A stretch of 64,000 nucleotides of DNA. Source: a bacterium. Lineage in GTDB: Bacteria > Auribacterota > UBA3054. The notes under the pieces are model-generated. The model saw nothing but the letters and a program-made list of their open reading frames with translations. It did not search any database and was not told where the DNA came from. Positions 1-64,000 of the stretch are shown here, piece by piece. The DNA is taken from the NCBI GenBank assembly GCA_017963805.1, contig JAGCTE010000044.1, positions 1 to 64,000 on the forward strand. Direction: 5' to 3'. How positions within the stretch are numbered: position 1 is the stretch's first letter; each line of letters opens with the position of its first letter. The translations under genes were made by a program, and so were the position numbers.

Positions 1-447
1 CTGAGCGTCGTTGAAGTAAGCCGGGACCGTGATGACGGCCTGCGTCACTTCTTCGCCCAGATAATCCTCGGCGGTCTGTTTCATCTTCTGCAGAATGACA
101 GCGGAGATCTCGGGAGGAGTGTAGTCCTTGCCCTGGAGCTTCACGGCCACGCCGCCGTTGTGATCTACGACATGATAAGAGACCTGCTTTTCGTCAGCGG
201 TCACTTCGTTGTACTTGCGGCCCATGAAACGCTTGATGGAGAAGACCGTGTTTTCCGGATTGGTAACGGCCTGACGTTTGGCCACCGTGCCCACGAGACG
301 GTTGCCGTCTTTGTCGTAAGCGACGATAGAAGGAGTCGTGCGTCCGCCTTCACTGTTCGCGATCACTTTGGGTTCGTTGCCCTCCATGACGCAGACGCAG
401 GAGTTCGTGGTGCCAAGGTCGATGCCGATGATTTTGTTCTTGCTCAT
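1..447 (-). CDS. dnaK: Chaperone DnaK (Hsp70), N-terminal 149 residues only
   Basis: ATP-dependent chaperone that folds nascent and stress-damaged proteins in the cytoplasm together with DnaJ and GrpE. The first 149 residues are visible; the gene runs off the left edge of the window. The N-terminal phosphate-binding motif [12 protein letters not shown] lies at about residues 7-18, followed by the usual RTTPSIVA segment, and the visible part ends in [12 protein letters not shown] of the actin-like ATPase domain. The ATG at 447 follows a good ribosome binding site (GAGGT, 6 nt upstream). The upstream region holds a sigma-54-type promoter and inverted repeats (separate entries) and no CIRCE element. 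The family assignment is certain; only the C-terminal substrate-binding half cannot be assessed. Confidence 0.97.
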
Positions 448-497
448 ATTTACCTCACTTTTGTTTGATTACTATTTAATTAAGCGTAAATATATAG

Positions 498-514
498 AGC
501 AATTTTTGTGCCAA
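498..514 (-). promoter_or_regulatory. Sigma-54 type (-24/-12) promoter of dnaK
   Basis: On the minus strand the sequence reads TTGGCACAAAAATTGCT. It carries the complete TGGCAC (-24) and TTGC(A/T) (-12) elements with the obligatory 5-nt spacing. The expected start site, about 12 nt after the -12 GC, falls near 487. That leaves a leader of about 40 nt containing the GAGGT ribosome binding site before the dnaK ATG at 447. No equally good sigma-70 promoter was seen here. The match is seen directly; use by RpoN is inferred. Confidence 0.72.
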
Positions 515-522
515 ACTTAACA

Positions 523-545
523 GACTAAATATAAGCAATTTAGTC
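523..545. promoter_or_regulatory. Perfect 8-7-8 inverted repeat upstream of dnaK
   Basis: GACTAAAT, 7 nt, ATTTAGTC. The dyad centre lies about 47 bp upstream of the predicted sigma-54 start, immediately beyond the -24 element. It does not match CIRCE (TTAGCACTC-N9-GAGTGCTAA). It could be an operator or an activator site; no regulator gene is visible nearby. Confidence 0.5.
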
Positions 546-566
546 AAAAGGCCAAAACGGCCAAAC

Positions 567-611
567 GTGACATTTTGGCGCAAAGTCGAAAAGAGAGTGA
601 AATAATGTCAC
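567..611. promoter_or_regulatory. Spaced inverted repeat, possible enhancer for the dnaK sigma-54 promoter
   Basis: GTGACATT at 567-574 and AATGTCAC at 604-611 are perfect 8-bp arms separated by 29 nt. They lie about 80 to 124 bp upstream of the predicted dnaK start, the usual distance for enhancer-binding-protein sites. The right arm covers the stop codon of the rluD-like gene, so coincidence is possible. A direct repeat of GGCCAAA at 550 and 559 lies between this pair and the inner palindrome. Confidence 0.3.
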
Positions 612-1576
612 TTTTTGGAGTTTTTCCTGAAACAGAGTTCGGAGAGCGCTTCCCTTACCCTTAGGTAATCGTCGGGAAGCGGCGCGGTGACGCAAAGCGC
701 CTCCCCGGTCACAGGGTGTTCCAGCTCCAATCTGTAGGCGTGCAGCATCTGACGCTCGGCGCGGGCCAGCTTCGTCAGTTTGGCAGCGCTCCTGCCGTAG
801 GTGGCGTCCCCTATCACGGGATGCCCGATGTGCGCCAACTGCACCCTGATCTGGTGCGTGCGGCCGGTTTCGATGACAAGGGAAAGTTCCGAGGCGGTCG
901 TCGCGAAAGCCTGGATCACTTTTCCTGTCGTGATGGCGACTTTCCCCTTCTCGGGATTCTGTACGACCGCCATTTTCTTGCGGTCGGCGTTGCTGCGGGC
1001 CAAGTAATCGACGAGCTCGAAGGGGCTTTGCTGCGGGAGCCCCAATACCAGCGCGCGGTATTCTTTGGTGAAGCTCCTCTCCGAAAACATCTCGAGCATT
1101 TTCAGCCTTACGGCTTCCGACTTCGCGACCATGATGAGTCCGGAAGTGTCCTTGTCAAGGCGGTGCACTATGCCGGGCCGCTCGGGATCTCCCACGGAGG
1201 TGAGGAAAGGATAGCGATGGATTAGCTGCTGCACGAGCGTCGCTTCTTTTTCCGTCCCCGCTCCGGGATGCACTGTCAAACCAGCGGGCTTGTTGACGAT
1301 CAGAAGATGCTCGTCTTCGTAGGCTATGTCAAGGTCGCCCTCCACGGGCTTCAGTTCGCTCTTGGTTTCAAGCGGTTCGAAAAAGGCGATCGTCTCGCCG
1401 CCAGAAATTTTGAAAGCCGGGCGGACCCTTTCGCCGTCGACCGTAAGGCAGCCGTCCTTTATGAGAGCCGTTATGCGGGCGCGCGAAACGGTCTTCAAGG
1501 CGTCGGAAAGGAAAACGTCGACTCTTATGGCGCCCTTGCCGCCGTCGTAGGCGAACTTGTGCTTAGTCCCCTTCAT
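608..1576 (-). CDS. rluD: Pseudouridine synthase, RluA/RluD family
   Basis: Isomerises specific uridines in large-subunit rRNA (or tRNA) to pseudouridine. It is 322 residues long, normal for RluD. An S4 RNA-binding domain covers about residues 17-75, and the catalytic domain carries the family signature HRLDKDTSGL with the catalytic aspartate at about 141. The C-terminal substrate motif GRTHQIRVQL is near 237-247. The start is 3 nt downstream of the obg stop, so the two are very likely cotranscribed, an arrangement that fits a ribosome-assembly pair. RluD cannot be separated from RluA or RluC paralogues by eye, so the exact target uridines are not certain. Confidence 0.9.
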   Translation of the reverse strand: MKGTKHKFAYDGGKGAIRVDVFLSDALKTVSRARITALIKDGCLTVDGERVRPAFKISGGETIAFFEPLETKSELKPVEGDLDIAYEDEHLLIVNKPAGLTVHPGAGTEKEATLVQQLIHRYPFLTSVGDPERPGIVHRLDKDTSGLIMVAKSEAVRLKMLEMFSERSFTKEYRALVLGLPQQSPFELVDYLARSNADRKKMAVVQNPEKGKVAITTGKVIQAFATTASELSLVIETGRTHQIRVQLAHIGHPVIGDATYGRSAAKLTKLARAERQMLHAYRLELEHPVTGEALCVTAPLPDDYLRVREALSELCFRKNSKK

Positions 1577-1579
1577 CGC

Positions 1580-3768
<2,189 letters not shown>

Positions 3769-3775
3769 ACCTATG

Positions 3776-3784
3776 ATTTTATCA
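3776..3784 (-). promoter_or_regulatory. Extended -10 promoter very close to the start codon
   Basis: On the minus strand TGATAAAAT (TGn plus a -10-like hexamer) ends 7 nt before the ATG at 3768, with no clear -35. If used, transcription would begin at or within 1-2 nt of the start codon. The same arrangement is seen before the gene starting at 21921. Confidence 0.4.
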
Positions 3785-3894
3785 AAAAGCGGACTCGTTT
3801 TCGCTTTTGACCAAAGGTTTCGCCGGGAAAGAGACCAGGTAACAGTTTCGCATGGCTAAATTCAGCCAGCTTAGGTAGAATTTAGGCATTAAAA

Positions 3895-3900
3895 TATAAT
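3895..3900 (+). promoter_or_regulatory. Consensus -10 (TATAAT) of the HExxH gene pair
   Basis: TATAAT lies 12 nt upstream of the ATG at 3913. A poor -35 (TTAGGT, 3871-3876) is 18 nt further upstream. The implied leader is only about 5 nt, too short for a Shine-Dalgarno sequence. The divergent gene (start 3768) shares this 144-bp intergenic region. Confidence 0.5.
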
Positions 3901-3912
3901 AAGTGAGATCTC

Positions 3913-5391
3913 ATGATGAAAAAAGCCCTGCTACTTTTTTTGCTCCCTGTTCTCTGTGCCGCCCCGCTCGCGGCCGCCGAGAAATGGGACGTAGGCCTCG
4001 CCTGGCTGGAACGCGATCCCAAATACCCCGTGCCGATGGACGCAGTGGGAAAGAGCAACTGGCCTAAGCCCGGCGACGAGCTGACCTTCACCGCCCATCT
4101 TTTCATCAACGGCCCCGAGGACGCGCTGCCCAAGGAGCAGGCGGCCGAACTGAAATGGTTTTTCAACACCAAGCTCGCCGGTAAGACCTCCCTCGCCCTG
4201 GACGGGAATGGCTTCGCCGCCAGCAAGCTCAAATGGACCGTTCCCGCCGATTACAGGTACGACTTCAGCAAGCCGCTTACCAACTGCCTGGAAGTCGTCC
4301 TCTCCTACCAGGACGGCAAGAAGGACCGCAACGCTTTCAACGACAGCCTGAAGATCTGCCTTGACGCCCTGGTCTTCAGCGTGAAGGTCAACAATAAAAC
4401 GTTCGCGCAATACACGGACCCCGAGGGCCTCTCCTTCTTTGACCGCCTTAATCAAAACATCGCGTGGATGAACGACCGCTTCGGCTCCGCGAAATATCCC
4501 CTTGCCCCTTGGGGCATCATCGACCGCTACCGCGTTGACCGCGTCGAGCTGACCGACGACGAGATCGAAAAGGACCTTGAGCACGGCGATCCCAACGCCA
4601 CCACCCGCCTCTTCTTCATGGAAGGCGGCAAGATGGGCGCCTTCTACAACGCCCCCTACTACTGGATCGGGCAGACCTTCTTTTACGTGAGCGGCGGCGT
4701 GACCAACGGCATATTCTCCCAGATGGGCATCGGCGCCGTGACCCACGAGGCCGGCCACTCCCTTCAGCTTCCCGACACGTACATGTTCGACCTCAGCGAG
4801 GATAAGAACCACGTCACTCATGAAAAGATCTCCTGCGACTGGATGGACACGGACGGCAAGATCGACATCATGCGCTATCCGTATAACGGCAATTCCGCCT
4901 TCACCGAACTCTCCGCCGTCGCCGCCAACACCCAATCCGGCGTCTTCCGCCGGCACACTCCGGAAGTCATGAAAATAGACGGCAAGCTCAGCCTGGGCTG
5001 GATGTTCCGCTGCCTGCCGAAAAAGATCGGCGTGCGCTTTTTCGCGAAAAACGGCCAAGAGCTTCCCGACGGCCTTCCCGTCAAATTTTACCGCGCCGAC
5101 CGCTCGAGCTACTATATCGAGGTCCCTAATGACGACATAGTCCTTGACACAACGTACAAAAAAGGCGGCGTTTTCTTCGAGCCGGACTTCGAGGTCAAGG
5201 AGAACGCCAACATCGGCAAGAACACCTTCCTGGTCTGCCTGGAGCAAAAAGACCGCAAGCACGCCGTGCTGCTTGACCAGCTGCGCTTCAACTACCGCTA
5301 CATCAAAGGGGAGACCGAGACCCAGATATTCTCTTTTACCAACGATTTCAGCGAGGCTGAATCAAAAGAAAAGCCAAGTGAAAAAAAATAA
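3913..5391 (+). CDS. Secreted HExxH protein, single-unit member of a duplicated metalloprotease-like family
   Basis: A 492-residue exported protein. The signal peptide covers residues 1-22 (cleavage near AAA-EKWD). A CARDB-like beta domain (about 25-160) opens with the block WDVGLAWLERDPKYP and contains KPGDELTFTAHL. The catalytic-like domain carries THEAGHSLQLPDTY, that is HEAGH at 278-282 with Asp288 at the spacing of the third ligand of HExxHxxGxxD zinc proteases; Gly is replaced by Gln285. DIMRYPYNG further on resembles a metzincin Met-turn. There is no PEP-CTERM tail, unlike the neighbour, so it may be released. It is followed after about 20 nt by the two-unit paralogue. The enzyme class (M6/M7-like or new) is inferred; ATG 3916 is an alternative start. 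Confidence 0.72.
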   Translation: MMKKALLLFLLPVLCAAPLAAAEKWDVGLAWLERDPKYPVPMDAVGKSNWPKPGDELTFTAHLFINGPEDALPKEQAAELKWFFNTKLAGKTSLALDGNGFAASKLKWTVPADYRYDFSKPLTNCLEVVLSYQDGKKDRNAFNDSLKICLDALVFSVKVNNKTFAQYTDPEGLSFFDRLNQNIAWMNDRFGSAKYPLAPWGIIDRYRVDRVELTDDEIEKDLEHGDPNATTRLFFMEGGKMGAFYNAPYYWIGQTFFYVSGGVTNGIFSQMGIGAVTHEAGHSLQLPDTYMFDLSEDKNHVTHEKISCDWMDTDGKIDIMRYPYNGNSAFTELSAVAANTQSGVFRRHTPEVMKIDGKLSLGWMFRCLPKKIGVRFFAKNGQELPDGLPVKFYRADRSSYYIEVPNDDIVLDTTYKKGGVFFEPDFEVKENANIGKNTFLVCLEQKDRKHAVLLDQLRFNYRYIKGETETQIFSFTNDFSEAESKEKPSEKK

Positions 5392-5413
5392 ACAGATGCT
5401 ATCACATAATACA

Positions 5414-8400
5414 ATGAACAACACTACCGGAAAAATGCGCGCCAGACAACTTTTGCTTTTGCTTATCTTCGCGTTCTCCTTTACGTCGCTCGCCGCCTGG
5501 GATCTGGGGATCGCCTGGATCGAACGGGCCGAGAAGTACCCCAACCCCAAGGACGCCGACAACGTCTTCAACCGCCCCGCGCCCGGCGACGTCGTCCACT
5601 GGACCGCCAACATCTATTCCAACAGCGAGGAAACTTCCGGAGACGTCACCGCGTATCTCAAATGGTATGTCAACACGAAACTGGAAGCGGTGCACACGCA
5701 GAGCTTCTCCAAAGCCGAGGGGATCTACACCGACAGCTACGCCTGGACCGTCCCTGAGAACTACACCTACGACTTCACGCGCTCTCTCACGAACAAGCTA
5801 TCCTTGGTCATGAGCTATCCCGGATCCCTGAGGGACAACAACAGCGGCAACGATTCCCGCGAGATCTTCCTAGACGCCATGACCTTCAGGGTCAAGGTCT
5901 ATACGAACACCTTCTGGAAATACACAGTCAAGGGAAGCTCCCCGAAATCTTTCTACGACAACCTTGAGGACACCATCCAGTTCATGAACGGCCGCTACGC
6001 CGCCATGAGTTACCCCCTGGCTCCTTACGGCATCATCGACCGCTACAGAGTCGACCATGTTGAAATGATGAACGTGGCCAAGGATCCCACCCGCTTCGAA
6101 GGATGCGAGGATTACTACACTACGGTCAGCTACAGCGAAGGCGACGACTACGGCGGATACCTTGGCAACCCCTACGACTGGATCGGGCAGACCTTCCTTT
6201 GGAACGGGAACGGCGTCTTTTCGACCATGGGGCACGGCGCGGTTTGCCACGAGACCGGCCACTCCTTCGGCTTCCCCGACACCTACCGCTTCAACATGCC
6301 GGCCGCCAACAACAAAGTCTTCGGAGAAGCCTACACTTGCAACTGGGCCGATCCCAAAGGCAAGGAAGACATCATGCGCTACTGCTACAACGGCACCAGG
6401 GACGTCTTCACGGAGCTGGAATGTGCGACCATCAACCTGAAGGCCGGCTCCCAGCGCCGTTATCCCCCGGAGATGCACAACGGCGTGAAAGGCTGGATGT
6501 TCGCCTGCCTTCCCACCAACATCTGCATAAAAGCCTACGGCGAAAACGGCCACGAGCTCTGTCTGGCCGAAGTCCTCGTCTACCGCGGGACCGGCAGCAG
6601 CTACGAGCTCGCTTTCGGCAACACCAGCCCGAGCTACACCTTGACATATGATCAGGGCGCCAAATTCAAACCGAATTACAGCTACGACAACAACAATCTT
6701 TACTACAACAGCTTCATCTTCAAGCTGCCCGGCGATGACACATCGAACTACAAGATCATCGACAGCCTGAGATTGAACTACGAATACCTGAAAGGCCAGA
6801 AAGACGTCTGCTTCTTCTCCTTCACGAACGCGAATTACAAGGCCGCCGAGCCGACTTCCATCGTGATAGGAGACGGCAGCGGCTCCACTTTCACCCTGAA
6901 GAACGAACTGCATTTATCTTATCCCGCCAACGCCCAAAAGATCCGCTGGGCCTACAACGAAGCCGGCTTAAACGACGCCGAGTGGCTGGACATCTCCGAA
7001 GACATGGAAATGATCTTCACGAAAAACGGCCGCCTTTCCATCTATTTCCAAACGCTTTCCTATGACTGCGTGCTTTCCGACGTTTACGTAAGGGAAATAA
7101 CCGTTACGACCGACTGGGACATGGGATTGGCCTGGCTTGAGCGCACGCCGAAATACGGCATCGGCAAATACGACATCGGCAGCACCTACCGTCCGAAGCC
7201 GGGCGACAGGCTTACCTGGACCGCCAACATCTACTGCAACACTTCGCTGACGAACGATCCCATCGACGTGGTCGTCGACTGGTACGTCAACACGAAAAAG
7301 GAAGCATCGCACACCAACAGCTTCAGGGTCGTCCGCGACCTTTACCAGGACGACTTCCATTGGACCATGCCGGACACTTACGTCTACGATTTCACCAAGC
7401 CGCTTACCAACATCGTAAGAGCCGTCATCAGCTACCCCGAGGGATACGTCGACAACAACGTCAGCAACAACGTGCTGGACGTCTATATGGACGCCCTCAG
7501 TTTCGGCGTGACCGTCGTCAACTCCACCTTCGACAAGTACACCAAGTCTTCCAAAAAGTCGTTCTACGACCACATGAACGACACTATCAACTACATGAAC
7601 GCCCAGTACGCCAGGGCCAAGTCGGTGCTGGCGCCCTACGGCATCATAGACCGCTACCGGGTAGGGTATCTGAAACGCCAGGATTCGGAGTACTTCCCTC
7701 TCAACCCGGCTGACAGCACCAACTGCACCACCCAGCTCGTCTTCAACGAGGGCGGCTCGATGGGCGCCTTCTTCAACGCCCCCTACTACTGGATCGGACA
7801 AACCTTCGCCTCCGGCATCTTCGACATGGCCGGGCACGGCGCGCTCTGCCACGAATCGGGGCACTCGCTGCAGCTGCCCGACACCTACCGTTTCGATCTT
7901 TCGGAAGAGAACAACAAGGTCAACGGCAAGGCCTGGGGCTGCAAATGGATGGATCCAGAAGGCATGCAGGACATCATGCGCTTCTGCTACGACGGCTGGG
8001 GCGACATCTTCTGCGGCGTAGGCCCGGCCGCCGCCAACCTCCAGGCCGGCGTTTACCGCCGCACGCCTCCCGAGATCTACTCCAATGAATTCTGCTATTC
8101 AGTCGGCTGGATGTTCCAGTATCTACCAACCAGCATCGTCGTGAGAGTCCACCATACGGACGGCCGCGAGCTCGACCAGCTGCCCATCCAGATCTACCGC
8201 GGCGGCGGCGAGGGCTACTACATGCAGTTCCCCGATTCCCACTACGAATGGCGGAAGATCTATTCGAAGGGCGGCATCCGCTTCGAGCCCAACTGCCGCT
8301 ACGATAACGCGAGGATCTTCGAGAACTGCTTCATGATAAGTTTGCGCTGCACCGGAACTCCCTTCGACATCCTTGACGTTCTGCGCCTCAACCACCTCTG

Positions 8401-8791
8401 CATGCTGCAGGGCAGCACCAACACTGTCGTCTTTTCCTACACCAACGATTTCAAGGCCGCCGAGATCACCAGCCTGAAGCTCAACGACGGCGCTTCCGAG
8501 ACCTTGTCGAGAGACGTTACCTTAACTCTCGCCACCGACAACGCCATTAGGAAAGCAAGATGGGCCTATTCGGAGGAGGAGCTTGAGGAGACGGAATGGG
8601 AAGAAAGCTTCACCGCCAAAACCATAACGCTCCCGGAAGAGGAAAAGAAATACACCGTCTACGCGCAAGTTTTGTCAAGAGACTTTGTCCCCTCTTACAC
8701 TAAGAGCGCAGAAATAACCCTCGTCCCGGAACCGGGTTTAATATTCGCGCTTTGGGTACTAGCTGCCTTCGGGCTGCGAAAACGCTTTTAA
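5414..8791 (+). CDS. Surface protein with two tandem HExxH metalloprotease-like units and a PEP-CTERM tail
   Basis: About 1125 residues, exported (hydrophobic stretch QLLLLLIFAFSFTSLAA near residues 12-28). It is an internal duplication of the upstream protein. Unit 1 begins WDLGIAWIERAEKYP and has HETGHSFGFPD at about 279-289, a full HExxHxxGxxD match. Unit 2 begins WDMGLAWLERTPKYG and has HESGHSLQLPD at about 813-823, with Gly changed to Gln. Each unit contains the CARDB-like domain, the YPLAPYGIIDRYRV-type block, and DIMR(Y/F) after the zinc motif. A short Ig-like linker (WAYNEAGLNDAEW / WAYSEEELEETEW) closes each unit. The C-terminus is VPEPGLIFALWVLAAFGLRKRF, a PEP-CTERM signal starting near 1104. 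Starts at 5396, 5414 and 5435 are all possible; none has a strong ribosome binding site. The last 33 bp overlap the convergent glycosyltransferase gene. Confidence 0.8.
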   Translation: MNNTTGKMRARQLLLLLIFAFSFTSLAAWDLGIAWIERAEKYPNPKDADNVFNRPAPGDVVHWTANIYSNSEETSGDVTAYLKWYVNTKLEAVHTQSFSKAEGIYTDSYAWTVPENYTYDFTRSLTNKLSLVMSYPGSLRDNNSGNDSREIFLDAMTFRVKVYTNTFWKYTVKGSSPKSFYDNLEDTIQFMNGRYAAMSYPLAPYGIIDRYRVDHVEMMNVAKDPTRFEGCEDYYTTVSYSEGDDYGGYLGNPYDWIGQTFLWNGNGVFSTMGHGAVCHETGHSFGFPDTYRFNMPAANNKVFGEAYTCNWADPKGKEDIMRYCYNGTRDVFTELECATINLKAGSQRRYPPEMHNGVKGWMFACLPTNICIKAYGENGHELCLAEVLVYRGTGSSYELAFGNTSPSYTLTYDQGAKFKPNYSYDNNNLYYNSFIFKLPGDDTSNYKIIDSLRLNYEYLKGQKDVCFFSFTNANYKAAEPTSIVIGDGSGSTFTLKNELHLSYPANAQKIRWAYNEAGLNDAEWLDISEDMEMIFTKNGRLSIYFQTLSYDCVLSDVYVREITVTTDWDMGLAWLERTPKYGIGKYDIGSTYRPKPGDRLTWTANIYCNTSLTNDPIDVVVDWYVNTKKEASHTNSFRVVRDLYQDDFHWTMPDTYVYDFTKPLTNIVRAVISYPEGYVDNNVSNNVLDVYMDALSFGVTVVNSTFDKYTKSSKKSFYDHMNDTINYMNAQYARAKSVLAPYGIIDRYRVGYLKRQDSEYFPLNPADSTNCTTQLVFNEGGSMGAFFNAPYYWIGQTFASGIFDMAGHGALCHESGHSLQLPDTYRFDLSEENNKVNGKAWGCKWMDPEGMQDIMRFCYDGWGDIFCGVGPAAANLQAGVYRRTPPEIYSNEFCYSVGWMFQYLPTSIVVRVHHTDGRELDQLPIQIYRGGGEGYYMQFPDSHYEWRKIYSKGGIRFEPNCRYDNARIFENCFMISLRCTGTPFDILDVLRLNHLCMLQGSTNTVVFSYTNDFKAAEITSLKLNDGASETLSRDVTLTLATDNAIRKARWAYSEEELEETEWEESFTAKTITLPEEEKKYTVYAQVLSRDFVPSYTKSAEITLVPEPGLIFALWVLAAFGLRKRF

Positions 8792-9706
8792 GATCTCAGC
8801 CAAAGGCGGAAGTTTGCCTGTGAAGGCGAAAACGAGGCCGGCCCAGACTCCTTTCAAATAAGCTTTGACAAAGGAGGCGGGAGCCTTGTACCAAAGCATG
8901 TTGAAAAGATAATAGGCGTGGTACAGCGGCTGATAGAAAAGCATGAAGACGAGGAACTGGAACATGGTTCCGTAGCGCTTTATCAAAACGGCGCGGTTCC
9001 TGGCGAAGATGTAGGTCTGCAAAGGATTCGTTAATCCGAGTCTTCTGGCGTCTGATCTTTTCACTTCCTGCATGTGGTCGGTCACGGCGTCCAAAAGGAA
9101 GAGCGCCTTGAAGCCTCGCTTTTCCATGCGGCGGCAGTAGTCCTCGTCGGCCATGGTGGAAAAAAGACGGTCGTCCATTAAGCCCGTCGCTTGGGCGGCT
9201 TCTTTTTTTATTAGCGTGGCGTTCGGGATCCTGCGCGTGGGGTAAGTCTTTGTGTCTTTTGTAAAATTCTTGTCGTTGAGAAGATTCCTGCCGCTCCACA
9301 TGGAGGTTTCTCCCCCGCAGAAGCAGACCGTCTTGGGATCGTCATAACCGTTCATAAAGAGCGGAAGGACGATGCCGAGGTTGGGATCGGAAAAAAGCTT
9401 TCTTTGCAGTTTCTCAAGCATGTCTGGTTCTACGATGTTATCGTCGTCGAGAAGCAGAACGGAATCGGTCGTGAAAGTTGAGAGCGCCAGGTTGTGGCAG
9501 TAGGAAAGGCCGAAATTCTCTTTGTTTTCAATGACCTTGACCTGGGGGAATTCATTTTCGAGCATTTCGGCAGTCCCGTCCGTCGAGGCGTTGTCGTAAA
9601 CTCTCACTTCGTCCGGGACGAGCGTCCCGGAAAGGACGGAAGCAAGGCACTTCCTTAGGAGTTCCTTCCTGTTGCGGGTTATAACTGCGACCGTGACGCT
9701 CGGCAT
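8759..9706 (-). CDS. Family 2 glycosyltransferase
   Basis: Transfers a sugar from a nucleotide donor, probably at the inner face of the membrane. The 315-residue protein has the GT-A fold of GT2 enzymes: the opening VTVAVITRNRKELL, the VYDNASTDGT donor-site motif near 37-45, the metal-binding LLLDDDN at 84-90 and a DEDYCRRMEKRG acid-base segment near 205. An aromatic hydrophobic stretch around 250-272 may contact the membrane. It is the last gene of a nine-gene leftward run, 1 nt after the parvulin-type lipoprotein gene, and overlaps the convergent PEP-CTERM gene by 33 bp. The acceptor is unknown; surface glycan or glycoprotein synthesis is inferred from the context. Confidence 0.88.
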   Translation of the reverse strand: MPSVTVAVITRNRKELLRKCLASVLSGTLVPDEVRVYDNASTDGTAEMLENEFPQVKVIENKENFGLSYCHNLALSTFTTDSVLLLDDDNIVEPDMLEKLQRKLFSDPNLGIVLPLFMNGYDDPKTVCFCGGETSMWSGRNLLNDKNFTKDTKTYPTRRIPNATLIKKEAAQATGLMDDRLFSTMADEDYCRRMEKRGFKALFLLDAVTDHMQEVKRSDARRLGLTNPLQTYIFARNRAVLIKRYGTMFQFLVFMLFYQPLYHAYYLFNMLWYKAPASFVKAYLKGVWAGLVFAFTGKLPPLAEILKAFSQPEGS

Positions 9707-9707
9707 G

Positions 9708-10706
9708 TCAGGGGATCTCCAGGTAACGTATATCGGCCCTGTTCCTCAGGAAGAGCAGCCATTTGCCGCGGTTCTCGTCCAGCACCTGTTTTATGAGGTA
9801 CTCCATCAAAACCACCCGCGATTCCTCGAAAGAATTGGTATAGGCCGGCGCTTTTCTGGTGACGTAAAGGAGATGCGCGCCGAGAGGAGAGACTACTACG
9901 CCGCTCGTGTTGCTTATGGCCAAAGCGAAAGCGGCGTCGTGGATGACTTTGGGAACGGAGTTGGTGTCCCCCTTCCTCAGTTCGCCCACCATGCCGTCGT
10001 GCTGGGATGAGCGGCACTCGGAATACTCCCTGGCCGCCTTGGCGAAGGTAATGTACTTGTGGTCTATCTGGTCTTTGATGTAATTGAGGTATTCGTCGGC
10101 GTAAACTTCCTTGGAACCGTCAGGAAGGAACCTCTTGTCGAGGGAGACCTGGATATGCGAGAGCCAGAGGCGCTCGGGCAGGATCATGTGATCTTTCAAG
10201 AGCTCGTAGGTCTCCCTCAGCTGCTCCTCCGTGGGAGGGTTTAGATGCATGTCCCTTGTGAAGACCTTAAGGGCTTCAAGATCGGCCTTGACGTCCGCTT
10301 CCAATTCCTCTAACGTCACGTATCCCCTTTCCTGGAGATAGTTGATGAAATTGTCGGAGCCGCCCAGGTCGTCGATCATTTTCGAGATGTGGGCTTTGAT
10401 CTCCTCGTCGCTGATGGTGGCAGGAGTTTCCTTGATCCTCTGCTTGACGAGTTCCTCGTTGATCATCTGCTCGAGCTTCTGGCCGCGCATTTTCTTCAAA
10501 AGCTCATAGGTCACGGGAGGATTGTGCTTCTCGTATTCCTCGCCCCAGTTTGAGATGTAGAGTTCCAGCGTCTCGGACATAAGGGGAACTCCGTTGACCG
10601 TCGCTATGACGCGGTTGGTCAGCGCCGTTTCACGGTCGGCGGGCGTTTCCGGAATGTCGCAGCCCAGAAGGAAGAGCGCGAAAAGCAACGGAATATACTT
10701 CACCAT
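9708..10706 (-). CDS. SurA/PrsA-like peptidyl-prolyl isomerase lipoprotein
   Basis: Periplasmic folding factor, 332 residues. The lipobox LFLLGC places the lipidated cysteine at 16. A SurA_N-like helical chaperone region covers roughly 30-170 (VIATVNGVPLMSETLELYI, then INEELVKQRIKE). A parvulin-type rotamase domain covers about 180-305: it has the family pattern of AREYSECRSSQHDGMVGELRKG followed by IHDAAFALAISNTSGVV. The usual LGW/F of parvulins is degenerate, so isomerase activity is uncertain while the chaperone role is likely. The ATG lies within the last codons of the upstream small gene (7-bp overlap) and uses that gene's Glu codons as a Shine-Dalgarno sequence. Probably assists export of the subtilases encoded upstream in the same operon (inference). 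Confidence 0.85.
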   Translation of the reverse strand: MVKYIPLLFALFLLGCDIPETPADRETALTNRVIATVNGVPLMSETLELYISNWGEEYEKHNPPVTYELLKKMRGQKLEQMINEELVKQRIKETPATISDEEIKAHISKMIDDLGGSDNFINYLQERGYVTLEELEADVKADLEALKVFTRDMHLNPPTEEQLRETYELLKDHMILPERLWLSHIQVSLDKRFLPDGSKEVYADEYLNYIKDQIDHKYITFAKAAREYSECRSSQHDGMVGELRKGDTNSVPKVIHDAAFALAISNTSGVVVSPLGAHLLYVTRKAPAYTNSFEESRVVLMEYLIKQVLDENRGKWLLFLRNRADIRYLEIP

Positions 10707-10888
10707 TCCTCCTCCTCGCCGCGGATCTTTTTTGGACGCGGCCTGGGGTCTGGTTTGGCGAAGCGCTCAAGGTCTTCTTTTCTCTTTTTCTCCCTGCGCT
10801 CGCTTTTGCAGGCGTGGTAGCGGCTGCGGCGGCGGGAATGGCGGAAGACTTCCACCTCTTCTGTTTTGACGTCTTCAGGCAAAATCAA
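10700..10888 (-). CDS. Small basic protein of the subtilase operon
   Basis: A 62-residue protein I do not recognise. It is rich in Arg, Lys and Glu: the centre HSRRRSRYHACKSERREKKR is strongly basic and the end KKIRGEEEEW acidic. There is no signal peptide or membrane segment. It would start with TTG at 10888, overlapping the upstream stop (TTGA); a GTG at 10855 is an alternative. Its GAG-GAG-GAG-GAA end forms the ribosome binding site of the next gene. The 11- and 8-residue flanks leave no room for another gene. It could bind RNA or nucleic acid, or mainly serve translational coupling; expression is not proven. Confidence 0.5.
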   Translation of the reverse strand: MILPEDVKTEEVEVFRHSRRRSRYHACKSERREKKRKEDLERFAKPDPRPRPKKIRGEEEEW

Positions 10889-12000
10889 TCCTCTGTGAAC
10901 TGGCGTTTCAGCTGCTCCATCTCGCGCTTTTCCCTGTTGGGGTCGGAGACGAGGTTAAGGAAGGTCTTGATCTTTTTCTGCTTCGGCTTGACGGTCACCA
11001 TGGTGCGCTGGGATCTGAGGCGCTTGTCGCCGTGCAAGGCTTCCAAATAATAGACGCCGGGCTGCACGTGCTTGAAGATATAGAAGCCTTCCTTACTGTA
11101 GGTGTCGGCTTCCATATGGATGAGCATGCCGTTGGATCTGGCGTCCCTCAATATAACCCTGGCGTCCAGGTGGCGCAAAGGATTGCCGTCCATGAGAACG
11201 TAGCCGTAGAGGTCGCGCCGGTCGCGGTCAACGCTGATCCTCACGCCTTCGTTGGTCAAGGTGATCGGGAAGTAATAGAATCTTCCCTCGTTGATCCTTT
11301 CGTCGATGAAGCGCTTGCGGCGCTCCAAGACCATCGTGTAGCGGCCGGGCGTGATGTCTTTTATGCAGAAGAGGCCGTTGGTGACGACCAGGCCTCCGGC
11401 CTGGGCGCCCTCCTGGTTCATGAGGCGCAGAAAGACGCCGCGCTGGGCGTCCTCGCCGTCCACGGTAAGCTTTCCGTAAACGGTCATCGGCATCACGAAG
11501 CGGATGTTGACGTCGTAGCGGTAGCCCGGCAGCAAGACCAGGTTCGTGAAGAAGAACTGGTTCTTGTAATGGGCGGTAAGCGTGTAGTAGTTGGAGGAAG
11601 TGATGTAGTAGGCGTAGGTGCCTTTCCTGGTCGTCAGCATCGACCTTAGGTCCTCGCTGTCCTCGGCGCGGAAGAAAAGCGTCTTTACGTTCGCCATCGG
11701 TTCTCCCTTATGGTTCACGACTTTGCCGGTAAGCAGCCCGTTGCCGGGAAATTGTTCGCCCAAACTCTTGCCCTGCTTCGATTCGGTGTCGCCTATCATG
11801 CTGCTGATGAGCTGATCTATCTCGCTGTCATTTGCGGAAGAAGGCTCTTTCGAAAAAGGATCGTCAAGCTGACTCAGCGTGTCCTCAATGAGCTTTAAGT
11901 CCATGCTGTCTTTCTTGACGCTGCTGACTTTGAATTCGGGATCCGCGGCGTCCGCCAGTACGAACCCGCTGAATAGGAAAAGAAAAAGTAGTTTTTTCAT
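10885..12000 (-). CDS. Secreted protein with carboxypeptidase-regulatory-like domains
   Basis: A 371-residue exported protein with a signal peptide (MKKLLFLFLFSGFVLADA). After an acidic, low-structure segment (about 19-85) come two or three beta-sandwich modules of the CarboxypepD_reg/transthyretin-like type. The first opens LTGKVVNHKGEPMANV, the second VYGKLTVDGEDAQRG, the third LYGYVLMDGNPLRHLDARV. Each closes with a GxYxL/GxYxM turn (TPGRYTMVLE, QPGVYYLEA). Such modules usually act as surface adaptor or binding domains. There is no catalytic site and no sorting signal. It lies 4 nt downstream of the third subtilase gene and overlaps the small gene that follows by 4 bp. Confidence 0.78.
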   Translation of the reverse strand: MKKLLFLFLFSGFVLADAADPEFKVSSVKKDSMDLKLIEDTLSQLDDPFSKEPSSANDSEIDQLISSMIGDTESKQGKSLGEQFPGNGLLTGKVVNHKGEPMANVKTLFFRAEDSEDLRSMLTTRKGTYAYYITSSNYYTLTAHYKNQFFFTNLVLLPGYRYDVNIRFVMPMTVYGKLTVDGEDAQRGVFLRLMNQEGAQAGGLVVTNGLFCIKDITPGRYTMVLERRKRFIDERINEGRFYYFPITLTNEGVRISVDRDRRDLYGYVLMDGNPLRHLDARVILRDARSNGMLIHMEADTYSKEGFYIFKHVQPGVYYLEALHGDKRLRSQRTMVTVKPKQKKIKTFLNLVSDPNREKREMEQLKRQFTED

Positions 12001-12004
12001 GATC

Positions 12005-14104
12005 TTATTTGGTTTTTCTGCCCAAAAGAAGGGCGATTAAAAGCGCTGACAAAAGGATCGAAGGCTCGGGCACAAGCTCGTCCGCGCCGGAAACGGTCAG
12101 GGCGAAAGCTTGGTTCGGGCGCATAAGGTTGCCGGCCCTGACTATCACCTCGATGTCTTCTCCCGGGGGCAGATCTTCAACGTGCACCTTCTCCGTGTTG
12201 TTCAAGGTGTCGGTGCCCGATCTCAGGGAATTGGGGAGATAGGTGGTTTCGCCGACTGTGACCGTAAGATCCAGATCGTTGATCAGCGAGACCGCGGCCC
12301 CCACGCTGCCCGCGAGGTCAGTCCAGCAGAGAGTGACGTTTAAGGTGTTTGTTGTGTTGTTGGCGAATACAAACGACGCTTCGTCGCCGGTGTTTTTCAG
12401 GCTGCCCTCGAAAGGAAAGAGCTGCCCGGAACTGGGATTGATGCTCTCGAAAAGATTGACGTGCCCGAACCCGTTCACGCAGTTGGGAGTTCTTTTAGGT
12501 ATTTCGCTATTGTTGCTGTACTGACCGTTCCCCATCGATCTGCATCCGTTTATAAGCACGGACCTGACCAGTGCGGAGGTAGGCTTCTCAAAACCGTTTT
12601 CCTTAAGATACTGCATGATGTCGGCGCAGGCGCCGGCGGTAAGCGGCGTGGACATGGAGGTGCCGGACATGAAGGCGTAGTAGCTCACCCTTGTGCCGTT
12701 GTTCAGAGGATCGCAAAGCGATTCGGTGGATTTGACCTGGGTGCCGGGGGCGCAGACGTCGGGCTTGATGCGGCCGTCCTTGGCGGGCCCCCTGCTGGAA
12801 TTCATCATCATCCCCTGCTGAACGCCGTTGGCGGGGTAGGCAATTTTGTCTTCGTAGAAAATGCTGCCGGGCTGCGCGCCGTATAGGGCGTAAGTCGTGG
12901 CAACGTCCGGACGGTAGTTTTCGGAGGCGCCGACCGTGATGACGTTTTTCGAAACGGCCGCCGAACCCATGGTGCAGTTGTCCTCCGTTATTATGTCCTT
13001 GTTGTTGTTGCCGGCGGAGAAAAGCACCAGATAATCCGGATATTTCTTGCAGATCTGGTCCCAGGCGCGGGCGCTGGAGTTGTATTCCCCGTCGCCGCCG
13101 GTGCCGTAGGAGTTGCTCATGATGCGGGCGCCCGCGGAATAAGCCAGCTTGACGTCCGTCTCGTCTGGCGCGGCGATCCCGTTGCCGGCTCCGCCGCAGC
13201 AGATGAAATAAATGTCGGCGTCCGGGGCCATGCCGCCCGCGCCGGAATCAATGGTTCCGTTGCCGAGGACCGATCCGGCCACGTGTGTGCCGTGCCCGTT
13301 AAGGTCGCTCCATTCGGTCCTCGCGGTATTGTAGCTGCAGACAACTCCGGTGATCTTTTTGCCTTTGAAATCGGGATGGATGGTGTCGGGGTCGCCGCTG
13401 TCGAAGCCGGTGTCGGCAACGCAGACTGTCACTCCTTTTCCCGTGTATCCCATCGAATTGACAGGCGTGACGTTCATGAGCGCCGGCGTCTTGGCAACGT
13501 CGTTGTTTATCGTCCAGACGGGCTCCTCCTCAACGTTGACCACCGCGCTAAGACTTGAAAGCTTCGGCACAAGGCCGCTTTTGATCTCCGCCCGAACGAG
13601 AGACGCGGTCTCGCTCGCCAGCGCGCATTTTGAGCAGCCGTTCTCTTTCAAAAACTTCTCCACTTCCCCGTAGGCGGCGCTGGAAACAAGGATAATGAGC
13701 GCCGAGAAAGAGTCCTCTTTCGCCATGAGCGTTTCGCGGAAGGCGCCAGCCGTTTTGTATTCGGGAAGGTATTCCCCGGCATAGAGGATCTCAAAGCGCG
13801 CCTTAAGATCATCAAGCGCTTTTTCTGTGCACAGAACATGGTAGGCGTTGGGCGGGAAAAAGCCGACTATTTCAACGCCGAGTGACTCTACGGCCTCGAT
13901 GTCGTCGCCGTCAAAATTTCGGGCGGGCTGGAGGATGTACTGGAATTTGCCCGAGGAAGTCGGGGCGCATTTCGTTATGGAGACAGCCGACAACGCGGCG
14001 GCTTCCGGATCGATGACGGTCTCCCTCAGCCTGATCGGGCCCGGGTCGGCGGGAACGGAGAGGGCGGCGGAACAAAGGAGAAGAATAAGGAACGTTTTTT
14101 TCAT
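12005..14104 (-). CDS. KP-43-like subtilase (S8) with PEP-CTERM tail, third of three tandem copies
   Basis: Secreted serine protease, 699 residues. Signal peptide 1-19, then a propeptide-like region (about 45-190) with the block FQYILQPARNF and GFFPPNAYHV. The subtilase domain has Asp231 (VADTGFDSGD), His271 (NGHGTHVAGS), the oxyanion Asn in MSNSYG (331) and Ser483 (SGTSMSTPL), so it should be active. A C-terminal KP-43-type jelly-roll (TLCWTDLAGSVGAAVSLIND) follows. The tail VPEPSILLSALLIALLLGRKTK is a PEP-CTERM signal: PEP motif, hydrophobic span and basic end. It is processed and anchored by an exosortase not encoded here. It is separated from its paralogue by 4 nt. The substrate is unknown. 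Confidence 0.93.
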   Translation of the reverse strand: MKKTFLILLLCSAALSVPADPGPIRLRETVIDPEAAALSAVSITKCAPTSSGKFQYILQPARNFDGDDIEAVESLGVEIVGFFPPNAYHVLCTEKALDDLKARFEILYAGEYLPEYKTAGAFRETLMAKEDSFSALIILVSSAAYGEVEKFLKENGCSKCALASETASLVRAEIKSGLVPKLSSLSAVVNVEEEPVWTINNDVAKTPALMNVTPVNSMGYTGKGVTVCVADTGFDSGDPDTIHPDFKGKKITGVVCSYNTARTEWSDLNGHGTHVAGSVLGNGTIDSGAGGMAPDADIYFICCGGAGNGIAAPDETDVKLAYSAGARIMSNSYGTGGDGEYNSSARAWDQICKKYPDYLVLFSAGNNNKDIITEDNCTMGSAAVSKNVITVGASENYRPDVATTYALYGAQPGSIFYEDKIAYPANGVQQGMMMNSSRGPAKDGRIKPDVCAPGTQVKSTESLCDPLNNGTRVSYYAFMSGTSMSTPLTAGACADIMQYLKENGFEKPTSALVRSVLINGCRSMGNGQYSNNSEIPKRTPNCVNGFGHVNLFESINPSSGQLFPFEGSLKNTGDEASFVFANNTTNTLNVTLCWTDLAGSVGAAVSLINDLDLTVTVGETTYLPNSLRSGTDTLNNTEKVHVEDLPPGEDIEVIVRAGNLMRPNQAFALTVSGADELVPEPSILLSALLIALLLGRKTK

Positions 14105-14108
14105 AGTT

Positions 14109-16196
14109 TTATTTTCTTTTTCTGCCCAAAAGCAGGGCGAATATAAGGGACGCGAAGAAAAGAGACGGTTCGGGTACGAACTCGTCCATGCCGGAAACGG
14201 CCAGGGCGAAGGCCTGGGGCCCTTTCATGATATTGGCGGCTTTAATTTTCACCTCGATGTTGTCGCCGGTCGGGAAAACATCCATGTATAGTTTTTCAAC
14301 GTTGTTTATGCTGTCGGTGCCGCTTTCCAATCCGTTGGGAAGATAGGTGGTCTCGTCGACGGTGACGGTCATGTCAAGGTCGTTGACAAGCGCCTTCCTG
14401 GCCGATGTGCTTCCGACGGGGTCGTTCCAGCACAAGGTGAAGCTTCCGGAGTTGGCCCACCTCTTTTCGAAGGTGTAGGTGACTTCGTCGCCGGTGTTGT
14501 TCAAAGTGCCTTCAAAGAAGAAAAGCTCGCCGTCCGCGGGGTCGATGCTCTCGTTGATGTCAACATGACCGAAGCCGTTGACGCAGTTCGGGGTGACGTC
14601 GGGGATCTCCGTGGCGCTCCTGTACTGGCCGGTGCCCATCGATCTCGCGCCGTTTATAAGAACGGCTTTCACAAGCGCGGAGCTCGGTTTTTCCACGCCG
14701 CTCTCAAGAAGGAACTGCAGTATGTCGGCGCAGCCGCCGGCCGTCAGAGGCGTGGACATGGAGGTGCCTGACATGAAGGTGTAGTAACCGTCCATTTTTC
14801 GGGTGCCGTTGTTTTTCGCGTCGAAAACGGATTCCGTCGATTGGACCAAGGTTCCCGGGGCGCAGACGTCCGGTTTGGCGCGGCCGTCGGTGCAGGGCCC
14901 CCTGCTTGAGAACATCGCCATGCCCTGGTTGCTGCCGTCGGCGGGATAAGCGATCTTGTCGCTGTAGAAGACCGTCCCCTGCGGAGCCATCTGAAGCTCA
15001 CCGTATGTCTTGGAATCCTGGCGGTAGTTCTCGGAGGCGCCGACTGTCAGCACGTTCTTCGCCGACGCCGTGGCGCTGAGGGTGGAGTTGTTTACGGTGC
15101 TGATGTTTTCGTTGTCATTGCCGGCGGAGAAGAGGATCAGCATATCGGGGAATTTGTTGGCGATCCCGTCCCATTTTACGGAGTCGGAAACATAGGCTCC
15201 GGCGTTGTAATGGTTCCCCCAGCTGTTGCTCATGATGCGGGCGCCGGAGTCGTAGGCGCCTTTCACGTCGGCTTCGCTTGGCGGATACACGGATTGTCCC
15301 GCTCCCCCGATGGAGATGAAGTAAAGGGCGGCGTCCGGCGCCATGCCGGCGTTCTGGTAGGTGTAGCTTCCGGTGCCGCAGACGGAGCCGCAGACATGCG
15401 TGCCGTGGCCGTTCAGGTCTTTCCATTCTTCCCTGGGATTGGAGATGCCAACCACGCTCGTTATGTCTTTGTTTTGAAAATCTGGGTGGATGTCGTTAAG
15501 GTCGCCGCTGTCCAGCCCGGAGTCCGCGACGCAGACCTTTACTCCCCTTCCCGTGTAACCGTGACGGTTGGCCTCCTCGACGTTCATTAGAAAATCTTTC
15601 TTGGCGACGTCGTTCATAAGAACAGACTCTTTTTCCTCCTCAACGTTGACTACGGCGCTCAATTTCACAAGCTGCGAGACCTTTTCTTCCGTCACTTCGG
15701 CCCTGACCATCACAGGTTCTTCCAAAACTTTTTCGCATCCGGGAAGAAGAGCGGAAACTTCTTCGTACTCCGCCGCGGAAGTGAGGATTATGAGAGCTTT
15801 GAAAGCGCCTTTGCCTTTCGCCATGAAGGTCTTTGAGGATCCGGTCGTCTTGAATGACGAAGGATATTCGCCGCAATAGAGAAGCTCCGTTCGGGACTTC
15901 AAAAACTCCAGCTCCTTTTCTCCCGCCAGGATCTGGTAGGCGTTCGGCGGTATGATCCCGACGAAAACTACGCCCGCGCGTTCAGCCGTCTTCATCTCTT
16001 CGGTCGTGAAATTTTTGGCCGGTTGGATGACGTACTGGTATTTCCCGCAGGAAGTGGGAGCGCATTCTGGTTTGACATAGCTTTGCGTTTTCGGAGCCGA
16101 GGGGTCGATCACGTTTTCCCTAAGATAAATGAGACCGGGGTCGGCTATGGCGCCTAAAGAGGCGGCAAGAAGTGTGAGAAGAACGATTTTTTTCAT
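14109..16196 (-). CDS. KP-43-like subtilase (S8) with PEP-CTERM tail, second of three tandem copies
   Basis: A 695-residue paralogue of both neighbours with the same architecture: signal peptide (MKKIVLLTLLAASLGAIA), propeptide-like region with YQYVIQPAKNF and GIIPPNAYQIL, catalytic domain, jelly-roll (TLCWNDPVGSTSARKALVND) and PEP-CTERM end VPEPSLFFASLIFALLLGRKRK. The triad is intact: Asp225 (VADSGLDSGD), His264 (NGHGTHVCGS) and Ser479 (SGTSMSTPL). The His motif has Cys in place of the usual Ala after HV. It sits 3 nt from the first copy and 4 nt from the third. The three copies clearly arose by tandem duplication but differ strongly in the surface loops and the propeptide, which suggests different substrates rather than a gene-dosage effect (inference). 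Confidence 0.93.
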   Translation of the reverse strand: MKKIVLLTLLAASLGAIADPGLIYLRENVIDPSAPKTQSYVKPECAPTSCGKYQYVIQPAKNFTTEEMKTAERAGVVFVGIIPPNAYQILAGEKELEFLKSRTELLYCGEYPSSFKTTGSSKTFMAKGKGAFKALIILTSAAEYEEVSALLPGCEKVLEEPVMVRAEVTEEKVSQLVKLSAVVNVEEEKESVLMNDVAKKDFLMNVEEANRHGYTGRGVKVCVADSGLDSGDLNDIHPDFQNKDITSVVGISNPREEWKDLNGHGTHVCGSVCGTGSYTYQNAGMAPDAALYFISIGGAGQSVYPPSEADVKGAYDSGARIMSNSWGNHYNAGAYVSDSVKWDGIANKFPDMLILFSAGNDNENISTVNNSTLSATASAKNVLTVGASENYRQDSKTYGELQMAPQGTVFYSDKIAYPADGSNQGMAMFSSRGPCTDGRAKPDVCAPGTLVQSTESVFDAKNNGTRKMDGYYTFMSGTSMSTPLTAGGCADILQFLLESGVEKPSSALVKAVLINGARSMGTGQYRSATEIPDVTPNCVNGFGHVDINESIDPADGELFFFEGTLNNTGDEVTYTFEKRWANSGSFTLCWNDPVGSTSARKALVNDLDMTVTVDETTYLPNGLESGTDSINNVEKLYMDVFPTGDNIEVKIKAANIMKGPQAFALAVSGMDEFVPEPSLFFASLIFALLLGRKRK

Positions 16197-16199
16197 AGT

Positions 16200-18302
16200 T
16201 TATTTGTTTTTGGTTTTTAAAAGAGCTAAGACAAAAAAAGCGAACAGGAAGAGTCCCGGTTCGGGAACCACTTCGGAATCCACGCCGGAAACGGCAAGCG
16301 AAAACGTTTGTGGGCCCTGCATGACGTTGTAGCCCTTCACGGCTACCTTTATGTTGCCGCTTGGCAATTCGTCCGACCTGAACCGCTCCACGTTGTTTAT
16401 GGAGTCGCAGTGTTCGCCTGAGCCGTCGCAATAGTATTCGTATCCGCCGCAGGAAACTGAGATGTCAAGGTCGTTCACAAGCGCGATCTCGGCGCCGACC
16501 GTCCCGGGATAGTCGTTCCAGACCAAGGTTGCCGAGACCGGCCCGGGGGAGGATTTGGCGAAGACGTAGGCGACTTCGGCGTCCGTGTCGTCAATGACGC
16601 CGTCGTGAAGGAAAAGCTTGCCGACTTTAGGCTTTAAGCTTTCGGCCAGGTCGACGTGCCCGAAGCCGTTGACGCAGTTGGGATCTTCCGCGGGTATCTC
16701 CGTGTAGCCCTCGTACTGCCCGGTCCCCATGTTCCTGGCGCCGTTAATCAGGAGCGCCTTGACAAGCGAGGCGGAGGGATAAGTGAAGCCCTGTTCAATG
16801 AGGAACTGCATGGCGTCCGCCGCGGCTCCCGTCGTCAGGGGCGTCGCCATGGAGGTGCCTTCCATTACGGTGTAGTAGCTGCTCCTGGTCCCGTTGTTTT
16901 TACTGTCCCAAAGAGATTCCGTCGAGATTATCTGGGTCCCGGGAGCGACAATGTCCGGTTTGAATCTTCCGTCCCTGGCGGGACCGCGGGATGAGAAATA
17001 AGCCATGCCCTGCTGGGTGCCGTTCTGCGGGGAAGCAGTGAGGTCCGTATTGAAAGGCGCCGCCACGTTGGAGTAAAGGCTGCCGTAGGTGAAGGGTCTG
17101 TCGGGACGGTACGATTCCGCGGCGCCCACCGTGAGGACGTTTTTGGCGGCGGCCTGGGTGCTTAAGGTGCAGTTGTTTTCCGTATCTATCTTTTTGTTGC
17201 TGTTGCCGGCCGCGAAAAGGATCAGGAAATCCGGGTTGTTATAGGTGGCAACGTCGTAGAAAAGAGACGAAGTAGTGTATTTCCCGGCGATGTCGGTGCT
17301 GTACGCTCCCCAGCTGTTGTTCATGACGCGGGCGCCGCTGTCGTAGGCGCCGCCCATATCCGCCATTTCGGGAGGATAGACGCTGGAAGAGTTGCCTCCG
17401 ATGCAGATGAAGTAAAGAGACGCATCCGGAGCGGTCCCGGCGTAAGTGCCGTTTTCATGGGCGCCGGTTCCGACCGCGGAGCCGCTGACATGGGTGCCGT
17501 GCCCGTTGAGATCGCGCCAGTCAGTCCTTTCGGTGTTTTTAGAAGCGACGACGCCTATCACGTCCTTGTTCTGGAAGTCCGGATGAATGTCACTTGGGTC
17601 TCCGCTGTCAAGACCGGTGTCCGCGACGCAGACCATGATCCCTTTTCCGGTGTAGCCCAGGGTGTTCATCGCGTCGACGTTCATGACAACTTCGCTTCTG
17701 GCGGCGTTGTTAAAGATCTTCGCCTCTACTTCCTCCTCCACGCTGAGAACGTCGGAACGGAGGACAAGCTTGTCGACAAGATCTATGCCGCAGACCGCCC
17801 TTAAGATAGGAGGACGCTCGCAGAGCAAAGAAACATCCTTCGCGCCTTCTTCCTTGAGGAAAGCGATAACGGTCGCCGTTTCGTCAGGGCCTGTCAAAAT
17901 AATGTTCAGTTTGACTTCGCTTCCAGCGCTGAAAAATCTGCCCGTGGGAAGGCCGTTCTTGTATTCCGGAAGATATTCGCTGACGTAAAGCAAAGGATGT
18001 TTCTCTTCCAGACTTTTCAGATCTTCCGGCGCGGCGAGGACTATGTAGGCGTTGGGGGGAACGAAGCCGATGAAGGAAACGCCCGCTTCTTTCAGCGCGG
18101 CGCGCTCCTTGTTCGTGAAATTCTTCACGGGCTGTATGAGGTATTGATAGCAGCCGTTCTGGTCGGGGGCGCAGCGCTTTTCTCCCTTCGCCATAATAGA
18201 AGGCGCCGAAGGATCAAGGGAAACATCCCTTAACCTAATGAGGCCTGGATCGGCCGCGGAAATGAGCGCTCCCAAAAGAAGCGGGACAAGTATTTTTTTC
18301 AT
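16200..18302 (-). CDS. KP-43-like subtilase (S8) with PEP-CTERM tail, first of three tandem copies
   Basis: About 700 residues, with the architecture of the two downstream copies. The catalytic residues are Asp228 (VADTGLDSGD), His268 (NGHGTHVSGS) and Ser484 (EGTSMATPL), numbered from the ATG at 18302. The tail VPEPGLFLFAFFVLALLKTKNK is a PEP-CTERM signal, though it lacks the arginine directly after the hydrophobic span found in the other two. I chose 18302 (MKKILVPLLL) over the ATG at 18311: it sits about 10 nt after a GGAGGA site, while 18311 is only 1 nt from it, and paralogues begin MKK. The upstream stop overlaps 18308-18310, so translation is probably coupled to the heparinase-like gene. 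Confidence 0.92.
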   Translation of the reverse strand: MKKILVPLLLGALISAADPGLIRLRDVSLDPSAPSIMAKGEKRCAPDQNGCYQYLIQPVKNFTNKERAALKEAGVSFIGFVPPNAYIVLAAPEDLKSLEEKHPLLYVSEYLPEYKNGLPTGRFFSAGSEVKLNIILTGPDETATVIAFLKEEGAKDVSLLCERPPILRAVCGIDLVDKLVLRSDVLSVEEEVEAKIFNNAARSEVVMNVDAMNTLGYTGKGIMVCVADTGLDSGDPSDIHPDFQNKDVIGVVASKNTERTDWRDLNGHGTHVSGSAVGTGAHENGTYAGTAPDASLYFICIGGNSSSVYPPEMADMGGAYDSGARVMNNSWGAYSTDIAGKYTTSSLFYDVATYNNPDFLILFAAGNSNKKIDTENNCTLSTQAAAKNVLTVGAAESYRPDRPFTYGSLYSNVAAPFNTDLTASPQNGTQQGMAYFSSRGPARDGRFKPDIVAPGTQIISTESLWDSKNNGTRSSYYTVMEGTSMATPLTTGAAADAMQFLIEQGFTYPSASLVKALLINGARNMGTGQYEGYTEIPAEDPNCVNGFGHVDLAESLKPKVGKLFLHDGVIDDTDAEVAYVFAKSSPGPVSATLVWNDYPGTVGAEIALVNDLDISVSCGGYEYYCDGSGEHCDSINNVERFRSDELPSGNIKVAVKGYNVMQGPQTFSLAVSGVDSEVVPEPGLFLFAFFVLALLKTKNK

Positions 18303-18307
18303 GTCTG

Positions 18308-20287
18308 TCATTCCTCCGTAAGCTCCGCGTTCAAGTTTTGCAGAAGGACTCCGCTTTCCCTGTGCAGCCTCAGGAAAGCGAAAGGTTCCGGGCTGACCTT
18401 CATGGACTGCCTTTTGTTGATGTTGAAGTCCAGGGGTTCAAGGGAAAAATTAATGACGGCGTAGTCGAGATAATCGCCCGCGGCTATCTCGAAAACCAGC
18501 GCGTCCTTTTCTATTTCAAGCCTGACAAGGCTTTTAACTTTCGGAACGGAGTCGTAAACTTCGTGCAGCGCGGCGAAGCGGGTCTCCTTGACGTTTTCCC
18601 TGCGGGCTATCACCATGTTCCCGTCGGTCGTGCGGTAATGCGTGATCTCCCCGGTCCTGGCTATGTCGCCGCCGTCCCTGGCGGTTAAAAGCCTTGTCGC
18701 GCTCTGGCCCAGCATGATCGTTCTCAGGCCGTTTCCGAAGTCGCATCCCCACTGCGCCGAAGCCAGCTGCGACGTGACGTCTTCCAAGGTCTGGTAGGCG
18801 GGCTCTCTGTAGGCCGCGCCCAGAAAGCTCTTAGCTATGTCTTTTATCTCGTAGCTGTTTTCGGGAGCGGTCGCGCCGGTAAGGCTCGGGCTCTTTTGAC
18901 TCTCGGAGTGCATCACCCAATCGGCGGTGAAGGGGGAATCCGCTTTCAGCGTGAAGATGTCAAGAAGGTAATCGTCCGTCATGAAGAACGTCCGGCGGTA
19001 ATTCTTCATGGCGGGATAAGCGTCGGTCCCGTCCAGGTCGAGGAAGGTTATCCCCTGCTTGCATTGGGAGCGCAGTATCTTCGCGCTCGCGGCGGACTGT
19101 CTTTTGAAATCGATGACTGCGGTGGAGGAAGACAAAGTGTGCGTAGCGAAATCCCTGCCGATCAAAGAGCGCCCGTCCTGCCCCTGGCGGCGTCCCATCT
19201 GGGTTTTGCCGCTTCCGGAAAAGACAAACGACAAAAGATCGCCGAAGCGTCCGCCGCTGGTCTTTATCACTCTAAGGTAGCGCGCCCCGCTTCCTTTTTG
19301 CACGCGGGAGCGGGCGGTTATCCAGCCGGAACCCGCCGGGCTCTTGAGGAGCGGAAGCCTCGGGTACGCCGCGGCCTTCCTTGCCGAAGCGTAGTAGAAG
19401 ACCGCGTCAAAGGGAGACTCCAGCGCCGCAGCCCTCAGGTCTCTCAAGGCCAGGCCGCAGCGCAGCGCCACTATAAAGGAGACAGCGGGCGAAAAAGCGG
19501 CGTCCCCTTCCCAGCCGCGTCCCGGCAGAACGTCGGCGGTATCCTTCAGTTCGTTCAGCGCGCAGGCCCATTTCTTCACGGCGCCGTCCCTGTAAAGGTC
19601 GCACCCTTTGCCAAGCAATGTCTCCGCGGCGAAGCAGACATTCTCCAAAAGGCTCATTGAAACGCCGACTTCCATGGCGGTGAACATGCCGTCTGAGTTG
19701 AGCATTGAAAGCATTCCCCTTATCTCTTCCGGCGCTCCGACGCTCTGGCGCCCGGTTGCGGCCGCGGCCAACGCTTTGAATAAGGTACAGAACCAGCCGG
19801 CCGTTTTGTCGTCAAGGTCGAACTCCTTGTCCTGAGCCCTTGAAACGAGCCAGGAATCCGCCTCTGGTCTTTCCTCCGGCTTCATGGAATTCCTCAGGGC
19901 CGCGTGCGATTTGGCAAGCGTTGCGAAACTTCTTCTCTGGGCCATGGGCTTGGGATAATCCCGCCTGACTTCGCGGTAGAGGGAGAGCGCGTCCTGGATA
20001 AGATAGACGTCCTTGTTCTTCAAGCCGAGCAGAGTCTTGGCCCAGATGCGCTCTATCTTTTCCTCCGTCCCGGTTACGGGATCGAACTTCCCTTTTTCGG
20101 TGGCGTTCCCGCCCCTGGACAATTCCTCGACCTTGTTCCAGAGAAGCGGGCTCTCGACTTTCCTCAGAGCCGCGGAGAGTTCCTGGGTGTTTTCCACCTT
20201 GTATTGGTCGCAAACGGGCCAGACGGAAGCGTTGGCGCAAAGCGTCAGGACAAAAAGGGAAAGGAATATTGCAAGTTCGCGAAGCAT
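18308..20287 (-). CDS. Secreted heparinase II/III-like protein
   Basis: A 659-residue exported protein (signal peptide about 1-20, cleavage near ANA-SVWP). The N-terminal ~330 residues are helical, like the alpha/alpha toroid of polysaccharide lyases. The second half has the beta-sandwich signature of the heparinase II/III family: RRTFFMTDDYLLDIFTLKAD followed by FTADWVMHSES. Family members cleave or bind acidic polysaccharides such as heparan or alginate. I cannot assign the catalytic His/Tyr with confidence, so lyase activity is probable but not shown. The start overlaps the stop of the upstream phosphatase-superfamily gene (TGATG) and the stop overlaps the region before the first subtilase. 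Confidence 0.72.
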   Translation of the reverse strand: MLRELAIFLSLFVLTLCANASVWPVCDQYKVENTQELSAALRKVESPLLWNKVEELSRGGNATEKGKFDPVTGTEEKIERIWAKTLLGLKNKDVYLIQDALSLYREVRRDYPKPMAQRRSFATLAKSHAALRNSMKPEERPEADSWLVSRAQDKEFDLDDKTAGWFCTLFKALAAAATGRQSVGAPEEIRGMLSMLNSDGMFTAMEVGVSMSLLENVCFAAETLLGKGCDLYRDGAVKKWACALNELKDTADVLPGRGWEGDAAFSPAVSFIVALRCGLALRDLRAAALESPFDAVFYYASARKAAAYPRLPLLKSPAGSGWITARSRVQKGSGARYLRVIKTSGGRFGDLLSFVFSGSGKTQMGRRQGQDGRSLIGRDFATHTLSSSTAVIDFKRQSAASAKILRSQCKQGITFLDLDGTDAYPAMKNYRRTFFMTDDYLLDIFTLKADSPFTADWVMHSESQKSPSLTGATAPENSYEIKDIAKSFLGAAYREPAYQTLEDVTSQLASAQWGCDFGNGLRTIMLGQSATRLLTARDGGDIARTGEITHYRTTDGNMVIARRENVKETRFAALHEVYDSVPKVKSLVRLEIEKDALVFEIAAGDYLDYAVINFSLEPLDFNINKRQSMKVSPEPFAFLRLHRESGVLLQNLNAELTEE

Positions 20288-21921
20288 CAGAGGTATCCGA
20301 GGTCTTTCAGTCTTTCCTGAAGTTTTTCTTCGTTCTCGTCGACGGTCTTTTCCGCCTGCCCGTAGGGCGCCTCTTTGTAACGCCTGACGGTCGGTTCCTC
20401 CGTCAGCGCTTCCGCAAGGACTTTCCCGTCCAGGTCATCGGACAGCGGAATGCCCATGAGCGCAAGGATCGTAGGCGTCACGTCCATAATGGAGGCAGAG
20501 ATCGTTTCGCCCTGCCTTACGCCTTTCCCCTGCAGCATGTAGATCCCGTACTGGCGGTGGTCGCCGGACCTCGGCTGGCCGTGCTGCGTGGAAGGCATGA
20601 CGGTCTTTTCCGCGAAGCCCTGGTTGAAGGAATAGCCTACGGCCGGCTCAAGGTAGAGGTCGGAGGCGTTTTTGACAAAGTCTCCTTTGAAAACTTCCTT
20701 CGCCTTGAAAACTTTCGCTATGACCTTCGTTCCGTCCTCGTCCCTCATTTCAAGCAGGTCGTTTGCGAGCTTTTCCAAAAACTCGTCGCAGTCTTTTTCA
20801 TCCATGACGCCGCTCGCTTCCCTGCCCTTCATGTTCAGCCTGACGGAGCGGGCGGACATGGAGGAGAAATAAGCCTTCGTAGTCTCCCAGTCGACGGCGG
20901 AAAGAGCCGTGGCGGAACGCACCGTCTCGGCGCCGGCGCCGCCAATGGCGGAACGCTTCTCAAGCTGCGCCCTGCGGTGCTTGAGATAAATTTGCCAGAG
21001 CCCGAGTCTGTCGAGCGCGGACGCTGTCACAAGTTTCCATTTCGCGACTTTGCCGACGTTCACCGCGTCGAGCCCCTCCTTCACGGAAAGATAGCCCTTG
21101 TCCCTCAAATAATTGTTGACGTAGATGTCTTTTTTCACCTCACCGAAGCCGTGGTCGCTGATCGCCATGACGTAAACGTTCCCGGGAAGCGTGTCCAGAA
21201 ATTTCCCCAAAAGGGAATCAAGGAAAACGAAATGGTCTTTGAAAAGGTTGGCGTACGGCCCCCGCTTCTCCACCATGCTCTCTTTCCAGAAGAAATGGAA
21301 AAGCCTGTCCATCTCGACGAAACAGAACATGGCGAAATGCGGCTTCAGTTCGGCATAGAGTTCCGTGAAAACTTTGAACTGCTCCTCGCAATGGGCGTTG
21401 ACGCCCTTGACGAAGGAGGCGAAATCGCCTTCGTGCAGAAAGCGCGAGGGCATGTCGACTTTGAAATTCGGATGCTCCCTTTTTATCCGCTTCTTCAATT
21501 CGGGAGGATACGTGTACTCGCAGTCCCACTCGGGAGTGCCGAAACCGGTAATGAGATATCCGTTCACCGGTTCGGGAGGATAAGTGTGCGGCACGTTCAT
21601 GACCAAAACTCTCCCGCCTTCATTGGAGACGTAGTTCCAGACCGCGCGGCAGCGCCTGTCTTTCCTGCTGGTCAGATGCACGTCATAATCGGATCCGCTG
21701 TAAGAGAAGAAATCGAATATGTTGTGCTTGCCGGGATTGCGCCCTGTTACGGAAGACGTCCAGCCCGGAGGCGTCAGAGGAGGGGTCGTTGAGTCAAGGG
21801 GACCGTGGACGCCCTTGTAAAGTCTCGCGAAATTGGGAAGCGCGCCCTCTTTGATCAAAGGCTCAATGACGGACCAGTCGGCGCCGTCAAGGCCCAGTAC
21901 AAAAGTTCTTACATCATTCAT
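20287..21921 (-). CDS. Alkaline-phosphatase-superfamily phosphodiesterase/nucleotide pyrophosphatase-like
   Basis: Metal-dependent hydrolase or transferase of 544 residues. Motifs of the type I phosphodiesterase branch are visible: GLDGADW (10-16, metal Asp12), TPPLTPPGWTSSVTG (46-60, with the nucleophilic Thr), the mid-domain ISDHGFGEVKKD (metal Asp/His) and the C-terminal QHGQPRSGDHRQYGIYML with metal His. There is no signal peptide, so the protein acts in the cytoplasm or is exported by other means. Relatives are often encoded in exopolysaccharide and sorting-signal loci, but their substrates are poorly known. It is the first gene of the nine-gene run. Its ATG is only 8 nt after an extended -10 motif, with no ribosome binding site, suggesting a leaderless message. 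Confidence 0.85.
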   Translation of the reverse strand: MNDVRTFVLGLDGADWSVIEPLIKEGALPNFARLYKGVHGPLDSTTPPLTPPGWTSSVTGRNPGKHNIFDFFSYSGSDYDVHLTSRKDRRCRAVWNYVSNEGGRVLVMNVPHTYPPEPVNGYLITGFGTPEWDCEYTYPPELKKRIKREHPNFKVDMPSRFLHEGDFASFVKGVNAHCEEQFKVFTELYAELKPHFAMFCFVEMDRLFHFFWKESMVEKRGPYANLFKDHFVFLDSLLGKFLDTLPGNVYVMAISDHGFGEVKKDIYVNNYLRDKGYLSVKEGLDAVNVGKVAKWKLVTASALDRLGLWQIYLKHRRAQLEKRSAIGGAGAETVRSATALSAVDWETTKAYFSSMSARSVRLNMKGREASGVMDEKDCDEFLEKLANDLLEMRDEDGTKVIAKVFKAKEVFKGDFVKNASDLYLEPAVGYSFNQGFAEKTVMPSTQHGQPRSGDHRQYGIYMLQGKGVRQGETISASIMDVTPTILALMGIPLSDDLDGKVLAEALTEEPTVRRYKEAPYGQAEKTVDENEEKLQERLKDLGYL

Positions 21922-21929
21922 ATTTACTT

Positions 21930-21938
21930 ATTTTAGCA
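21930..21938 (-). promoter_or_regulatory. Extended -10 promoter of the nine-gene operon
   Basis: TGCTAAAAT on the minus strand ends 8 nt before the ATG at 21921; no good -35 is seen 17 nt upstream. The same nine bases (TGCTAAAAT) precede the nucleoside kinase operon at 44926-44934. Transcription would begin almost at the start codon. Confidence 0.4.
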
Positions 21939-21989
21939 AAAAAGCGCGGCGTTTTTTCAGGCAGGGAAATGGAGGAAAAAAACAGCCTT

Positions 21990-22004
21990 TTCCACTTTAT
22001 CCCA
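21990..22004 (-). promoter_or_regulatory. MraZ-type box pair facing the leftward operon
   Basis: On the minus strand TGGGA (22004-22000), then TAAAG, then TGGAA (21994-21990). This is the TGGGN-N5-TGGGN layout with one mismatch, and the flanks AAAGTGGGATAAAGTGG resemble the boxes at mraZ. It lies 69-83 bp upstream of the 21921 start. Binding by MraZ is inferred. Confidence 0.4.
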
Positions 22005-22024
22005 CTTTTATCGTCAAAGCAAAG

Positions 22025-22044
22025 TTAACCACAAGTTATCCACA
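22025..22044 (+). promoter_or_regulatory. Two tandem DnaA boxes with 11-bp spacing
   Basis: TTAACCACA (22025-22033) and TTATCCACA (22036-22044) lie in the same orientation within the 11-bp repeat GTTAACCACAA/GTTATCCACAA. The second is a perfect match to TTWTNCACA, the first has one mismatch. They could tie expression of the wall/division cluster to DnaA; too few boxes are present to call an origin. Confidence 0.5.
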
Positions 22045-22163
22045 AGTAGAAGCGATCATTTTGCCCGTTTTTACCTTTTTCAAGCCCCCTTCCCACCACT
22101 TTCTCTTGTTAAAATAAATATCGTGTTTTAAATATGTTATTAAGCAAGAAAGCAACACCCTGA

Positions 22164-22182
22164 CCCCTCCTGGTGGGAGGGG
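22164..22182. repeat. G/C hairpin upstream of the mraZ promoter
   Basis: CCCCTCC, loop TGGTG, GGAGGGG: a perfect 7-bp stem. No T-run follows, and the flanking genes diverge, so it is not an obvious terminator. The loop overlaps the first TGGGA box. Confidence 0.45.
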
Positions 22183-22208
22183 GGTTGACTTTGTGGGACA
22201 AAGTGGGA
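22174..22208 (+). promoter_or_regulatory. MraZ operator: phased TGGGA repeats
   Basis: TGGGA occurs at 22174, 22194 and 22204, all in 10-bp phase, with the last two separated by exactly 5 nt. E. coli MraZ recognises TGGGN direct repeats 5 nt apart upstream of its own gene. The boxes lie between and upstream of the -35 and -10 elements, consistent with autorepression. Confidence 0.68.
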
Positions 22209-22214
22209 TATAAT
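22185..22214 (+). promoter_or_regulatory. Sigma-70 promoter of mraZ and the dcw cluster
   Basis: TTGACT (22185-22190), 18-nt spacer, TATAAT (22209-22214). Predicted start near 22221, giving a leader of about 70 nt before the mraZ ATG at 22291. Confidence 0.75.
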
Positions 22215-22290
22215 AGTGGTCGAAAATTTACGGAGTGTGTTTTTTTAACAGATTGTGTGTGTTCAAAGCATTTCCAAAATCAATTAACCA

Positions 22291-22740
22291 ATGGCTAAAG
22301 AAAGGTACATAGGAACAGCCTCTTTGAAGGTGGACGCGAAAGGGCGCATAGCCGTTCCGGCATTCTGCCGCGTGAACGACGCCAAGGTCTTTTTCGTCAC
22401 CTACGGCCGCAAGAGATTTTTGCGTCTCTACGACTGGGAGGATTTTTCCAAGAGCCTCACGATGCTCGAGGAACTGGACCCTTACGATGCCAGGACCGAG
22501 GAAATGAAGCGTGCTTTGCTGGGCGGCAGCAAACTCGAAATGGACTCCCACTCCAGGCTCACGATTCCCAAGAATCTTAGAGACTGGGCCGGGCTGACAG
22601 GAGAGATCGTCGTCGCCGGCGTCTCCTCTTACATGGAGATCTGGAACAGCGAAGCATACGCGGCGGAATTTGCCGCCAACATCGCCGATCTCGGAAAGAA
22701 CATGCAGGAAATCGCGGAAAGCAGAAAAGAACCGAGGTAA
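22291..22740 (+). CDS. mraZ: Transcriptional regulator MraZ
   Basis: DNA-binding regulator that heads dcw clusters and represses its own promoter. The 149-residue protein has two SpoVT/AbrB-like swapped-hairpin repeats, recognised by DAKGRIAVP at about 15-23 and DSHSRLTIP at about 85-93 (consensus DxxGRxxLP). The second repeat has His-Ser in place of the usual Lys/Gln-Gly, so the two halves differ. Upstream TGGGA repeats fit MraZ binding. The gene is followed after 6 nt by rsmH with an AGGTAAGAAGCT-like ribosome site, as in most bacteria. Confidence 0.95.
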   Translation: MAKERYIGTASLKVDAKGRIAVPAFCRVNDAKVFFVTYGRKRFLRLYDWEDFSKSLTMLEELDPYDARTEEMKRALLGGSKLEMDSHSRLTIPKNLRDWAGLTGEIVVAGVSSYMEIWNSEAYAAEFAANIADLGKNMQEIAESRKEPR

Positions 22741-22746
22741 GAAGCT

Positions 22747-23655
22747 ATGGAACATATCCCCGTCATGCTTTCGGAAGTTTGCTCTTCGATGCGGCTTGAA
22801 AGCGGCAAAAGATGCCTTGACATGACGGTAGGCTTGGCGGGTCACGCCGGCAGGATATTGGAAGCCATCTCCCCCAACGGTTTTCTTCTGGGACTCGATC
22901 GCGACAGCGAAACTCTGCCCAAAGCTTACGAGAAGCTGAAAACGATCGGAAGCAATTTCCGGCTGAGGCACTCTGATTACGGCAAGGTCGCCGAAGTTTG
23001 CGCCGAAATGGGCCTGACCGGTTTTGACGCGATACTCTGCGACTGCGGCATATCCTCCGCGCAGCTCGACGATCCCGAACGCGGTTTCGGATTTTTCGAG
23101 AACGCGCCGCTGGACATGCGCATGGACCGCAACGATCCCTTGACCGCGGCAGATCTTTTGAACACTCTTCCGGAGGGCGAATTGGCGGATATCTTTTTCC
23201 GTTACGGCGACGAGAGATTTTCCAGGCCGATAGCGAGGGCCGTTGTGATGAAAAGGCAGGACAAAAAGTTCTCCTTCAATTCCGAACTGGCCGCGCTGGT
23301 CTCGGGGGTCTACTACCGCAAAGGATTCCGTCATTCGAAAGTTCATCCGGCCACGAAAGTTTTCCAATCCTTGAGGATCGCCGTCAACCACGAAGCCGAT
23401 TCTCTTACGGAGGGGTTGAAGGGAGCGGTCTCGCTCCTCGCCCCCGGGGGAAGACTGGTCGTCATAAGCTTTCATTCCGGAGAGGACAGGATTGTCAAAA
23501 ATCTTTTCAAAGAGTTCAAGACCGAAGGATTGGGAACGATCGTCACCAAAAAACCCCAGAAGCCGACCGAAGAGGAAGTCGCGGGGAACCCCAGGTCTAG
23601 AAGCGCCCTTTTGAGAGTCTTTGAAAGGTCAAATACAGGAGAAGAAAATGTCTAA
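22747..23655 (+). CDS. rsmH: 16S rRNA (cytosine-N4) methyltransferase RsmH
   Basis: SAM-dependent enzyme methylating N4 of C1402 in 16S rRNA. The 302-residue protein begins EHIPVMLSEV, the family start. The SAM-binding motif I is DMTVGLAGHAG (25-35), where the usual GGHS is AGHA. DCGISSAQLDDPERGFGF (about 97-114), PLDMRMD and the helical insert DLLNTLPEGELADIFFRYGDE follow. The C-terminal NPRSRSALLRVFER is typical. The last 8 bp overlap ftsL. Confidence 0.95.
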   Translation: MEHIPVMLSEVCSSMRLESGKRCLDMTVGLAGHAGRILEAISPNGFLLGLDRDSETLPKAYEKLKTIGSNFRLRHSDYGKVAEVCAEMGLTGFDAILCDCGISSAQLDDPERGFGFFENAPLDMRMDRNDPLTAADLLNTLPEGELADIFFRYGDERFSRPIARAVVMKRQDKKFSFNSELAALVSGVYYRKGFRHSKVHPATKVFQSLRIAVNHEADSLTEGLKGAVSLLAPGGRLVVISFHSGEDRIVKNLFKEFKTEGLGTIVTKKPQKPTEEEVAGNPRSRSALLRVFERSNTGEENV

Positions 23656-24052
23656 GGTAATCTACAACAAGCAAAAGACCGCGAGCAAAAAAAGCGACGC
23701 CGGAATGAAGGCCTGCGCAGTTTTGTGCGCCCTGGCGATCGTTTCCGTCACCTACTACGTCGGGTACGTCAACCTTGCGAAGAAGACGACGGACACCGGG
23801 CTTAGGATCGCGAAAATAGACGGCGAGATAAGCGACCTCCGTCTCCAGAGGGATCTGACGCAGTCGGAGCTCGAGCAGGTCAAGGCTGTCAACTATATAG
23901 AGAAAAAACTGGCTGAAAACAAGATCTATCTGCGCAAGACCAGGAAGGACCGCACGGTCATCCTCAGCAAACCCTTGGCCATCGACACCGACTACAAGGA
24001 AGAGTCGCGTTTGGCCGGCAAACCCGCGGAAGGAAACGCAGCCCTCCGCTGA
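23648..24052 (+). CDS. ftsL: Cell division protein FtsL-like
   Basis: Small bitopic divisome protein that complexes with FtsQ and FtsB and activates FtsWI. The 134-residue protein has a short basic cytoplasmic end (KQKTASKKSD), one membrane span (about 22-42, CAVLCALAIVSVTYYVGYV) and a periplasmic coiled coil (about 50-95, IAKIDGEISDLRLQRDLTQ). Sequence conservation of FtsL is low; the call rests on size, topology and position between rsmH and ftsI. The ATG at 23648 follows GGAG with correct spacing and overlaps the end of rsmH by 8 bp. Confidence 0.85.
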   Translation: MSKVIYNKQKTASKKSDAGMKACAVLCALAIVSVTYYVGYVNLAKKTTDTGLRIAKIDGEISDLRLQRDLTQSELEQVKAVNYIEKKLAENKIYLRKTRKDRTVILSKPLAIDTDYKEESRLAGKPAEGNAALR

Positions 24053-24068
24053 AGGAAAAATACCGCAT

Positions 24069-25847
24069 ATGAAGCAAGGCATGCTTAAAATACATTTTAC
24101 CCTCGGGGCCGTGGCCCTGTTTATCACCCTTCTTCTGGGCAGGGTGTATTTTTTGCAGTGCACCGACCAGGAAGAATACAACGAGCGCAAGCAGAACCAG
24201 CTTCGCTCCACGGTCAAAGTGGAGGCCAAGCGCGGCCAGATCTGCGACCGCCGCGGGTCCATCCTCGCCCTCTCCACCTCCTCGCCCATGCTCTGGTGCG
24301 ATCCGAAGCTCGTCAAGGACAAGGAGCAGGAAGCCCGTCTGATCTCCGAAGTGGCCGAGATAAACGAGGCCGACATCATAAGGAAGATGTCCCCCACCAA
24401 CCTGCGCTACTCCGTGATAGCAAAGGGAATGATGGACACCGAAAGCCACAAGATAAGAGCATTGATCTCGCAGAAGAAGCTTCCGGGCGTCTATGTCAAA
24501 TACGAAGAGAAGCGCGTCTATCCGAAACACGAGCTGTTCGGCGTCCAGATCGGCTTCTGCGACAGCGAAGGCCGGGGGTCTTTCGGAGTTGAGAAAGGGG
24601 CCGAATATTACCTTTCCGGCATCGACGGCTGGAACACTTTCTGGCGCGACAACCGCAGCCGCCGTTTCTTCACCACGAAGAACATGGACATGATCTTCGA
24701 TCCCCTGGACGGCCAGAACATCTATCTGACCATCGACGAGAAGCTCCAGCAGATCGCCCAGGACGAGCTGGCCAAAGCGGCCGAGGCGTTCACGCCCAAG
24801 AGAGCCGGCCTCATCATGCTTGACCCGAAGACCGGCGACATCCTCGCCATGGCAAGCTGGCCCTTCTTCGACCCGAACAACAGAAACGAATACAGAGAAG
24901 GCGTCTTCAACAATCTTCTTCTGAGCGACCCCTTCGAGCCCGGCTCCATCATGAAGCCCGTCTCAGGCTCCCTGTCCCTCAACGAGGGCATAGTCAACCT
25001 CGCCACCCCCGTGAACTGCGAAAACGGCAGCTGGGTGATCAGCAAGCACCGCACGCTCCACGACGATCACAAAATGGGGACGGTGACCTTCAAGGAAGTC
25101 ATAAAATACTCCAGCAACATCGGCGTCGCGAAAGTGTCGGAAATGCTCGGCGAAGAGAAGCTTTACGAAGGCTTGAGAGCGTTCGGCTTCGGCAGCAAGA
25201 GCAACCTTAGGATCTTGGAAGGCGAATCCAGCGGGCGCTTGCAGAACTACAAGAAGTGGAGCGGCACTTCGATCCATTCCATTCCCATGGGGCAGGAGAT
25301 ATCCGTCACCGCCCTGCAGATGGCCTGCGCCTACGCCACGATCGCCAACCGCGGCACCAGGATGAAGCCGAGGCTCGTCAAAAGGCTTTCCATGGCCGAC
25401 GGCTCGATCTCCCCCGAGGCCCGCGATTTCAACTACTTTGAGCCGAGCGTGGCCGCTAAAGGCGTCATCTCCGAAAAGGCCGCCCTCGACATGACCGACG
25501 CCATGGTCTCCGTGACCGACGACGACGGCACGGGCCGCTTGGTCAAGATCCCCGGCTACAAGGTGGCCGGAAAGACGGGCACCGGCCAGAAATGGGACGC
25601 CGAGCTTAAGCAATATTCCAAAAAAGACTACATAGCGTCCTTCGCCGGCTTCCTGCCGGCCTACGATCCCAAGATCGTCTGCATCGTGGTCGTCGACTCC
25701 CCCAGGGGGAAAATCTACGGCGGCACCGTCGCGGCCCCCGTCTTCAGGGAAGCCTGCAAGCAAGCCATGGAATACCTTCAAGTGCCGGCCGATTATGAAA
25801 CGGAAGAAGACAGTTTAAAAAGCGAGGCGAATTATGCTGTTGAATGA
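24069..25847 (+). CDS. ftsI: Peptidoglycan transpeptidase FtsI (PBP3)
   Basis: Septal penicillin-binding protein that cross-links peptidoglycan with FtsW. It is 592 residues, with a membrane anchor at about 9-29, a dimerisation/pedestal domain starting at AKRGQICDRRGSILA (about 53-67) and a transpeptidase domain. The catalytic SxxK is SIMK at 293-296 (FEPGSIMK), followed by YSSNIG (SxN) and KTGTGQKWD. No PASTA domain is present. Its last 14 bp overlap murE. The cluster position and motifs make this call secure. Confidence 0.96.
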   Translation: MKQGMLKIHFTLGAVALFITLLLGRVYFLQCTDQEEYNERKQNQLRSTVKVEAKRGQICDRRGSILALSTSSPMLWCDPKLVKDKEQEARLISEVAEINEADIIRKMSPTNLRYSVIAKGMMDTESHKIRALISQKKLPGVYVKYEEKRVYPKHELFGVQIGFCDSEGRGSFGVEKGAEYYLSGIDGWNTFWRDNRSRRFFTTKNMDMIFDPLDGQNIYLTIDEKLQQIAQDELAKAAEAFTPKRAGLIMLDPKTGDILAMASWPFFDPNNRNEYREGVFNNLLLSDPFEPGSIMKPVSGSLSLNEGIVNLATPVNCENGSWVISKHRTLHDDHKMGTVTFKEVIKYSSNIGVAKVSEMLGEEKLYEGLRAFGFGSKSNLRILEGESSGRLQNYKKWSGTSIHSIPMGQEISVTALQMACAYATIANRGTRMKPRLVKRLSMADGSISPEARDFNYFEPSVAAKGVISEKAALDMTDAMVSVTDDDGTGRLVKIPGYKVAGKTGTGQKWDAELKQYSKKDYIASFAGFLPAYDPKIVCIVVVDSPRGKIYGGTVAAPVFREACKQAMEYLQVPADYETEEDSLKSEANYAVE

Positions 25848-27303
25848 ATTGTTGAGCAATATCCCGCACGAGATCGTCAAGGGGAACGACAAGGCCGAAA
25901 TTTCCGGCATTTCCCTTAACAGCCGCCAGATCAAGCCCGGCTTCGTTTTCGTGGCCAAGAAAGGCGCGGTCGCCGACGGCAGCTTCTACATCGAGGACGC
26001 GGCGGAACGCGGCGCGGCGGCGGTCTTCGTGACGGAAGTCCCGAAACTGATACCGGAGAACCTGACGGTCGTCAAGCTCTCCCAGGACGAAGACACCCTC
26101 TCGCTTCTGGCCCACCGTTTCTACGGGCAGCCGAAGTGCAGACTGATAGGCGTCACCGGCACCAACGGCAAGACGACCTCGGCGTATGTCATCCGCAATT
26201 TCCTCTCCACCGCGGGATTGACAGTCGGCCTTATAGGAACCATCTCCTACGAGATAAAGGACCGCAAGAAACCCGCCTCCCGCACCACGCCCGACGTCTT
26301 CGAACTCTACGCGCTTCTTTCGACCATGGACAAGGAGGGCGCCGACGCCGTCGTCATGGAAGTCTCCAGCCACGCCGCCGTGCAGAAGCGCATCGGGAAC
26401 CTGCTCTTCGATTATCTGATCTTCACGAACCTCACCCAGGATCACCTGGACTACCATCACTCCATGGAGGAGTACTACGGCGCCAAACGCCGCTTCTTCG
26501 ACCACGCTAAGGAGGATTCCCTGAGCCTCGTCATGATCGACGACGAATGGGGCGAAAGGCTAGCGAAGGAATTAAGGGAAGTCGGGCAGAAAGTCGTGAC
26601 GATGACGACGACCGGCAAGGACGCCGACGTCAAGGCCGAGAACATCAAAGTCAGGCGCGACGGCTCGGAATTCACCCTCCTGGAAAAAGGACAGGATAAG
26701 AAGGAAGTCAAGATAAACTTCCTCGGCCGCCACAACGTGGCCAACGTCATGGGCGCCGTGATCCTCGCCTCCAATTTCGGCATCCCGGAAGAGAAGATCC
26801 TCTCCCTCTGCCCGAATCTTCCGCCCGTGCCGGGAAGATTGGAATTCATGCCGAACAAGCTGGGCGTCGTGATAGTCATCGACTACGCCCACACCGACGA
26901 CGCCATGCGCAACGTCTTGAAATGCCTGAGGGAGATCACCGAAAACTCGCTCTGGATCGTCTTCGGCTGCGGCGGCGACCGCGACAAGACAAAGCGCCCG
27001 AAAATGGGCCGCGCCGCCGAGGAGATGGCCGACAAAGTCGTCATAACGACCGACAACCCCAGGACGGAAGATCCCGAGGCGATAGTCAAAGACATCACGG
27101 ACGGCATGAAGCTCAAGAAGCACGTCGTCATTTTGGACCGCAAGGAAGCGATAGAGCACGCAGTTAAAGAAGCCAAGGAAGGCGACGTCGTTCTGATCGC
27201 CGGCAAAGGTCACGAGACCTACCAGGAAATAAACCGCGTCTTCTACGACTGCGACGAACGTATGATAACCAAAGAAATAATCTCGAAGATAGAAAATGCT
27301 TAA
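25834..27303 (+). CDS. murE: UDP-MurNAc-tripeptide synthetase MurE, meso-DAP type
   Basis: Cytoplasmic ATP-dependent ligase adding the third residue to UDP-MurNAc-L-Ala-D-Glu. The 489-residue protein has the P-loop GTNGKTT at 109-115, TTPD near 151, EVSSHA near 176-181, the carbamylated-lysine motif YGAKRR (Lys218) and NLTQDHLDYH. DNPRTEDP at 407-414 is the signature of enzymes that add meso-diaminopimelate rather than lysine, so the wall is predicted to be of the meso-DAP type. It overlaps ftsI by 14 bp and murF by 8 bp. Confidence 0.96.
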   Translation: MLLNELLSNIPHEIVKGNDKAEISGISLNSRQIKPGFVFVAKKGAVADGSFYIEDAAERGAAAVFVTEVPKLIPENLTVVKLSQDEDTLSLLAHRFYGQPKCRLIGVTGTNGKTTSAYVIRNFLSTAGLTVGLIGTISYEIKDRKKPASRTTPDVFELYALLSTMDKEGADAVVMEVSSHAAVQKRIGNLLFDYLIFTNLTQDHLDYHHSMEEYYGAKRRFFDHAKEDSLSLVMIDDEWGERLAKELREVGQKVVTMTTTGKDADVKAENIKVRRDGSEFTLLEKGQDKKEVKINFLGRHNVANVMGAVILASNFGIPEEKILSLCPNLPPVPGRLEFMPNKLGVVIVIDYAHTDDAMRNVLKCLREITENSLWIVFGCGGDRDKTKRPKMGRAAEEMADKVVITTDNPRTEDPEAIVKDITDGMKLKKHVVILDRKEAIEHAVKEAKEGDVVLIAGKGHETYQEINRVFYDCDERMITKEIISKIENA

Positions 27304-28666
27304 GTTCACTCATGAAGACATCAGATCAGCCTTGGGCGAAGCCTTCTCGTTCACCGGGAAGGCCCCGGAAGGCTCTTTTTCGATCTCGACCGACACCAGG
27401 AAGCTGGAGCCGGGAGACCTCTTCGTAGGCATAAGGGGCGGCAACAGCGAAGAAGTTGCTCAGAAAGCCAAGGAAGCGAAAGCCTCCGCCTGCATCCTGA
27501 GCTGCGAGGCCCCGGAAGGGCTCCCCTGCTACCGCGTCGTCGACACCGTAAAAGCCCTGCAGGACCTCGCCGCCTACCAGAGAGCAAGGGTGAAGATCCC
27601 CATGATCGGCGTCACAGGCTCCTGCGGCAAGACCACCACCAAGAACATGCTCGGATCGATCCTGAAGACGCTGGGCGAAACGCTCGTGACGGAAGGAAAC
27701 CTCAACAACGAGATAGGGCTTCCCATAACGCTTCTCAAGCTCGGCAAAGAGCACAAAAGCGCCGTGGTCGAGATGGGCATGAACCACAAGGGCGAGATAC
27801 TGTCTTTGAGCCGCCTGGCGCGCCCCGACGCGGCCGTCATCACGAACATAGGCAGCGCCCACATCGAGTATCTCGGCAGCAGGGAAAACATCGCCCTGGC
27901 CAAAGCCGAGATCTTCCGCGGCGTCCCGCCCTGCTCAAAAGTCGCCCTTCCCATGGAGAGCGACTTCTTCGAAAAACTGTCGGAAACAGCCAGGCAGCAG
28001 GATCTCGCCGTCGTAAGTTTCGGCAAAGGCGGAGATTTTGAATTCGTGATAAAGGAAGAGACCCCCTCCGGACTGAAAGGCGAATTGAAGACGCCCATTG
28101 GCAGCGTCGAGATGACCGTCCCGGTCATCGGCGCCTACAACGCCCTCAACATAGCCTGCGCGGCGGCCGGCGCCTACGCGCTGATGGGAGATATCAGGCT
28201 GGAAAACATCAAAGCCGGGCTGGAAAACGTCAAGGGCGAAAAGCTCAGGAACGAACTGCACGAACACAAGGGCGCGCGCTTCATCCTGGACTGCTACAAC
28301 GCCAATCCCGACTCCATGGCCGCCTCCCTTTCGATGCTGAAAGAAATGGACGTGAAAGGCCGCAAGGCCGCCCTTCTCGGCGACATGCTGGAAATTGGCG
28401 ACAAAGCCAAGGGCGCCCACTACGAGATCGGCAAATTCGCCGCCCAGTTCCTGGACGCTCTCTTCGTCACCGGAAGTTACGCAGAGGATTACGCGAAGGG
28501 CGCGAAGGAATCAGGCGGCAAATGCCGCGTGGCGATCTGCGAACCCAAGGATGTCCTCGAGGCCCTGAAGGCTTACGTCAAGGCCGACGACGCCGTTCTT
28601 TTCAAGGGCTCGCGCGCCAACAAGCTGGAAGAATACTTTTACGAAATGTTCAAAAACAACCAATGA
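27296..28666 (+). CDS. murF: UDP-MurNAc-tripeptide:D-Ala-D-Ala ligase MurF
   Basis: Adds D-Ala-D-Ala to the UDP-MurNAc-tripeptide in the cytoplasm. The 456-residue protein has GSCGKTTTK at 108-116 (Cys replaces the common Ser/Thr-Asn), TEGNLNNEIGLP, VVEMGMNHKGEI and DCYNANPDSM in the C-terminal domain, all typical for MurF. Its stop overlaps a possible small gene (ATGA) that fills the gap to mraY. Confidence 0.96.
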   Translation: MLKFTHEDIRSALGEAFSFTGKAPEGSFSISTDTRKLEPGDLFVGIRGGNSEEVAQKAKEAKASACILSCEAPEGLPCYRVVDTVKALQDLAAYQRARVKIPMIGVTGSCGKTTTKNMLGSILKTLGETLVTEGNLNNEIGLPITLLKLGKEHKSAVVEMGMNHKGEILSLSRLARPDAAVITNIGSAHIEYLGSRENIALAKAEIFRGVPPCSKVALPMESDFFEKLSETARQQDLAVVSFGKGGDFEFVIKEETPSGLKGELKTPIGSVEMTVPVIGAYNALNIACAAAGAYALMGDIRLENIKAGLENVKGEKLRNELHEHKGARFILDCYNANPDSMAASLSMLKEMDVKGRKAALLGDMLEIGDKAKGAHYEIGKFAAQFLDALFVTGSYAEDYAKGAKESGGKCRVAICEPKDVLEALKAYVKADDAVLFKGSRANKLEEYFYEMFKNNQ

Positions 28667-28851
28667 AAAACAACAAAAATCAAAACAGGAACGGAATGTG
28701 TGCGGTGATTGGCGAACTGCTTCTCCCTTCCCCCTACACGAACACACACACCAAAAAGGGCAGCGTCTCTACATCCGCATTCCGGTTGCGGTCCGGGGAT
28801 ATTTTGTCTTCGGGCCGCAACATCCTGTCAATAAGCGAGGTCAAAGGATAA
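28663..28851 (+). CDS. Possible 62-residue protein between murF and mraY
   Basis: An ATG overlaps the murF stop (ATGA) and opens a 62-codon frame ending 1 nt before the mraY ATG. The product starts MKNNKNQNRNGM and is rich in Ser, Thr and Asn, with no recognisable domain, signal or membrane span. The exact fit between two genes, and the overlap style used elsewhere here, argue for translation. Against it, the base composition is AT-rich at the start and the segment contains a hairpin. It could equally be a non-coding spacer. Expression is not proven. Confidence 0.35.
   Translation: MKNNKNQNRNGMCAVIGELLLPSPYTNTHTKKGSVSTSAFRLRSGDILSSGRNILSISEVKG
28786..28820. repeat. Stem-loop before mraY
   Basis: TTGCGGTCC and GGGCCGCAA form a 9-bp stem with one G-U pair around a 17-nt loop, ending 32 nt before the mraY ATG. 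No T-run follows. It may modulate mraY translation or stabilise a processed end. Confidence 0.4.
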
Positions 28852-28852
28852 T

Positions 28853-29944
28853 ATGTTCTACTACGTTTTCTTCGGATGGCTTAGCGAAAGCGTTCCCGCT
28901 TTCCATGTCTTCAAGTATATCTCGGTTAGATCCGCCATGGCGGCGGTGACCGCCCTTGTCATAAGCCTGATCCTGGCGCCCTCGCTCATCCGCTGGCTGT
29001 ATATGATGAAGATCGGCCAGGAGATCAGGCGCGACGAATGCCCGCCTCTGCACCTTCTGCACAAGAACAAGCAGGGCGTCCCCACCATGGGCGGCATACT
29101 GATCCTGCTTGCCGTCACCGTCTCCACGCTTCTCTGGGCGCAGTTCTCCCTCTACACGATGCTCGCCCTGGGAGTCTTCGTGTCACTGGGCCTTCTGGGC
29201 TTCGCCGACGACTACACCAAAGTGAAGCAGAAGAACGCCGCCGGCATCTCCGGCAAGACGAAACTTGTCGTGCAGTCGCTGGTGGCTTTGGCGGCCGCCC
29301 TCGTCCTCATCTTCTACGGCAAGGAGAGCTTCCCCTTCTACGTGCCGTTCTTCAAGAACCCTGTCATCGAGAATCTCGGCTACTATTACATAATCCTCGC
29401 CATGCTGGTCATAGTCGGCACTTCCAACGCCGTCAACCTGACGGACGGACTTGACGGGCTGGCCATCGGCACGGTCACGATTGCGGCCCTGGCCTACCTT
29501 GTCCTGGCCTACTGCGCCGGCAACGTGAAGATCGCCGAGTACCTCTACATCTATTACGCCAGGGACGCCGCCGAGCTGACGGTCTTTTTGTCCGCCATGG
29601 TCGGCGCCGGGCTCGGCTTTTTGTGGTACAACGCGCACCCGGCCATGGTCTTCATGGGAGACACCGGCAGCCTAGCCTTGGGCGGCGCCATCGGCATCAC
29701 GGCGCTTTTGGTCAGGAAAGAAGTGCTGCTTCTCATCATAGGTTTCATCTTCGTCATGGAAGCCTGCTCGGACATCATCCAGGTCGCCTCTTTCAAGCTG
29801 ACGCAGAAAAGAGTCTTCCGTATGGCTCCCATTCACCATCATTTCGAAATGCAGGGCTGGCCCGAGACCAGGGTCACCATGCGTTTCTTCATCCTGGCCC
29901 TCATCTTCGCGATCCTGGGCTTGGCGACACTGAAACTGCAATAA
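28853..29944 (+). CDS. mraY: Phospho-MurNAc-pentapeptide transferase MraY
   Basis: Integral membrane enzyme that makes lipid I from UDP-MurNAc-pentapeptide and undecaprenyl phosphate. The 363-residue protein has about ten membrane spans. The cytoplasmic-loop signatures are present: KNKQGVPTMGG (~74-84), GFADDYTKVKQKN with the catalytic-site Asp pair, NAVNLTDGLDGLA, FMGDTGSLALGG and RMAPIHHHFE. The ATG follows AAAGGATAAT. It is 13 nt upstream of murD. Confidence 0.97.
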   Translation: MFYYVFFGWLSESVPAFHVFKYISVRSAMAAVTALVISLILAPSLIRWLYMMKIGQEIRRDECPPLHLLHKNKQGVPTMGGILILLAVTVSTLLWAQFSLYTMLALGVFVSLGLLGFADDYTKVKQKNAAGISGKTKLVVQSLVALAAALVLIFYGKESFPFYVPFFKNPVIENLGYYYIILAMLVIVGTSNAVNLTDGLDGLAIGTVTIAALAYLVLAYCAGNVKIAEYLYIYYARDAAELTVFLSAMVGAGLGFLWYNAHPAMVFMGDTGSLALGGAIGITALLVRKEVLLLIIGFIFVMEACSDIIQVASFKLTQKRVFRMAPIHHHFEMQGWPETRVTMRFFILALIFAILGLATLKLQ

Positions 29945-29957
29945 GGTATAGGTATCC

Positions 29958-31346
29958 ATGCGCATCGCAATAATGGGATTGGCAAAGAGCGGCATGTCCG
30001 CCGCCAAACTGGCCCTGGACCTGGGCTACGAAGTGAGCGTCAGCGACGCCTGCTTCGATCACGGCCGCGAAACTACGCCGAGCAGGGAAATGCTCGAAAG
30101 AGCCGCGGAGCTGAGGAAAAGGGGCGCCTATGTCGAGATAGGCCGCCATTCGAAGGCTTTCATCGAAGGAGCGGATCTCCTTGTCCTCTCCCCGGGTGTG
30201 AAATCTGACAACGAGGCGGTCGTCTGGGCCGAGGAAATGGGCGTCGAAGCGGTCGGCGAAGTGGAGTTCGCCATAAGGCACTGCAAGGGCAAAGTGGTGG
30301 CGATAACCGGCACGAACGGCAAGACGACGACCACGTCTTTGATCTCCCACATACTCAACGAGGCTAAAGTCCCGCATTTCACGGCCGGCAACATCGGCAT
30401 CCCTCTGAGCGAATACGCTCTGCAGACGACCGACGAGCATGTGCTGGTCATAGAGATGAGCTCCTTCCAGCTTGAGACCATCCGGGAATTCTCCCCCTAC
30501 ATATCCGTCTGGCTGAACCTCACTCCGGACCACCTTGACCGCTACGAAAGCATAGAGGCCTACCGCTCCGCCAAGGAGAACATCTTCCGCCGCCAGAAGC
30601 CCGGCACCACCGCGATCATCTGGCACGCCGAGAAAAAGAACGAAGAGAATCTGGTCTCGGCCTTCAAGCTAAAACCCGTCTTCGTGGACGAGACCGGATC
30701 CGACGAGGAGCTCCTCGGCTTGAACAGGGCCTCCCTGGAAGACGGCCGCTTCACGCTTCACATGGACGGAAAGACGACCTTCTGCGGCGAGCCGGACGGC
30801 ATGAAGCTGAAAGGGCGCCACAACCACATCAACCTGCTCTGCGCCATGGCGGCCTGCAAGCAGCTCGGCGTCGACGAGGAAACGATTAGGAAAGCCTGCG
30901 AGAGCTTCACGGGACTGAGCCACCGCATCGAGACGGTCGCCAAAAAGGACGGCGTTGTCTTCGTGGACGACTCCAAGGGCACGAACCCCGAGGCGACGGT
31001 CGAGGCGGTCATGGCTTTCCACTACCCGCAGGCCCTCATTCTCGGCGGCTTCGACAAAGGCAGCGATTACGCCATGCTCATTCCTTACATGAAGGGAAGA
31101 GTGGCGCACGTTCTGCTTATAGGAGCGACAACGGAAAAATTCAAAGTGATCTTCGGCGGAGACTTTCAATGCACGGAAGTCCGCAGCATGAAGGAAGCGG
31201 TCGCCAAAGGTTTTGAACTGCTGCAAGGCGAAGGAGTGGTGCTCCTCTCCCCCGCCTGCGCGTCCTTTGACATGTATAAAAGTTTCGAGGCCAGGGGCGA
31301 CGATTTCGCCGACTGCGCACGCAAATTCTCCCTTAACGAAAATTAA
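29958..31346 (+). CDS. murD: UDP-MurNAc-L-Ala:D-Glu ligase MurD
   Basis: Adds D-glutamate to UDP-MurNAc-L-Ala in the cytoplasm. The 462-residue protein has an N-terminal Rossmann region (MRIAIMGLAKSGMSAA), the P-loop GTNGKTTTT at 118-126, GNIGIPL, EMSSFQLE, LNLTPDHLDRY and VDDSKGTNPEAT followed by ALILGGFDKGSDY, all MurD signatures. It lies between mraY and a LysM lipoprotein gene. Confidence 0.96.
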   Translation: MRIAIMGLAKSGMSAAKLALDLGYEVSVSDACFDHGRETTPSREMLERAAELRKRGAYVEIGRHSKAFIEGADLLVLSPGVKSDNEAVVWAEEMGVEAVGEVEFAIRHCKGKVVAITGTNGKTTTTSLISHILNEAKVPHFTAGNIGIPLSEYALQTTDEHVLVIEMSSFQLETIREFSPYISVWLNLTPDHLDRYESIEAYRSAKENIFRRQKPGTTAIIWHAEKKNEENLVSAFKLKPVFVDETGSDEELLGLNRASLEDGRFTLHMDGKTTFCGEPDGMKLKGRHNHINLLCAMAACKQLGVDEETIRKACESFTGLSHRIETVAKKDGVVFVDDSKGTNPEATVEAVMAFHYPQALILGGFDKGSDYAMLIPYMKGRVAHVLLIGATTEKFKVIFGGDFQCTEVRSMKEAVAKGFELLQGEGVVLLSPACASFDMYKSFEARGDDFADCARKFSLNEN

Positions 31347-31370
31347 CCAACCTTGAAAGAGAGGAACCAT

Positions 31371-32393
31371 ATGAACAAATCATTCTTAATCTTCCTGTTC
31401 ACGGTAAGCCTTGTGGGCATCTTCTTCTTTGGCTGCGCCAAGGAGACCCCCCGCACGGACGTCACCCTTGAACTGACCTCACCGGACACCATCGAAGCGC
31501 TGGTCGAAAAGGACCTCAACACCATCGGCACTTCGTACCAGGACATCGACAGCTTCCCCGAATCGACGCCCGCCCAGGTAACGTATGTCGATTCCGTGGA
31601 AATGCAAAAGCCCCTGAGAGTCCAGAACGACGACTCGCTCTACAAAGGGGAAGAGAGCATCGACGACTCCGTCATCACCACAAGCAACGTCTCGCTCTGG
31701 GGCCCCGACACCGACAAGACGCTCGAGCCGCTCAGCCCCCGCGAGACCGTCTCCGTCGTTCCTCCCCCCTCCGGTGACGTGACGCTTCTCGGGGAAGCCG
31801 GCTCCTCGACCCAGCTCTCCCCCGTCGGCACCGAGGCCGTCTCTACGCCCCAGTCTTCGTCCTTCCTGCAGCCCAAGCCCGCCACGGAAACTTCCGTTGT
31901 GACCGCTCCCAACTCCGGCTACGTCTATCAGGGCAACCAGAGCTCCTCCGGCGGCTACGTTGGCCAAACGGCTGTCACCTCCGGCAACGCCTACACCGTC
32001 CAGGCAGGCGACAACCTTATCAAGATCGCCCGCAAATTCGGCGTCAAGGTCAACGATCTCTGCGAAGTCAACGGCATTTCCCGCAGCCAGATCCTGAAAG
32101 TCGGCCAGGTCCTCCAGATCCCCGGCGAAAAGAGCGCCTCAGCCCCGGCCGAGACCGTTCAGCCGAAAGAAGTGAACGCCTCCATCTCCTCTGTCGTCCA
32201 GCCCGCCAGCACGCAGACCACGACCACTGCCGCTCCCGCTTCCGGAACGCAGAATTACACCGTCCAGGCCGGCGACAGCTACTGGAAACTCGCCAGGCGC
32301 TTCAACTCCTCCGTCGAGGAGCTGATGAGCATGAACGGCACCAGCAGCGACAAGCTTAAGATCGGACAGGTCATCGTAGTTCCCAACCGTTGA
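31371..32393 (+). CDS. LysM-domain lipoprotein inside the dcw cluster
   Basis: A 340-residue predicted lipoprotein. The signal peptide ends in FFFGC (cysteine about 17). A long Ser/Thr/Pro-rich, low-complexity region (about 18-200) would span the periplasm. Two LysM peptidoglycan-binding motifs follow: YTVQAGDNLIKIARKFGVKV (about 206) and YTVQAGDSYWKLARRFNSSV (about 300), each ending in the LKIGQVI(V/Q)P type turn. There is no hydrolase domain. It is likely a wall-binding tether or divisome accessory. A start at 31371 with GAGAGG upstream is preferred to a TTG at 31353. An insertion here is unusual for dcw clusters. Confidence 0.88.
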   Translation: MNKSFLIFLFTVSLVGIFFFGCAKETPRTDVTLELTSPDTIEALVEKDLNTIGTSYQDIDSFPESTPAQVTYVDSVEMQKPLRVQNDDSLYKGEESIDDSVITTSNVSLWGPDTDKTLEPLSPRETVSVVPPPSGDVTLLGEAGSSTQLSPVGTEAVSTPQSSSFLQPKPATETSVVTAPNSGYVYQGNQSSSGGYVGQTAVTSGNAYTVQAGDNLIKIARKFGVKVNDLCEVNGISRSQILKVGQVLQIPGEKSASAPAETVQPKEVNASISSVVQPASTQTTTTAAPASGTQNYTVQAGDSYWKLARRFNSSVEELMSMNGTSSDKLKIGQVIVVPNR

Positions 32394-32408
32394 TCATTGA
32401 CCGCGTAA

Positions 32409-33575
32409 ATGAAAGCCATCGATAAAATACTGCCCTGGGTGTTTTTCTGCCTCGTTCTCGCGCTCTGCAGTTTCGGAGCGCTGATGGTGTATTCATCCAG
32501 CGTTTACGTTGCCGAAAGGGTATACTCCGGCAACCAGTATCATTACTTCAAAAGAGAAGTGATGTGGCTTATCATGGGATTCGGGGCCATGGCGCTGATG
32601 TACAAGATCCCGATAGATCTTGTGAAACGCCTGGCCCCCATCATCTACCTAGTATCCCTTTTGTGCCTGATCCTGGTCTTCTCCCCTCTCGGCGTGACCG
32701 TGAACGGGGCGACGCGCTGGATCGGCCTCGAAAAAATCTCGGACAAACTCGGCTTCATCAGATTCCAGCCTTCCGAAGCGCTGAAGTACTCCATGATCAT
32801 CATTCTCGCCTGGTGGTATGAGCGCATCAAAAGGGAGTCCGACACATTCATTAAAGGCGCCCTGATCCCGGCGTGCATAATGGGAATGGGCCTGGCCCTG
32901 GCTTTGGCCGGCAGAGACCTCGGCACTCCCCTTCTAATCGCCATGGTCGGCGGAGCCATTTGTTTCGCGGCCGGCATGAAGTTCCGCTATATCGCCGTAG
33001 GAATTGTCACTGTCGGCGTGTTGGGCTGCTACTACGTCACCCACGAAGCTTACAGGGTGAAAAGGATAATGTCGTTCCTTAACCCGATGGAAGATCCTTT
33101 GGGCGTCGGCTACCAGAACCTCCAGGCCCTGATGGCCATCTGTTCCGGAAAGCTCACCGGTCTTGGCATCGGCAATTCGCTCATGAAGATGGAGTACCTG
33201 CCGGAAGCCCACACAGACTTCATCTACGCCGTCATTGGAGAGGAGCTGGGCTTCTGTGGCTGCGCGGCCGTGATCGCGGCCTTCTTCCTCCTTGTGGTGG
33301 TCATGTGGCGCCTTGTCTCCAAGATCGACGACACCTTCTGCCGCCTGACAGCTTTCGGTATCGCGCTGGTCATAGGCAGCCAGGCCATCGCGAACATAGG
33401 CGTCGTCACGGCCACGCTCCCCAACAAGGGCATGGGTCTTCCCTTCATCAGTTACGGCGGATCTTCGATCCTGTTCCTCCTTGGGGCCTGCGGCCTCTTT
33501 TTGAACATGGTCAAGAACAAACCTAAAGTACAACTCACAAAACGCAGCGTCGTTTCCCGCACTTCGGCCAGATGA
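32409..33575 (+). CDS. ftsW: Peptidoglycan glycosyltransferase FtsW
   Basis: SEDS-family polymerase of septal peptidoglycan, working with FtsI. The 388-residue membrane protein has about ten spans. Signatures seen: LMVYSSSVYVAE near the start, RWIGLEKISDKLGFIRFQPSE, LAGRDLGTPLLI (polymerase Asp region), PEAHTDFIYAVIGEELGF and the C-terminal GMGLPFISYGGSSILF. The stop overlaps murG (ATGA). Confidence 0.96.
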   Translation: MKAIDKILPWVFFCLVLALCSFGALMVYSSSVYVAERVYSGNQYHYFKREVMWLIMGFGAMALMYKIPIDLVKRLAPIIYLVSLLCLILVFSPLGVTVNGATRWIGLEKISDKLGFIRFQPSEALKYSMIIILAWWYERIKRESDTFIKGALIPACIMGMGLALALAGRDLGTPLLIAMVGGAICFAAGMKFRYIAVGIVTVGVLGCYYVTHEAYRVKRIMSFLNPMEDPLGVGYQNLQALMAICSGKLTGLGIGNSLMKMEYLPEAHTDFIYAVIGEELGFCGCAAVIAAFFLLVVVMWRLVSKIDDTFCRLTAFGIALVIGSQAIANIGVVTATLPNKGMGLPFISYGGSSILFLLGACGLFLNMVKNKPKVQLTKRSVVSRTSAR

Positions 33576-34687
33576 AAGAATTGCAAAGAATATTGGTGAG
33601 CGGAGGAGGAACGGGCGGGCACATTATGCCGGCCTTGGCGCTCTGTGAGGAAGTCAGGGAAAAATTCCCCGACGCAGAGATATTTTTCGCGGGCAGAGCG
33701 GGCTCCATGGAGGAGCGTCTGGCCTCAAAGCACGGCCTTGAGTTCTGCCGCATTCCCTCGTCCCCCAAGGGACGCGGCTTTAAGGTCATCAAGAATTTCT
33801 TCGTGAACATCGCGGGCTTTTTTAAAAGCCTCGCGCTTATAATAAAACTGAAGCCCCAGGCCGTCGTGGCTTTCGGAGGCTACACCAGCGCGCCGCTTCT
33901 TTCGGCCGCGCTTTTGCTTGGCAAAAACGCCGTCATCCATGAATCGAACGCCATTCCGGGACGCGTCACCAGGCTTTTGGCCAAAGTCGGCGTCAGGGTC
34001 GCCTGCGGTCTCGACTCCGACCATCCCATAATGCTGAAGCTGAAGAAAAAGATCAGAAAGGAGACGAGATTCGCCATAACCGGGAATCCCCTGAGGAAAG
34101 CCTTTTCAGAGCCAGCCAACGACCTAGCGAAAGAGCTTCCCGGCTACAACGAAAGCAGGCCGCTGCTTTTGGTCTTCGGCGGTTCCCAGGGAGCGCACAA
34201 CATCAACATACTGATCTCCCGCTCTCTTTCAAGGCTGAAAGACAATTTCCCCACGCTGCAGATAGCCCACCTTTGCGGTGAAAACGACATTGAGACCTTA
34301 AGGTCGGCATATGAAAACGTCAAGCTGACTTACTGGCTCTTCCCCTTCTTCGACGATATCGCCTCGCTTATGAAAAAATCCAATCTTTGCGTGGCGAGGT
34401 CTGGCGCCCTCTCCGTGACCGAGATCTGCGCCTGCAACCTTCCGGCCATCCTCATTCCGCTTCCCTTCGCGGCCGACAACCATCAGCTCGCGAACGCCAG
34501 GGTGCTCGAGAAGGCCGGAGCCGCCGTCATAAGGGAGGAAAAGGAACTGACCGCCGCTTCCCTTTCGGAAACGATACTGGGTCTTTTGAAAGATGAGGAA
34601 AAGCGGCGTTCCATGGCGGAAGCAGGCGAAAAAGTCTTCATAAAGGACGCTTCATTCGAACTTCTGAAATTCATCATGGCGGTATGA
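33572..34687 (+). CDS. murG: Undecaprenyl-PP-MurNAc-pentapeptide GlcNAc transferase MurG
   Basis: Peripheral inner-membrane glycosyltransferase (GT28) that makes lipid II. The 371-residue protein has SGGGTGGHIMPALAL (about 10-24), HESNAIPGRVTR, FGGSQGAHNIN and the UDP-GlcNAc-binding SGALSVTEIC and FAADNHQLANA. It overlaps ftsW and murC by 4 bp each, so the three are translationally coupled. Confidence 0.97.
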   Translation: MKELQRILVSGGGTGGHIMPALALCEEVREKFPDAEIFFAGRAGSMEERLASKHGLEFCRIPSSPKGRGFKVIKNFFVNIAGFFKSLALIIKLKPQAVVAFGGYTSAPLLSAALLLGKNAVIHESNAIPGRVTRLLAKVGVRVACGLDSDHPIMLKLKKKIRKETRFAITGNPLRKAFSEPANDLAKELPGYNESRPLLLVFGGSQGAHNINILISRSLSRLKDNFPTLQIAHLCGENDIETLRSAYENVKLTYWLFPFFDDIASLMKKSNLCVARSGALSVTEICACNLPAILIPLPFAADNHQLANARVLEKAGAAVIREEKELTAASLSETILGLLKDEEKRRSMAEAGEKVFIKDASFELLKFIMAV

Positions 34688-36075
34688 AAGAAAACGACAA
34701 ACTGAGTTTTTACTTCTGCGGCATCGCCGGCTGCGGCATGGATCCCCTGGCGCGTTTCACGCTGAGGGAAGGATACTCTGTCCGCGGCAGCGATATCAAA
34801 GAGTCCGTTGAACTCGAAAAGCTGCGCTCCGAAGGCATCGAATGCTACGCCAGCCAGGACGGCACCAAACTGAGGCCCGGCGACGTTTTCGTTTACAGCA
34901 GCGCCATTCATGACGACAATCCCGACATGATGAGAGCGAAGGAGCTTGGCCTTTCAATGCTGCACCGCTCGGAACTTCTGGCGCAGATCGCCAGGCGCCG
35001 CAAAGCCGTGACGGTAGCCGGGATGCACGGCAAGACGACGGTCAGTTCGCTCATCGCCTTCCTTATGGCGGAGTGCGGCCTCGACCCTAACGCCGTGATA
35101 GGCGGCTTCGTACCCGCTTTCGACGGAAACTTCAGGAAAGGAGCGGGCGATTACCTCGTGCTGGAAGCCGACGAGAGCGACGGGACCTTCACAAGGTACG
35201 CTTCCACCGTCGCGGTGCTGTTGAATATCGACGCCGACCACCTCGACCACTACAAGGACATAAAAGAAATAGAGAAGGCCTTCGCGGTCTACGTAAACAA
35301 CATCGTTCCGGGCGGGACGCTCGTTTACAACTGCGAGGACGAGATATGCCGCCGCCTTGCCAAGAACGCCAGGGGTGACATCAGAAAAGTAAAATGCGCG
35401 CTGGGCGCCCTCGCGACGGAATCGGCCGATTATGTCGGAGTAGACATCGCGCTAAGCGACCTCTCCTCAACGTTCACGCTCATAGCGGACGGGAAAGAGA
35501 AAAGGTCCCTTCCCGCAGTCGTCCCGCTGCCCGGAAGCCACAACGTCTTCAACGCCGTCATATCGCTTGCCTGCGCCGAAGTTTGCGGAGCCGACCTTGA
35601 AGCAGCCATCAAAGCGCTCCCCGGGTTCAAGAACGCCCGCAGGCGCTTCGAACTGCTCGGGAAATGGCACGGCGCGGAGATTATAGACGACTACGCCCAT
35701 CATCCGAAGGAAATAGAGGCGCTGCTGAGATCCGCCTCAAGGCTGGAGGGCGAGCTCACGGTAGTTTTCCAGCCGCACCGTTTCTCCAGGACGGAGAAAC
35801 TCCTGCCGGAATTCGCCAAGGTGCTCTCCAAAGCCCCCAACCTCATCCTGACGGATGTTTACAGCGCGGGCGAAAGCAAGAACAGAATAGGCGGGCGCGA
35901 GCTCTACGAAGCCGTCCTCGCCATGGGCGGCAAAGCCGAGTGGGCCGATACGCCCAAAGAGATACCTGATCTTCTGCTAAAGAGAAGCAAGAACTGGAAA
36001 TTCCCCCACACCCTTCTTTTCACGGGCGCAGGGGCGCTCTCCGGTCTCGCTCATGAAATGTTAAAAAAACAATAG
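34684..36075 (+). CDS. murC: UDP-MurNAc:L-Ala ligase MurC
   Basis: Adds L-alanine to UDP-MurNAc, the first step of the stem peptide. The 463-residue protein opens with FCGIAGCGMDPLA, where the usual GIGGxGM is GIAGCGM. The P-loop GMHGKTT is at 113-119, and EADESDGTF, NIDADHLDHY and IIDDYAHHPKEI follow; these distinguish MurC from MurD/E/F. No Mpl-like or Ddl fusion is present. No murB or ddl follows, unlike in many clusters; ftsQ is 8 nt away. Confidence 0.96.
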   Translation: MKENDKLSFYFCGIAGCGMDPLARFTLREGYSVRGSDIKESVELEKLRSEGIECYASQDGTKLRPGDVFVYSSAIHDDNPDMMRAKELGLSMLHRSELLAQIARRRKAVTVAGMHGKTTVSSLIAFLMAECGLDPNAVIGGFVPAFDGNFRKGAGDYLVLEADESDGTFTRYASTVAVLLNIDADHLDHYKDIKEIEKAFAVYVNNIVPGGTLVYNCEDEICRRLAKNARGDIRKVKCALGALATESADYVGVDIALSDLSSTFTLIADGKEKRSLPAVVPLPGSHNVFNAVISLACAEVCGADLEAAIKALPGFKNARRRFELLGKWHGAEIIDDYAHHPKEIEALLRSASRLEGELTVVFQPHRFSRTEKLLPEFAKVLSKAPNLILTDVYSAGESKNRIGGRELYEAVLAMGGKAEWADTPKEIPDLLLKRSKNWKFPHTLLFTGAGALSGLAHEMLKKQ

Positions 36076-36083
36076 GGAGTCTT

Positions 36084-36887
36084 ATGTATACGACGAAAAA
36101 CCAAAAGGCGGCAAGCCGCCCGGAAGTGCAGAAAGCCCAGTTGCGCGACGCGAGAAACGGTTTTTTGAAAACGTTCCTTTTTATCGCGGCGGTCTTCGCA
36201 ATCTTTGCCGGGATCTACAAACTGGCCGAAAAGGTACTCAGTTCTGACGATTTCCTCGTCAAGAGCATCCGGGTGGAAGGCAACCATTCGGTCAGCAAAG
36301 CCGAAATAATAAAGGCCGGCGGCCTCTACGCCAACATGAACATATACACCCTGAAGACCGATAAGATCAAGCAGGGCATACTGGGTCACCCCGACATAGA
36401 GAAAGCGGAGATCGAGCGCGAGATGCCGACAAATCTGATCATCCGCGTCAAGGAAAGGGAGCCCATGGCGCTTCTGAAAACAAGCGACGGCAAGATCCTT
36501 CCCGTAGACCGCCGCGGCCGCATACTGAGCGAAAACAAGCTTGAGAACGCCAAGGGCATGCCCCTTATCCTGACAGAAGAGGAAACCGGATCACTGGGGC
36601 AGGAATGCAAGGATAAGAAAGTCTTGACCGCCCTCGACTACCTGCTTGTCATCCGCCACGCTCCCGAAAGGAATTTCCTCAAGATCAAGACAGTGGACGT
36701 CAGGCCAAAAGACGCCCTCGTCTTCAAGACCGTCTCCATAGACGAAATAATTTTCAGCGAACAATACTCCAGCGACGAAGTCGCCAAGATCTTCGAAATA
36801 ATCAAGAACTTGCGCGAAAACGGCCGCGGAGCCTCTAAAATCGACGCCCGCTACGAAGACGTGGCGGTTGTCTGCAAATACCTCTGA
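36084..36887 (+). CDS. ftsQ: Cell division protein FtsQ/DivIB
   Basis: Bitopic divisome protein bridging FtsA-side and FtsW/I-side components. It is 267 residues: a basic cytoplasmic end, one membrane span (about 31-49, TFLFIAAVFAIFAGIYKL), a POTRA domain starting SIRVEGNHSVSKAEIIKAGG (about 62-81), and a beta domain with the MPTNLIIRVKEREPMALL segment. The ATG follows GGGAG. ftsA begins 3 nt after its stop. Confidence 0.9.
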   Translation: MYTTKNQKAASRPEVQKAQLRDARNGFLKTFLFIAAVFAIFAGIYKLAEKVLSSDDFLVKSIRVEGNHSVSKAEIIKAGGLYANMNIYTLKTDKIKQGILGHPDIEKAEIEREMPTNLIIRVKEREPMALLKTSDGKILPVDRRGRILSENKLENAKGMPLILTEEETGSLGQECKDKKVLTALDYLLVIRHAPERNFLKIKTVDVRPKDALVFKTVSIDEIIFSEQYSSDEVAKIFEIIKNLRENGRGASKIDARYEDVAVVCKYL

Positions 36888-36890
36888 CCT

Positions 36891-38123
36891 ATGGCAAAAG
36901 AAAAGATCTATTCGGCAATCGACCTAGGGTCCCAGACGATCAGGGCGGCCATCGGCAGGCTGCTTGAAGACGGCTCCCTCGAAGTTATCGGCTACGGGAC
37001 GGCATCCAGCGAAGGCATCATCAAAGGGCGCATCGAGGACGCCAACGCGGCTCAGGAAGCGGTCAAGAAAGCCGTTTTGGCCGCCGAGAACGACGTCAAG
37101 GCCCGACTCCCCTTCCGCATGGAGGAAGTCGTCGCCAGCGTGACGGGATCCATAATCTCGGGAGAGCAGGACGTCACGACCGTCTCCAACAACGCGAAAG
37201 ACGGGAAGATCGGCGAGAAGCTTCTCTTTGACATCGACAGCGCCTTCGAGGAACGCTTCACCCACAAGGACCGCAAGCCCATTCACATCTACGTCACCGA
37301 ATACAACGTCGACAACGTGAGGGAGACGAGCCAGGCCAGCGTCCTGGAGATGCAGGGCGAAAAGATCGGCGCGAAAGGCTTCGGCATTCTTGGCGATTCG
37401 GCCAACCTCGACAAAACGGCGGGAGCTTTGAACAACGCCGGGCACACCGTCGACATATTCTGCTTCGACGTGGTTGCGGACGGATATTCCGTTTTGACTC
37501 CCGAGCAGCGTCAGATCGGCTCGGTCATCATAAACGCCGGAGCCGGCAGCACCGATTTCGCCTTCTGGAAAAACGGCATCGTCCAGTTCATAGGAAGCTT
37601 CCCCGTAGGCGGCGACCATATAACCAACGATCTGGCCTTGGGCCTCAACATGCCCTTCAAGGCGGCCGAGGAGCTGAAGTGCCAGTACGACAAGAACGAA
37701 CCGGAAGTCAGAGTCGGCGGCAAACTCTACAAGACCCGCTCGGTCGACACCATCGTCCAGGCCAGGACCGAGGAGACGGTCCGCTACATAGCCGACCAGA
37801 TCAAGCAGAACGGCATGCTAAGCCAGATCCAGGGCGGGATCTTTCTGACAGGCAACGCGGCCAGGAGCAGTTTCATAAGCTACATGCGCCGCGAATTCTC
37901 GAGCCTGGAAGTCAGAAACGCCTATCCGATCATCCCCGCGGAAGCGGACAATTCGGATCCCTTGGAGACAGGCAGGCTATTCTCCCCGTACTACGGCAAC
38001 AAGTTCCAGACCGACTCCGGCTCCTCAACGATCCTCGGCATGCTGGCCTACGCTGCCAGAGAAGACCTTCACACCACTAAAAAAAGCTCCTCCGGGCTCT
38101 TCAAATTCTTCAATCTGCTATGA
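36891..38123 (+). CDS. ftsA: Cell division protein FtsA
   Basis: Actin-like membrane tether and activator of FtsZ. The 410-residue protein has phosphate-1 IDLGSQTIRAAIG (about 10-22), the FtsA GIIKGRIED motif, phosphate-2 INAGAGSTDFAFWK (about 215) and the SHS2-region insertion between. The C-terminal SSGLFKFFNLL matches an amphipathic membrane-targeting helix. The last 4 bp overlap ftsZ (ATGA). Confidence 0.93.
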   Translation: MAKEKIYSAIDLGSQTIRAAIGRLLEDGSLEVIGYGTASSEGIIKGRIEDANAAQEAVKKAVLAAENDVKARLPFRMEEVVASVTGSIISGEQDVTTVSNNAKDGKIGEKLLFDIDSAFEERFTHKDRKPIHIYVTEYNVDNVRETSQASVLEMQGEKIGAKGFGILGDSANLDKTAGALNNAGHTVDIFCFDVVADGYSVLTPEQRQIGSVIINAGAGSTDFAFWKNGIVQFIGSFPVGGDHITNDLALGLNMPFKAAEELKCQYDKNEPEVRVGGKLYKTRSVDTIVQARTEETVRYIADQIKQNGMLSQIQGGIFLTGNAARSSFISYMRREFSSLEVRNAYPIIPAEADNSDPLETGRLFSPYYGNKFQTDSGSSTILGMLAYAAREDLHTTKKSSSGLFKFFNLL

Positions 38124-39244
38124 AAGACAACAAACTTTTGATAAAAGTGATAGGCGTCGGCGGCTGCGGCTGCAACACTGTTTCCAACATCGAGCAGCAG
38201 TACGCCGGAACGCTGGGCGACAACTTTGAGTTCTACGGAGTCGACACCGACTTCATAAGCCTTGCGAACCAGTCCGTCTCCCACAAGGTCCAAATAGGCT
38301 CCAGCGGCATCGGGACGGCCAAGGATCCCATGAAAGGCGCGGAAGCCGCCCAGAAGAGCATCAACGAGCTCAAATCGATGCTCCAGGGCGTTGACATCGC
38401 CATATTGTGCGCCGGATTAAGCGGCGGCACGGGCTCGGGCGCCACGGGCGTCATCGCCCAGGCGGCCGCCGGCAACCCCGGCTGCGTCGTCATGGCCTCC
38501 GTCACCCTTCCCTTCTACTACGACGACCAGAAGAAGCAGGAAGCGGCGAAAACCGCTTTGAAAAACATCAGGGAAGTCGTGCCGGTCGTTCTGCCCGTGC
38601 AGAACGGCGTCGGAATAGAGGACGAGAACGTCCCCTTCCTGGACGTCCTGAGAGCCACCGACAGAAACGTCATATCGCTCCTTGAGATGATAAAGGTCAT
38701 CACAAGCTCCGCCAGCACCGTGAGCCTTGATTTCAGCGAATTTTTAAACGTCGCCTCCACTCCCGGCAACGCCATGATAGGGATCGGCGAAGCGGACGGC
38801 GAGCAGGCCGTCTCCGTCGCCATAAGCCTGGCGCGCTCTCCCAAGAACACCTCCTACGGCGACTATTCCCTGAAAGACGCCTCGAAGCTGGCGCTCGTCA
38901 TTATGGGCAACGGGTCAATATCCTACAAGCAGATAAAGGACGCCAGGACCACTTTGCAAAACGAGATCGGCTACCAGACGGAAGTCTTCAACGGCTTGTA
39001 CGTCAACAACGACCTCGCGAACGTGAAAGTCATTATGTTCGCGACCGGCATGAACGATCCCAAGGAAATGTCCGAACCGATCTTCCAGACGGAAATGACA
39101 GTCGCCGGCCCCGGCGACCAGGTCGAGATGGGATTTCTGTCAGCCGACGACGGCTACTTCAAGGGAACGGCCCCCGCTTACTTCGAGGGCATAAACTACG
39201 ACAGGCCGACGTTCCTGAGAAAAAACCTCAGGATCGAGCAGTAA
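38120..39244 (+). CDS. ftsZ: Cell division GTPase FtsZ, divergent
   Basis: Tubulin homologue that forms the division ring. It is 374 residues, similar in length to typical FtsZ. The GTP-binding core is present but altered: the opening VIGVGGCGCNTV matches, and the tubulin signature reads LSGGTGSGATG (Ser101 in place of the first Gly of GGGTG). The early N(T/V)D block is GVDTDF, and the T7-loop region is SLDFSEFLN rather than NVDFADV. The C-terminal DRPTFLRKN resembles the conserved peptide DIPTFLRR that binds FtsA. It ends 2 nt before a convergent gene. The function is secure from position after ftsA and the tail peptide. Confidence 0.93.
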   Translation: MKDNKLLIKVIGVGGCGCNTVSNIEQQYAGTLGDNFEFYGVDTDFISLANQSVSHKVQIGSSGIGTAKDPMKGAEAAQKSINELKSMLQGVDIAILCAGLSGGTGSGATGVIAQAAAGNPGCVVMASVTLPFYYDDQKKQEAAKTALKNIREVVPVVLPVQNGVGIEDENVPFLDVLRATDRNVISLLEMIKVITSSASTVSLDFSEFLNVASTPGNAMIGIGEADGEQAVSVAISLARSPKNTSYGDYSLKDASKLALVIMGNGSISYKQIKDARTTLQNEIGYQTEVFNGLYVNNDLANVKVIMFATGMNDPKEMSEPIFQTEMTVAGPGDQVEMGFLSADDGYFKGTAPAYFEGINYDRPTFLRKNLRIEQ

Positions 39245-39246
39245 CC

Positions 39247-39789
39247 CTACTCGATGAAAACAGCCGCGGCGACGACCGTCTTCCAAAGGCCATTCTTGTC
39301 GCCCCTGGCCGATTGGGTGCAGTTGGTGGTCCTCACGAAACGTCCGCTCATGCGGTACATCTCTTTCCTTTCGTCCCAGTCGGCGTCCGGGTCCATGTCC
39401 ACGCCCAAAGTGGTGGCCAGCATCGTGGCCGCCAGATCCTCGGCGTATTCGCCGGCCGTCTCGTCCGTTTCGCCGTAGGTGTGGTGTTCCGAAAGGTAGC
39501 CGTAGTGGTTGCCGTCGGCGGGCTGGGCCAAGCCTACGGAGGCGACGATCTGGCGCCCGGGCTCGTTGGTGTCTATCCTGGCCATGACGGTGAACGTTAT
39601 CTCTCCGGGATTAAGCAAAGCTATGCCTTTGTGTCTGGGAATGATCTTGCAGCGGGGCGGCAGAATGCTTGAAACCGTAACTAGATTGCAAGCCTGTATG
39701 CCGGCCATGCGCAGCGCGTCTTCAAAACTGCTGAGGCGGTCCTTGTGGACGCCAACGCCCTTGGTAAAGAAAACCTGGCTGGGAATCAT
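39247..39789 (-). CDS. pdaD: Pyruvoyl-dependent arginine decarboxylase
   Basis: Converts arginine to agmatine, the first step of polyamine synthesis in this route. The proenzyme self-cleaves to give beta and alpha chains with an N-terminal pyruvoyl group. The 180-residue protein has the cleavage site VSSILPP with Ser40-Ser41, the GEI entry ([13 protein letters not shown]) and the C-terminal [10 protein letters not shown] strand, all as in the family. It is preferred to start at ATG 39789; a TTG at 39807 would add six residues. It has its own promoter inside the preceding intergenic region and converges on ftsZ with a 2-nt gap. No other polyamine gene is visible here. Confidence 0.92.
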
Positions 39790-39843
39790 CTTATCTCGGA
39801 GCTCCAAATTATTGAAAGTTAAAAAGTTTTATTTTCGAGGGAT

Positions 39844-39872
39844 ATTGTAATATAACCTTCACTTTATGTCAA
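39844..39872 (-). promoter_or_regulatory. Sigma-70 promoter of the arginine decarboxylase gene
   Basis: TTGACA (39872-39867), 17-nt spacer, TACAAT (39849-39844), reading leftward. It lies just beyond the stop of the purine nucleoside phosphorylase gene, so the decarboxylase can be expressed separately. The leader is about 48 nt to the ATG at 39789. Confidence 0.8.
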
Positions 39873-39876
39873 AAGG

Positions 39877-40686
39877 CTAGATGTAAGCCATGAGAAGCTT
39901 TATGAGCGAATCGCCGCCTTTCGCGCACGCTTCGGCCACGCTCTCGTGGGTGATCTTCGGCCCGCCCTTTTTCGCCGCGGGGTTCGAGACCAGCGTTATG
40001 CCGCTGACAATAGCTCCCATGTGGTGGGCCGCCTCCGCCTCCAAGACCGTCGACATTCCGACTACGTCGGCGCCCAGGATCCTGAGCATGTTCACTTCCG
40101 CCGGCGTTTCGAAAGAGGGGCCGTGCATGCCGGCGTAAACGCCGCGGTGAAGCTTGACGCCGACGGATTTGGCGCAGGCCATGATGTCGGTGTTGCAGTC
40201 CTCGTTGTAAAGCGTCGTCATGTCCGGGAAACGCGTGCCCATCCTTTCGTCGTTGAAGCCGGTCAGGGAGGAGACGCCCTGGTTGTTTATCTGGTCCTCT
40301 ATCAGCATAAGGTCTCCGGGCGCCAGATGAGGGGCTATGCCGCCGGCGGCGTTCGTCAATATGACGTGCGAGGCGCCCCAGATTATTATGGAGCGCAGAA
40401 GCCTGACCACGTCAGCGGGCGCGTTGCCTTCGTAAAGATGCACTCTCCCCCGCATCACGGCGATCACTTTTCCGTTCAGCCGCCCTACAAGAAGCGAGCC
40501 GACGTGTGACTGAACGGTCGAAACCGGAACGTAGGGTATGTCGGAATAAGGGATCTCGTTTATCGGCTCCACGGCTTGGCTGAATTTGTCGAGCCCGGAG
40601 CCTAGGACGACGGCCTTCTCGGGCTCGACGTCGCATTTGTCGTTCAGAAACGAGCAGATCTGTCTGATTTTTTCGTACTCCAGCAT
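39877..40686 (-). CDS. punA: Purine nucleoside phosphorylase, trimeric family
   Basis: Splits (deoxy)inosine/guanosine with phosphate to base and (deoxy)ribose-1-phosphate. The 269-residue protein has the phosphate-binding VVLGSGL (27-33), the RVHLYEG loop, TNAAGGIAP, MHGPSFETPAEV and DVVGMSTVLEA, all PNP-I family marks. Last gene of the nucleoside operon, 9 nt after the pyrimidine phosphorylase, with a strong AGGAG. Together with phosphopentomutase the products feed pentose phosphates into central metabolism. Confidence 0.95.
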   Translation of the reverse strand: MLEYEKIRQICSFLNDKCDVEPEKAVVLGSGLDKFSQAVEPINEIPYSDIPYVPVSTVQSHVGSLLVGRLNGKVIAVMRGRVHLYEGNAPADVVRLLRSIIIWGASHVILTNAAGGIAPHLAPGDLMLIEDQINNQGVSSLTGFNDERMGTRFPDMTTLYNEDCNTDIMACAKSVGVKLHRGVYAGMHGPSFETPAEVNMLRILGADVVGMSTVLEAEAAHHMGAIVSGITLVSNPAAKKGGPKITHESVAEACAKGGDSLIKLLMAYI

Positions 40687-40695
40687 ATGTCTCCT

Positions 40696-42003
40696 TTAGG
40701 AAATTTTCAATTGACGAACGCAGGAAGGCCGCGTTTCCGGCTCCTCGCCCACTAAGAAAAGTTCCGGCAGCTCAGATACGTCAAAAGGTTTGGAGGAATA
40801 GACCTCCATGATAGTCTCGCCTTTTTCGACCTTGTCGCCCAATTTCTTGTTGAAGCGCAGCCCGGGCTTGTGGTCTATTTTGTCAGTCAAAACACGGCGC
40901 CCGGCGCCCAGGCGAATGAGAAGCTGCCCCAGGCCGAAGGTGTCTATCTTCCTTATGAATCCGCTCTCTTTGGCCTTGTATTCCGTCAGGTTGCCGGCCG
41001 GGGAAAGGATCATGTCCAGATTTTCCACGGCCCATTTTTCCGCGCCCTGGGAAGAGATGATCTTGAGGAAGCGCTCGTAGGCTTCCCCGCTTTTTATAAG
41101 CTTCTCCAATTCGGGACGGAAATCCCTCTTCTTATCTTCGGGGAACGCCAGCCTGCACATGGATTCAGCCAGGCTAATGGTGACCAGGCGGAAGCGCTCC
41201 TCAGTCTTTTCACCTCTCAGCATCCTTACAGCTTCCATGACTTCCACGCCGTTGCCGGCCCATTCACCCAAAGGCTCGTTCATGTCCGTAAGCAATACTT
41301 CCGTGCGCACGCCGAAAGAGGTGGAAGTCCTGAAAAGCGACATGGCAAGCGCCTCGGCGTCGCTTACGGTCCGCATGAAGGCGCCGCTGCCGTATTTCAC
41401 GTCCAAAACAAGCCCGTCCAGCGTTTCGCAGAGTTTTTTCCCGAGGATCGAAGCGGTGATGAGGCCCACGGAATCAACGGTGCCGGTCACGTCCCTCAGG
41501 GCGTAGAGCCTTTTGTCAAGTTTCGCCACGTCGTCGGTCTGAGTCATGAAGATCGCGCCGTTCTCCCTTAGGAATCCCCTGGCCTCCTCCCAGGTGAACT
41601 GCTGGAACAGTCCCGGGATTGATTCAAGCTTGTCGACCGTCCCGCCTGTGTGGCCCAATCCCCTGCCGGCCAAAGTCGGCACCAGCGCTCCCATGCAGGC
41701 GAGGAGCGGGAGGAGAACGATGGTCGGCTTGTCCCCCACGCCGCCCGTGGAATGCTTGTCGACGACAGGCTTGCCGTAGTAACTTTCCTTAGGGCGCCGT
41801 CTGCCGCTCTCCACGATGCACTCCGTCATGCAAAGGACTTCCGAGGGGTCCAGCCCCTTTATGCAGGCGGCCATTAGCCAGGCGGACATCTGGTAGTCCG
41901 CCACCTCGCCCGACATGTAACCGGCGAAAAAGCGCCGCAGGTCGTCAGCTTTTATGATCTCGCCGCGCTTTTTGGCCTCTATCACTTCAACGGGAGTTTT
42001 CAT
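40696..42003 (-). CDS. deoA: Pyrimidine nucleoside (thymidine) phosphorylase
   Basis: Cleaves thymidine and uridine-type nucleosides with phosphate. The 435-residue protein has the family phosphate-binding signature KHSTGGVGDKP (83-93), the LAGRGLGHTGGTVDKLESIPG stretch near 112 and KYGSGAFM near 204. Its ATG overlaps the stop of the phosphopentomutase gene (ATGA). Thymidine and broader pyrimidine phosphorylases are hard to tell apart by eye. Confidence 0.95.
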   Translation of the reverse strand: MKTPVEVIEAKKRGEIIKADDLRRFFAGYMSGEVADYQMSAWLMAACIKGLDPSEVLCMTECIVESGRRRPKESYYGKPVVDKHSTGGVGDKPTIVLLPLLACMGALVPTLAGRGLGHTGGTVDKLESIPGLFQQFTWEEARGFLRENGAIFMTQTDDVAKLDKRLYALRDVTGTVDSVGLITASILGKKLCETLDGLVLDVKYGSGAFMRTVSDAEALAMSLFRTSTSFGVRTEVLLTDMNEPLGEWAGNGVEVMEAVRMLRGEKTEERFRLVTISLAESMCRLAFPEDKKRDFRPELEKLIKSGEAYERFLKIISSQGAEKWAVENLDMILSPAGNLTEYKAKESGFIRKIDTFGLGQLLIRLGAGRRVLTDKIDHKPGLRFNKKLGDKVEKGETIMEVYSSKPFDVSELPELFLVGEEPETRPSCVRQLKIS

Positions 42004-43166
42004 GACAGCACGCTCCTTCCGAAGGCAAGGTGAGGAAGATCCAATATCTCGGCGACCGTGGCTCCTAGGTCGGCGTACGTCTCCCTAGTCCCGAGATCCC
42101 TGGGCTCCTCGGCCGGCGAATAGAAAAGCAGGGGCACCCTTTCCCTCGTGTGGTCCGTGCCCTTGTAAGTGGGATCCAGCCCGTGGTCCGCCGAGATAAA
42201 GAGATAGTCGTTTCTTCCGAGGCTCAAAAGCAGCGGCCCCAAAAGCTCGTCGAATTCCTTCAGGCACTTCGCGTATCCCAATGGATCGCGCCTGTGGCCG
42301 TAGAGCATGTCGAAGTCCACGAGGTTCGCGAAGATCAAGCCGTTCTTCTGCTCCTTCAGGGCTTCCATAACTTTCGCCATGCCGTCCCTGTTGGAAACGG
42401 TGTGGACGGCTTTCGTCACGCCGACTTTGGCGTAGATGTCCTCGATCTTGCCGATGGCGTAGAAAGGCAGCCCCTTGTCCCTGAGGTGCGTGAGAAGGTT
42501 CGGCTCCGGCGGGCTCATCGAATAATCCCTTCTCCTCGGGGTGCGCGTGAAATCGTCCGCCTTCGTTCCGACAAAGGGCCTGGCTATGACCCTACCGATG
42601 TTCAGCTCATACGCCATGGCCCTGGTCGCGGGGCAGACTTCGTAAAGCCTTTCAAGGCCGAATCGCTCTTAGTGCGCGGCGATCTGGAAGACGGAGTCGG
42701 CCGAAGTGTAAACTATGGGGAAGCCTGTCTTCAAATGCTCTTCGCCAAGCTCCTTTATGACGACCGTCCCGCTGATCGGCCTGTTGCAAAGGTAGCCCGG
42801 AACGCCCGCCGCCTTCATCCATCTTCTCAAAAAGTCCTCCGGAAAGCCGTCCGGGAAAGTGGCGAAGGGCTGCTCCATGCGGCAGCCTATCATCTCCCAA
42901 TGCCCGGTGGTGGTGTCCTTGCCGCAGTTTATTTCCGTCATGCGGCCATAGCTGGCGATGGGATGATCGCTCGGCGGGCAGCCCAATATTTCCCTCGGCT
43001 CTATGCTGCCCAGACCCATTTTCTGAAGGTTGGGAATCTTCAGACCGCCGACTTTTTCCGCGGTATGGGCGAGCGTCGAGGCCCCCGGATCGCCGTAATT
43101 GGCGGCGTCCGGAGCGTGCCCTATCCCGACGGAGTCGAGGATTATTATGATAACGCGCTTATCCAT
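42000..43166 (-). pseudogene. deoB: Phosphopentomutase with one in-frame TAA
   Basis: Converts (deoxy)ribose-1-phosphate to the 5-phosphate. Two same-frame pieces (43166-42669 and 42617-42000) together give 389 codons, the normal length. The first holds IILDSVGIGHAPDA, KDTTTGHWEMIG and TSADSVFQIAAH. Then comes TAA (42671-42669) at codon 166, and the frame continues ERFGLERLYEVCPATRAM into the second piece with ISADHGLDPTYKGTDHTRERVP. In the family the interrupted spot reads QIAAHEE, so GAA to TAA is the single change. This means a nonsense mutation, sequencing or assembly error, or readthrough. TAA is a normal stop elsewhere here. It overlaps both neighbours (TGATG and ATGA), so the operon is intact. 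Confidence 0.88.
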
Positions 43167-44887
43167 CAGTTGTCTATGCTCCAGTAAGATTCGAACTGCC
43201 CGGGCAGGTATCTCTCAAGGGACGAGCCGCCCACGAATTCCCTCAGTATGCTGTTTTCCGGAATAAGCGACGAGCCCATCGGCTCGAAGAAGCTGAGCAG
43301 CTGCAGAAGGCCTTTCGCCTTGGGGTACGCCGGGCTGTCGTGTTTTATCTGCAGAAGAAGCGGCTCGGCGATGGGCTTCAGAACGCACAGCTCGTAGAGG
43401 AACATGGAGTTGAAGATGGCGTCCGCGTGCTCCTGGTACGGGAAGATGTTCTTATATTCGCCGCGCCTGATGCTCGCCCACCTCATGATCGTCTGCTCGG
43501 CCGAATGCCCCCTGGTCCTGGCGTCGCGGACGATCCTCCTTATCATGCGGGAGTCGCTGGTGGAGATGTGATGGTGGCGGTCGAGGTTCAGGGGCGTCAG
43601 GGGCGAAATGTAAATATGGAAAACGTTTTCTTTGGGGATCCCCTGCGTCAGGAGCGGATTGAGGCCGTGGATGCCCTCGGCGATCAGTATCTGGCTCTCC
43701 TTCAAGTGCAGTTTCGGACCCACGCCCCTTGTCCCGGTTATGAAATCGTACTTGGGCAGCACGACTTCCCTGCCCTTTATAAGCTCGTTGATGTCGCTGT
43801 CGAGGAGCTCAATGTCCATGGCGTGGATGCTCTCGAAGTCATACTCGCCGTTTTCATCCCTGGGAGTTTTGTCGCGCTCCACGAAATAGCGGTCCATCTC
43901 CAAGGTGACCGGCTTGATGCCGCAGGTCTGCAGCGCGATGGCCAAGCGTTTCGAGAAGGTGGTCTTGCCGGAAGAGGACGGGCCGGCTATAAGGACCAGT
44001 TTCACCGTTTCCTTTTTCGCGATCTCCCTTGCGATGGAGGTTATCTGGGAAGCCTGGGCCGACTCCGAGACCAGTATCCCCTCGTGCGTTTCGCCTTTCT
44101 TTATGATGGCGTTCAGCTGCGGGACCGTGCCGACGTCGAGCTGGTTCGCGAGCTTGACGGCTTTTTTGAAAGCGTTGTCAACCAGCGTGATCTTCTCGGC
44201 CAGGGCTTCGGCCCTTTGGATGTCCGTCCGGCTCGGCACCAAAACGAATCCCATGGCGGACGGCCGGAGCGCCAGCCTCCTCAGGTATCCCATGGAGATG
44301 ACCAGCGGGCCGTGGAAATAATCGAAGTATTTCCCCACCCTGACGAAGTAGGCTTTCTCATCCTTGGCAAGCTTTTTCAAAAAATAGATCTTGTCTTCCT
44401 CGTTTTCCTCGGTCAATATCCTCTCGCCCTCTTCGACGGTTTTCTGTTCGAAGACTACGGGGACGTCGGCTTCGACCATCTCCCGCATTTTGTCCTCGAC
44501 CTTTTTGAGTTCTTCCTTCGAGACGGGCAGGGAGGAGCGGCAGAAAAGCCCGCCCATGGGCTGGCGGTAATCAGTGAAGATCTTGTGGTCCGGCAGGACT
44601 TCCTTGAACGCCGTGACAAGCAGAAGCACCAGACTGCGGTTGTAGAGAAGCCTGCCGATCTCATGCTTCCTCGTGAGGGGCTCGAGGCAAACGTCCTTTG
44701 GAGGAGCGTAGTTCAGGGTATGCAGCTCGTTGTCGCACAGCGCCGCGAGGTAAAGGTAGGGGTCTTCCGGGTAAGCGGCGGCGATTATATCCTTGAGTTT
44801 CGTTCCCAAGGGGGCGCAGAATGTCCTTCCGTCGGGAAGCGTGACGTAAATATTCGTCCTGGGAGACGTTTCTTTTATTTCCGGCAT
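43166..44887 (-). CDS. Nucleoside (uridine) kinase-like protein with N-terminal TGS-type domain
   Basis: A 573-residue ATP-dependent kinase of the uridine kinase-like family fused to threonyl-tRNA-synthetase-like N-terminal domains. The TGS-like part (about 10-70) is followed by a second synthetase-like segment including LAKDEKAYFVRVGKYFDYFHGPL. The kinase part has Walker A GPSSSGKTT (302-310), MDRYFVERDKTPRDENGEYDFE (about 331) and EGIHGLNP. It probably phosphorylates a nucleoside; the exact substrate is uncertain. First gene of the nucleoside operon, with a strong GAGGAG ribosome site. The stop overlaps the phosphopentomutase start (TGATG). Confidence 0.85.
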   Translation of the reverse strand: MPEIKETSPRTNIYVTLPDGRTFCAPLGTKLKDIIAAAYPEDPYLYLAALCDNELHTLNYAPPKDVCLEPLTRKHEIGRLLYNRSLVLLLVTAFKEVLPDHKIFTDYRQPMGGLFCRSSLPVSKEELKKVEDKMREMVEADVPVVFEQKTVEEGERILTEENEEDKIYFLKKLAKDEKAYFVRVGKYFDYFHGPLVISMGYLRRLALRPSAMGFVLVPSRTDIQRAEALAEKITLVDNAFKKAVKLANQLDVGTVPQLNAIIKKGETHEGILVSESAQASQITSIAREIAKKETVKLVLIAGPSSSGKTTFSKRLAIALQTCGIKPVTLEMDRYFVERDKTPRDENGEYDFESIHAMDIELLDSDINELIKGREVVLPKYDFITGTRGVGPKLHLKESQILIAEGIHGLNPLLTQGIPKENVFHIYISPLTPLNLDRHHHISTSDSRMIRRIVRDARTRGHSAEQTIMRWASIRRGEYKNIFPYQEHADAIFNSMFLYELCVLKPIAEPLLLQIKHDSPAYPKAKGLLQLLSFFEPMGSSLIPENSILREFVGGSSLERYLPGQFESYWSIDN

Positions 44888-44925
44888 GGTTTCTCCTCTT
44901 CAAGTTTAATGAATCAGACGATTAA

Positions 44926-44934
44926 ATTTTAGCA
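44926..44934 (-). promoter_or_regulatory. Extended -10 promoter of the nucleoside operon
   Basis: TGCTAAAAT on the minus strand, about 38 nt before the ATG at 44887. No good -35 is seen. The same nine bases precede the operon that starts at 21921. The leader is long enough for the GAGGAG ribosome site. Confidence 0.45.
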
Positions 44935-44941
44935 TTTTTTG

Positions 44942-44982
44942 AAACGCGCGCGCCCTTTTGGCGCCTATACCAAAACGCGCGC
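44942..44982. repeat. GC-rich direct repeat between divergent operons
   Basis: AAACGCGCGC occurs at 44942-44951 and 44973-44982, 31 bp apart. The intervening part contains GGCGCC and can pair partly with the flanks. It lies between the divergent nucleoside and asnS promoters, so it may bind a shared regulator or act as a hairpin. Confidence 0.4.
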
Positions 44983-44991
44983 CGTTTTTAG

Positions 44992-44997
44992 TATAAT
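44992..44997 (+). promoter_or_regulatory. -10 element of the asnS operon
   Basis: TATAAT, 40 nt upstream of the asnS ATG. No clear -35 at 16-18 nt; the second AAACGCGCGC repeat lies in that position. Confidence 0.5.
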
Positions 44998-45037
44998 TCA
45001 TAAGTTAATTTAACATTTCAACCTCGCATCTAAAATT

Positions 45038-46444
45038 ATGTCTTCTTCTCTGCCACGCACGAAAATCAAGGAACTGTTCCGTTCCTTTTCCGAATCCAAA
45101 GAAGTCCTTGTCAAGGGCTGGGTGAGGACCCGCCGCGACAGCAAGGGCGGTTTCTCATTCCTTGAAATAAACGACGGCTCCTGCTTCGACAACATCCAGG
45201 CCGTCGTTCCCAATACGCTTCCCAACTACGAGAGCGAAGTTTTGAAGCTGACGACCGGCGCCAGCGTCGCCGTAAGAGGCAAAGCCGTGGCGGCCGAGGG
45301 ACGCAAGCAGAGCGTCGAGATCCAGGCGGAGGAAGTTCTGGTCTACGGCTTCGCCGACCCCAACGAATATCCGCTCTTCAAGCAGAGGATGTCGGTAGAG
45401 TACCTCCGCGACATAGCGCACCTCCGCCCCCGCACCAACATAATCGGCGCCATGGAGAGGGTGAGGAACTGCGCCGCCATGGCCATCCACGAATTCTTCC
45501 AGAGCAGGGGCTTCGTCTGGGTGCACACGCCGCTCATCACGACCGCCGACTGCGAAGGCGCCGGGCAGATGTTCAAGGTCACCACTCTCGATCTCAACGC
45601 GCTTCCCAGAACCGAGGACGGCGCCGTCGACTACAAGGAGGACTTCTTCGGCAAGCCTTCCTTTCTGACAGTATCGGGGCAGCTGGACGCCGAGAACTAC
45701 GCCTGCGCCCTTGGCGACGTCTACACTTTCGGCCCGACCTTCAGGGCCGAGAATTCCAACACGCCGCGCCACCTCGCCGAGTTCTGGATGGTGGAGCCGG
45801 AAATGGCTTTCGCGGACCTCAACGACAACATGGAGATCGCGGAGGCTTTCGTAAAGCACATCGTCAGGACCGTGCTGGAAAAATGCCCCGACGAGATCGC
45901 TTTCTTCGACCAGCGCGTGCAGCCCGGACTTAAATCCCAGCTAGAAGAGATACTGGGCCAGGAATTCGAGCGCTGCACCTACACGAGGGCCCTGGAGATC
46001 CTTTCCGCATCCGGCCGCAAGTGGGAGTTCCCCATCAATTGGGGCGACGATCTGCAGACCGAGCACGAGCGCTATCTCACGGAAGAATATTTCAAGAAGC
46101 CCGTCTTCGTCATCGACTGGCCGGCCTCCCTGAAGCCCTTCTACATGAAAGTGAACGACGACGGCAAGACCGTGCGCGCCATGGACTGCCTTGTCCCCCG
46201 CTTCGGCGAAATAATTGGCGGCAGCCAGCGCGAGGAAGACCTTTCCGTCATGGATAGGCGCATAGAGGAGCTCGGCATGAAGAAAGAGGAGTACTGGTGG
46301 TACAGGGACCTCAGGCGCTTCGGCACCGTCCCCCACTCCGGCTTCGGCTTGGGATTCGAGAGGATCATTCTCTTCGTCACCGGCATCGCCAACATCAGGG
46401 ACGTCATCCCATTCCCCAGGACTCCCAGGAACGCCAATTTCTAA
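45038..46444 (+). CDS. asnS: Asparaginyl-tRNA synthetase
   Basis: Class IIb synthetase that charges tRNA-Asn. The 468-residue protein has an N-terminal OB-fold anticodon domain ([19 protein letters not shown], about 23-41). The catalytic core has motif 2 [21 protein letters not shown] (about 234) and motif 3 [12 protein letters not shown] (about 437). The AsnRS-type [10 protein letters not shown] segment separates it from AspRS and LysRS. Its own promoter precedes it. cysC begins 3 nt after the stop. Confidence 0.96.
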
Positions 46445-46447
46445 AAA

Positions 46448-47056
46448 ATGAGCGAAGAGAAAAACATCGTCTGGCACAAGCAGAGCGTGACTAGGGAGCT
46501 CAGGGAAAAAGCGAACGGCCACAAGGGCTGCGTCCTTTGGTACACCGGGTTGTCGGGCAGCGGCAAATCGACCGTCGCCAACGAGGTCGAGAAAAAGCTT
46601 ATGGCTCTCGGCGTGAAAAGCTACCTCCTTGACGGCGACAACATAAGGCACGGTTTGAATTCCGACCTCGGCTTCACCAAGGAGGACCGCGAGGAGAACA
46701 TAAGGCGCATCGGCGAAGTGGCGAAACTCTTCGCGGATTCCGGAACGGTGACCGGGGTGGCTTTCATCTCCCCCTACAGATCCGACAGGAAAAGGGCCAG
46801 GGACATAGTGGAGAGCTCCGGGCTGGATTTCATAGAGATCTATGTGAAGTGCCCCCTTGAAGTCTGCGAGCAAAGAGACCCTAAGGGACTCTACAAAAAA
46901 GCCAGGCTCGGGGAGATCAAAAACTTCACCGGGCTCGACGCTCCCTACGAGGAGCCGACGACATGCGAGCTGGTCCTCATGAGCTCTTCGGCCCCGCCGG
47001 CGGAGCTTGCGGACAAAGTCTTAGAAACGTTAAAGCAAAAACACATTTTGTTGTAA
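46448..47056 (+). CDS. cysC: Adenylylsulfate (APS) kinase
   Basis: Phosphorylates APS to PAPS, the sulfate donor for assimilation or sulfation. The 202-residue protein has Walker [10 protein letters not shown] (34-42), [16 protein letters not shown] (about 60-75), [13 protein letters not shown] and [17 protein letters not shown]. Stand-alone CysC here has no cysD/N partner nearby; PAPS might serve polysaccharide or lipid sulfation rather than sulfide production (inference). It lies between asnS and a HEAT-repeat lipoprotein gene. Confidence 0.94.
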
Positions 47057-47101
47057 AATAGACTTGTGGCCCCTTTAAAAACCAGGCGGCCCCTAAAAAA
47101 G

Positions 47102-48037
47102 ATGCTCAAGTATTTCAACATTTCAGTTTTGGCAATGCTTCTTGTTTTCTCGCTCGACGGCTGCAAGAAAGAAAAGAACGAACCGGAGAAGCCCGTTGGC
47201 GAAGTTAAAGAGACCAAAGACATGGGCGCGAGAGCTCCCCGCAAAAAGATCAAGGACACTCTTTCCGGCCTCGAGGAAGAGGACCGCGCCGCGGCCCTGA
47301 AGCTTCTCAGGGAAGAACACCGCGAGCAAAAGAACAAGAAGGAGGAAGAGGAGAACGTCGAGATGACGCCCGGCTTCTTCCCCGTCTCGGACGGCGCCAA
47401 GCAGCTTATCGACGAAGCCAACCTCCTGCTGCGCCAGGGCGCCGACACGGACAGCAAGATAGAAGCCCTGGAAAATCTGATCGGTATCGACCATCCTGAC
47501 ATACTGCCGACCATAGAGCTCGCCCTTGACGACGAAGACCCCGTCGTCAGGGAAGTGGCGCTGGACGCCATCATGAACATCAACAGCGAGGAAGTCGTCC
47601 CTGTCGTCGTGAAAGCGCTCGACGACCCCGAACCGGATCTCAGGCTAGTCTCACTGGACGCCTTGATGGACGTAAAAAGCCCGAGCATCAACGACGCCCT
47701 GCAGAAGGCCATGAAGGACGAGAGCGAGGAAGTGAGGGAAGGCGTCATGGACCTGCTCTTCATCTCCGAAAACCCCGCGGCGCTCCCGACCATCAAGACG
47801 GCCTTCGCCGATTCCAGCCCGGCCATCAGGGAAGGCGCGCTGATGTGCATCGAGGACATAAGGGACAAGGGCGCGCTCGACATCCTCATCTACGACGGCA
47901 TGCTCAGCGATTACGAGGACGTCAGGGAGGCGAGCAAGGAAGCGCTGGAGTTCATCACCGACGAAGAGTTCGAGACTTACGACGAAGCCAAGGACTGGTG
48001 GAGCAAGAACCGCGACTCCTTCGAGTTTGATTTTTAA
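47102..48037 (+). CDS. HEAT-repeat lipoprotein
   Basis: A 311-residue predicted lipoprotein. The signal peptide ends in FSLDGC (cysteine 21). An acidic and basic, helical segment (about 22-100) precedes at least four to five HEAT-like repeats (about 110-290): DPVVREVALDAIMNI, DPEPDLRLVSLDALMDV, ESEEVREGVMDLLFI, SSPAIREGALMCIEDI and YEDVREASKEALEFI. Such solenoids mediate protein binding; there is no enzyme motif. A GTG at 47066 would add 12 residues and lies 6 nt after a TAAAAT sequence. Neither start has a clear ribosome binding site. The gene stops 2 nt before the radical SAM gene. Confidence 0.82.
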   Translation: MLKYFNISVLAMLLVFSLDGCKKEKNEPEKPVGEVKETKDMGARAPRKKIKDTLSGLEEEDRAAALKLLREEHREQKNKKEEEENVEMTPGFFPVSDGAKQLIDEANLLLRQGADTDSKIEALENLIGIDHPDILPTIELALDDEDPVVREVALDAIMNINSEEVVPVVVKALDDPEPDLRLVSLDALMDVKSPSINDALQKAMKDESEEVREGVMDLLFISENPAALPTIKTAFADSSPAIREGALMCIEDIRDKGALDILIYDGMLSDYEDVREASKEALEFITDEEFETYDEAKDWWSKNRDSFEFDF

Positions 48038-48039
48038 AG

Positions 48040-49527
48040 ATGAAGATCTCCATAAGCTATCCTCCCCTTCCGAGCGAGCTGGGAGTTCCGCTCCTTGGTC
48101 AGAACCGCCAGTTCCAGTACTTCCACAAGCCGACCTACATCTACCCGATGGTGCCGGCTTACGCCGCTTCGCTCCTTAAGGAAAACGGCCACGAAGTATT
48201 TTGGCAGGACGGCATAGCGGAGAAAAAAACTTACGACGAATGGGAAAAGGAGCTGCTTGGCGTTTCCCCCGACATCGTCGTCTTCGAGAGCAAGTGTCCG
48301 GTAATAGAGAAGCACTGGAAACTTATAGACAGCCTTAAGGAAAAACTTCCGGAAACGCTTTTCGTTTTGGTCGGCGACCACGTCACGGCAAGGCCATTGG
48401 AATCTTTTTCCAATTCCAAGGTCGACATCGTCATAACTGGCGGCGACTACGATTTCCTGCTTCTCGACCTAGCAAATCATCTGGAAAAAGGAACGCCGCT
48501 CCCTCCCGGCTTCTACGTAAGCGAAATCGCGAAGCGCGTAAAAGTTGAGAACGCGGAAGAAAAGGACGGCGTTTTCTTCACCGGGAAAGCGCTTCTTGAT
48601 CACGACGTCAACTCCCTCCCCTTCATCGACAGGGATCTGACCAAATGGCGTCTCTACGCCTACGAGAACGGCAACTTCAAATACCCGCCGGGGACCTACA
48701 CTTATTCCGGCCGCGACTGCTGGTGGGGAAAGTGCACCTTCTGCGTCTGGGACAACACCATTAATCCCTGCGGCAGCTACCGCAGCTTTTCTCCCGAGCG
48801 GCTTTTCGCCGAAGTGAAGCATATAATCGACAATTATCACGTGAAAGAGATCTTCGACGACGCCGGCAGCATGTTCGCCGGGGACAGGATGAAGAAATTC
48901 TGCCGCCTTTTGATCGAGAGCGGCTACAATAAGAAGGCGGTCTTCGGCTGCAACATGCGCTTCGACGGCATGGACAAAGAAGGCTACGACCTTATGAAGA
49001 AAGCCAATTTCCGCTTCGTCCTCTTCGGCCTCGAATCCGGCAACCAGAAGACCCTGGACCGCATAAATAAGGGCATCACTCTCGAGCAGATCGAAAAGGG
49101 CGCCAAGCTCTGCAAAGAAGCCGGGCTCCAGCCGCACGTGACCTTGATGCTCGGCTACCCTTGGGAGACTCTGGAGGATGCCAAAAGGACCGTCGATTTC
49201 GCGAAACGGCTTTTCAAGCTCGGCTACATCGACACGTTGCAAGCGACCGTCTGCATTCCCTATCCCGGAACGCCTCTTTACAAAGAATGCGAGGAAAACG
49301 GATGGCTGCTGACGAAAAATTATTCCGACTACGATATGCGCGGCATGGTCATGAAGTCCCCCATCAGCGAAAAAGAGCTCATGGATCTCACGCGCCAGAT
49401 ATACCGCTCTTTTATGAGCCCCTCCTTCATCTGGCGCAAAATTATCGGGATCCGCTCGTTTTCCGACATAAAATTCCTCTTTACGGCCAGCCTTAGGGTT
49501 CTGGGACATCTTACTGATTTCAGCTAA
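48040..49527 (+). CDS. Radical SAM protein with B12-binding-like N-terminal domain
   Basis: A 495-residue cytoplasmic enzyme. The N-terminal ~150 residues have the Rossmann-like layout of cobalamin-binding radical SAM proteins (YPMVPAYAASLLKENGHEV, IVVFESKCPVIEKHW), though no DxHxxG cobalamin motif is visible. The radical SAM core starts at GRDCWWGKCTFCVW (about 225-238): Cys227, Cys232 and Cys235, giving CX4CX2C in place of the common CX3CX2C. The CWWG..C.FC form is seen in peptide-modifying members. LGLES-like LFGLESGNQKTLDRINKG and LMLGYPWET follow. The substrate is unknown; no precursor peptide was spotted. It is the last gene of the asnS operon. Confidence 0.82.
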   Translation: MKISISYPPLPSELGVPLLGQNRQFQYFHKPTYIYPMVPAYAASLLKENGHEVFWQDGIAEKKTYDEWEKELLGVSPDIVVFESKCPVIEKHWKLIDSLKEKLPETLFVLVGDHVTARPLESFSNSKVDIVITGGDYDFLLLDLANHLEKGTPLPPGFYVSEIAKRVKVENAEEKDGVFFTGKALLDHDVNSLPFIDRDLTKWRLYAYENGNFKYPPGTYTYSGRDCWWGKCTFCVWDNTINPCGSYRSFSPERLFAEVKHIIDNYHVKEIFDDAGSMFAGDRMKKFCRLLIESGYNKKAVFGCNMRFDGMDKEGYDLMKKANFRFVLFGLESGNQKTLDRINKGITLEQIEKGAKLCKEAGLQPHVTLMLGYPWETLEDAKRTVDFAKRLFKLGYIDTLQATVCIPYPGTPLYKECEENGWLLTKNYSDYDMRGMVMKSPISEKELMDLTRQIYRSFMSPSFIWRKIIGIRSFSDIKFLFTASLRVLGHLTDFS

Positions 49528-49576
49528 GATAAGCGTTAATCGCCCGTTCCCGAAATTTTGTAATTATGTGATGGGC

Positions 49577-49606
49577 TTGATTTTAAGTCATACCTTATAG
49601 TATAAT
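49577..49606 (+). promoter_or_regulatory. Sigma-70 promoter of the first CotH gene
   Basis: TTGATT (49577-49582), 18-nt spacer, TATAAT (49601-49606). Leader about 30 nt. The same -35/-10 pair precedes the second CotH gene. Confidence 0.75.
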
Positions 49607-49641
49607 CGGACGCTGGTTTTATCAATTTGGAAAAAATCCCA

Positions 49642-52311
49642 ATGAAATCAGTGCTCAAAACAATTCTCTTTCTGGGCCTTAGCGCCCTCTCAGTTCGCTC
49701 AGAACTTCCCTCCAATCTCGTCTCAGCCAACTGGATCGAATCCGAAGGCGGCTACATCAACACCGGCATCAACCAGTACGGCTCTTCCCTTTCCGAACTT
49801 GACTGCGTTTTAGAGTTCACCACCCTCAATTACCCCAAGCGGCGCCTTATGGGTTTCAACGGCGCCGGCCCGAAGAACTACGTGGGCATCAGCCCCGACA
49901 ACAAGTTCGACCTTTGGAACGTTTCCCAAATGGAAGCCGAGTCGAACGTCAAATACCACTTGCATCTTACACAGGACCCCGTGGTCGCCGTGCTTGACAT
50001 ATATAGTTATAACGAAAATCCCGAGAACGAAGTCCTTCTGGAGAAGATGGTCTGCAACGCCAACGGCATCAACAATAGCGAATGCCAGCTCTTCATCATC
50101 GCCTCCAATCCGAACTACCACTGCTACGACGTCAGGCTCTACAACTTCAAGATCCTTCTTGACGGCGAGCTGAAAAGGGATTTCTCCCCTGTCATGGACA
50201 TAGAATCCCACAAGGCCGGAATGTATGACAGCGTGAGCGGCGAGACCTTTTACGCCAGCAACGAAGGCAAACTGATCTGCGACGCCCTTGATTACTCTTA
50301 CGGTGAAGGCGAAAGCAAGGTCTGCCCTGACGGCGACACCCTCTACCTCCCCTCCTACGCCGACTACTCCAACCTCGACGCTCTCCGCTTCCCCGCCGGC
50401 ACCGTTCTTTCCGGCACCACCGGCGAAAACCTGACCGTGGGCACGGACGCCCTTGACATGCGCGTGCTTTTCGGCGACGACATGGAAGCCGGCGAAAGGT
50501 ATCCTGTGACTGTCAGCTTCCCCTCCGGCGCCGCGACGAGCTTCTACCTCGCCAAGAGCGCCAACATCCCCGCCCTCTTCGTCAACCTCGACGCCACAAG
50601 CGTTGAGATGATCAACAAGAGCAAGGCCAATTCCGCTTCCGGCGCGGCGCTGAAGATCGCCCCCGACGGCACCGCATCCCCGCTTCTCGAGGTCAAGAAG
50701 TTCGCGGGCCGCGGCAACACGAGCTGGACTTATTCCGGCGACAAGAAGCCTTACAAGATCAACCTGGCCGAGAAATACAATTTGATCGCTTCCAAAAGCC
50801 CCAACAAAAAATTCGCCCTGCTCTCGCTTAACCTGCAGGACAGAAAAGACCGCAGCTGCCTCAAGGAATTCGTCGCCCACGAGCTGGCTGAGTCTATGGA
50901 CATGAGCTTTGTCCCTGGCATGGAATTCGTCGACCTCTACGTCAACGGTTCCTACCGCGGCATCTATGTCATCAAGGAACGCATAACCATCGGGTCCGAC
51001 AGGATCAACATCCACGAACCGAAATTCCTCTATGAGGACGAAACTTCCACCACGAGAGTGGTGCAGCAAAGCGGCATCAAGGGCGTTGACGGAGCCGAGG
51101 GCGACGAGGGCGATGAGGAGCCCTTCAAAGTCTCCAGCTGGAACGTTCCGGCAGCCACCGAGACCATCTTAAGCGAGAACGACGATGAAGACCCCGCTTT
51201 GAAAGCCGGCATCCAGGCTTACCAGTACGCCACCGGCTCACAGCTCCAGGGCGGCAAGGACGGCGGCGTGATCATCGAAATGAACGTCTGCTATTCCGCC
51301 TACTTATATGACGAGCCCAGCTTTTTCATCACCAGGAGAGGCCAGATATTCAACCTGAAGACCTCCGAGTGCGGCACCAAGGAGCAAGTCCAGAGGATCG
51401 CGATCTTCGTGCAGGAAATGGAGGACGCCCTCTTCAGCGAGACCGGCTTCAACGCCAAGGGCAAACATTATTCGAAATACATCGATGTCGCCAGCATGGC
51501 CAAGCACGTCGCTCTGGACGGCTTCATGGCCAACTCCGACTTCTGCATCATCAGCACTTACTTCTACATCGACGCCAACCCCGCTACCGGCGAATATATC
51601 GGAAAGCTCAAGGCCGAGCCGGTTTGGGACTACGATTTCGCCCAGGTCAATTCCAGCCACATCTACGTCAACAGCGCCAGCAGGATGTGCTACGTTCCCC
51701 ACTTCTTCAACAAGGCGGACTTCGTCAAGGCCCTCTATGAGATCCAGAATGACGAGACCGGCTTCACTAAGAGGATCGCCGAACTGAACGGCGGCGAACT
51801 GGACGATCTGGCCGCTAAGCTTATGCCCACCTACAAACTGAATTTCCTCAGATGGGGCAGCGACTCCGTATTCGACAGCGAAGTCCTCAGGAACAGCATG
51901 AGGACCAGAGAGGCCAGCTGGAACAGCCTCTGGAAACCGGATACACAGCTCCTGGGCGCCTGGGTGGACGAAGCCCCCGCTCCCCAGTATTCCTTCTTCT
52001 CCTTCAACGCTTCCGAATCCGCTGACATTTCCGTCTTCAATTACGGCACCGCCGGCGAATACCAGTGGTACAAGCTTGATGAGGAAGACAACTCCCTGAA
52101 AGCCATCGAGGGCGAGACGGAAGCGACCATAGATCCCACCTATTACGGCAAAGGCGAATACGTCTGCGCCATCAGCGGCGTCAACCTGGAGCCCCAGGCC
52201 GGCGGTCAGAACGTGACGCTCTACACCGCTCCCTTTGTTTTCGGCGCTCCGGAGCCCGGAATGATCGGAATGCTCCTTGCCGCGACGGCTTTTTTGCTTC
52301 GCAGAAAGTGA
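49642..52311 (+). CDS. CotH-kinase-fold surface protein with PEP-CTERM tail, copy 1
   Basis: An 889-residue exported protein. Signal peptide about 1-20, then a LamG-like sheet domain (about 22-200: SANWIESEGGYINTGI, PKRRLMGFNGAGPKNY). A CotH kinase-like domain covers about 340-780 with RGNTSWTYSGDKKPYKINL near 357, VDLYVNGSYRGIYVIKER near 430 and PVWDYDFAQ near 660, the metal-binding Asp segment. It contains an acidic insertion (about 470-530: EGDEGDEEP, SENDDEDPAL). An Ig-like domain (YQWYKLDEE) precedes APEPGMIGMLLAATAFLLRRK. CotH proteins phosphorylate spore-coat proteins in Bacillus; extracellular phosphorylation here is an inference. The ATG at 49642 is chosen over a TTG at 49627. Confidence 0.88.
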   Translation: MKSVLKTILFLGLSALSVRSELPSNLVSANWIESEGGYINTGINQYGSSLSELDCVLEFTTLNYPKRRLMGFNGAGPKNYVGISPDNKFDLWNVSQMEAESNVKYHLHLTQDPVVAVLDIYSYNENPENEVLLEKMVCNANGINNSECQLFIIASNPNYHCYDVRLYNFKILLDGELKRDFSPVMDIESHKAGMYDSVSGETFYASNEGKLICDALDYSYGEGESKVCPDGDTLYLPSYADYSNLDALRFPAGTVLSGTTGENLTVGTDALDMRVLFGDDMEAGERYPVTVSFPSGAATSFYLAKSANIPALFVNLDATSVEMINKSKANSASGAALKIAPDGTASPLLEVKKFAGRGNTSWTYSGDKKPYKINLAEKYNLIASKSPNKKFALLSLNLQDRKDRSCLKEFVAHELAESMDMSFVPGMEFVDLYVNGSYRGIYVIKERITIGSDRINIHEPKFLYEDETSTTRVVQQSGIKGVDGAEGDEGDEEPFKVSSWNVPAATETILSENDDEDPALKAGIQAYQYATGSQLQGGKDGGVIIEMNVCYSAYLYDEPSFFITRRGQIFNLKTSECGTKEQVQRIAIFVQEMEDALFSETGFNAKGKHYSKYIDVASMAKHVALDGFMANSDFCIISTYFYIDANPATGEYIGKLKAEPVWDYDFAQVNSSHIYVNSASRMCYVPHFFNKADFVKALYEIQNDETGFTKRIAELNGGELDDLAAKLMPTYKLNFLRWGSDSVFDSEVLRNSMRTREASWNSLWKPDTQLLGAWVDEAPAPQYSFFSFNASESADISVFNYGTAGEYQWYKLDEEDNSLKAIEGETEATIDPTYYGKGEYVCAISGVNLEPQAGGQNVTLYTAPFVFGAPEPGMIGMLLAATAFLLRRK

Positions 52312-52326
52312 TCGCTCTGCAAAAAT

Positions 52327-52353
52327 GCCCCCGGCTCAAACCGGGGGCTTTTT
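52327..52353 (+). terminator. Rho-independent terminator after the first CotH gene
   Basis: GCCCCCGG, loop CTCAAA, CCGGGGGC, then TTTTT. Perfect 8-bp GC stem 16 nt after the stop codon; it separates the two CotH transcription units. Confidence 0.93.
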
Positions 52354-52363
52354 GTTTGACAAT

Positions 52364-52392
52364 TTGATTTTTCCCCTTAAAAGAAATATAAT
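52364..52392 (+). promoter_or_regulatory. Sigma-70 promoter of the second CotH gene
   Basis: TTGATT (52364-52369), 17-nt spacer, TATAAT (52387-52392). The leader is about 25 nt to the ATG at 52424, with no strong Shine-Dalgarno sequence. Confidence 0.78.
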
Positions 52393-52423
52393 TTTAGACA
52401 AGAGATATCGCCGTAAAAGCCGC

Positions 52424-55066
52424 ATGGAAACCCAAAAGATCATAATATCCGTCCTTTTCCTCGCCTGCTGCGCCCTTGGCGCCAGATGCGAGCTACCCAA
52501 TGGCCTTGCTCCCGCAAACTGGATCGAGACCAAGGGCGGATACATCCCCACGGGCATAACCCAATCCGGCGCGACGACGGTCGAGCTTGACTGTCTTCTG
52601 GAAGTCACCTCTCTCTACTATTCGAAAAGACGCCTGATGGGTTTTGACGGCGCCGGTCCCAAGAACTATTTCGGCGTGACCACCAACAATCATTTCGAGA
52701 TCTGGAACCCCACCGTCCTTACAGCCGAATTAGGCGTCAAATACCGCCTGCACATGACCCAGAACAAGACCACCACCCTGCTGGAAGTCTTCTCCGAGGC
52801 AGGCGCGCTCCTAGATTCCGTCACCGGCAACGCCAAGGGCATCAACAGCAGCGAATGCCAGATCTTCACCATCAACTCAAGCTCCGCCTACACTTGCTAC
52901 GGAATTAGAGTCTACGATTTCAAGATCATAATAGACGGAGACGTCAAAAGGGACCTCGTCCCGGTCTTCGACTATACGGCGGGAAAGCCAGGCATGTACG
53001 ACAGCATCAGCCAAACAACGCTCTACGCCTACGGCAGCGGCAAGCTTGACTGCGACGCCCTTGATTTTCACTACGGTTCCGGTGACACCAAGATATTGCT
53101 TGAAGAGGGAGCCATGTATTTCCCCTCCCACATCGGCTTCGAAGACCTCGGCGAATTTTCCTTCCCGGAGGGCACCGTTTTGAGAGGGACCGAAGGGGGA
53201 GCCAGCCTGACCGTGGGCGAAGACACTCTGGATATGCGGACCATTTTCGGCGCTGACATGCGGCCCGGGGAAAGGTATCCCCTTAGCGTGGAATTCACCT
53301 TCGGCCTGGTGACGAATTTCTATATCGCAAAAAGCGCAAACATTCCTTCGCTTTTCGTGAACCTTATAGACGCCGATCTGGCTTTCATACACAGGAACAA
53401 GAAAAACGAAGCCGCCGCCGTCGCCCTGAAGATCGAGCCTGACGGAACTTCCTCCGAGCTTCTCCCTGTCAAAAAGTTCGCCGGCCGCGGCAACGCCACC
53501 TGGACTTATTCCGGCGACAAGAAGCCCTACAAGATCAACCTGGAATCGAAATACGCCCTCATATCCTCCGCCCCCAAAAGCAAAAAATTCGCCCTGCTCT
53601 CCCTGAACCTTCAAAACAACAAGGACCGCAGCGGGCTCAAGGAATACGCGGCCCACGAGCTGGGGGATGCCATGGGCATGGGCTTCAATCCTGACTCTGA
53701 ATTTGTTGACCTTTACGTCAACGGTTCGTACCGCGGTTTCTACATGATAAAAGAACGCGTGACCATCGATCCCGACAGGATCAACATCAACGAGCCGAAA
53801 TACAGTTTTGAGGACGAGGAGTCCACCACAAGAGTCGTTCAGCGAAACGGCATCAAGGGCGTCAAAGGCGCCGCGGGCGATCCCGACGACGGCGAGCCCG
53901 TCTCAGCCTCCAGCTGGAACGTCCCCTCCCCCACGGAGACGATCACGAGCGAGAACGACGATGATGATCCCGCGCTCAAGGCCGGGATCCAGGCTTACCA
54001 ATATGCCACAGGTTCCCGCCTAAAAACGGATAAGGAAGGCGGCGCGGTCATCGAGATGAACGCCTGCTACAGTCAGTACATGCAGGATGAGCACGTCTTC
54101 TTCATCACCAGGCGCGGCCAGATCTTCACCCTGAAGATCCCCGAAGTCGCAACGAAGGAACAGGTCCGGAGGATCGCGATCTTCGTCCAGGAATTCGAAG
54201 ACGCCCTCTTCGGGGAAAAAGGTTTCAACTCGCTTGGCAAACATTATTCCGAATATCTGGACGTAGAGATCATGGCCAAGCACGTGATGGTGGACGGCTT
54301 CATGTACAACTCGGATTTCTGCATCCTCTCCACCTTCTTCTACATCGACGCCGATCCCGTAAGCGGTGAATTAAGGGGCAAACTCATAGCCGAGCCCATC
54401 TGGGATTACGATTTCGCCCAGATCAATTCCAGCCATATCTACGCCTCCAATTCCAATCCCATGAACTATCTGCCGCAATTCTTTTCCAAGGCTGATTTCA
54501 TAAAGGCCCTGTACGAATTGCAAACGGATCCTTATGGTTTCCAATCAAGAGTCGCGCGGTTGAATTCCAACGACCTTTCCGCTCTGGGCGACAAGCTCAA
54601 GGCCGCGCATCAATTGAATTATTTCCGCTGGGGCAGCGATTCCCAATCAGACGTGGCGACCATCAAAAGCAGGATGAGCTCGAGAGCGGGAAACTGGAAC
54701 AATATTTTCAACCCGAACCAAAAGCTTTTGGGCGCCTGGGTGGAACAGGCCCAAACAAGGTCCCGCGCTATAATAGGCCCGCTGACCGTGGAGACCTACG
54801 GCACGCCGATATCGTACCAATGGTACAAGCAGGACGCTGAGAGCGGCGAATTGACTGAGCTTGAGGGCGAGACAGGCTCAACTCTTGATCAGGAACAGTA
54901 CGGCAAGGGACAGTACGTCTGCGGCGTCTACGGAAAAAATCTGGAGCCTCAGGCGGGCGGAACGTACGTGACGCTTTACACCGCGCCTTTCGCCTACGGA
55001 CTTCCGGAGCCAGGACTGCTCGCTACTCTTCTTGCTTCCGCGGCCTTTCTACTCCGCAGGAAGTGA
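52424..55066 (+). CDS. CotH-kinase-fold surface protein with PEP-CTERM tail, copy 2
   Basis: An 880-residue paralogue of the preceding gene with the same domain order. Signal peptide about 1-22. LamG-like domain with ANWIETKGGYIPTGI and SKRRLMGFDGAGPKNY. CotH domain with RGNATWTYSGDKKPYKINL, VDLYVNGSYRGFYMIKER and PIWDYDFAQINSS. The acidic insertion keeps SENDDDDPALKAGIQAYQYA, so it is a conserved part of this family. Ig-like YQWYKQDAESG precedes LPEPGLLATLLASAAFLLRRK. The start is placed at ATG 52424 because the frame upstream crosses the terminator and promoter. An 87-nt inverted repeat lies between its stop and the convergent GH35 gene. Confidence 0.88.
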   Translation: METQKIIISVLFLACCALGARCELPNGLAPANWIETKGGYIPTGITQSGATTVELDCLLEVTSLYYSKRRLMGFDGAGPKNYFGVTTNNHFEIWNPTVLTAELGVKYRLHMTQNKTTTLLEVFSEAGALLDSVTGNAKGINSSECQIFTINSSSAYTCYGIRVYDFKIIIDGDVKRDLVPVFDYTAGKPGMYDSISQTTLYAYGSGKLDCDALDFHYGSGDTKILLEEGAMYFPSHIGFEDLGEFSFPEGTVLRGTEGGASLTVGEDTLDMRTIFGADMRPGERYPLSVEFTFGLVTNFYIAKSANIPSLFVNLIDADLAFIHRNKKNEAAAVALKIEPDGTSSELLPVKKFAGRGNATWTYSGDKKPYKINLESKYALISSAPKSKKFALLSLNLQNNKDRSGLKEYAAHELGDAMGMGFNPDSEFVDLYVNGSYRGFYMIKERVTIDPDRININEPKYSFEDEESTTRVVQRNGIKGVKGAAGDPDDGEPVSASSWNVPSPTETITSENDDDDPALKAGIQAYQYATGSRLKTDKEGGAVIEMNACYSQYMQDEHVFFITRRGQIFTLKIPEVATKEQVRRIAIFVQEFEDALFGEKGFNSLGKHYSEYLDVEIMAKHVMVDGFMYNSDFCILSTFFYIDADPVSGELRGKLIAEPIWDYDFAQINSSHIYASNSNPMNYLPQFFSKADFIKALYELQTDPYGFQSRVARLNSNDLSALGDKLKAAHQLNYFRWGSDSQSDVATIKSRMSSRAGNWNNIFNPNQKLLGAWVEQAQTRSRAIIGPLTVETYGTPISYQWYKQDAESGELTELEGETGSTLDQEQYGKGQYVCGVYGKNLEPQAGGTYVTLYTAPFAYGLPEPGLLATLLASAAFLLRRK

Positions 55067-55075
55067 AACTTACGC

Positions 55076-55162
55076 TTTGTCTCGGACGAAAAGTCATGCT
55101 CCCGTAAGCAAACTTAGCGAAGCCTGTTTGCCAAGGGAACATGACTTTTCGTCCGAGACAAA
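55076..55162. terminator. Long inverted repeat between convergent genes, likely bidirectional terminator
   Basis: Arms 55076-55098 and 55140-55162 are 23 bp and perfectly complementary. The inner part adds TCCC/GGGA (55100-55103 with 55135-55138) and GCAAAC/GTTTGC (55108-55113 with 55126-55131). It begins 9 nt after the CotH stop and ends 6 nt before the GH35 stop. There is no terminal T-run, but each arm carries TTTT in the 3' half when read from either side. It could instead be a processing or stabilising hairpin, or a mobile repeat. Confidence 0.7.
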
Positions 55163-55168
55163 CCAGAA

Positions 55169-57214
55169 TTACTTCCAGTCGACGATGATGTAGGAGTAGG
55201 GCTCCAGCTCGCATTCGAAAGCGGCGGCCCCTACCGTTATGTTCTCCGCCACCGGGACGGGATGGATGTTCAAAACGAAGGCCTTGCCGTTCGCTTTCGG
55301 TATCACCCTCAGAAGATCCTGGCCTTCCACCGTCGGCTTCCTGCCGAGCCTGGCGATCAGCTTCTTGATGAGAACGGATTGGCTCTTGAAATGGTTGGCG
55401 AACATCACCGGGAAGATCTGGGCCGTGCCGGTCCCCTTCCTGACGGAGACGATCGCGGGACGTCCGGCTTCCGTGCGGCCAAGCGTTTCGCCCTTCTTGT
55501 CGATGTCGATGTTCTGGATCGTCTTGCCGAGATAATACTCCTGGCCTTCGAAGAGGACCTTCTCCTGGTCCACGCTCTTTTTGGGGAAAGTTCCGCCGAG
55601 AACGCCGAGCTCGTCAGCCAGGACGTGGCAGTAACGGTCGCTCTCGTCCTTGGTCGGCAGCGAGCCTATAAGCAGCAGGTTTCCGCCCGCCTCGACGTAG
55701 GCGGCAAGTTTTTCCTGGACTTTCCGGGCCATCCAGCGGTCGTTCACAACGACGAGCACGGGATGAGTTAACAGTTCTTCCGGCGACGCGCTTTCAAAAT
55801 CGACGAGCTTGGGCAGGAAGCCCTGCGACCTTAAGGCGCAGAAAACTTCCGTGGTGGCCGGGCCGACCGGCTTTATGTTGACTACCGGTTCCCTCTTCAC
55901 GCCGAGAGCGATGTCGTAGAAAGATTCGGAACGGAAATCCTCCGCGTGCTTTTTGATCTCGGCAAACGAGCGCTGGATCGCGTCGAAGGAAGGCTTTCTC
56001 GCGCCGTTCTGATCGACCGGGGCCTGCCAGTTGTGGTCAGTCCCGTAGAAGCCGAGGCCCTGCCTGTTGACGCCGGAGCAGAAGAGATACATGTTGAGAC
56101 CCCTGTATCCGCCCGCGGCCGCCCAGACGTTCCAGATGAAAAGTTCGGGGGCGTAGACTTTGGGGAAGTCGAACCAATAACCGCTCTCCTGCTCAATGAC
56201 CCAGGGAGTGCTCCCTAGGATGCTCTTGAGATATTCGGGCCCGTACTCGCAGAGATACGTGCCGCTGGTGAGATTCAGATTGCCGTCCATGGAGTAGTAG
56301 CAGTCCACTCCGATGTTGAGCCAGGGGTTCTGCTCCTTGTTTTTGATGTGCAGCGACAGCGCGCGCGGGCAGTAGGCGTTGTGCGTCATGGGCGTGGTTA
56401 TGCCGCAAGCCTTGAGTATGTCCCTCAGTTTCTGGAAATACTTCGGATAATAGCAGCCGTAGTAGTATTCCCTCCGCTCGATCTCGTAGAGCGTCTTGTT
56501 CGCCTGCTCAAGCATGTAGGGAGGGATCCTCGAGAAGTCGCCGAAGCTGCAGCCGTAGACGTTGTTGATCTTTTCGAGCGTTCCGTATTTCTCCCTGAGG
56601 TACGTCGGCCAGATGCCGTCTTTCTTTTCGAGGCCCAGGTTGACGGGATTCTCGTCGTCGAAATCGTCGCCGGGTATTTCGTTGCAAAGCTGCGTCATGA
56701 CGACGAAGCCGTCGGGCGCCAGGTAAGGCTTTATTATTTCCGTCACGGCGGCGTACCATTTCTCGACGGCCGCGAGGAAATCTCCGTTCATGTGCGCGAC
56801 GGCGTTGACGGCCGAGCTTGGAATATATTCCCCGTCCTCATAGCGCATGACCATGCTCTGGGGGTTTTTCTTGGTGAACCATTTCGGGATCCCGAGGTCG
56901 GTGGCCTCGGCGTAGATATAGGGTCCCGGACGCCAGTAGCAGAGGAGCCCGCTCTTTTTGACCAGTTCCAGAAAAGCGGCCAGGTCGTTGCAGGGATGGT
57001 AGAGACCGGTGAAGTCGAAGCGGCCTTCCTCCGGTTCGTGCACGAGCCAGGGCGTGTAGAAGGAGACGGCGTTGCAGCCGGCTTCCTTGACGCTTTGCAA
57101 AACTTTTTCCCAGTTTTCCCTCGGAGTCCTGAAATAATGGACTTCCGCGGAGGTCAGGAAGATCTCCCTGCCGTCGAGGAAAAACGAGCCTTTCTCAATC
57201 TTTAATTCCGCCAT
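55169..57214 (-). CDS. GH35-like beta-galactosidase
   Basis: A 681-residue glycoside hydrolase without a signal peptide, so probably cytoplasmic. The GH35 TIM barrel is clear: AEVHYFRTPRENWEKVLQSV (23-42), GCNAVSFYTPWLVHEPEEG (46-64) and WRPGPYIYAE (94-103). QLCNEIPG gives the acid/base Glu179, and PWVIEQESGYW the likely nucleophile Glu341. The C-terminal part resembles a glutamine-amidotransferase-like segment (VEAGGNLLLIGSLPTKDES) plus a small beta domain. It likely cleaves terminal beta-galactosides from imported oligosaccharides. It follows the GH2 gene by 9 nt in an operon that starts upstream of recA. Confidence 0.88.
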   Translation of the reverse strand: MAELKIEKGSFFLDGREIFLTSAEVHYFRTPRENWEKVLQSVKEAGCNAVSFYTPWLVHEPEEGRFDFTGLYHPCNDLAAFLELVKKSGLLCYWRPGPYIYAEATDLGIPKWFTKKNPQSMVMRYEDGEYIPSSAVNAVAHMNGDFLAAVEKWYAAVTEIIKPYLAPDGFVVMTQLCNEIPGDDFDDENPVNLGLEKKDGIWPTYLREKYGTLEKINNVYGCSFGDFSRIPPYMLEQANKTLYEIERREYYYGCYYPKYFQKLRDILKACGITTPMTHNAYCPRALSLHIKNKEQNPWLNIGVDCYYSMDGNLNLTSGTYLCEYGPEYLKSILGSTPWVIEQESGYWFDFPKVYAPELFIWNVWAAAGGYRGLNMYLFCSGVNRQGLGFYGTDHNWQAPVDQNGARKPSFDAIQRSFAEIKKHAEDFRSESFYDIALGVKREPVVNIKPVGPATTEVFCALRSQGFLPKLVDFESASPEELLTHPVLVVVNDRWMARKVQEKLAAYVEAGGNLLLIGSLPTKDESDRYCHVLADELGVLGGTFPKKSVDQEKVLFEGQEYYLGKTIQNIDIDKKGETLGRTEAGRPAIVSVRKGTGTAQIFPVMFANHFKSQSVLIKKLIARLGRKPTVEGQDLLRVIPKANGKAFVLNIHPVPVAENITVGAAAFECELEPYSYIIVDWK

Positions 57215-57223
57215 AAACTTGCT

Positions 57224-59830
57224 TTATTTTGATTTATCGGTAAGGTATTCTATTATCTTACCAAAAAGGTACGTCCCGAAGACATTGTTTCCGAATCCCA
57301 AAGCTTCCCTGCCCCTGCCGCCGGACAGTTTCAGCGTCGTTGCCACAAGCGTCCCCTTCCCCAGGGCATATTCCGCCAGGTACTCCGTGATTTTCCAGTT
57401 CCTGGCGTCGCAGCGCCTCAATATGGGGCGTTTCAAAGCGAAGCCCATCTCGGATGCCTCCTTTGGGAGAACGGCCCTTTCCGGGGCGACTGAGAAGTAT
57501 CTGAGGTCCTCCGTGAAACGGATCCGCCTGATCCCGGACATTACGGGATGAGGGGAACGCACCGGGAAGCTCTCGCGCCAAAAGGAGACCTCTTCCGTCG
57601 GGAAAGACGGATCGTTCACCTGCATAAGGAAAACCTTCCCTCCCTCGGAAAGGAATTTCCTCACGCAGTCGTCAAGCTGGTCCGTCACTATGATCTTCGC
57701 GTCCTCCCCTTTTCCGCTCATTCCCCGGAAAACGCCGGAGTGGTCCCTGATCAGGAAGTTTTCCTTTTCCAAATCCGGCTTCGGATAAACGAAGACCGGC
57801 CAGAAATTGCAGCGTTTCCCCACGCGGGCGGTCAGTTTGAGTTCTGAGGGGGCGGACACTTCCGGAAGGACGGCGTTGAAATAACAGACTTCCCTTATTT
57901 CTCCCCTTGTCACGCCCGGCAGCAGACGCTCCTCCCAGGCGACTAACTTTTCGTTTTCGTCGGAAAGCTCAACCCTAAGCATCTCCCCTTTCATGTCTGA
58001 ACCGGAAAAATTCGAGAGCAGGATGTGCAGATCGTAAGGTGCGCCGCCCCAGAAACTGTAGCGCTCCTTCGGGCAGACGCGGTCGCCGCAGATCCAATTC
58101 CTCCTCAGGTCCCAGGCCGGCAGAAGCGCGGCGTCGGAATTGAAGCGGATGAATTCCTCCGCGGGAAACTTCATGTTTCCGAGGTCGTCGAAAAGCCCGC
58201 TGGTCGCGATCGGAACGTCCCTTATCGCCGTGATGTCGTAGCCCGAGATCTCATGATAGCCCCTCGTCTCTTCTATGGTGACCTTGCGGTGCGTCAGGGC
58301 ATGGTCTACCGAGGCCGCCCTTAATTTCTCAAAATCTTTCCTGATGTTCGTTTCCTTGACCGCCTTTTCAAAGGTGTCGAGGTAGAAGTCAGGTTTCAGT
58401 TTCTTTATGGGATTTTTCCTAATGTCGCCGCTTTCCCACCAAAGGGAGGCCGCCTTCTTTCCCTCCCTGATCCTTTTGGGGTCCCTTAGGGTGTCGCTGT
58501 CGCAATATTCGCCGTAGAGCCAGGGCTTCCCGGCGCGATAAGAGGGCGTGAAGTGATCCATCAGATCCTCCATGTTCTGGAGCTCCCCGTAAAAATGATA
58601 GTCGTAGAAATCGCCGTAGGAAACTTTCAGGCCGCCGTAGCATTCGCCGGACCCGGAATTGTCTTTTACGGGAACGCCGAGCTTCTTTTTCAGCTTCAGG
58701 TACGTTTCCTTGAGGATGTCCCCCTTTACGACGGAATTCATCTCGCAGCCCAAAGTGAGAAGGGCGACGCAGGGGTGTCCCAAGAGCTCGTTTCCTATGG
58801 CGTCGTATTCCCTTCTGATCCTCTCATCCAGAAGAGGATCGGGTTCGGGGAGCCACAGGGGAAGCTCTATCCAGCAGAGCATCCCCTCCTCGTCGCAGAT
58901 GTCGAGGTATTTTTCCCGCGGGATGTAGAGGCAGTGCTTCACGGCGTTGAAGCCCATCTTTTTGAGTTCCTTCAGCTCGGCGCGGATAACGTCTTCGCTC
59001 GGGTTCGGCGCGATCAGTTCGTCGTAGAAGCCCCAGTGAAGGGCTCCCCGCCAGTAAACAGGCTCACCGTTGAGGAGCAGGTGATTGTCCTTGCAGAAGA
59101 TCTCGCGGCGCGCCCAGAAGGCCTTGCCTTCCACGCGGTCTTTGGCGCCTTTCAGCTTGAAGCTGATCTCATACCTTTTCGGGTCAACGGGAGACCATTT
59201 CCTTATCCTTCCGGAATTCAGCGGCACCGTGACTTCCCTCGAACCTTTTTTCAGCTCCCACTTTCCCCTTATTTCCCCCAGTCCTTTTATTTTTCCTTCC
59301 AGGCGGTAGACGCCGGCTTTTTTTATTTCCAGCTCCAGTTTGAGGGCGCAGTTGTTTGAGTAGCAGCGCTTCAAAAGAACTTCGTCGTAGCCTTCCAATG
59401 TTATGTCGTCCCAGATCCCGCCGAAGGAGCAGCAGACGTCCGGCACGAAGCCGGACAGAACTTTCCTCAGAGGATACTGGTCGCTGTCATAATAGCCGGG
59501 CTTGGCTATTTTGAAAACGAGCTCGTTCTCGCCGTCTAATAGGAAACGCGTGGCGTCGAAGGAGAATTCGTCCCACATTCCTTCGTGGGATCCGATCAAT
59601 TTTCCGTTCAGCGTTATTTCGCAAAAGTAGCTGACGGCCTTGCAGCGCAGAAGGTAAAACTTGAAGCGTTTTTTCAGGGAAAAAGTTTTTCTCAGCGTAA
59701 AGAATCCGCCGAAATCTTTCCTTTCCGTGAATCTTTCTATCGCGCAGGGAACCTCTACGGCGAACGTTTCGCCGTCCATTTCCGCCTGCCAGGGCCCGCC
59801 GAGGCCGACAATGTTCGAAACAGCTTTCAT
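57224..59830 (-). CDS. GH2-family glycoside hydrolase
   Basis: An 868-residue enzyme without a signal peptide. The GH2 order is visible: a sugar-binding jelly-roll (about 20-150), an Ig-like domain (about 150-240) and a TIM barrel beginning FCKDNHLLLNGEPVYWRGAL (245-264) with MGFNAVKHCLYIP. The acid/base position is Glu363 in LGCEMNS, where Cys replaces the usual Asn before Glu; the nucleophile is Glu441 in PWLYGEYCD. The C-terminal 200 residues hold a second beta domain and an amidotransferase-like segment. Activity on beta-galactosides, glucuronides or mannosides cannot be told apart. Its ATG overlaps the recX stop (ATGA), an odd pairing. Confidence 0.87.
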   Translation of the reverse strand: MKAVSNIVGLGGPWQAEMDGETFAVEVPCAIERFTERKDFGGFFTLRKTFSLKKRFKFYLLRCKAVSYFCEITLNGKLIGSHEGMWDEFSFDATRFLLDGENELVFKIAKPGYYDSDQYPLRKVLSGFVPDVCCSFGGIWDDITLEGYDEVLLKRCYSNNCALKLELEIKKAGVYRLEGKIKGLGEIRGKWELKKGSREVTVPLNSGRIRKWSPVDPKRYEISFKLKGAKDRVEGKAFWARREIFCKDNHLLLNGEPVYWRGALHWGFYDELIAPNPSEDVIRAELKELKKMGFNAVKHCLYIPREKYLDICDEEGMLCWIELPLWLPEPDPLLDERIRREYDAIGNELLGHPCVALLTLGCEMNSVVKGDILKETYLKLKKKLGVPVKDNSGSGECYGGLKVSYGDFYDYHFYGELQNMEDLMDHFTPSYRAGKPWLYGEYCDSDTLRDPKRIREGKKAASLWWESGDIRKNPIKKLKPDFYLDTFEKAVKETNIRKDFEKLRAASVDHALTHRKVTIEETRGYHEISGYDITAIRDVPIATSGLFDDLGNMKFPAEEFIRFNSDAALLPAWDLRRNWICGDRVCPKERYSFWGGAPYDLHILLSNFSGSDMKGEMLRVELSDENEKLVAWEERLLPGVTRGEIREVCYFNAVLPEVSAPSELKLTARVGKRCNFWPVFVYPKPDLEKENFLIRDHSGVFRGMSGKGEDAKIIVTDQLDDCVRKFLSEGGKVFLMQVNDPSFPTEEVSFWRESFPVRSPHPVMSGIRRIRFTEDLRYFSVAPERAVLPKEASEMGFALKRPILRRCDARNWKITEYLAEYALGKGTLVATTLKLSGGRGREALGFGNNVFGTYLFGKIIEYLTDKSK

Positions 59831-60177
59831 TCCCGGTCTTGATTCCTCATGACTTCCGCGGCCTCGCTCAGGTACTCCTCTATGAGTTCTTCGTCGAAGC
59901 CCTTCCTTACGAGATAGGCCGCCAGCGAGGAGAGCGTCGACGGTTTCAGGGCTTTCCCCTTTTTCAGGAGGTATTCCCTGGCCGCGGATCTCAGCGCCTC
60001 GCGGTCGCCGCCCGAGATCTTTATCAATCCAAGCTCGACCAAACGCGCGGCCGCGGCGCGGCTCTCTTCCGCAGAGTAGCCGCGGCGCGTCAGTCTCTCC
60101 GCCATTTCCTTTTCGGAATAGTCGCGCATTGCCAGGAGCTCCGCTCCCAGCCGCACGGCGTCCTTATCCGGCCTCAT
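59827..60177 (-). CDS. recX: RecX-family RecA regulator
   Basis: RecX caps and disassembles RecA filaments. The 116-residue protein is shorter than E. coli RecX (about 166). Its helical repeats are visible: [19 protein letters not shown] near 10-28 with RGYSAEE, LVELGLI near 46, and [15 protein letters not shown] near 90. It overlaps recA at 60174-60177 and the GH2 gene at 59827-59830 (ATGA each), the classical recA-recX coupling. The small size suggests a reduced variant. Confidence 0.88.
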
Positions 60178-61229
60178 TTTTCTTTCTTGCTTTCCTTGGT
60201 TTCTTCTTTCTCGGGAAGCTCGCCCTTGAGAAGCCCGTATTTCTCCCTGATCATGCCTTCCACTTTCTTGGCGAATTCGGGATCGTTCTTAAGGTATTCC
60301 TTGCAGGCGTCGCGGCCCTGGGCCAGGCGCTGGTCGCCGAAAGAGAACCAGGCGCCGCGCTTCTGGATGATGTCCATGGCGGTGGCGACGTCGACGAGCG
60401 TTCCCTCGTAAGAGATGCCTTCGTCGTACATGATGTCGAACTCCGCTTCCTGGAAGGGAGCGGCGACTTTGTTCTTCACGACTTTGACTTTGGCTCTGAT
60501 GCCGTTGGAATTACCCTCGTTGTCTTTCAGGGTGCTCATCCTGCGGATGTCGAGGCGGCAGGAGGAGTAGAACTTCAGCGCGCGGCCGCCGGTCGTCGTT
60601 TCGGGGTTGCCGAACATCACGCCGATCTTTTCCCTGATCTGGTTGATGAAGATGCAGGCGCAGCGGGAGCGTCCGATTATGGAGGTGAGTTTCCTCAGGG
60701 CCTGCGACATCAGCCTCGCCTGCAGCCCGACGAAAGAGTCGCCGATCTCGCCCTGGATCTCAGCCTTGGGAACAAGAGCGGCCACGGAGTCGATAACGAC
60801 GACGTCCACGGCGTTCGAGCGCACGAGCGTCTCGGCGATGGAGAGGGCGTCCTCGCCGCAGTCAGGCTGGGAAATGAGAAGGCTGTCAAGGTCGACGCCG
60901 ATCCTTCTGGCGTACCCGGGGTCGACCGCGTGCTCGGCGTCGATGTAAGCCGCCACGCCGCCCATCTTCTGGGCGTTGGCCACCACGCTAAGGGCCAAAG
61001 TGGTCTTGCCGCTGGATTCGGGGCCGTAGACTTCCGTGATCCTGCTTCTCGGAATGCCGCCCACGCCCAGAGCCAGATCCAGCGTCAAGGCGCCCGTCGG
61101 GATGACGGGAATGTTAGCCACATGGTTTTCCCCGAGGCGCATGATCGACCCCTGGCCGAACTGCTTTTCGATTTGCCCGATGGCAGCTTCCAAGGCCTTC
61201 AGTTTTTCGTTTTTTTCAGCTGTTGCCAT
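60174..61229 (-). CDS. recA: Recombinase RecA
   Basis: ATP-dependent strand-exchange protein and coprotease for LexA-type repressors. The 351-residue protein has Walker [10 protein letters not shown] (69-77), Walker [11 protein letters not shown] (about 143-152), the L2 region [18 protein letters not shown] and the acidic C-terminus. The ATG follows CAGGAGAT. It lies 20 nt after the pncC-like gene. No SOS box was recognised upstream by eye. Confidence 0.98.
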
Positions 61230-61249
61230 AATTTATCTCCTGATGTTTT

Positions 61250-61741
61250 TTAAATAATTTCTTCCCAGATCATGGAGAGCGCCTCCATGATGGTCAAATG
61301 TCTGATCTTTTCCCGGCTGCCTTTGAAATGGAAGCATTTCGTCTTCGTTTCGAAGGAGAGCGCTATCGCAATCCAGACGGTCCCGACAGGATTGTCCGAA
61401 CCGTCGCCGTCCGGGCCGGCGATGCCGCTTACGGCGACCGCCATGTCCGTGTCGAAAATTCTCCTGGCTCCCTCCGCCATGGCGGCCGCGCACTCTTTGC
61501 TCACCGCTCCGTTCAGGCGGATTATCTCCTCGTCCACGCCCAGAAGGTCCCTTTTTATCTCGTTTTGGTAGGCCACCGCCGAGCCCTTGAACCAGGAGGA
61601 GCTTCCCGGCACGGAAACGAAGCAGGCGGAAATCCCGCCGCCGGTGCAGGACTCCGCCGTGCTGATCGTCACGCCCCTGAACTTCATGGCTTCCCCGATC
61701 TTCGCGGCCTGCTCTGTCTCCCGCGGTCCGTATATCATCAT
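61250..61741 (-). CDS. pncC: Nicotinamide-nucleotide amidase (CinA C-terminal domain)
   Basis: Deamidates nicotinamide mononucleotide to nicotinate mononucleotide in NAD salvage. The 163-residue protein is the CinA C-terminal domain alone: TAESCTGGGISACFVSVPGS (28-47) with the catalytic Ser30, SYQNEIK-like VAYQNEIKRDLLGV, AVSGIAGPDG and NPVGTVWIA. The N-terminal molybdopterin-like CinA domain is absent. The start overlaps the stop of the O-antigen-ligase-like gene (ATGA; ATG 61741 or 61738). cinA-recA adjacency is common in bacteria. Confidence 0.94.
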   Translation of the reverse strand: MMIYGPRETEQAAKIGEAMKFRGVTISTAESCTGGGISACFVSVPGSSSWFKGSAVAYQNEIKRDLLGVDEEIIRLNGAVSKECAAAMAEGARRIFDTDMAVAVSGIAGPDGDGSDNPVGTVWIAIALSFETKTKCFHFKGSREKIRHLTIMEALSMIWEEII

Positions 61742-64000
61742 TTATTCACCTCGCAGATCACGTTTGTGACGGCCGGCTGCCAAGATTCCAGCGCGACGGC
61801 CACGCCCAGCTCCCGGTCGTCCGAAAAACCGTAGTGCCTCGGCATCCACTGCCTGGAGGCGATCAGTTCGACAAGATTGGTCTTCCTCAAGGGGATGTCG
61901 TCCGGTATGTCGTACTCGAATAAGCGCCAAAGTTTGTCGCCCAAAACCACCGTGTCGAGATAGTGGCCGTTGACGTAGATCGCCGCGGACAAGGGACGGT
62001 AGCGCAAAAAAGGATTGCCGGCCCTGAGTTTCAGTTTGAAGTCGCGGCGGTTCCCCAAGTATTCGAAATGCGCCTGCGCCTTCGTCCAGGAGAAGACCAC
62101 GCCCTTGGGATCGGTCTCTTTGCCGTAGAAGCCTCCTTCCGGATCCTTTTCCTTGTGCCAGCGTATGTTGCTCATGGCAACGCCAAGGGTCCTTTCGTCG
62201 TCCGGAACGCCGTAGTCGCAGGGCCTCCAGGTCTTCTCGCACGAGAGGCGGAAAGACACGCACTGGTCCGCCACCGAGTCGAAAGGCAGAGCGTAGCCTG
62301 TCGCCACCGTCACCTTGCACGGTTCGCCCGGAGCGGACAATGTGACGTTCGTCACAGCTTCGCCGTTGACATAGACCGTCACCTTCTGCGGATCCTCGCC
62401 GAGTTTCGGGAAATTGCTGATCAGATCGAAGGAGGCGTAGTTGTTCATTTTCTTGACGCAGACGACGCCGTTCCTGCCGCACCATCTCCAGGGCTTGGAC
62501 TGGGCGTGCCAGTTCTCCCAGCCGTAAAAGCCTTCGTCACCCTGAACGCCGATGGAGGCCCGCCTCCTTTCGCTGTTGAGGTCCGTGGCGTTCAGGTTTC
62601 GGTAGCAAACGAACGACGCTCCCGCAAGCAGAATGACGCCGATTAAAGCCATGGCCCTGGCCTCGTGATGTATTGGGATCAAAAGGCGGGATTTCGCGGC
62701 AAGGTAAGCAAGGGAAAGCCCCAAAAGGATATGCCAGGAAACGTTCACTTCCATAACTTCCTGGTGCACTCCCAAAAAAAGCAGCAGGGCGAAGACCGCC
62801 AAAGGCGAAACGACGGTCCAGAGCCTGACCAGCTCGTCCTCGTCGCCTCTCAGCTTAATCCAGGACACGGCGAAGGCGAGGAAGATCCCGCCGATGAAGA
62901 GTCCGACGCCCAGCATTCCGAAAAGCCCGCTCTCGGCTTTGACCTGGAGATAGAAGTTGCAGGCGTTGTCGGGAGCCCTGAGGTTTTCCTCCTCGTATTT
63001 CGCGAAGTTGGGAAGCTCGACCACGAAGCTGCCTATGCCTACGCCGGAGGGCCAGGTCCTCTCGGCCGTCAGCTGCGCGAACCTCGGATACAGCTGGCGC
63101 CTGCTGTCGTTGAAGATCCTTGAGATGCTGCCGGAATTCCTTATGCTTCTGATGTCTTTCTTCAGCCTTCTTTGCAGGGCGGGGCTCTTGGTCGTTCCCA
63201 CAAGGATGTTGTCGGCCTTCTTCACAAGGTACATGCTGTACATGCCCGCGCCGCAGAAAAAAACCGTGAGCATCAGCGCCACTATGCCGAGCCTTACGAG
63301 AGGCCGCGCCCGCAGTATCTTTTTCGTATTGATGAAAAAGCCTACGGTGAAAAGGAAAAGGGAGGCTACGATCGCCAAAAAGCCGCTGCGGGAACCGGAA
63401 TAATTTATGCCAAGCGCGCAGACGGCGAGCCAAACGATCATCAGTATCAGCCTAAGGTATCCCTTTTCCCTCCTGAAGGAGGAAAGGAAGGAAAGGCCGA
63501 AGCAGAAAGCCAATCCAAGCACCACGCCCAGGGCGTTGGGATCCTGGCAGGTGCCGTTCACCCTGCCCATCCTCATCCAGTAGAAGGAGCGGTTGGCGCA
63601 GAGCTCGATGGAAAAATGACGCTGGAAAAAAGCCGCCGCGATGGCAAGAGTGCAGCCGGCGGCGAACAGCAGCCACATCTCAAAAAACAGTTTCAGCGCG
63701 TCGCCGCCCTTCCGCTCCTCAAGGTTTCCCAAACGGAAAGCGAAGGGAACGAGCATAAGTCCCGCGATAAGCTGGGTGGCGTTGAAGGTGATGTAGGTGA
63801 GCGCCTTCCCGCGGCTCCATTCCTTGTCGTTGACTATTTGGGAGAAAAAGGAGCCGTCGCTGAAGACCCATTCCGGAGCGTAGCGCGAGACGCTGGCGTA
63901 AGTTCCTATCACGGCGACGGAAATCCAGAGCAGCCAGCCTATCTGGCCCGGGAAAGGCTCGAAACTTTCTTTTACGAAGATCTCGCGGAAGCAAAGCCCG
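61738..64000 (-). CDS. O-antigen ligase-like membrane protein with duplicated C-terminal domain, 5' end outside the window
   Basis: At least 753 residues; the reading frame stays open to the right edge, so the N-terminus is missing. The first ~430 visible residues contain many membrane spans and the Wzy_C/WaaL-type loop: a Tyr/Ser-rich NYSGSRSGFLAIVASL, and a large periplasmic loop with PSGVGIGSFVVELP, DNACNFYLQVKAESGLFGMLGVG. O-antigen ligases join polysaccharide to lipid A or to protein. The C-terminal ~300 residues form two related modules. Each ends WRPCDYGVPDDERTLGVA / WMPRHYGFSDDRELGVA and contains a VYVNGE/IYVNGH strand. It is the first visible gene of the operon leading to recA. Confidence 0.82.
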   Translation of the reverse strand, partial: GLCFREIFVKESFEPFPGQIGWLLWISVAVIGTYASVSRYAPEWVFSDGSFFSQIVNDKEWSRGKALTYITFNATQLIAGLMLVPFAFRLGNLEERKGGDALKLFFEMWLLFAAGCTLAIAAAFFQRHFSIELCANRSFYWMRMGRVNGTCQDPNALGVVLGLAFCFGLSFLSSFRREKGYLRLILMIVWLAVCALGINYSGSRSGFLAIVASLFLFTVGFFINTKKILRARPLVRLGIVALMLTVFFCGAGMYSMYLVKKADNILVGTTKSPALQRRLKKDIRSIRNSGSISRIFNDSRRQLYPRFAQLTAERTWPSGVGIGSFVVELPNFAKYEEENLRAPDNACNFYLQVKAESGLFGMLGVGLFIGGIFLAFAVSWIKLRGDEDELVRLWTVVSPLAVFALLLFLGVHQEVMEVNVSWHILLGLSLAYLAAKSRLLIPIHHEARAMALIGVILLAGASFVCYRNLNATDLNSERRRASIGVQGDEGFYGWENWHAQSKPWRWCGRNGVVCVKKMNNYASFDLISNFPKLGEDPQKVTVYVNGEAVTNVTLSAPGEPCKVTVATGYALPFDSVADQCVSFRLSCEKTWRPCDYGVPDDERTLGVAMSNIRWHKEKDPEGGFYGKETDPKGVVFSWTKAQAHFEYLGNRRDFKLKLRAGNPFLRYRPLSAAIYVNGHYLDTVVLGDKLWRLFEYDIPDDIPLRKTNLVELIASRQWMPRHYGFSDDRELGVAVALESWQPAVTNVICEVNK

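Follow-up and report, generated by a model that had tools for sequence, protein, structure and literature searches.

In model bacteria, transcription of dnaK is usually governed by HrcA/CIRCE, sigma-32, ECF factors, or RNA thermometers. A different arrangement has been described in Flavobacterium psychrophilum, in which 5'-end RNA-Seq starts place sigma-54 (SM4) promoters at dnaK, groES-groEL, grpE-dnaJ, clpB, lon, and htpG, and this sigma-54 group of chaperone genes reacts to blood agar, to osmotic pressure, and to plasma (PMC9723704). A 2025 survey predicts sigma-54 control of GroEL, GroES, GrpE, DnaJ, DnaK, and small heat-shock protein genes in Bacteroidota and Planctomycetota; the prediction is statistical and made by COG, its targets are enriched in these genes, and the parts of the survey cited here give no enhancer (PMC12316311). 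In Chlamydia, tandem sigma-66/sigma-54 promoters precede hrcA-grpE-dnaK, and heat lowers rpoN expression (PMC8762339); a sigma-54 promoter before the Hsp70 operon is thus shared with the locus described below, but in Chlamydia it coexists with the HrcA repressor and a sigma-66 promoter. In a paper on the Geobacter RpoN regulon, chaperones appear only among genes without an RpoN element, and a Desulfovibrio vulgaris regulome paper gives no chaperone enhancer. Given the Flavobacterium map, the survey, and the Chlamydia promoters, sigma-54 control of chaperones is known in kind.

Here, sigma-54-plus-enhancer control of chaperones, so far mapped mainly in Flavobacterium, appears in an uncultured gut bacterium and its relatives. 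Both this bacterium and F. psychrophilum have -24/-12 promoters before dnaK and clpB; however, F. psychrophilum has separate promoters, with no enhancer in the main text of its description, whereas the bacterium studied here, which belongs to a different phylum, has one five-chaperone cluster and a defined enhancer. In the open-access papers searched, we found no description of a conserved chaperone enhancer or of a full chaperone set in one sigma-54-headed cluster. The lineage is new, as are the grouping of the chaperone genes in one operon and the enhancer found across phyla.

The window, by which we mean the whole 64 kb stretch of DNA that was analyzed, starts with the first base of contig C16, part of a 2.05 Mb assembly (74 contigs, 93% complete; genome G000). 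The features on which the argument draws are as follows:

1..447, minus strand: first 149 codons of dnaK, an ORF within which the contig ends
466..479, minus strand: leader element TTAAATAGTAATCA, common only to the dnaK and clpB leaders
486..488, minus strand: predicted transcription start, placed ~12 nt past the GC element by sigma-54 promoter geometry
498..514, minus strand: predicted sigma-54 -24/-12 promoter TTGGCACAAAAATTGCT, perfect consensus with GG and GC elements at exact spacing
550..562, minus strand: terminator-like hairpin GGCCGTTTTGGCC followed by TTTT, between enhancer and promoter, predicted to end the transcript of the upstream gene
567..581, minus strand: UAS2 GCGCCAAAATGTCAC, beginning 67 nt upstream of TTGGCA and 30 bp from UAS1
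597..611, minus strand: UAS1 GTGACATTATTTCAC, beginning 97 nt upstream of TTGGCA and overlapping the stop codon of the upstream gene
608..1576, minus strand: upstream gene, an RNA pseudouridine synthase (RluD-like; PF00849 and PF01479)

We are confident that positions 498-514 are a true sigma-54 promoter, that it serves the main chaperone operon (dnaK-groES-groEL-grpE-dnaJ), and that an enhancer-binding protein (EBP) activates it through the upstream palindromes. Read from 514 to 498, TTGGCACAAAAATTGCT ends 51 nt from the A of the dnaK ATG (position 447) and has zero mismatches to TTGGCAC-N5-TTGCW, with every specified base and the GG-to-GC spacing correct; the initial annotation had described the consensus match, invariant bases, spacing, and distance to dnaK in the same terms, and the sequence bears it out. 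The GG at -25/-24 and the GC at -13/-12 stand at the exact spacing of TGGCAY-N5-TTGCW, a pattern that occurs only once within the 64 kb window (shuffles expect 0.09). Perfect matches to TTGGCAC-N5-TTGCW number six in the 2.05 Mb genome, against a chance expectation of ~0.5 estimated from base counts, and in the eight genomes of the genus perfect TTGGCAY-N5-TTGCW sites number 45, whereas the reversed pattern has 2; most of the 45 are at the same genes. When two mismatches were allowed, the genome scan returned 201 sites and the reversed control 246, and with no excess at this level only near-perfect sites carry information. That the predicted dnaK promoter is actually used we infer from these and the following sequence comparisons.

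Where dnaK was found in the genus (seven genomes), the -24/-12 site is retained every time, as it is at one additional locus (L041); in all of these it begins 65-81 nt before the dnaK ATG, although the flanks have drifted. It is also present in other members of the order (L128, L130, and L132, with a slightly weaker site at L135). Within 150 nt upstream of dnaK, the strict pattern TGGCAY-N5-TTGC was detected at 11 of 12 loci from the genus and order, at 4/13 from the phylum, and at 8/84 from other phyla; the controls gave 0 matches for the reversed pattern, 0 in antisense, and 0 in ~240 kb covering dnaK and the sequence beyond it. The site was not found before dnaK in phylum members L129, L138-L141, and L146. 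A softer score classed 44 of 108 dnaK upstream regions as sigma-54-positive. Among 30 genomes with both results, sigma-54-like dnaK sites occurred in 18 of the 23 without HrcA versus 1 of the 7 with HrcA, in a hand count uncorrected for relatedness.

Overlooked by the initial annotation was an enhancer, consisting of two GYGMCA-N3-TGKCRC palindromes (UAS1 and UAS2) upstream of the dnaK promoter. Equivalent sites exist at 7/7 genus loci, with UAS1 at -97 to -99, UAS2 at -67/-68, and a spacing of 30-31 bp, and the region upstream of clpB carries the same type of palindrome at -110 and -77. Allowing at most one mismatch, there are 17 such sites in 10 dnaK upstream regions and 8 in 10 clpB upstream regions, versus 0.03 and 0.02, respectively, in dinucleotide shuffles. 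None was found upstream of the GSIII-like, 410-aa, MoxR-operon, and 52-aa genes, which also have sigma-54 sites (see below). The core YGMCA-N3-TGKCR has 14 exact sites in the 44 sigma-54-positive dnaK upstream regions, and the same core with other spacers (0-2, 4-8) has at most two sites each. Because sites from the genus and order helped to define the consensus, the spacer test across phyla is the independent one, and 10 of the 14 exact core sites fall outside genus and order. The core begins 96-100 bp upstream of the sigma-54 element, where UAS1 also stands, in Bacteroidetes (L062, L073), Gemmatimonadota (L108), the order (L130, L132), and the phylum (L136). An exact genus-wide search for GYGMCANNNTGKCRC returned mostly scattered, seemingly unrelated sites, so the enhancer is informative only beside a -24/-12 element.

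With two conserved palindromes 30 bp apart, the locus has the upstream enhancer sites of sigma-54 promoters, which are frequently in tandem and in helical phase. The NtrC enhancer, TGCACCA-N3-TGGTGCA, likewise has a CA-N3-TG center and tandem sites upstream of -24/-12; however, its outer bases are GCACCA rather than the GYGMCA seen here, and the targets here are chaperones. Tentatively, and aware that the idea may well fail, we suggest that one ancient NtrC-type EBP acting on YGMCA-N3-TGKCR could drive sigma-54 chaperone promoters across several phyla without HrcA and sigma-32, which would amount to heat-shock control through an enhancer placed ~98 bp before the promoter.

The ORF downstream of the promoter can be identified as HSP70 from its full-length ortholog in genome G005, which matches PF00012 with E=1e-277. 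The gene order on one G005 contig is dnaK-groES-groEL-grpE-dnaJ-rsmE-like, with the chaperones confirmed by Pfam; dnaK heads the dnaK-groES-groEL-grpE-dnaJ cluster in relatives, and the gap between dnaK and groES is ~34 nt within the genus. In G000, the contig is broken inside dnaK and the remainder of the gene is on C12, so the evidence for linkage to groESL comes from contig C12 and from the relatives G001 and G005. The overlapping residues of the two dnaK halves (C16 and C12) differ (L280 1-80 versus window 1-75), for which a strain mixture, a second copy, and an assembly error are alternative explanations. The exact 14-mer TTAAATAGTAATCA was present at 20 of the 281 loci compared, each of the 20 lying upstream of dnaK or clpB, and in most genus members; the predicted mRNAs of dnaK and clpB have it at their start (clpB copy at L015 408-421). 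Searches of the window for Rfam and tRNA matches returned none.

The genome encodes a complete RpoN with all three sigma-54 domains (AID, CBD, and DBD), along with four strong PF00158 EBPs, of which A and B have a GAFTGA loop and C and D a GSFTGA loop:

EBP A, contig C42: response regulator with kinase, in a gene row with genes that we take to be lon and clpX
EBP B, contig C6: response regulator with kinase, beside a presumed lgt; its recognition helix is the most constant by eye
EBP C, contig C56: GAF-type orphan
EBP D, contig C66: response regulator with a PAS kinase that has no obvious membrane segment

Each of the four is conserved throughout the order, and in the EBP tree the genus clades A-D run through the order. 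Only clade D has a possible phylum-level member (SH-aLRT 88, weak support), and the genome in question carries the dnaK sigma-54 site. The tree did not single out the activator of dnaK; we would place D first, then A and B, then C, with each candidacy well short of even. Given RpoN, the EBPs, the conserved site, the phased enhancer, and the absence of the usual systems, the core chaperone operon is very probably driven by sigma-54 via an EBP. The initial annotation had proposed that dnaK would come to depend on RpoN and an enhancer-binding ATPase, and this part is well supported. Two outcomes that it named as refuting, absence of rpoN and loss of the motif in close relatives, did not occur: the genome has rpoN, and relatives retain the motif. 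The logic of control that it called different is not new, because the sigma-54 promoters of dnaK, groESL, grpE-dnaJ, and clpB in F. psychrophilum had already been mapped.

In the mechanism that we propose, RpoN polymerase would bind at -24/-12 (498-514) and be held there in a closed complex. An NtrC-type AAA+ activator would occupy the two phased palindromes (567-611) as dimers and form an active oligomer, which would loop the DNA and spend ATP to open the dnaK promoter. The same activator would serve clpB, and the terminator between enhancer and promoter would insulate dnaK from the upstream gene. Because the enhancer is common to dnaK and clpB, the signal is probably one of proteostasis, perhaps protein-folding or heat stress. 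A reading that we regard as a serious, if lesser, possibility keeps the sigma-54 promoter and replaces this signal with one unrelated to heat or misfolding, such as nutrient, envelope, or osmotic stress sensed via a two-component EBP. EBPs A, B, and D are response regulators, each paired with a kinase, two of these kinases have apparent membrane segments, and the stimuli recorded for the F. psychrophilum chaperone group point the same way (PMC9723704), whereas the enhancer is shared with clpB and unlike the palindrome of the nitrogen genes, and its known targets are proteostasis genes.

Bacteria normally cannot live without GroEL, and sigma-54 promoters show next to no basal transcription unless an EBP is active. 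Both considerations favor dual control, in which sigma-70 would provide housekeeping transcription of dnaK-groESL and sigma-54 would add stress induction, and the tandem promoters of Chlamydia offer a model for it (PMC8762339). We nevertheless consider dual control the less likely reading. One weak sigma-70-like match (9/12) does lie upstream of dnaK, at 555-528, but it is within shuffle expectation and by eye is not kept in aligned relatives; the sigma-54 site is the sole conserved promoter seen before dnaK. Nor is read-through from the upstream gene likely, because the terminator-like hairpin stands between enhancer and promoter; its stem remains paired in relatives despite base changes (e.g., AGCCTTTGTGGGCT and AGCCCTTAAGGGCT). 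If the sigma-54 promoter is the only one before dnaK-groESL-grpE-dnaJ, the supply of GroEL depends on RpoN, and rpoN and one EBP are therefore predicted to be essential. RpoN is reported to be essential in Geobacter sulfurreducens and in Myxococcus xanthus; for M. xanthus, the report gives no explanation as yet (PMC2725144). The locus bears on core chaperone regulation in lineages without HrcA or sigma-32, and the conserved palindrome is a direct handle to isolate the activator.

The systems that usually control dnaK in model bacteria are hardly credible candidates here. HrcA/CIRCE controls dnaK and groESL in many bacteria, but HrcA was found neither in this genome nor in the genus or order, and the CIRCE element TTAGCACTC-N9-GAGTGCTAA is absent before dnaK (best match 7/18 mismatches, at window locus L121). 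A genome search for additional sigma factors found RpoD only: Sigma70_r2 (PF04542) is present in a single protein, whose 739-aa open frame shows features of RpoD, and no second sigma-70-family factor (sigma-32 or ECF) was detected in the 93% complete genome. Control by sigma-32, an ECF factor, or HrcA is thus unavailable, unless the gene lies in the ~7% of the genome that the assembly lacks. An RNA thermometer was rejected as well, the dnaK leader being unstructured, with no structure hiding the ribosome-binding site (MFE -3 kcal/mol, z=+0.9). Finally, it is extremely improbable that the site is a chance -24/-12 lookalike in an AT-rich intergenic region, with dnaK driven otherwise: consensus matches alone are weak evidence and the two-mismatch sites show no excess, but conservation in the genus, the order, and other phyla with clean controls, together with an enhancer at a fixed position, has largely refuted this reading already.

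All six perfect sites in the genome sit a short distance upstream of an ORF, the genes being dnaK, clpB, a gene for a 52-aa cysteine-rich protein, a membrane protein-MoxR operon, a GSIII-like gene, and a gene for a 410-aa protein. As in the Flavobacterium-type regulon, sigma-54 sites are thus found at several core chaperone genes (the dnaK operon and clpB). The GSIII-like gene product resembles, in our reading of its sequence, type III glutamine synthetase, and the 410-aa protein is class II synthetase-like, its gene being followed by a glutamate-synthase-like gene. The sigma-54 promoters of these nitrogen genes, GSIII-like and 410-aa, share a different palindrome of the TTACAT-N3-ATGTAA type, TTACATTTNATGTAA (L013, L014, L160; G000:C51 8967- and 12123+; G007:C26). 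These two genes probably form a separate nitrogen EBP regulon.

The MoxR operon (L016, L157, L158, L170, L174, L175; G000:C60 175591-) combines a perfect sigma-54 site with a conserved upstream TTTGTCATTTTGACAAA, which we take to resemble a NorR-type GT-N7-AC site. The 52-aa protein is zinc-ribbon-like (MKAQHEHTQKKCLKCGHNF...) and has no Pfam match; its gene, downstream of a ClpC-like gene, has a perfect sigma-54 site of its own (L012, L151, L156, L159, L169). Repeated GCGCAAAAATTGCAATTT units before an ORF at L219 10530-10640 (G000:C13 ~35.5 kb) mimic two sigma-54 sites; the cluster looks like an operator array. Elsewhere in the window, positions 3913-8791 contain two long ORFs (492 and 1215 aa) whose repeated sequences are related, the 1215-aa ORF ending in a PEP-CTERM-like tail, VPEPGLIFALWVLAAFGLRKRF.

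Follow-up and report, generated by a model that had tools for sequence, protein, structure and literature searches.

MraZ is among the most conserved of bacterial regulators and autoregulates the dcw cluster in Escherichia coli and the Mollicutes. In Mollicutes the sites of MraZ consist of directly repeated AAAGTG[T/G], and in Mycoplasma genitalium the only MraZ site is at mraZ (PMC8475190). The genus studied here is alike in having GTGG direct repeats with a period of ~10 bp in its mraZ promoter, but differs in having another box pair, in divergent orientation, which faces the nine genes of a surface-protease operon.

The products of this operon also have described counterparts. Its three subtilases resemble KP-43 and SubHal (S8; PDB entries 1WMD and 5FAX) in the catalytic and C-terminal β domains and in the triad motifs; unlike these enzymes, they have an additional N-terminal region of ~200 residues and a PEP-CTERM tail, and they occur as three tandem copies together with helper proteins. 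As in the PEP-CTERM/exosortase (EpsH) system (PMC1569441), there is a signal peptide, a VPEP motif followed by a hydrophobic stretch and a basic end, and an exosortase in the genome; here, however, the exosortase carries a fused DUF3485 domain and its gene is not in the operon, and the cargo is a set of proteases. The parvulin lipoprotein is similar to the SurA/PrsA-type foldases in combining a Rotamase domain with a SurA-like N-terminal domain, although its gene is tied throughout the order to a CarboxypepD_reg gene and not to outer-membrane-protein genes. Finally, the heparinase-like protein (Hep) shares remote profile similarity with the PL12/PL15/PL17 heparinase II/III and oligo-alginate lyases, without their catalytic residues. 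The reading that we favour, with a probability of about 0.5, is that this genus has in the locus an operon of its own, which serves surface proteolysis and periplasmic folding/envelope functions and is co-regulated with the dcw cluster via MraZ.

Organization and conservation of the operon

The window is the whole 64,000-nucleotide stretch of DNA that was analysed. An earlier note on this DNA had described nine coupled genes with overlaps or gaps of at most 5 nt, and all nine minus-strand ORFs (8759-21921; Table 1) were found at the coordinates that it gave. The successive gaps are -1, -4, +3, +4, +4, -4, -7 and +1 nt (a range of -7 to +4 nt), and such few-base overlaps and gaps between neighbouring genes of the run are a trait of the clade of the window. 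The gene list of the note likewise holds, with PF01663, three PF00082 proteins with VPEP ends, PF13620, a basic ORF, a parvulin lipoprotein and a GT2. A further minus-strand ORF next to the run (22228-23475) was discarded as spurious, antisense to mraZ and rsmH, and an Rfam search of the window gave no structured-RNA match.

Table 1. Features of the operon and of the adjoining mraZ region (coordinates in the window).
Feature	Coordinates	Strand	Remarks
GT2 glycosyltransferase, rhamnosyltransferase-like	8759..9706	-	Last gene of operon
Parvulin-type PPIase lipoprotein, SurA-like	9708..10706	-	Rotamase/SurA_N domains
Small basic ORF, 62 aa	10700..10888	-	TTG start
CpD, CarboxypepD_reg-like β-domain protein, secreted, 371 aa	10885..12000	-	PF13620; order-conserved
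Subtilase C, KP-43-type S8, PEP-CTERM	12005..14104	-	PF00082; triad motifs intact
Subtilase B, KP-43-type S8, PEP-CTERM	14109..16196	-	PF00082; triad motifs intact
Subtilase A, KP-43-type S8, PEP-CTERM	16200..18311	-	PF00082; intact Asp/His/Ser motifs
Hep, heparinase-like protein, secreted, 659 aa	18308..20287	-	Divergent heparinase II/III/alginate-lyase-like
PDE, phosphodiesterase/nucleotide pyrophosphatase (alkaline-phosphatase superfamily), 544 aa	20287..21921	-	PF01663; first gene of operon
Candidate extended -10 TGCTAAAAT	21930..21938	-	8 nt before PDE ATG; weakest element
Operon-facing MraZ-type box pair GTGGGATAAAGTGGAA	21990..22005	-	
Tandem DnaA-type boxes TTAACCACA (22025-22033) and TTATCCACA (22036-22044)	22025..22044	+	11 bp apart
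mraZ promoter TTGACT-18-TATAAT	22185..22214	+	MraZ-type box pair GTGGGACAAAGTGGGA (22193-22208) in spacer
mraZ, first dcw gene, presumed regulator	22291..22740	+	PF02381; divergent from operon

The relatives used for comparison are metagenome-assembled genomes of uncultured bacteria from the ruminant gut. All eight sampled members of the genus have the same gene order, with the run pointing away from mraZ/rsmH and the dcw division cluster and with protein identities of 54-94% for most operon genes; the recurrence of order and neighbourhood in all eight excludes a chance arrangement. For these counts, the small ORF of G006 and G007 came to light only when its frame was read, and the missing operon parts of G002, G003, G004 and G007, in which contigs break, lie on other contigs or past the break. 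The PDE is 72-92% identical in six other genus members and 45-48% identical in G009 and G014, where it lies away from dcw. The search of other genomes for the same order, which the earlier note had proposed, recovered the whole set within the genus; all that stays together in the sister families is the CarboxypepD_reg gene with the parvulin-lipoprotein gene after it. The nine-gene run is a genus-level assembly and not a widespread system.

Promoter-like and terminator-like signals were counted in the interior of the operon in the window, and none rose above the chance level, as expected of a single transcription unit. The same does not hold in G005-G007, where PDE-Hep is parted from the subtilase section by a terminator and a promoter-like sequence. 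The internal promoters that the earlier note had named as evidence against its proposal are therefore absent above chance in the window and partly present in these relatives. Control by MraZ would accordingly extend no further than PDE-Hep in G005-G007, where the subtilases come after the terminator and the additional promoter-like sequence.

The mraZ/PDE intergenic region

The MraZ-type direct-repeat pattern GTGGGNNWAAGTGGRA, searched with zero mismatches, has exactly two sites per genome in all eight genus members, and the reversed-pattern control has none in the same genomes. Both sites lie in the mraZ/PDE intergenic region in divergent orientation, one in the mraZ promoter and the other ~200 bp away facing the operon. 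The operon-facing box is invariant in 13 of 16 columns, compared with 42 of 209 background intergenic columns (Fisher p ~1e-6), and the tandem DnaA-type boxes beside it are also kept in all eight genomes. An MraZ-regulated operon should have an upstream direct-repeat box that is conserved and genome-specific, and the putative sites found here have each of these properties.

Could these elements serve mraZ alone? This alternative, in which control by the box pairs and the DnaA-type boxes is limited to mraZ/dcw (for example through looping of MraZ between the sites) and the operon, inherited alongside, is driven from a promoter of its own and is independent of MraZ, is the strongest competitor, although we regard it as rather unlikely. 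The mraZ promoter is a strong one (11/12 match) and the MraZ-type box fills its -35/-10 spacer, as expected for autorepression. The operon-facing box, in contrast, is not inside the candidate operon promoter but ~55 bp ahead of its -10, the sole candidate, a placement with which it could serve mraZ alone. The conservation of this candidate -10 of PDE is not significant, and its position would imply a near-leaderless mRNA. Against control of mraZ alone, the additional site is found together with the operon and points towards it, whereas the order relative G008, whose mraZ is not known to neighbour the operon, has a single GTGGGNNWAAGTGGRA site, within its mraZ promoter. It counts against the favoured reading that the second box represents just one evolutionary event, within one genus. 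The MraZ-type signature common to the operon and dcw suggests a link of protease production to growth and division.

Repeats of a related kind were seen elsewhere. In the same-phylum genome G015, rsmH is preceded by GTGGAGTAAAGTGGAGTAAAGTGGGG repeats. A GTGGGTAATTGTGGG repeat in G014 faces a divergent glycosyltransferase cluster upstream of mraZ; it is a single case and overlaps a possible reading frame. Two box matches, in G011 and G023, are without an mraZ or rsmH match in their neighbourhood and were treated as chance.

Subtilases and surface sorting

All three operon subtilases have intact S8 Asp/His/Ser motifs and VPEP C-termini, in agreement with their original description as PEP-CTERM subtilases. 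The comparison with KP-43, which covers the S8 domain and the C-terminal β domain, was run for subtilase C, for which KP-43 (1WMD) is the best PDB match (residues 201-671, ~470 residues, E = 4e-58). The subtilase B lineage is confined to G000, G001 and G003. The tree of subtilase A rejects the grouping given by the frame genes (p-AU = 6e-8), as does that of subtilase C (p-AU = 0.0017). On the sequence evidence, species have exchanged subtilase copies while the operon frame has stayed unchanged.

The earlier note had read the locus as a self-contained machine that would produce, fold, modify and anchor secreted proteases, perhaps with a link to polysaccharide. The conservation and coupling of all nine genes in the genus are consistent with such a machine; the other observations make it improbable. 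The same genome encodes 11 subtilases, eight of which lie outside the operon. Helper genes are lacking from subtilases elsewhere in the genome, and the closest non-operon pair (51-53% identical) has no flanking operon genes within the 18 kb read; subtilases free of the flanking genes are what the earlier note had named first as evidence against its proposal. The unit is, moreover, split in G005-G007.

The anchoring step is not dedicated either. The subtilases have the signal peptide, C-terminal PEP, hydrophobic stretch and basic end of exosortase cargo, with tails such as VPEPSILLSALLIALLLGRKTK and similar, although Pfam PF07589 matches only one of the three, with a score below the cut-off. 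The genome has ~40 PEP-CTERM matches and a single exosortase, used in common and located on another contig, so anchoring is general and not operon-specific.

Helper and envelope proteins

The adjacency of CpD and the parvulin lipoprotein extends across the order, and the sister families have the pair without subtilases beside it. The lipoprotein has the Rotamase domain, SurA-like N domain and lipobox (LLGC) of a parvulin-type foldase. The two proteins possibly form a folding-helper pair, which retains the folding element of the dedicated machine but not its dedication to these proteases; the pair is older than the operon. The AlphaFold model of CpD has a pLDDT of 40.

Hep itself has no Pfam match, whereas its order-level homologues match Hepar_II_III_C and Alginate_lyase. 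Its profile similarity to lyases is remote but spans both domains (E ~3e-8), and its AlphaFold model has a pLDDT of 37. Catalytic positions were mapped by sequence alignment only, by analogy with 4NEI and 4MMH, for which they were taken from PMC12088678. In the proteins of the genus the (H)NH motif is gone (a five-residue gap), the Tyr is replaced by Met or His, and the His of AHN is replaced by Ser. Hep is therefore probably a pseudo-lyase and not a lyase, and with the Asn/His, Tyr and His positions lost a polysaccharide-cleaving role becomes doubtful.

We infer roles for four products. Hep would be a noncatalytic binding or structural protein. The presumably cytoplasmic PDE, which has no signal peptide and no solved relatives by sequence, and the GT2 may act on an envelope glycan or a carrier. 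The small basic ORF has a FRHSRRRSRYHA core that is conserved in the genus, and its EEEE tail likely supplies the ribosome-binding site of the next gene.

Discussion

In the favoured reading, co-regulation of a genus-specific surface-protease operon with dcw, the subtilases would be exported by the Sec route with the help of the parvulin lipoprotein and perhaps of CpD, processed by the single exosortase of the genome and then retained on the cell surface to break down proteins of the ruminant gut. Through binding of MraZ to both box pairs, growth and division would be coupled to the synthesis of these enzymes. A bolder version, in which MraZ and DnaA directly co-regulate dcw and the divergent surface-protease/envelope operon, secreted proteolysis belongs to the cell-cycle regulon of the genus and the protease slots are cassettes exchangeable between species, is put forward tentatively.

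A replication origin in the AT-rich mraZ/PDE region, with the adjacent genes there by position only, is highly improbable and was rejected on GC skew and the location of dnaA: although the tandem TTATCCACA boxes are conserved and rare (three in 400 kb of contig C7 of G005), these 400 kb have no GC-skew extremum here, dnaA lies on a different contig in G000 and likewise in each of the four genus relatives that yielded it, the boxes number only two, and the other tandem pair in the same contig is upstream of bamA, in an ordinary promoter.

Taken together, a genome-unique second MraZ-type site that faces a surface-protease operon throughout a genus would offer a concrete instance, cheap to test, in which the control of division extends to nutrient-acquisition or surface enzymes. 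The operon further reveals an order-conserved periplasmic pair, a CarboxypepD_reg protein and a parvulin lipoprotein, and shows interspecies swapping of subtilase copies inside a fixed frame.

Gene run and division-cluster neighbours

The nine minus-strand genes that the earlier note had described as a coupled run (PDE, a heparinase-like protein, subtilases A, B and C, a CarboxypepD_reg-like protein, here CpD, a small basic ORF, a parvulin lipoprotein and a GT2) were recovered as described, and no overlap or gap between successive genes exceeds 7 nt. Divergent from them lie mraZ (PF02381) and rsmH, with which the mur/fts division cluster starts. At its other end the run is convergent with two genes whose secreted products carry HExGH metallopeptidase-like motifs; the second product has two domains of this type and ends in a PEP-CTERM tail. 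The pair has a 33-bp tail overlap with GT2 and is kept in genus member G001, and further subtilases occupy this place in G003, also of the genus.

Features of the window around the mraZ–operon intergenic region
Feature	Position	Strand or direction	Basis
HExGH protein, first	3913-5391	+	
HExGH protein, second	~5390-8791	+	
Nine-gene run	8759-21921	-	
Intergenic region	21922-22290		
Operon-facing repeat	22005-21990		conserved block (six-genome alignment)
Tandem DnaA-type box	22025-22044		conserved block (six-genome alignment)
mraZ promoter, two GTGGG repeats in spacer			conserved block (six-genome alignment)
mraZ	22291-22740	divergent from run	
End of mur/fts cluster	~39.2 kb		

MraZ-type and DnaA-type boxes

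The intergenic region was aligned in six members of the genus and contains three conserved blocks. The operon-facing box is invariant in 13 of 16 columns and the DnaA block in 19 of 22, with 42 of 209 invariant in the background; a candidate operon -10, TGCTAAAAT, is weak and its conservation is not significant. Searched for in 39 genomes, GTGGGNNWAAGTGGRA has exactly two sites in each of the eight sampled genus members, both in the mraZ–operon intergenic region, ~200 bp apart and divergent, and the reversed pattern gave no sites in these eight. As GTGGGNNWAAGTGGRA was derived from the alignment, its presence in the six aligned genomes is by construction; the informative results are the lack of extra sites and the recovery of both sites in G004 and G007, the members outside the alignment. 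The same-order relative G008 has one site, in the mraZ promoter only, and in G015, of the same phylum, related repeats precede rsmH. In Mollicutes the MraZ site consists of successive direct repeats of AAAGTG[T/G] (PMC8475190). In genome G014 a GTGGGTAATTGTGGG repeat upstream of mraZ (L301 5380-5395) faces a divergent glycosyltransferase cluster.

A replication origin at the DnaA-type boxes was rejected by the available tests (no skew extremum there, dnaA elsewhere). A similar tandem box in genus member G005 (contig C7, 145.5 kb; L273 ~5530-5600) precedes a BamA-like gene of 862 aa, and the element may thus be common to envelope-assembly promoters. G005 also has two equal-score dnaA matches, on contigs C4 and C6, perhaps through assembly duplication.

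Conservation and the transcription unit

The window's genome (G000) comprises 74 contigs and 2.05 Mb, and the relatives compared are bacterial genomes from ruminant gut samples. The same genes occur in the same order in 8/8 sampled genus members and adjoin mraZ wherever the contig continues; PDE is hidden by a contig break in G007, and breaks also divide the run in G002 and G004. The unit is dispersed in relatives from the same order. There the PDE homologue (45-48%) has a TrpB-like gene and a gene for a PEP-CTERM protein as neighbours, the homologue of the lyase-like protein (~730 aa, 25-33%) lies at another locus, and CpD followed by the parvulin lipoprotein is the only pair still adjacent (G008, G009, G011 and G012), succeeded in G011 by a gene for a PEP-CTERM SMP-30-type protein. 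On a Thermoanaerobaculum contig a PDE homologue is followed by a gene matching GT2.

The earlier note had named internal promoters, found by transcript mapping, as evidence against a single unit. In the window's run neither promoter-like nor terminator-like signals rise above shuffled expectation; the lyase-like gene overlaps the first subtilase by 1-4 nt in G000-G004. In G005-G007, however, the two are 117-123 nt apart, and the gap holds GAGCGGTTTTTCCGCTCTTTTTCTTTTTTT, an intrinsic-terminator-like hairpin in G005 and G006 that has a similar sequence as its counterpart in G007, with a promoter-like extended -10, TTTTGCTA(C/A)AATAA, downstream. The unbroken nine-gene unit is therefore a feature of the window's clade rather than genus-wide.

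Encoded proteins

All three subtilases retain the triad motifs and carry a C-terminal tail made up of VPEP, a hydrophobic segment and a basic end; residues 201-671 of subtilase C match KP-43 (1WMD). In the tree the operon subtilases form four lineages, arranged A-B-C in G000, G001 and G003 and A-C-D in G002 and G004-G007. The frame genes (the heparinase-like gene Hep, CpD and parvulin) unite G005, G006 and G007 with full support, a group rejected by subtilase A (p-AU 6e-8) and subtilase C (p-AU 0.0017). Subtilase A of G006 is 85-89% identical to those of G000, G002 and G003 but 63% identical to that of G005, and subtilase C of G007 is 90% identical to that of G004. These conflicts show that subtilase copies have been exchanged between species within a fixed frame.

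The G000 genome is rich in secreted proteases. Eight of its 11 subtilases sit outside the operon, and none of the operon's neighbour genes was found in the stretches read around them. Contigs C68 and C47 (L026, L027, L028) hold more clusters of large subtilases (~800-1520 aa), most with PEP-CTERM tails. PEP-CTERM anchoring is general to the genome, with ~40 matches, many of them below the cut-off, and a single exosortase, which carries a DUF3485 fusion and lies on a different contig from the operon. This fusion of EpsH and EpsI-type DUF3485 domains (L164 3351-5411, contig C20) recurs as ~700-aa frames across the whole order.

The window's 'heparinase' has no Pfam match itself; its order homologues match Hepar_II_III_C, and a profile search retrieves PL15/PL17 lyases. 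Mapped by sequence alignment alone onto the catalytic residue sets tabulated in PMC12088678, the genus proteins have the Asn/His motif deleted, Met or His at the Tyr position and Ser for the AHN His. The small ORF is real: its core, FRHSRRRSRYHA, is conserved in 8/8 genus members, G005 having Ala in place of one Ser. No signal peptide is evident in PDE.

Proposed mechanism

Known families cover every operon protein with a domain match. For the gene combination, especially a second genome-unique MraZ-type site facing an operon outside the division cluster, no description was found in the open-access literature searched. Our preferred interpretation is a growth-linked surface-protease operon, for which we infer binding, expression, activity and localisation from the observed anatomy and conservation. 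MraZ, perhaps with DnaA, would act at the intergenic region common to mraZ and the operon. The subtilases would be exported via Sec, helped to fold by the parvulin lipoprotein and perhaps also CpD, and processed by the exosortase, and they would then digest protein at the cell surface.
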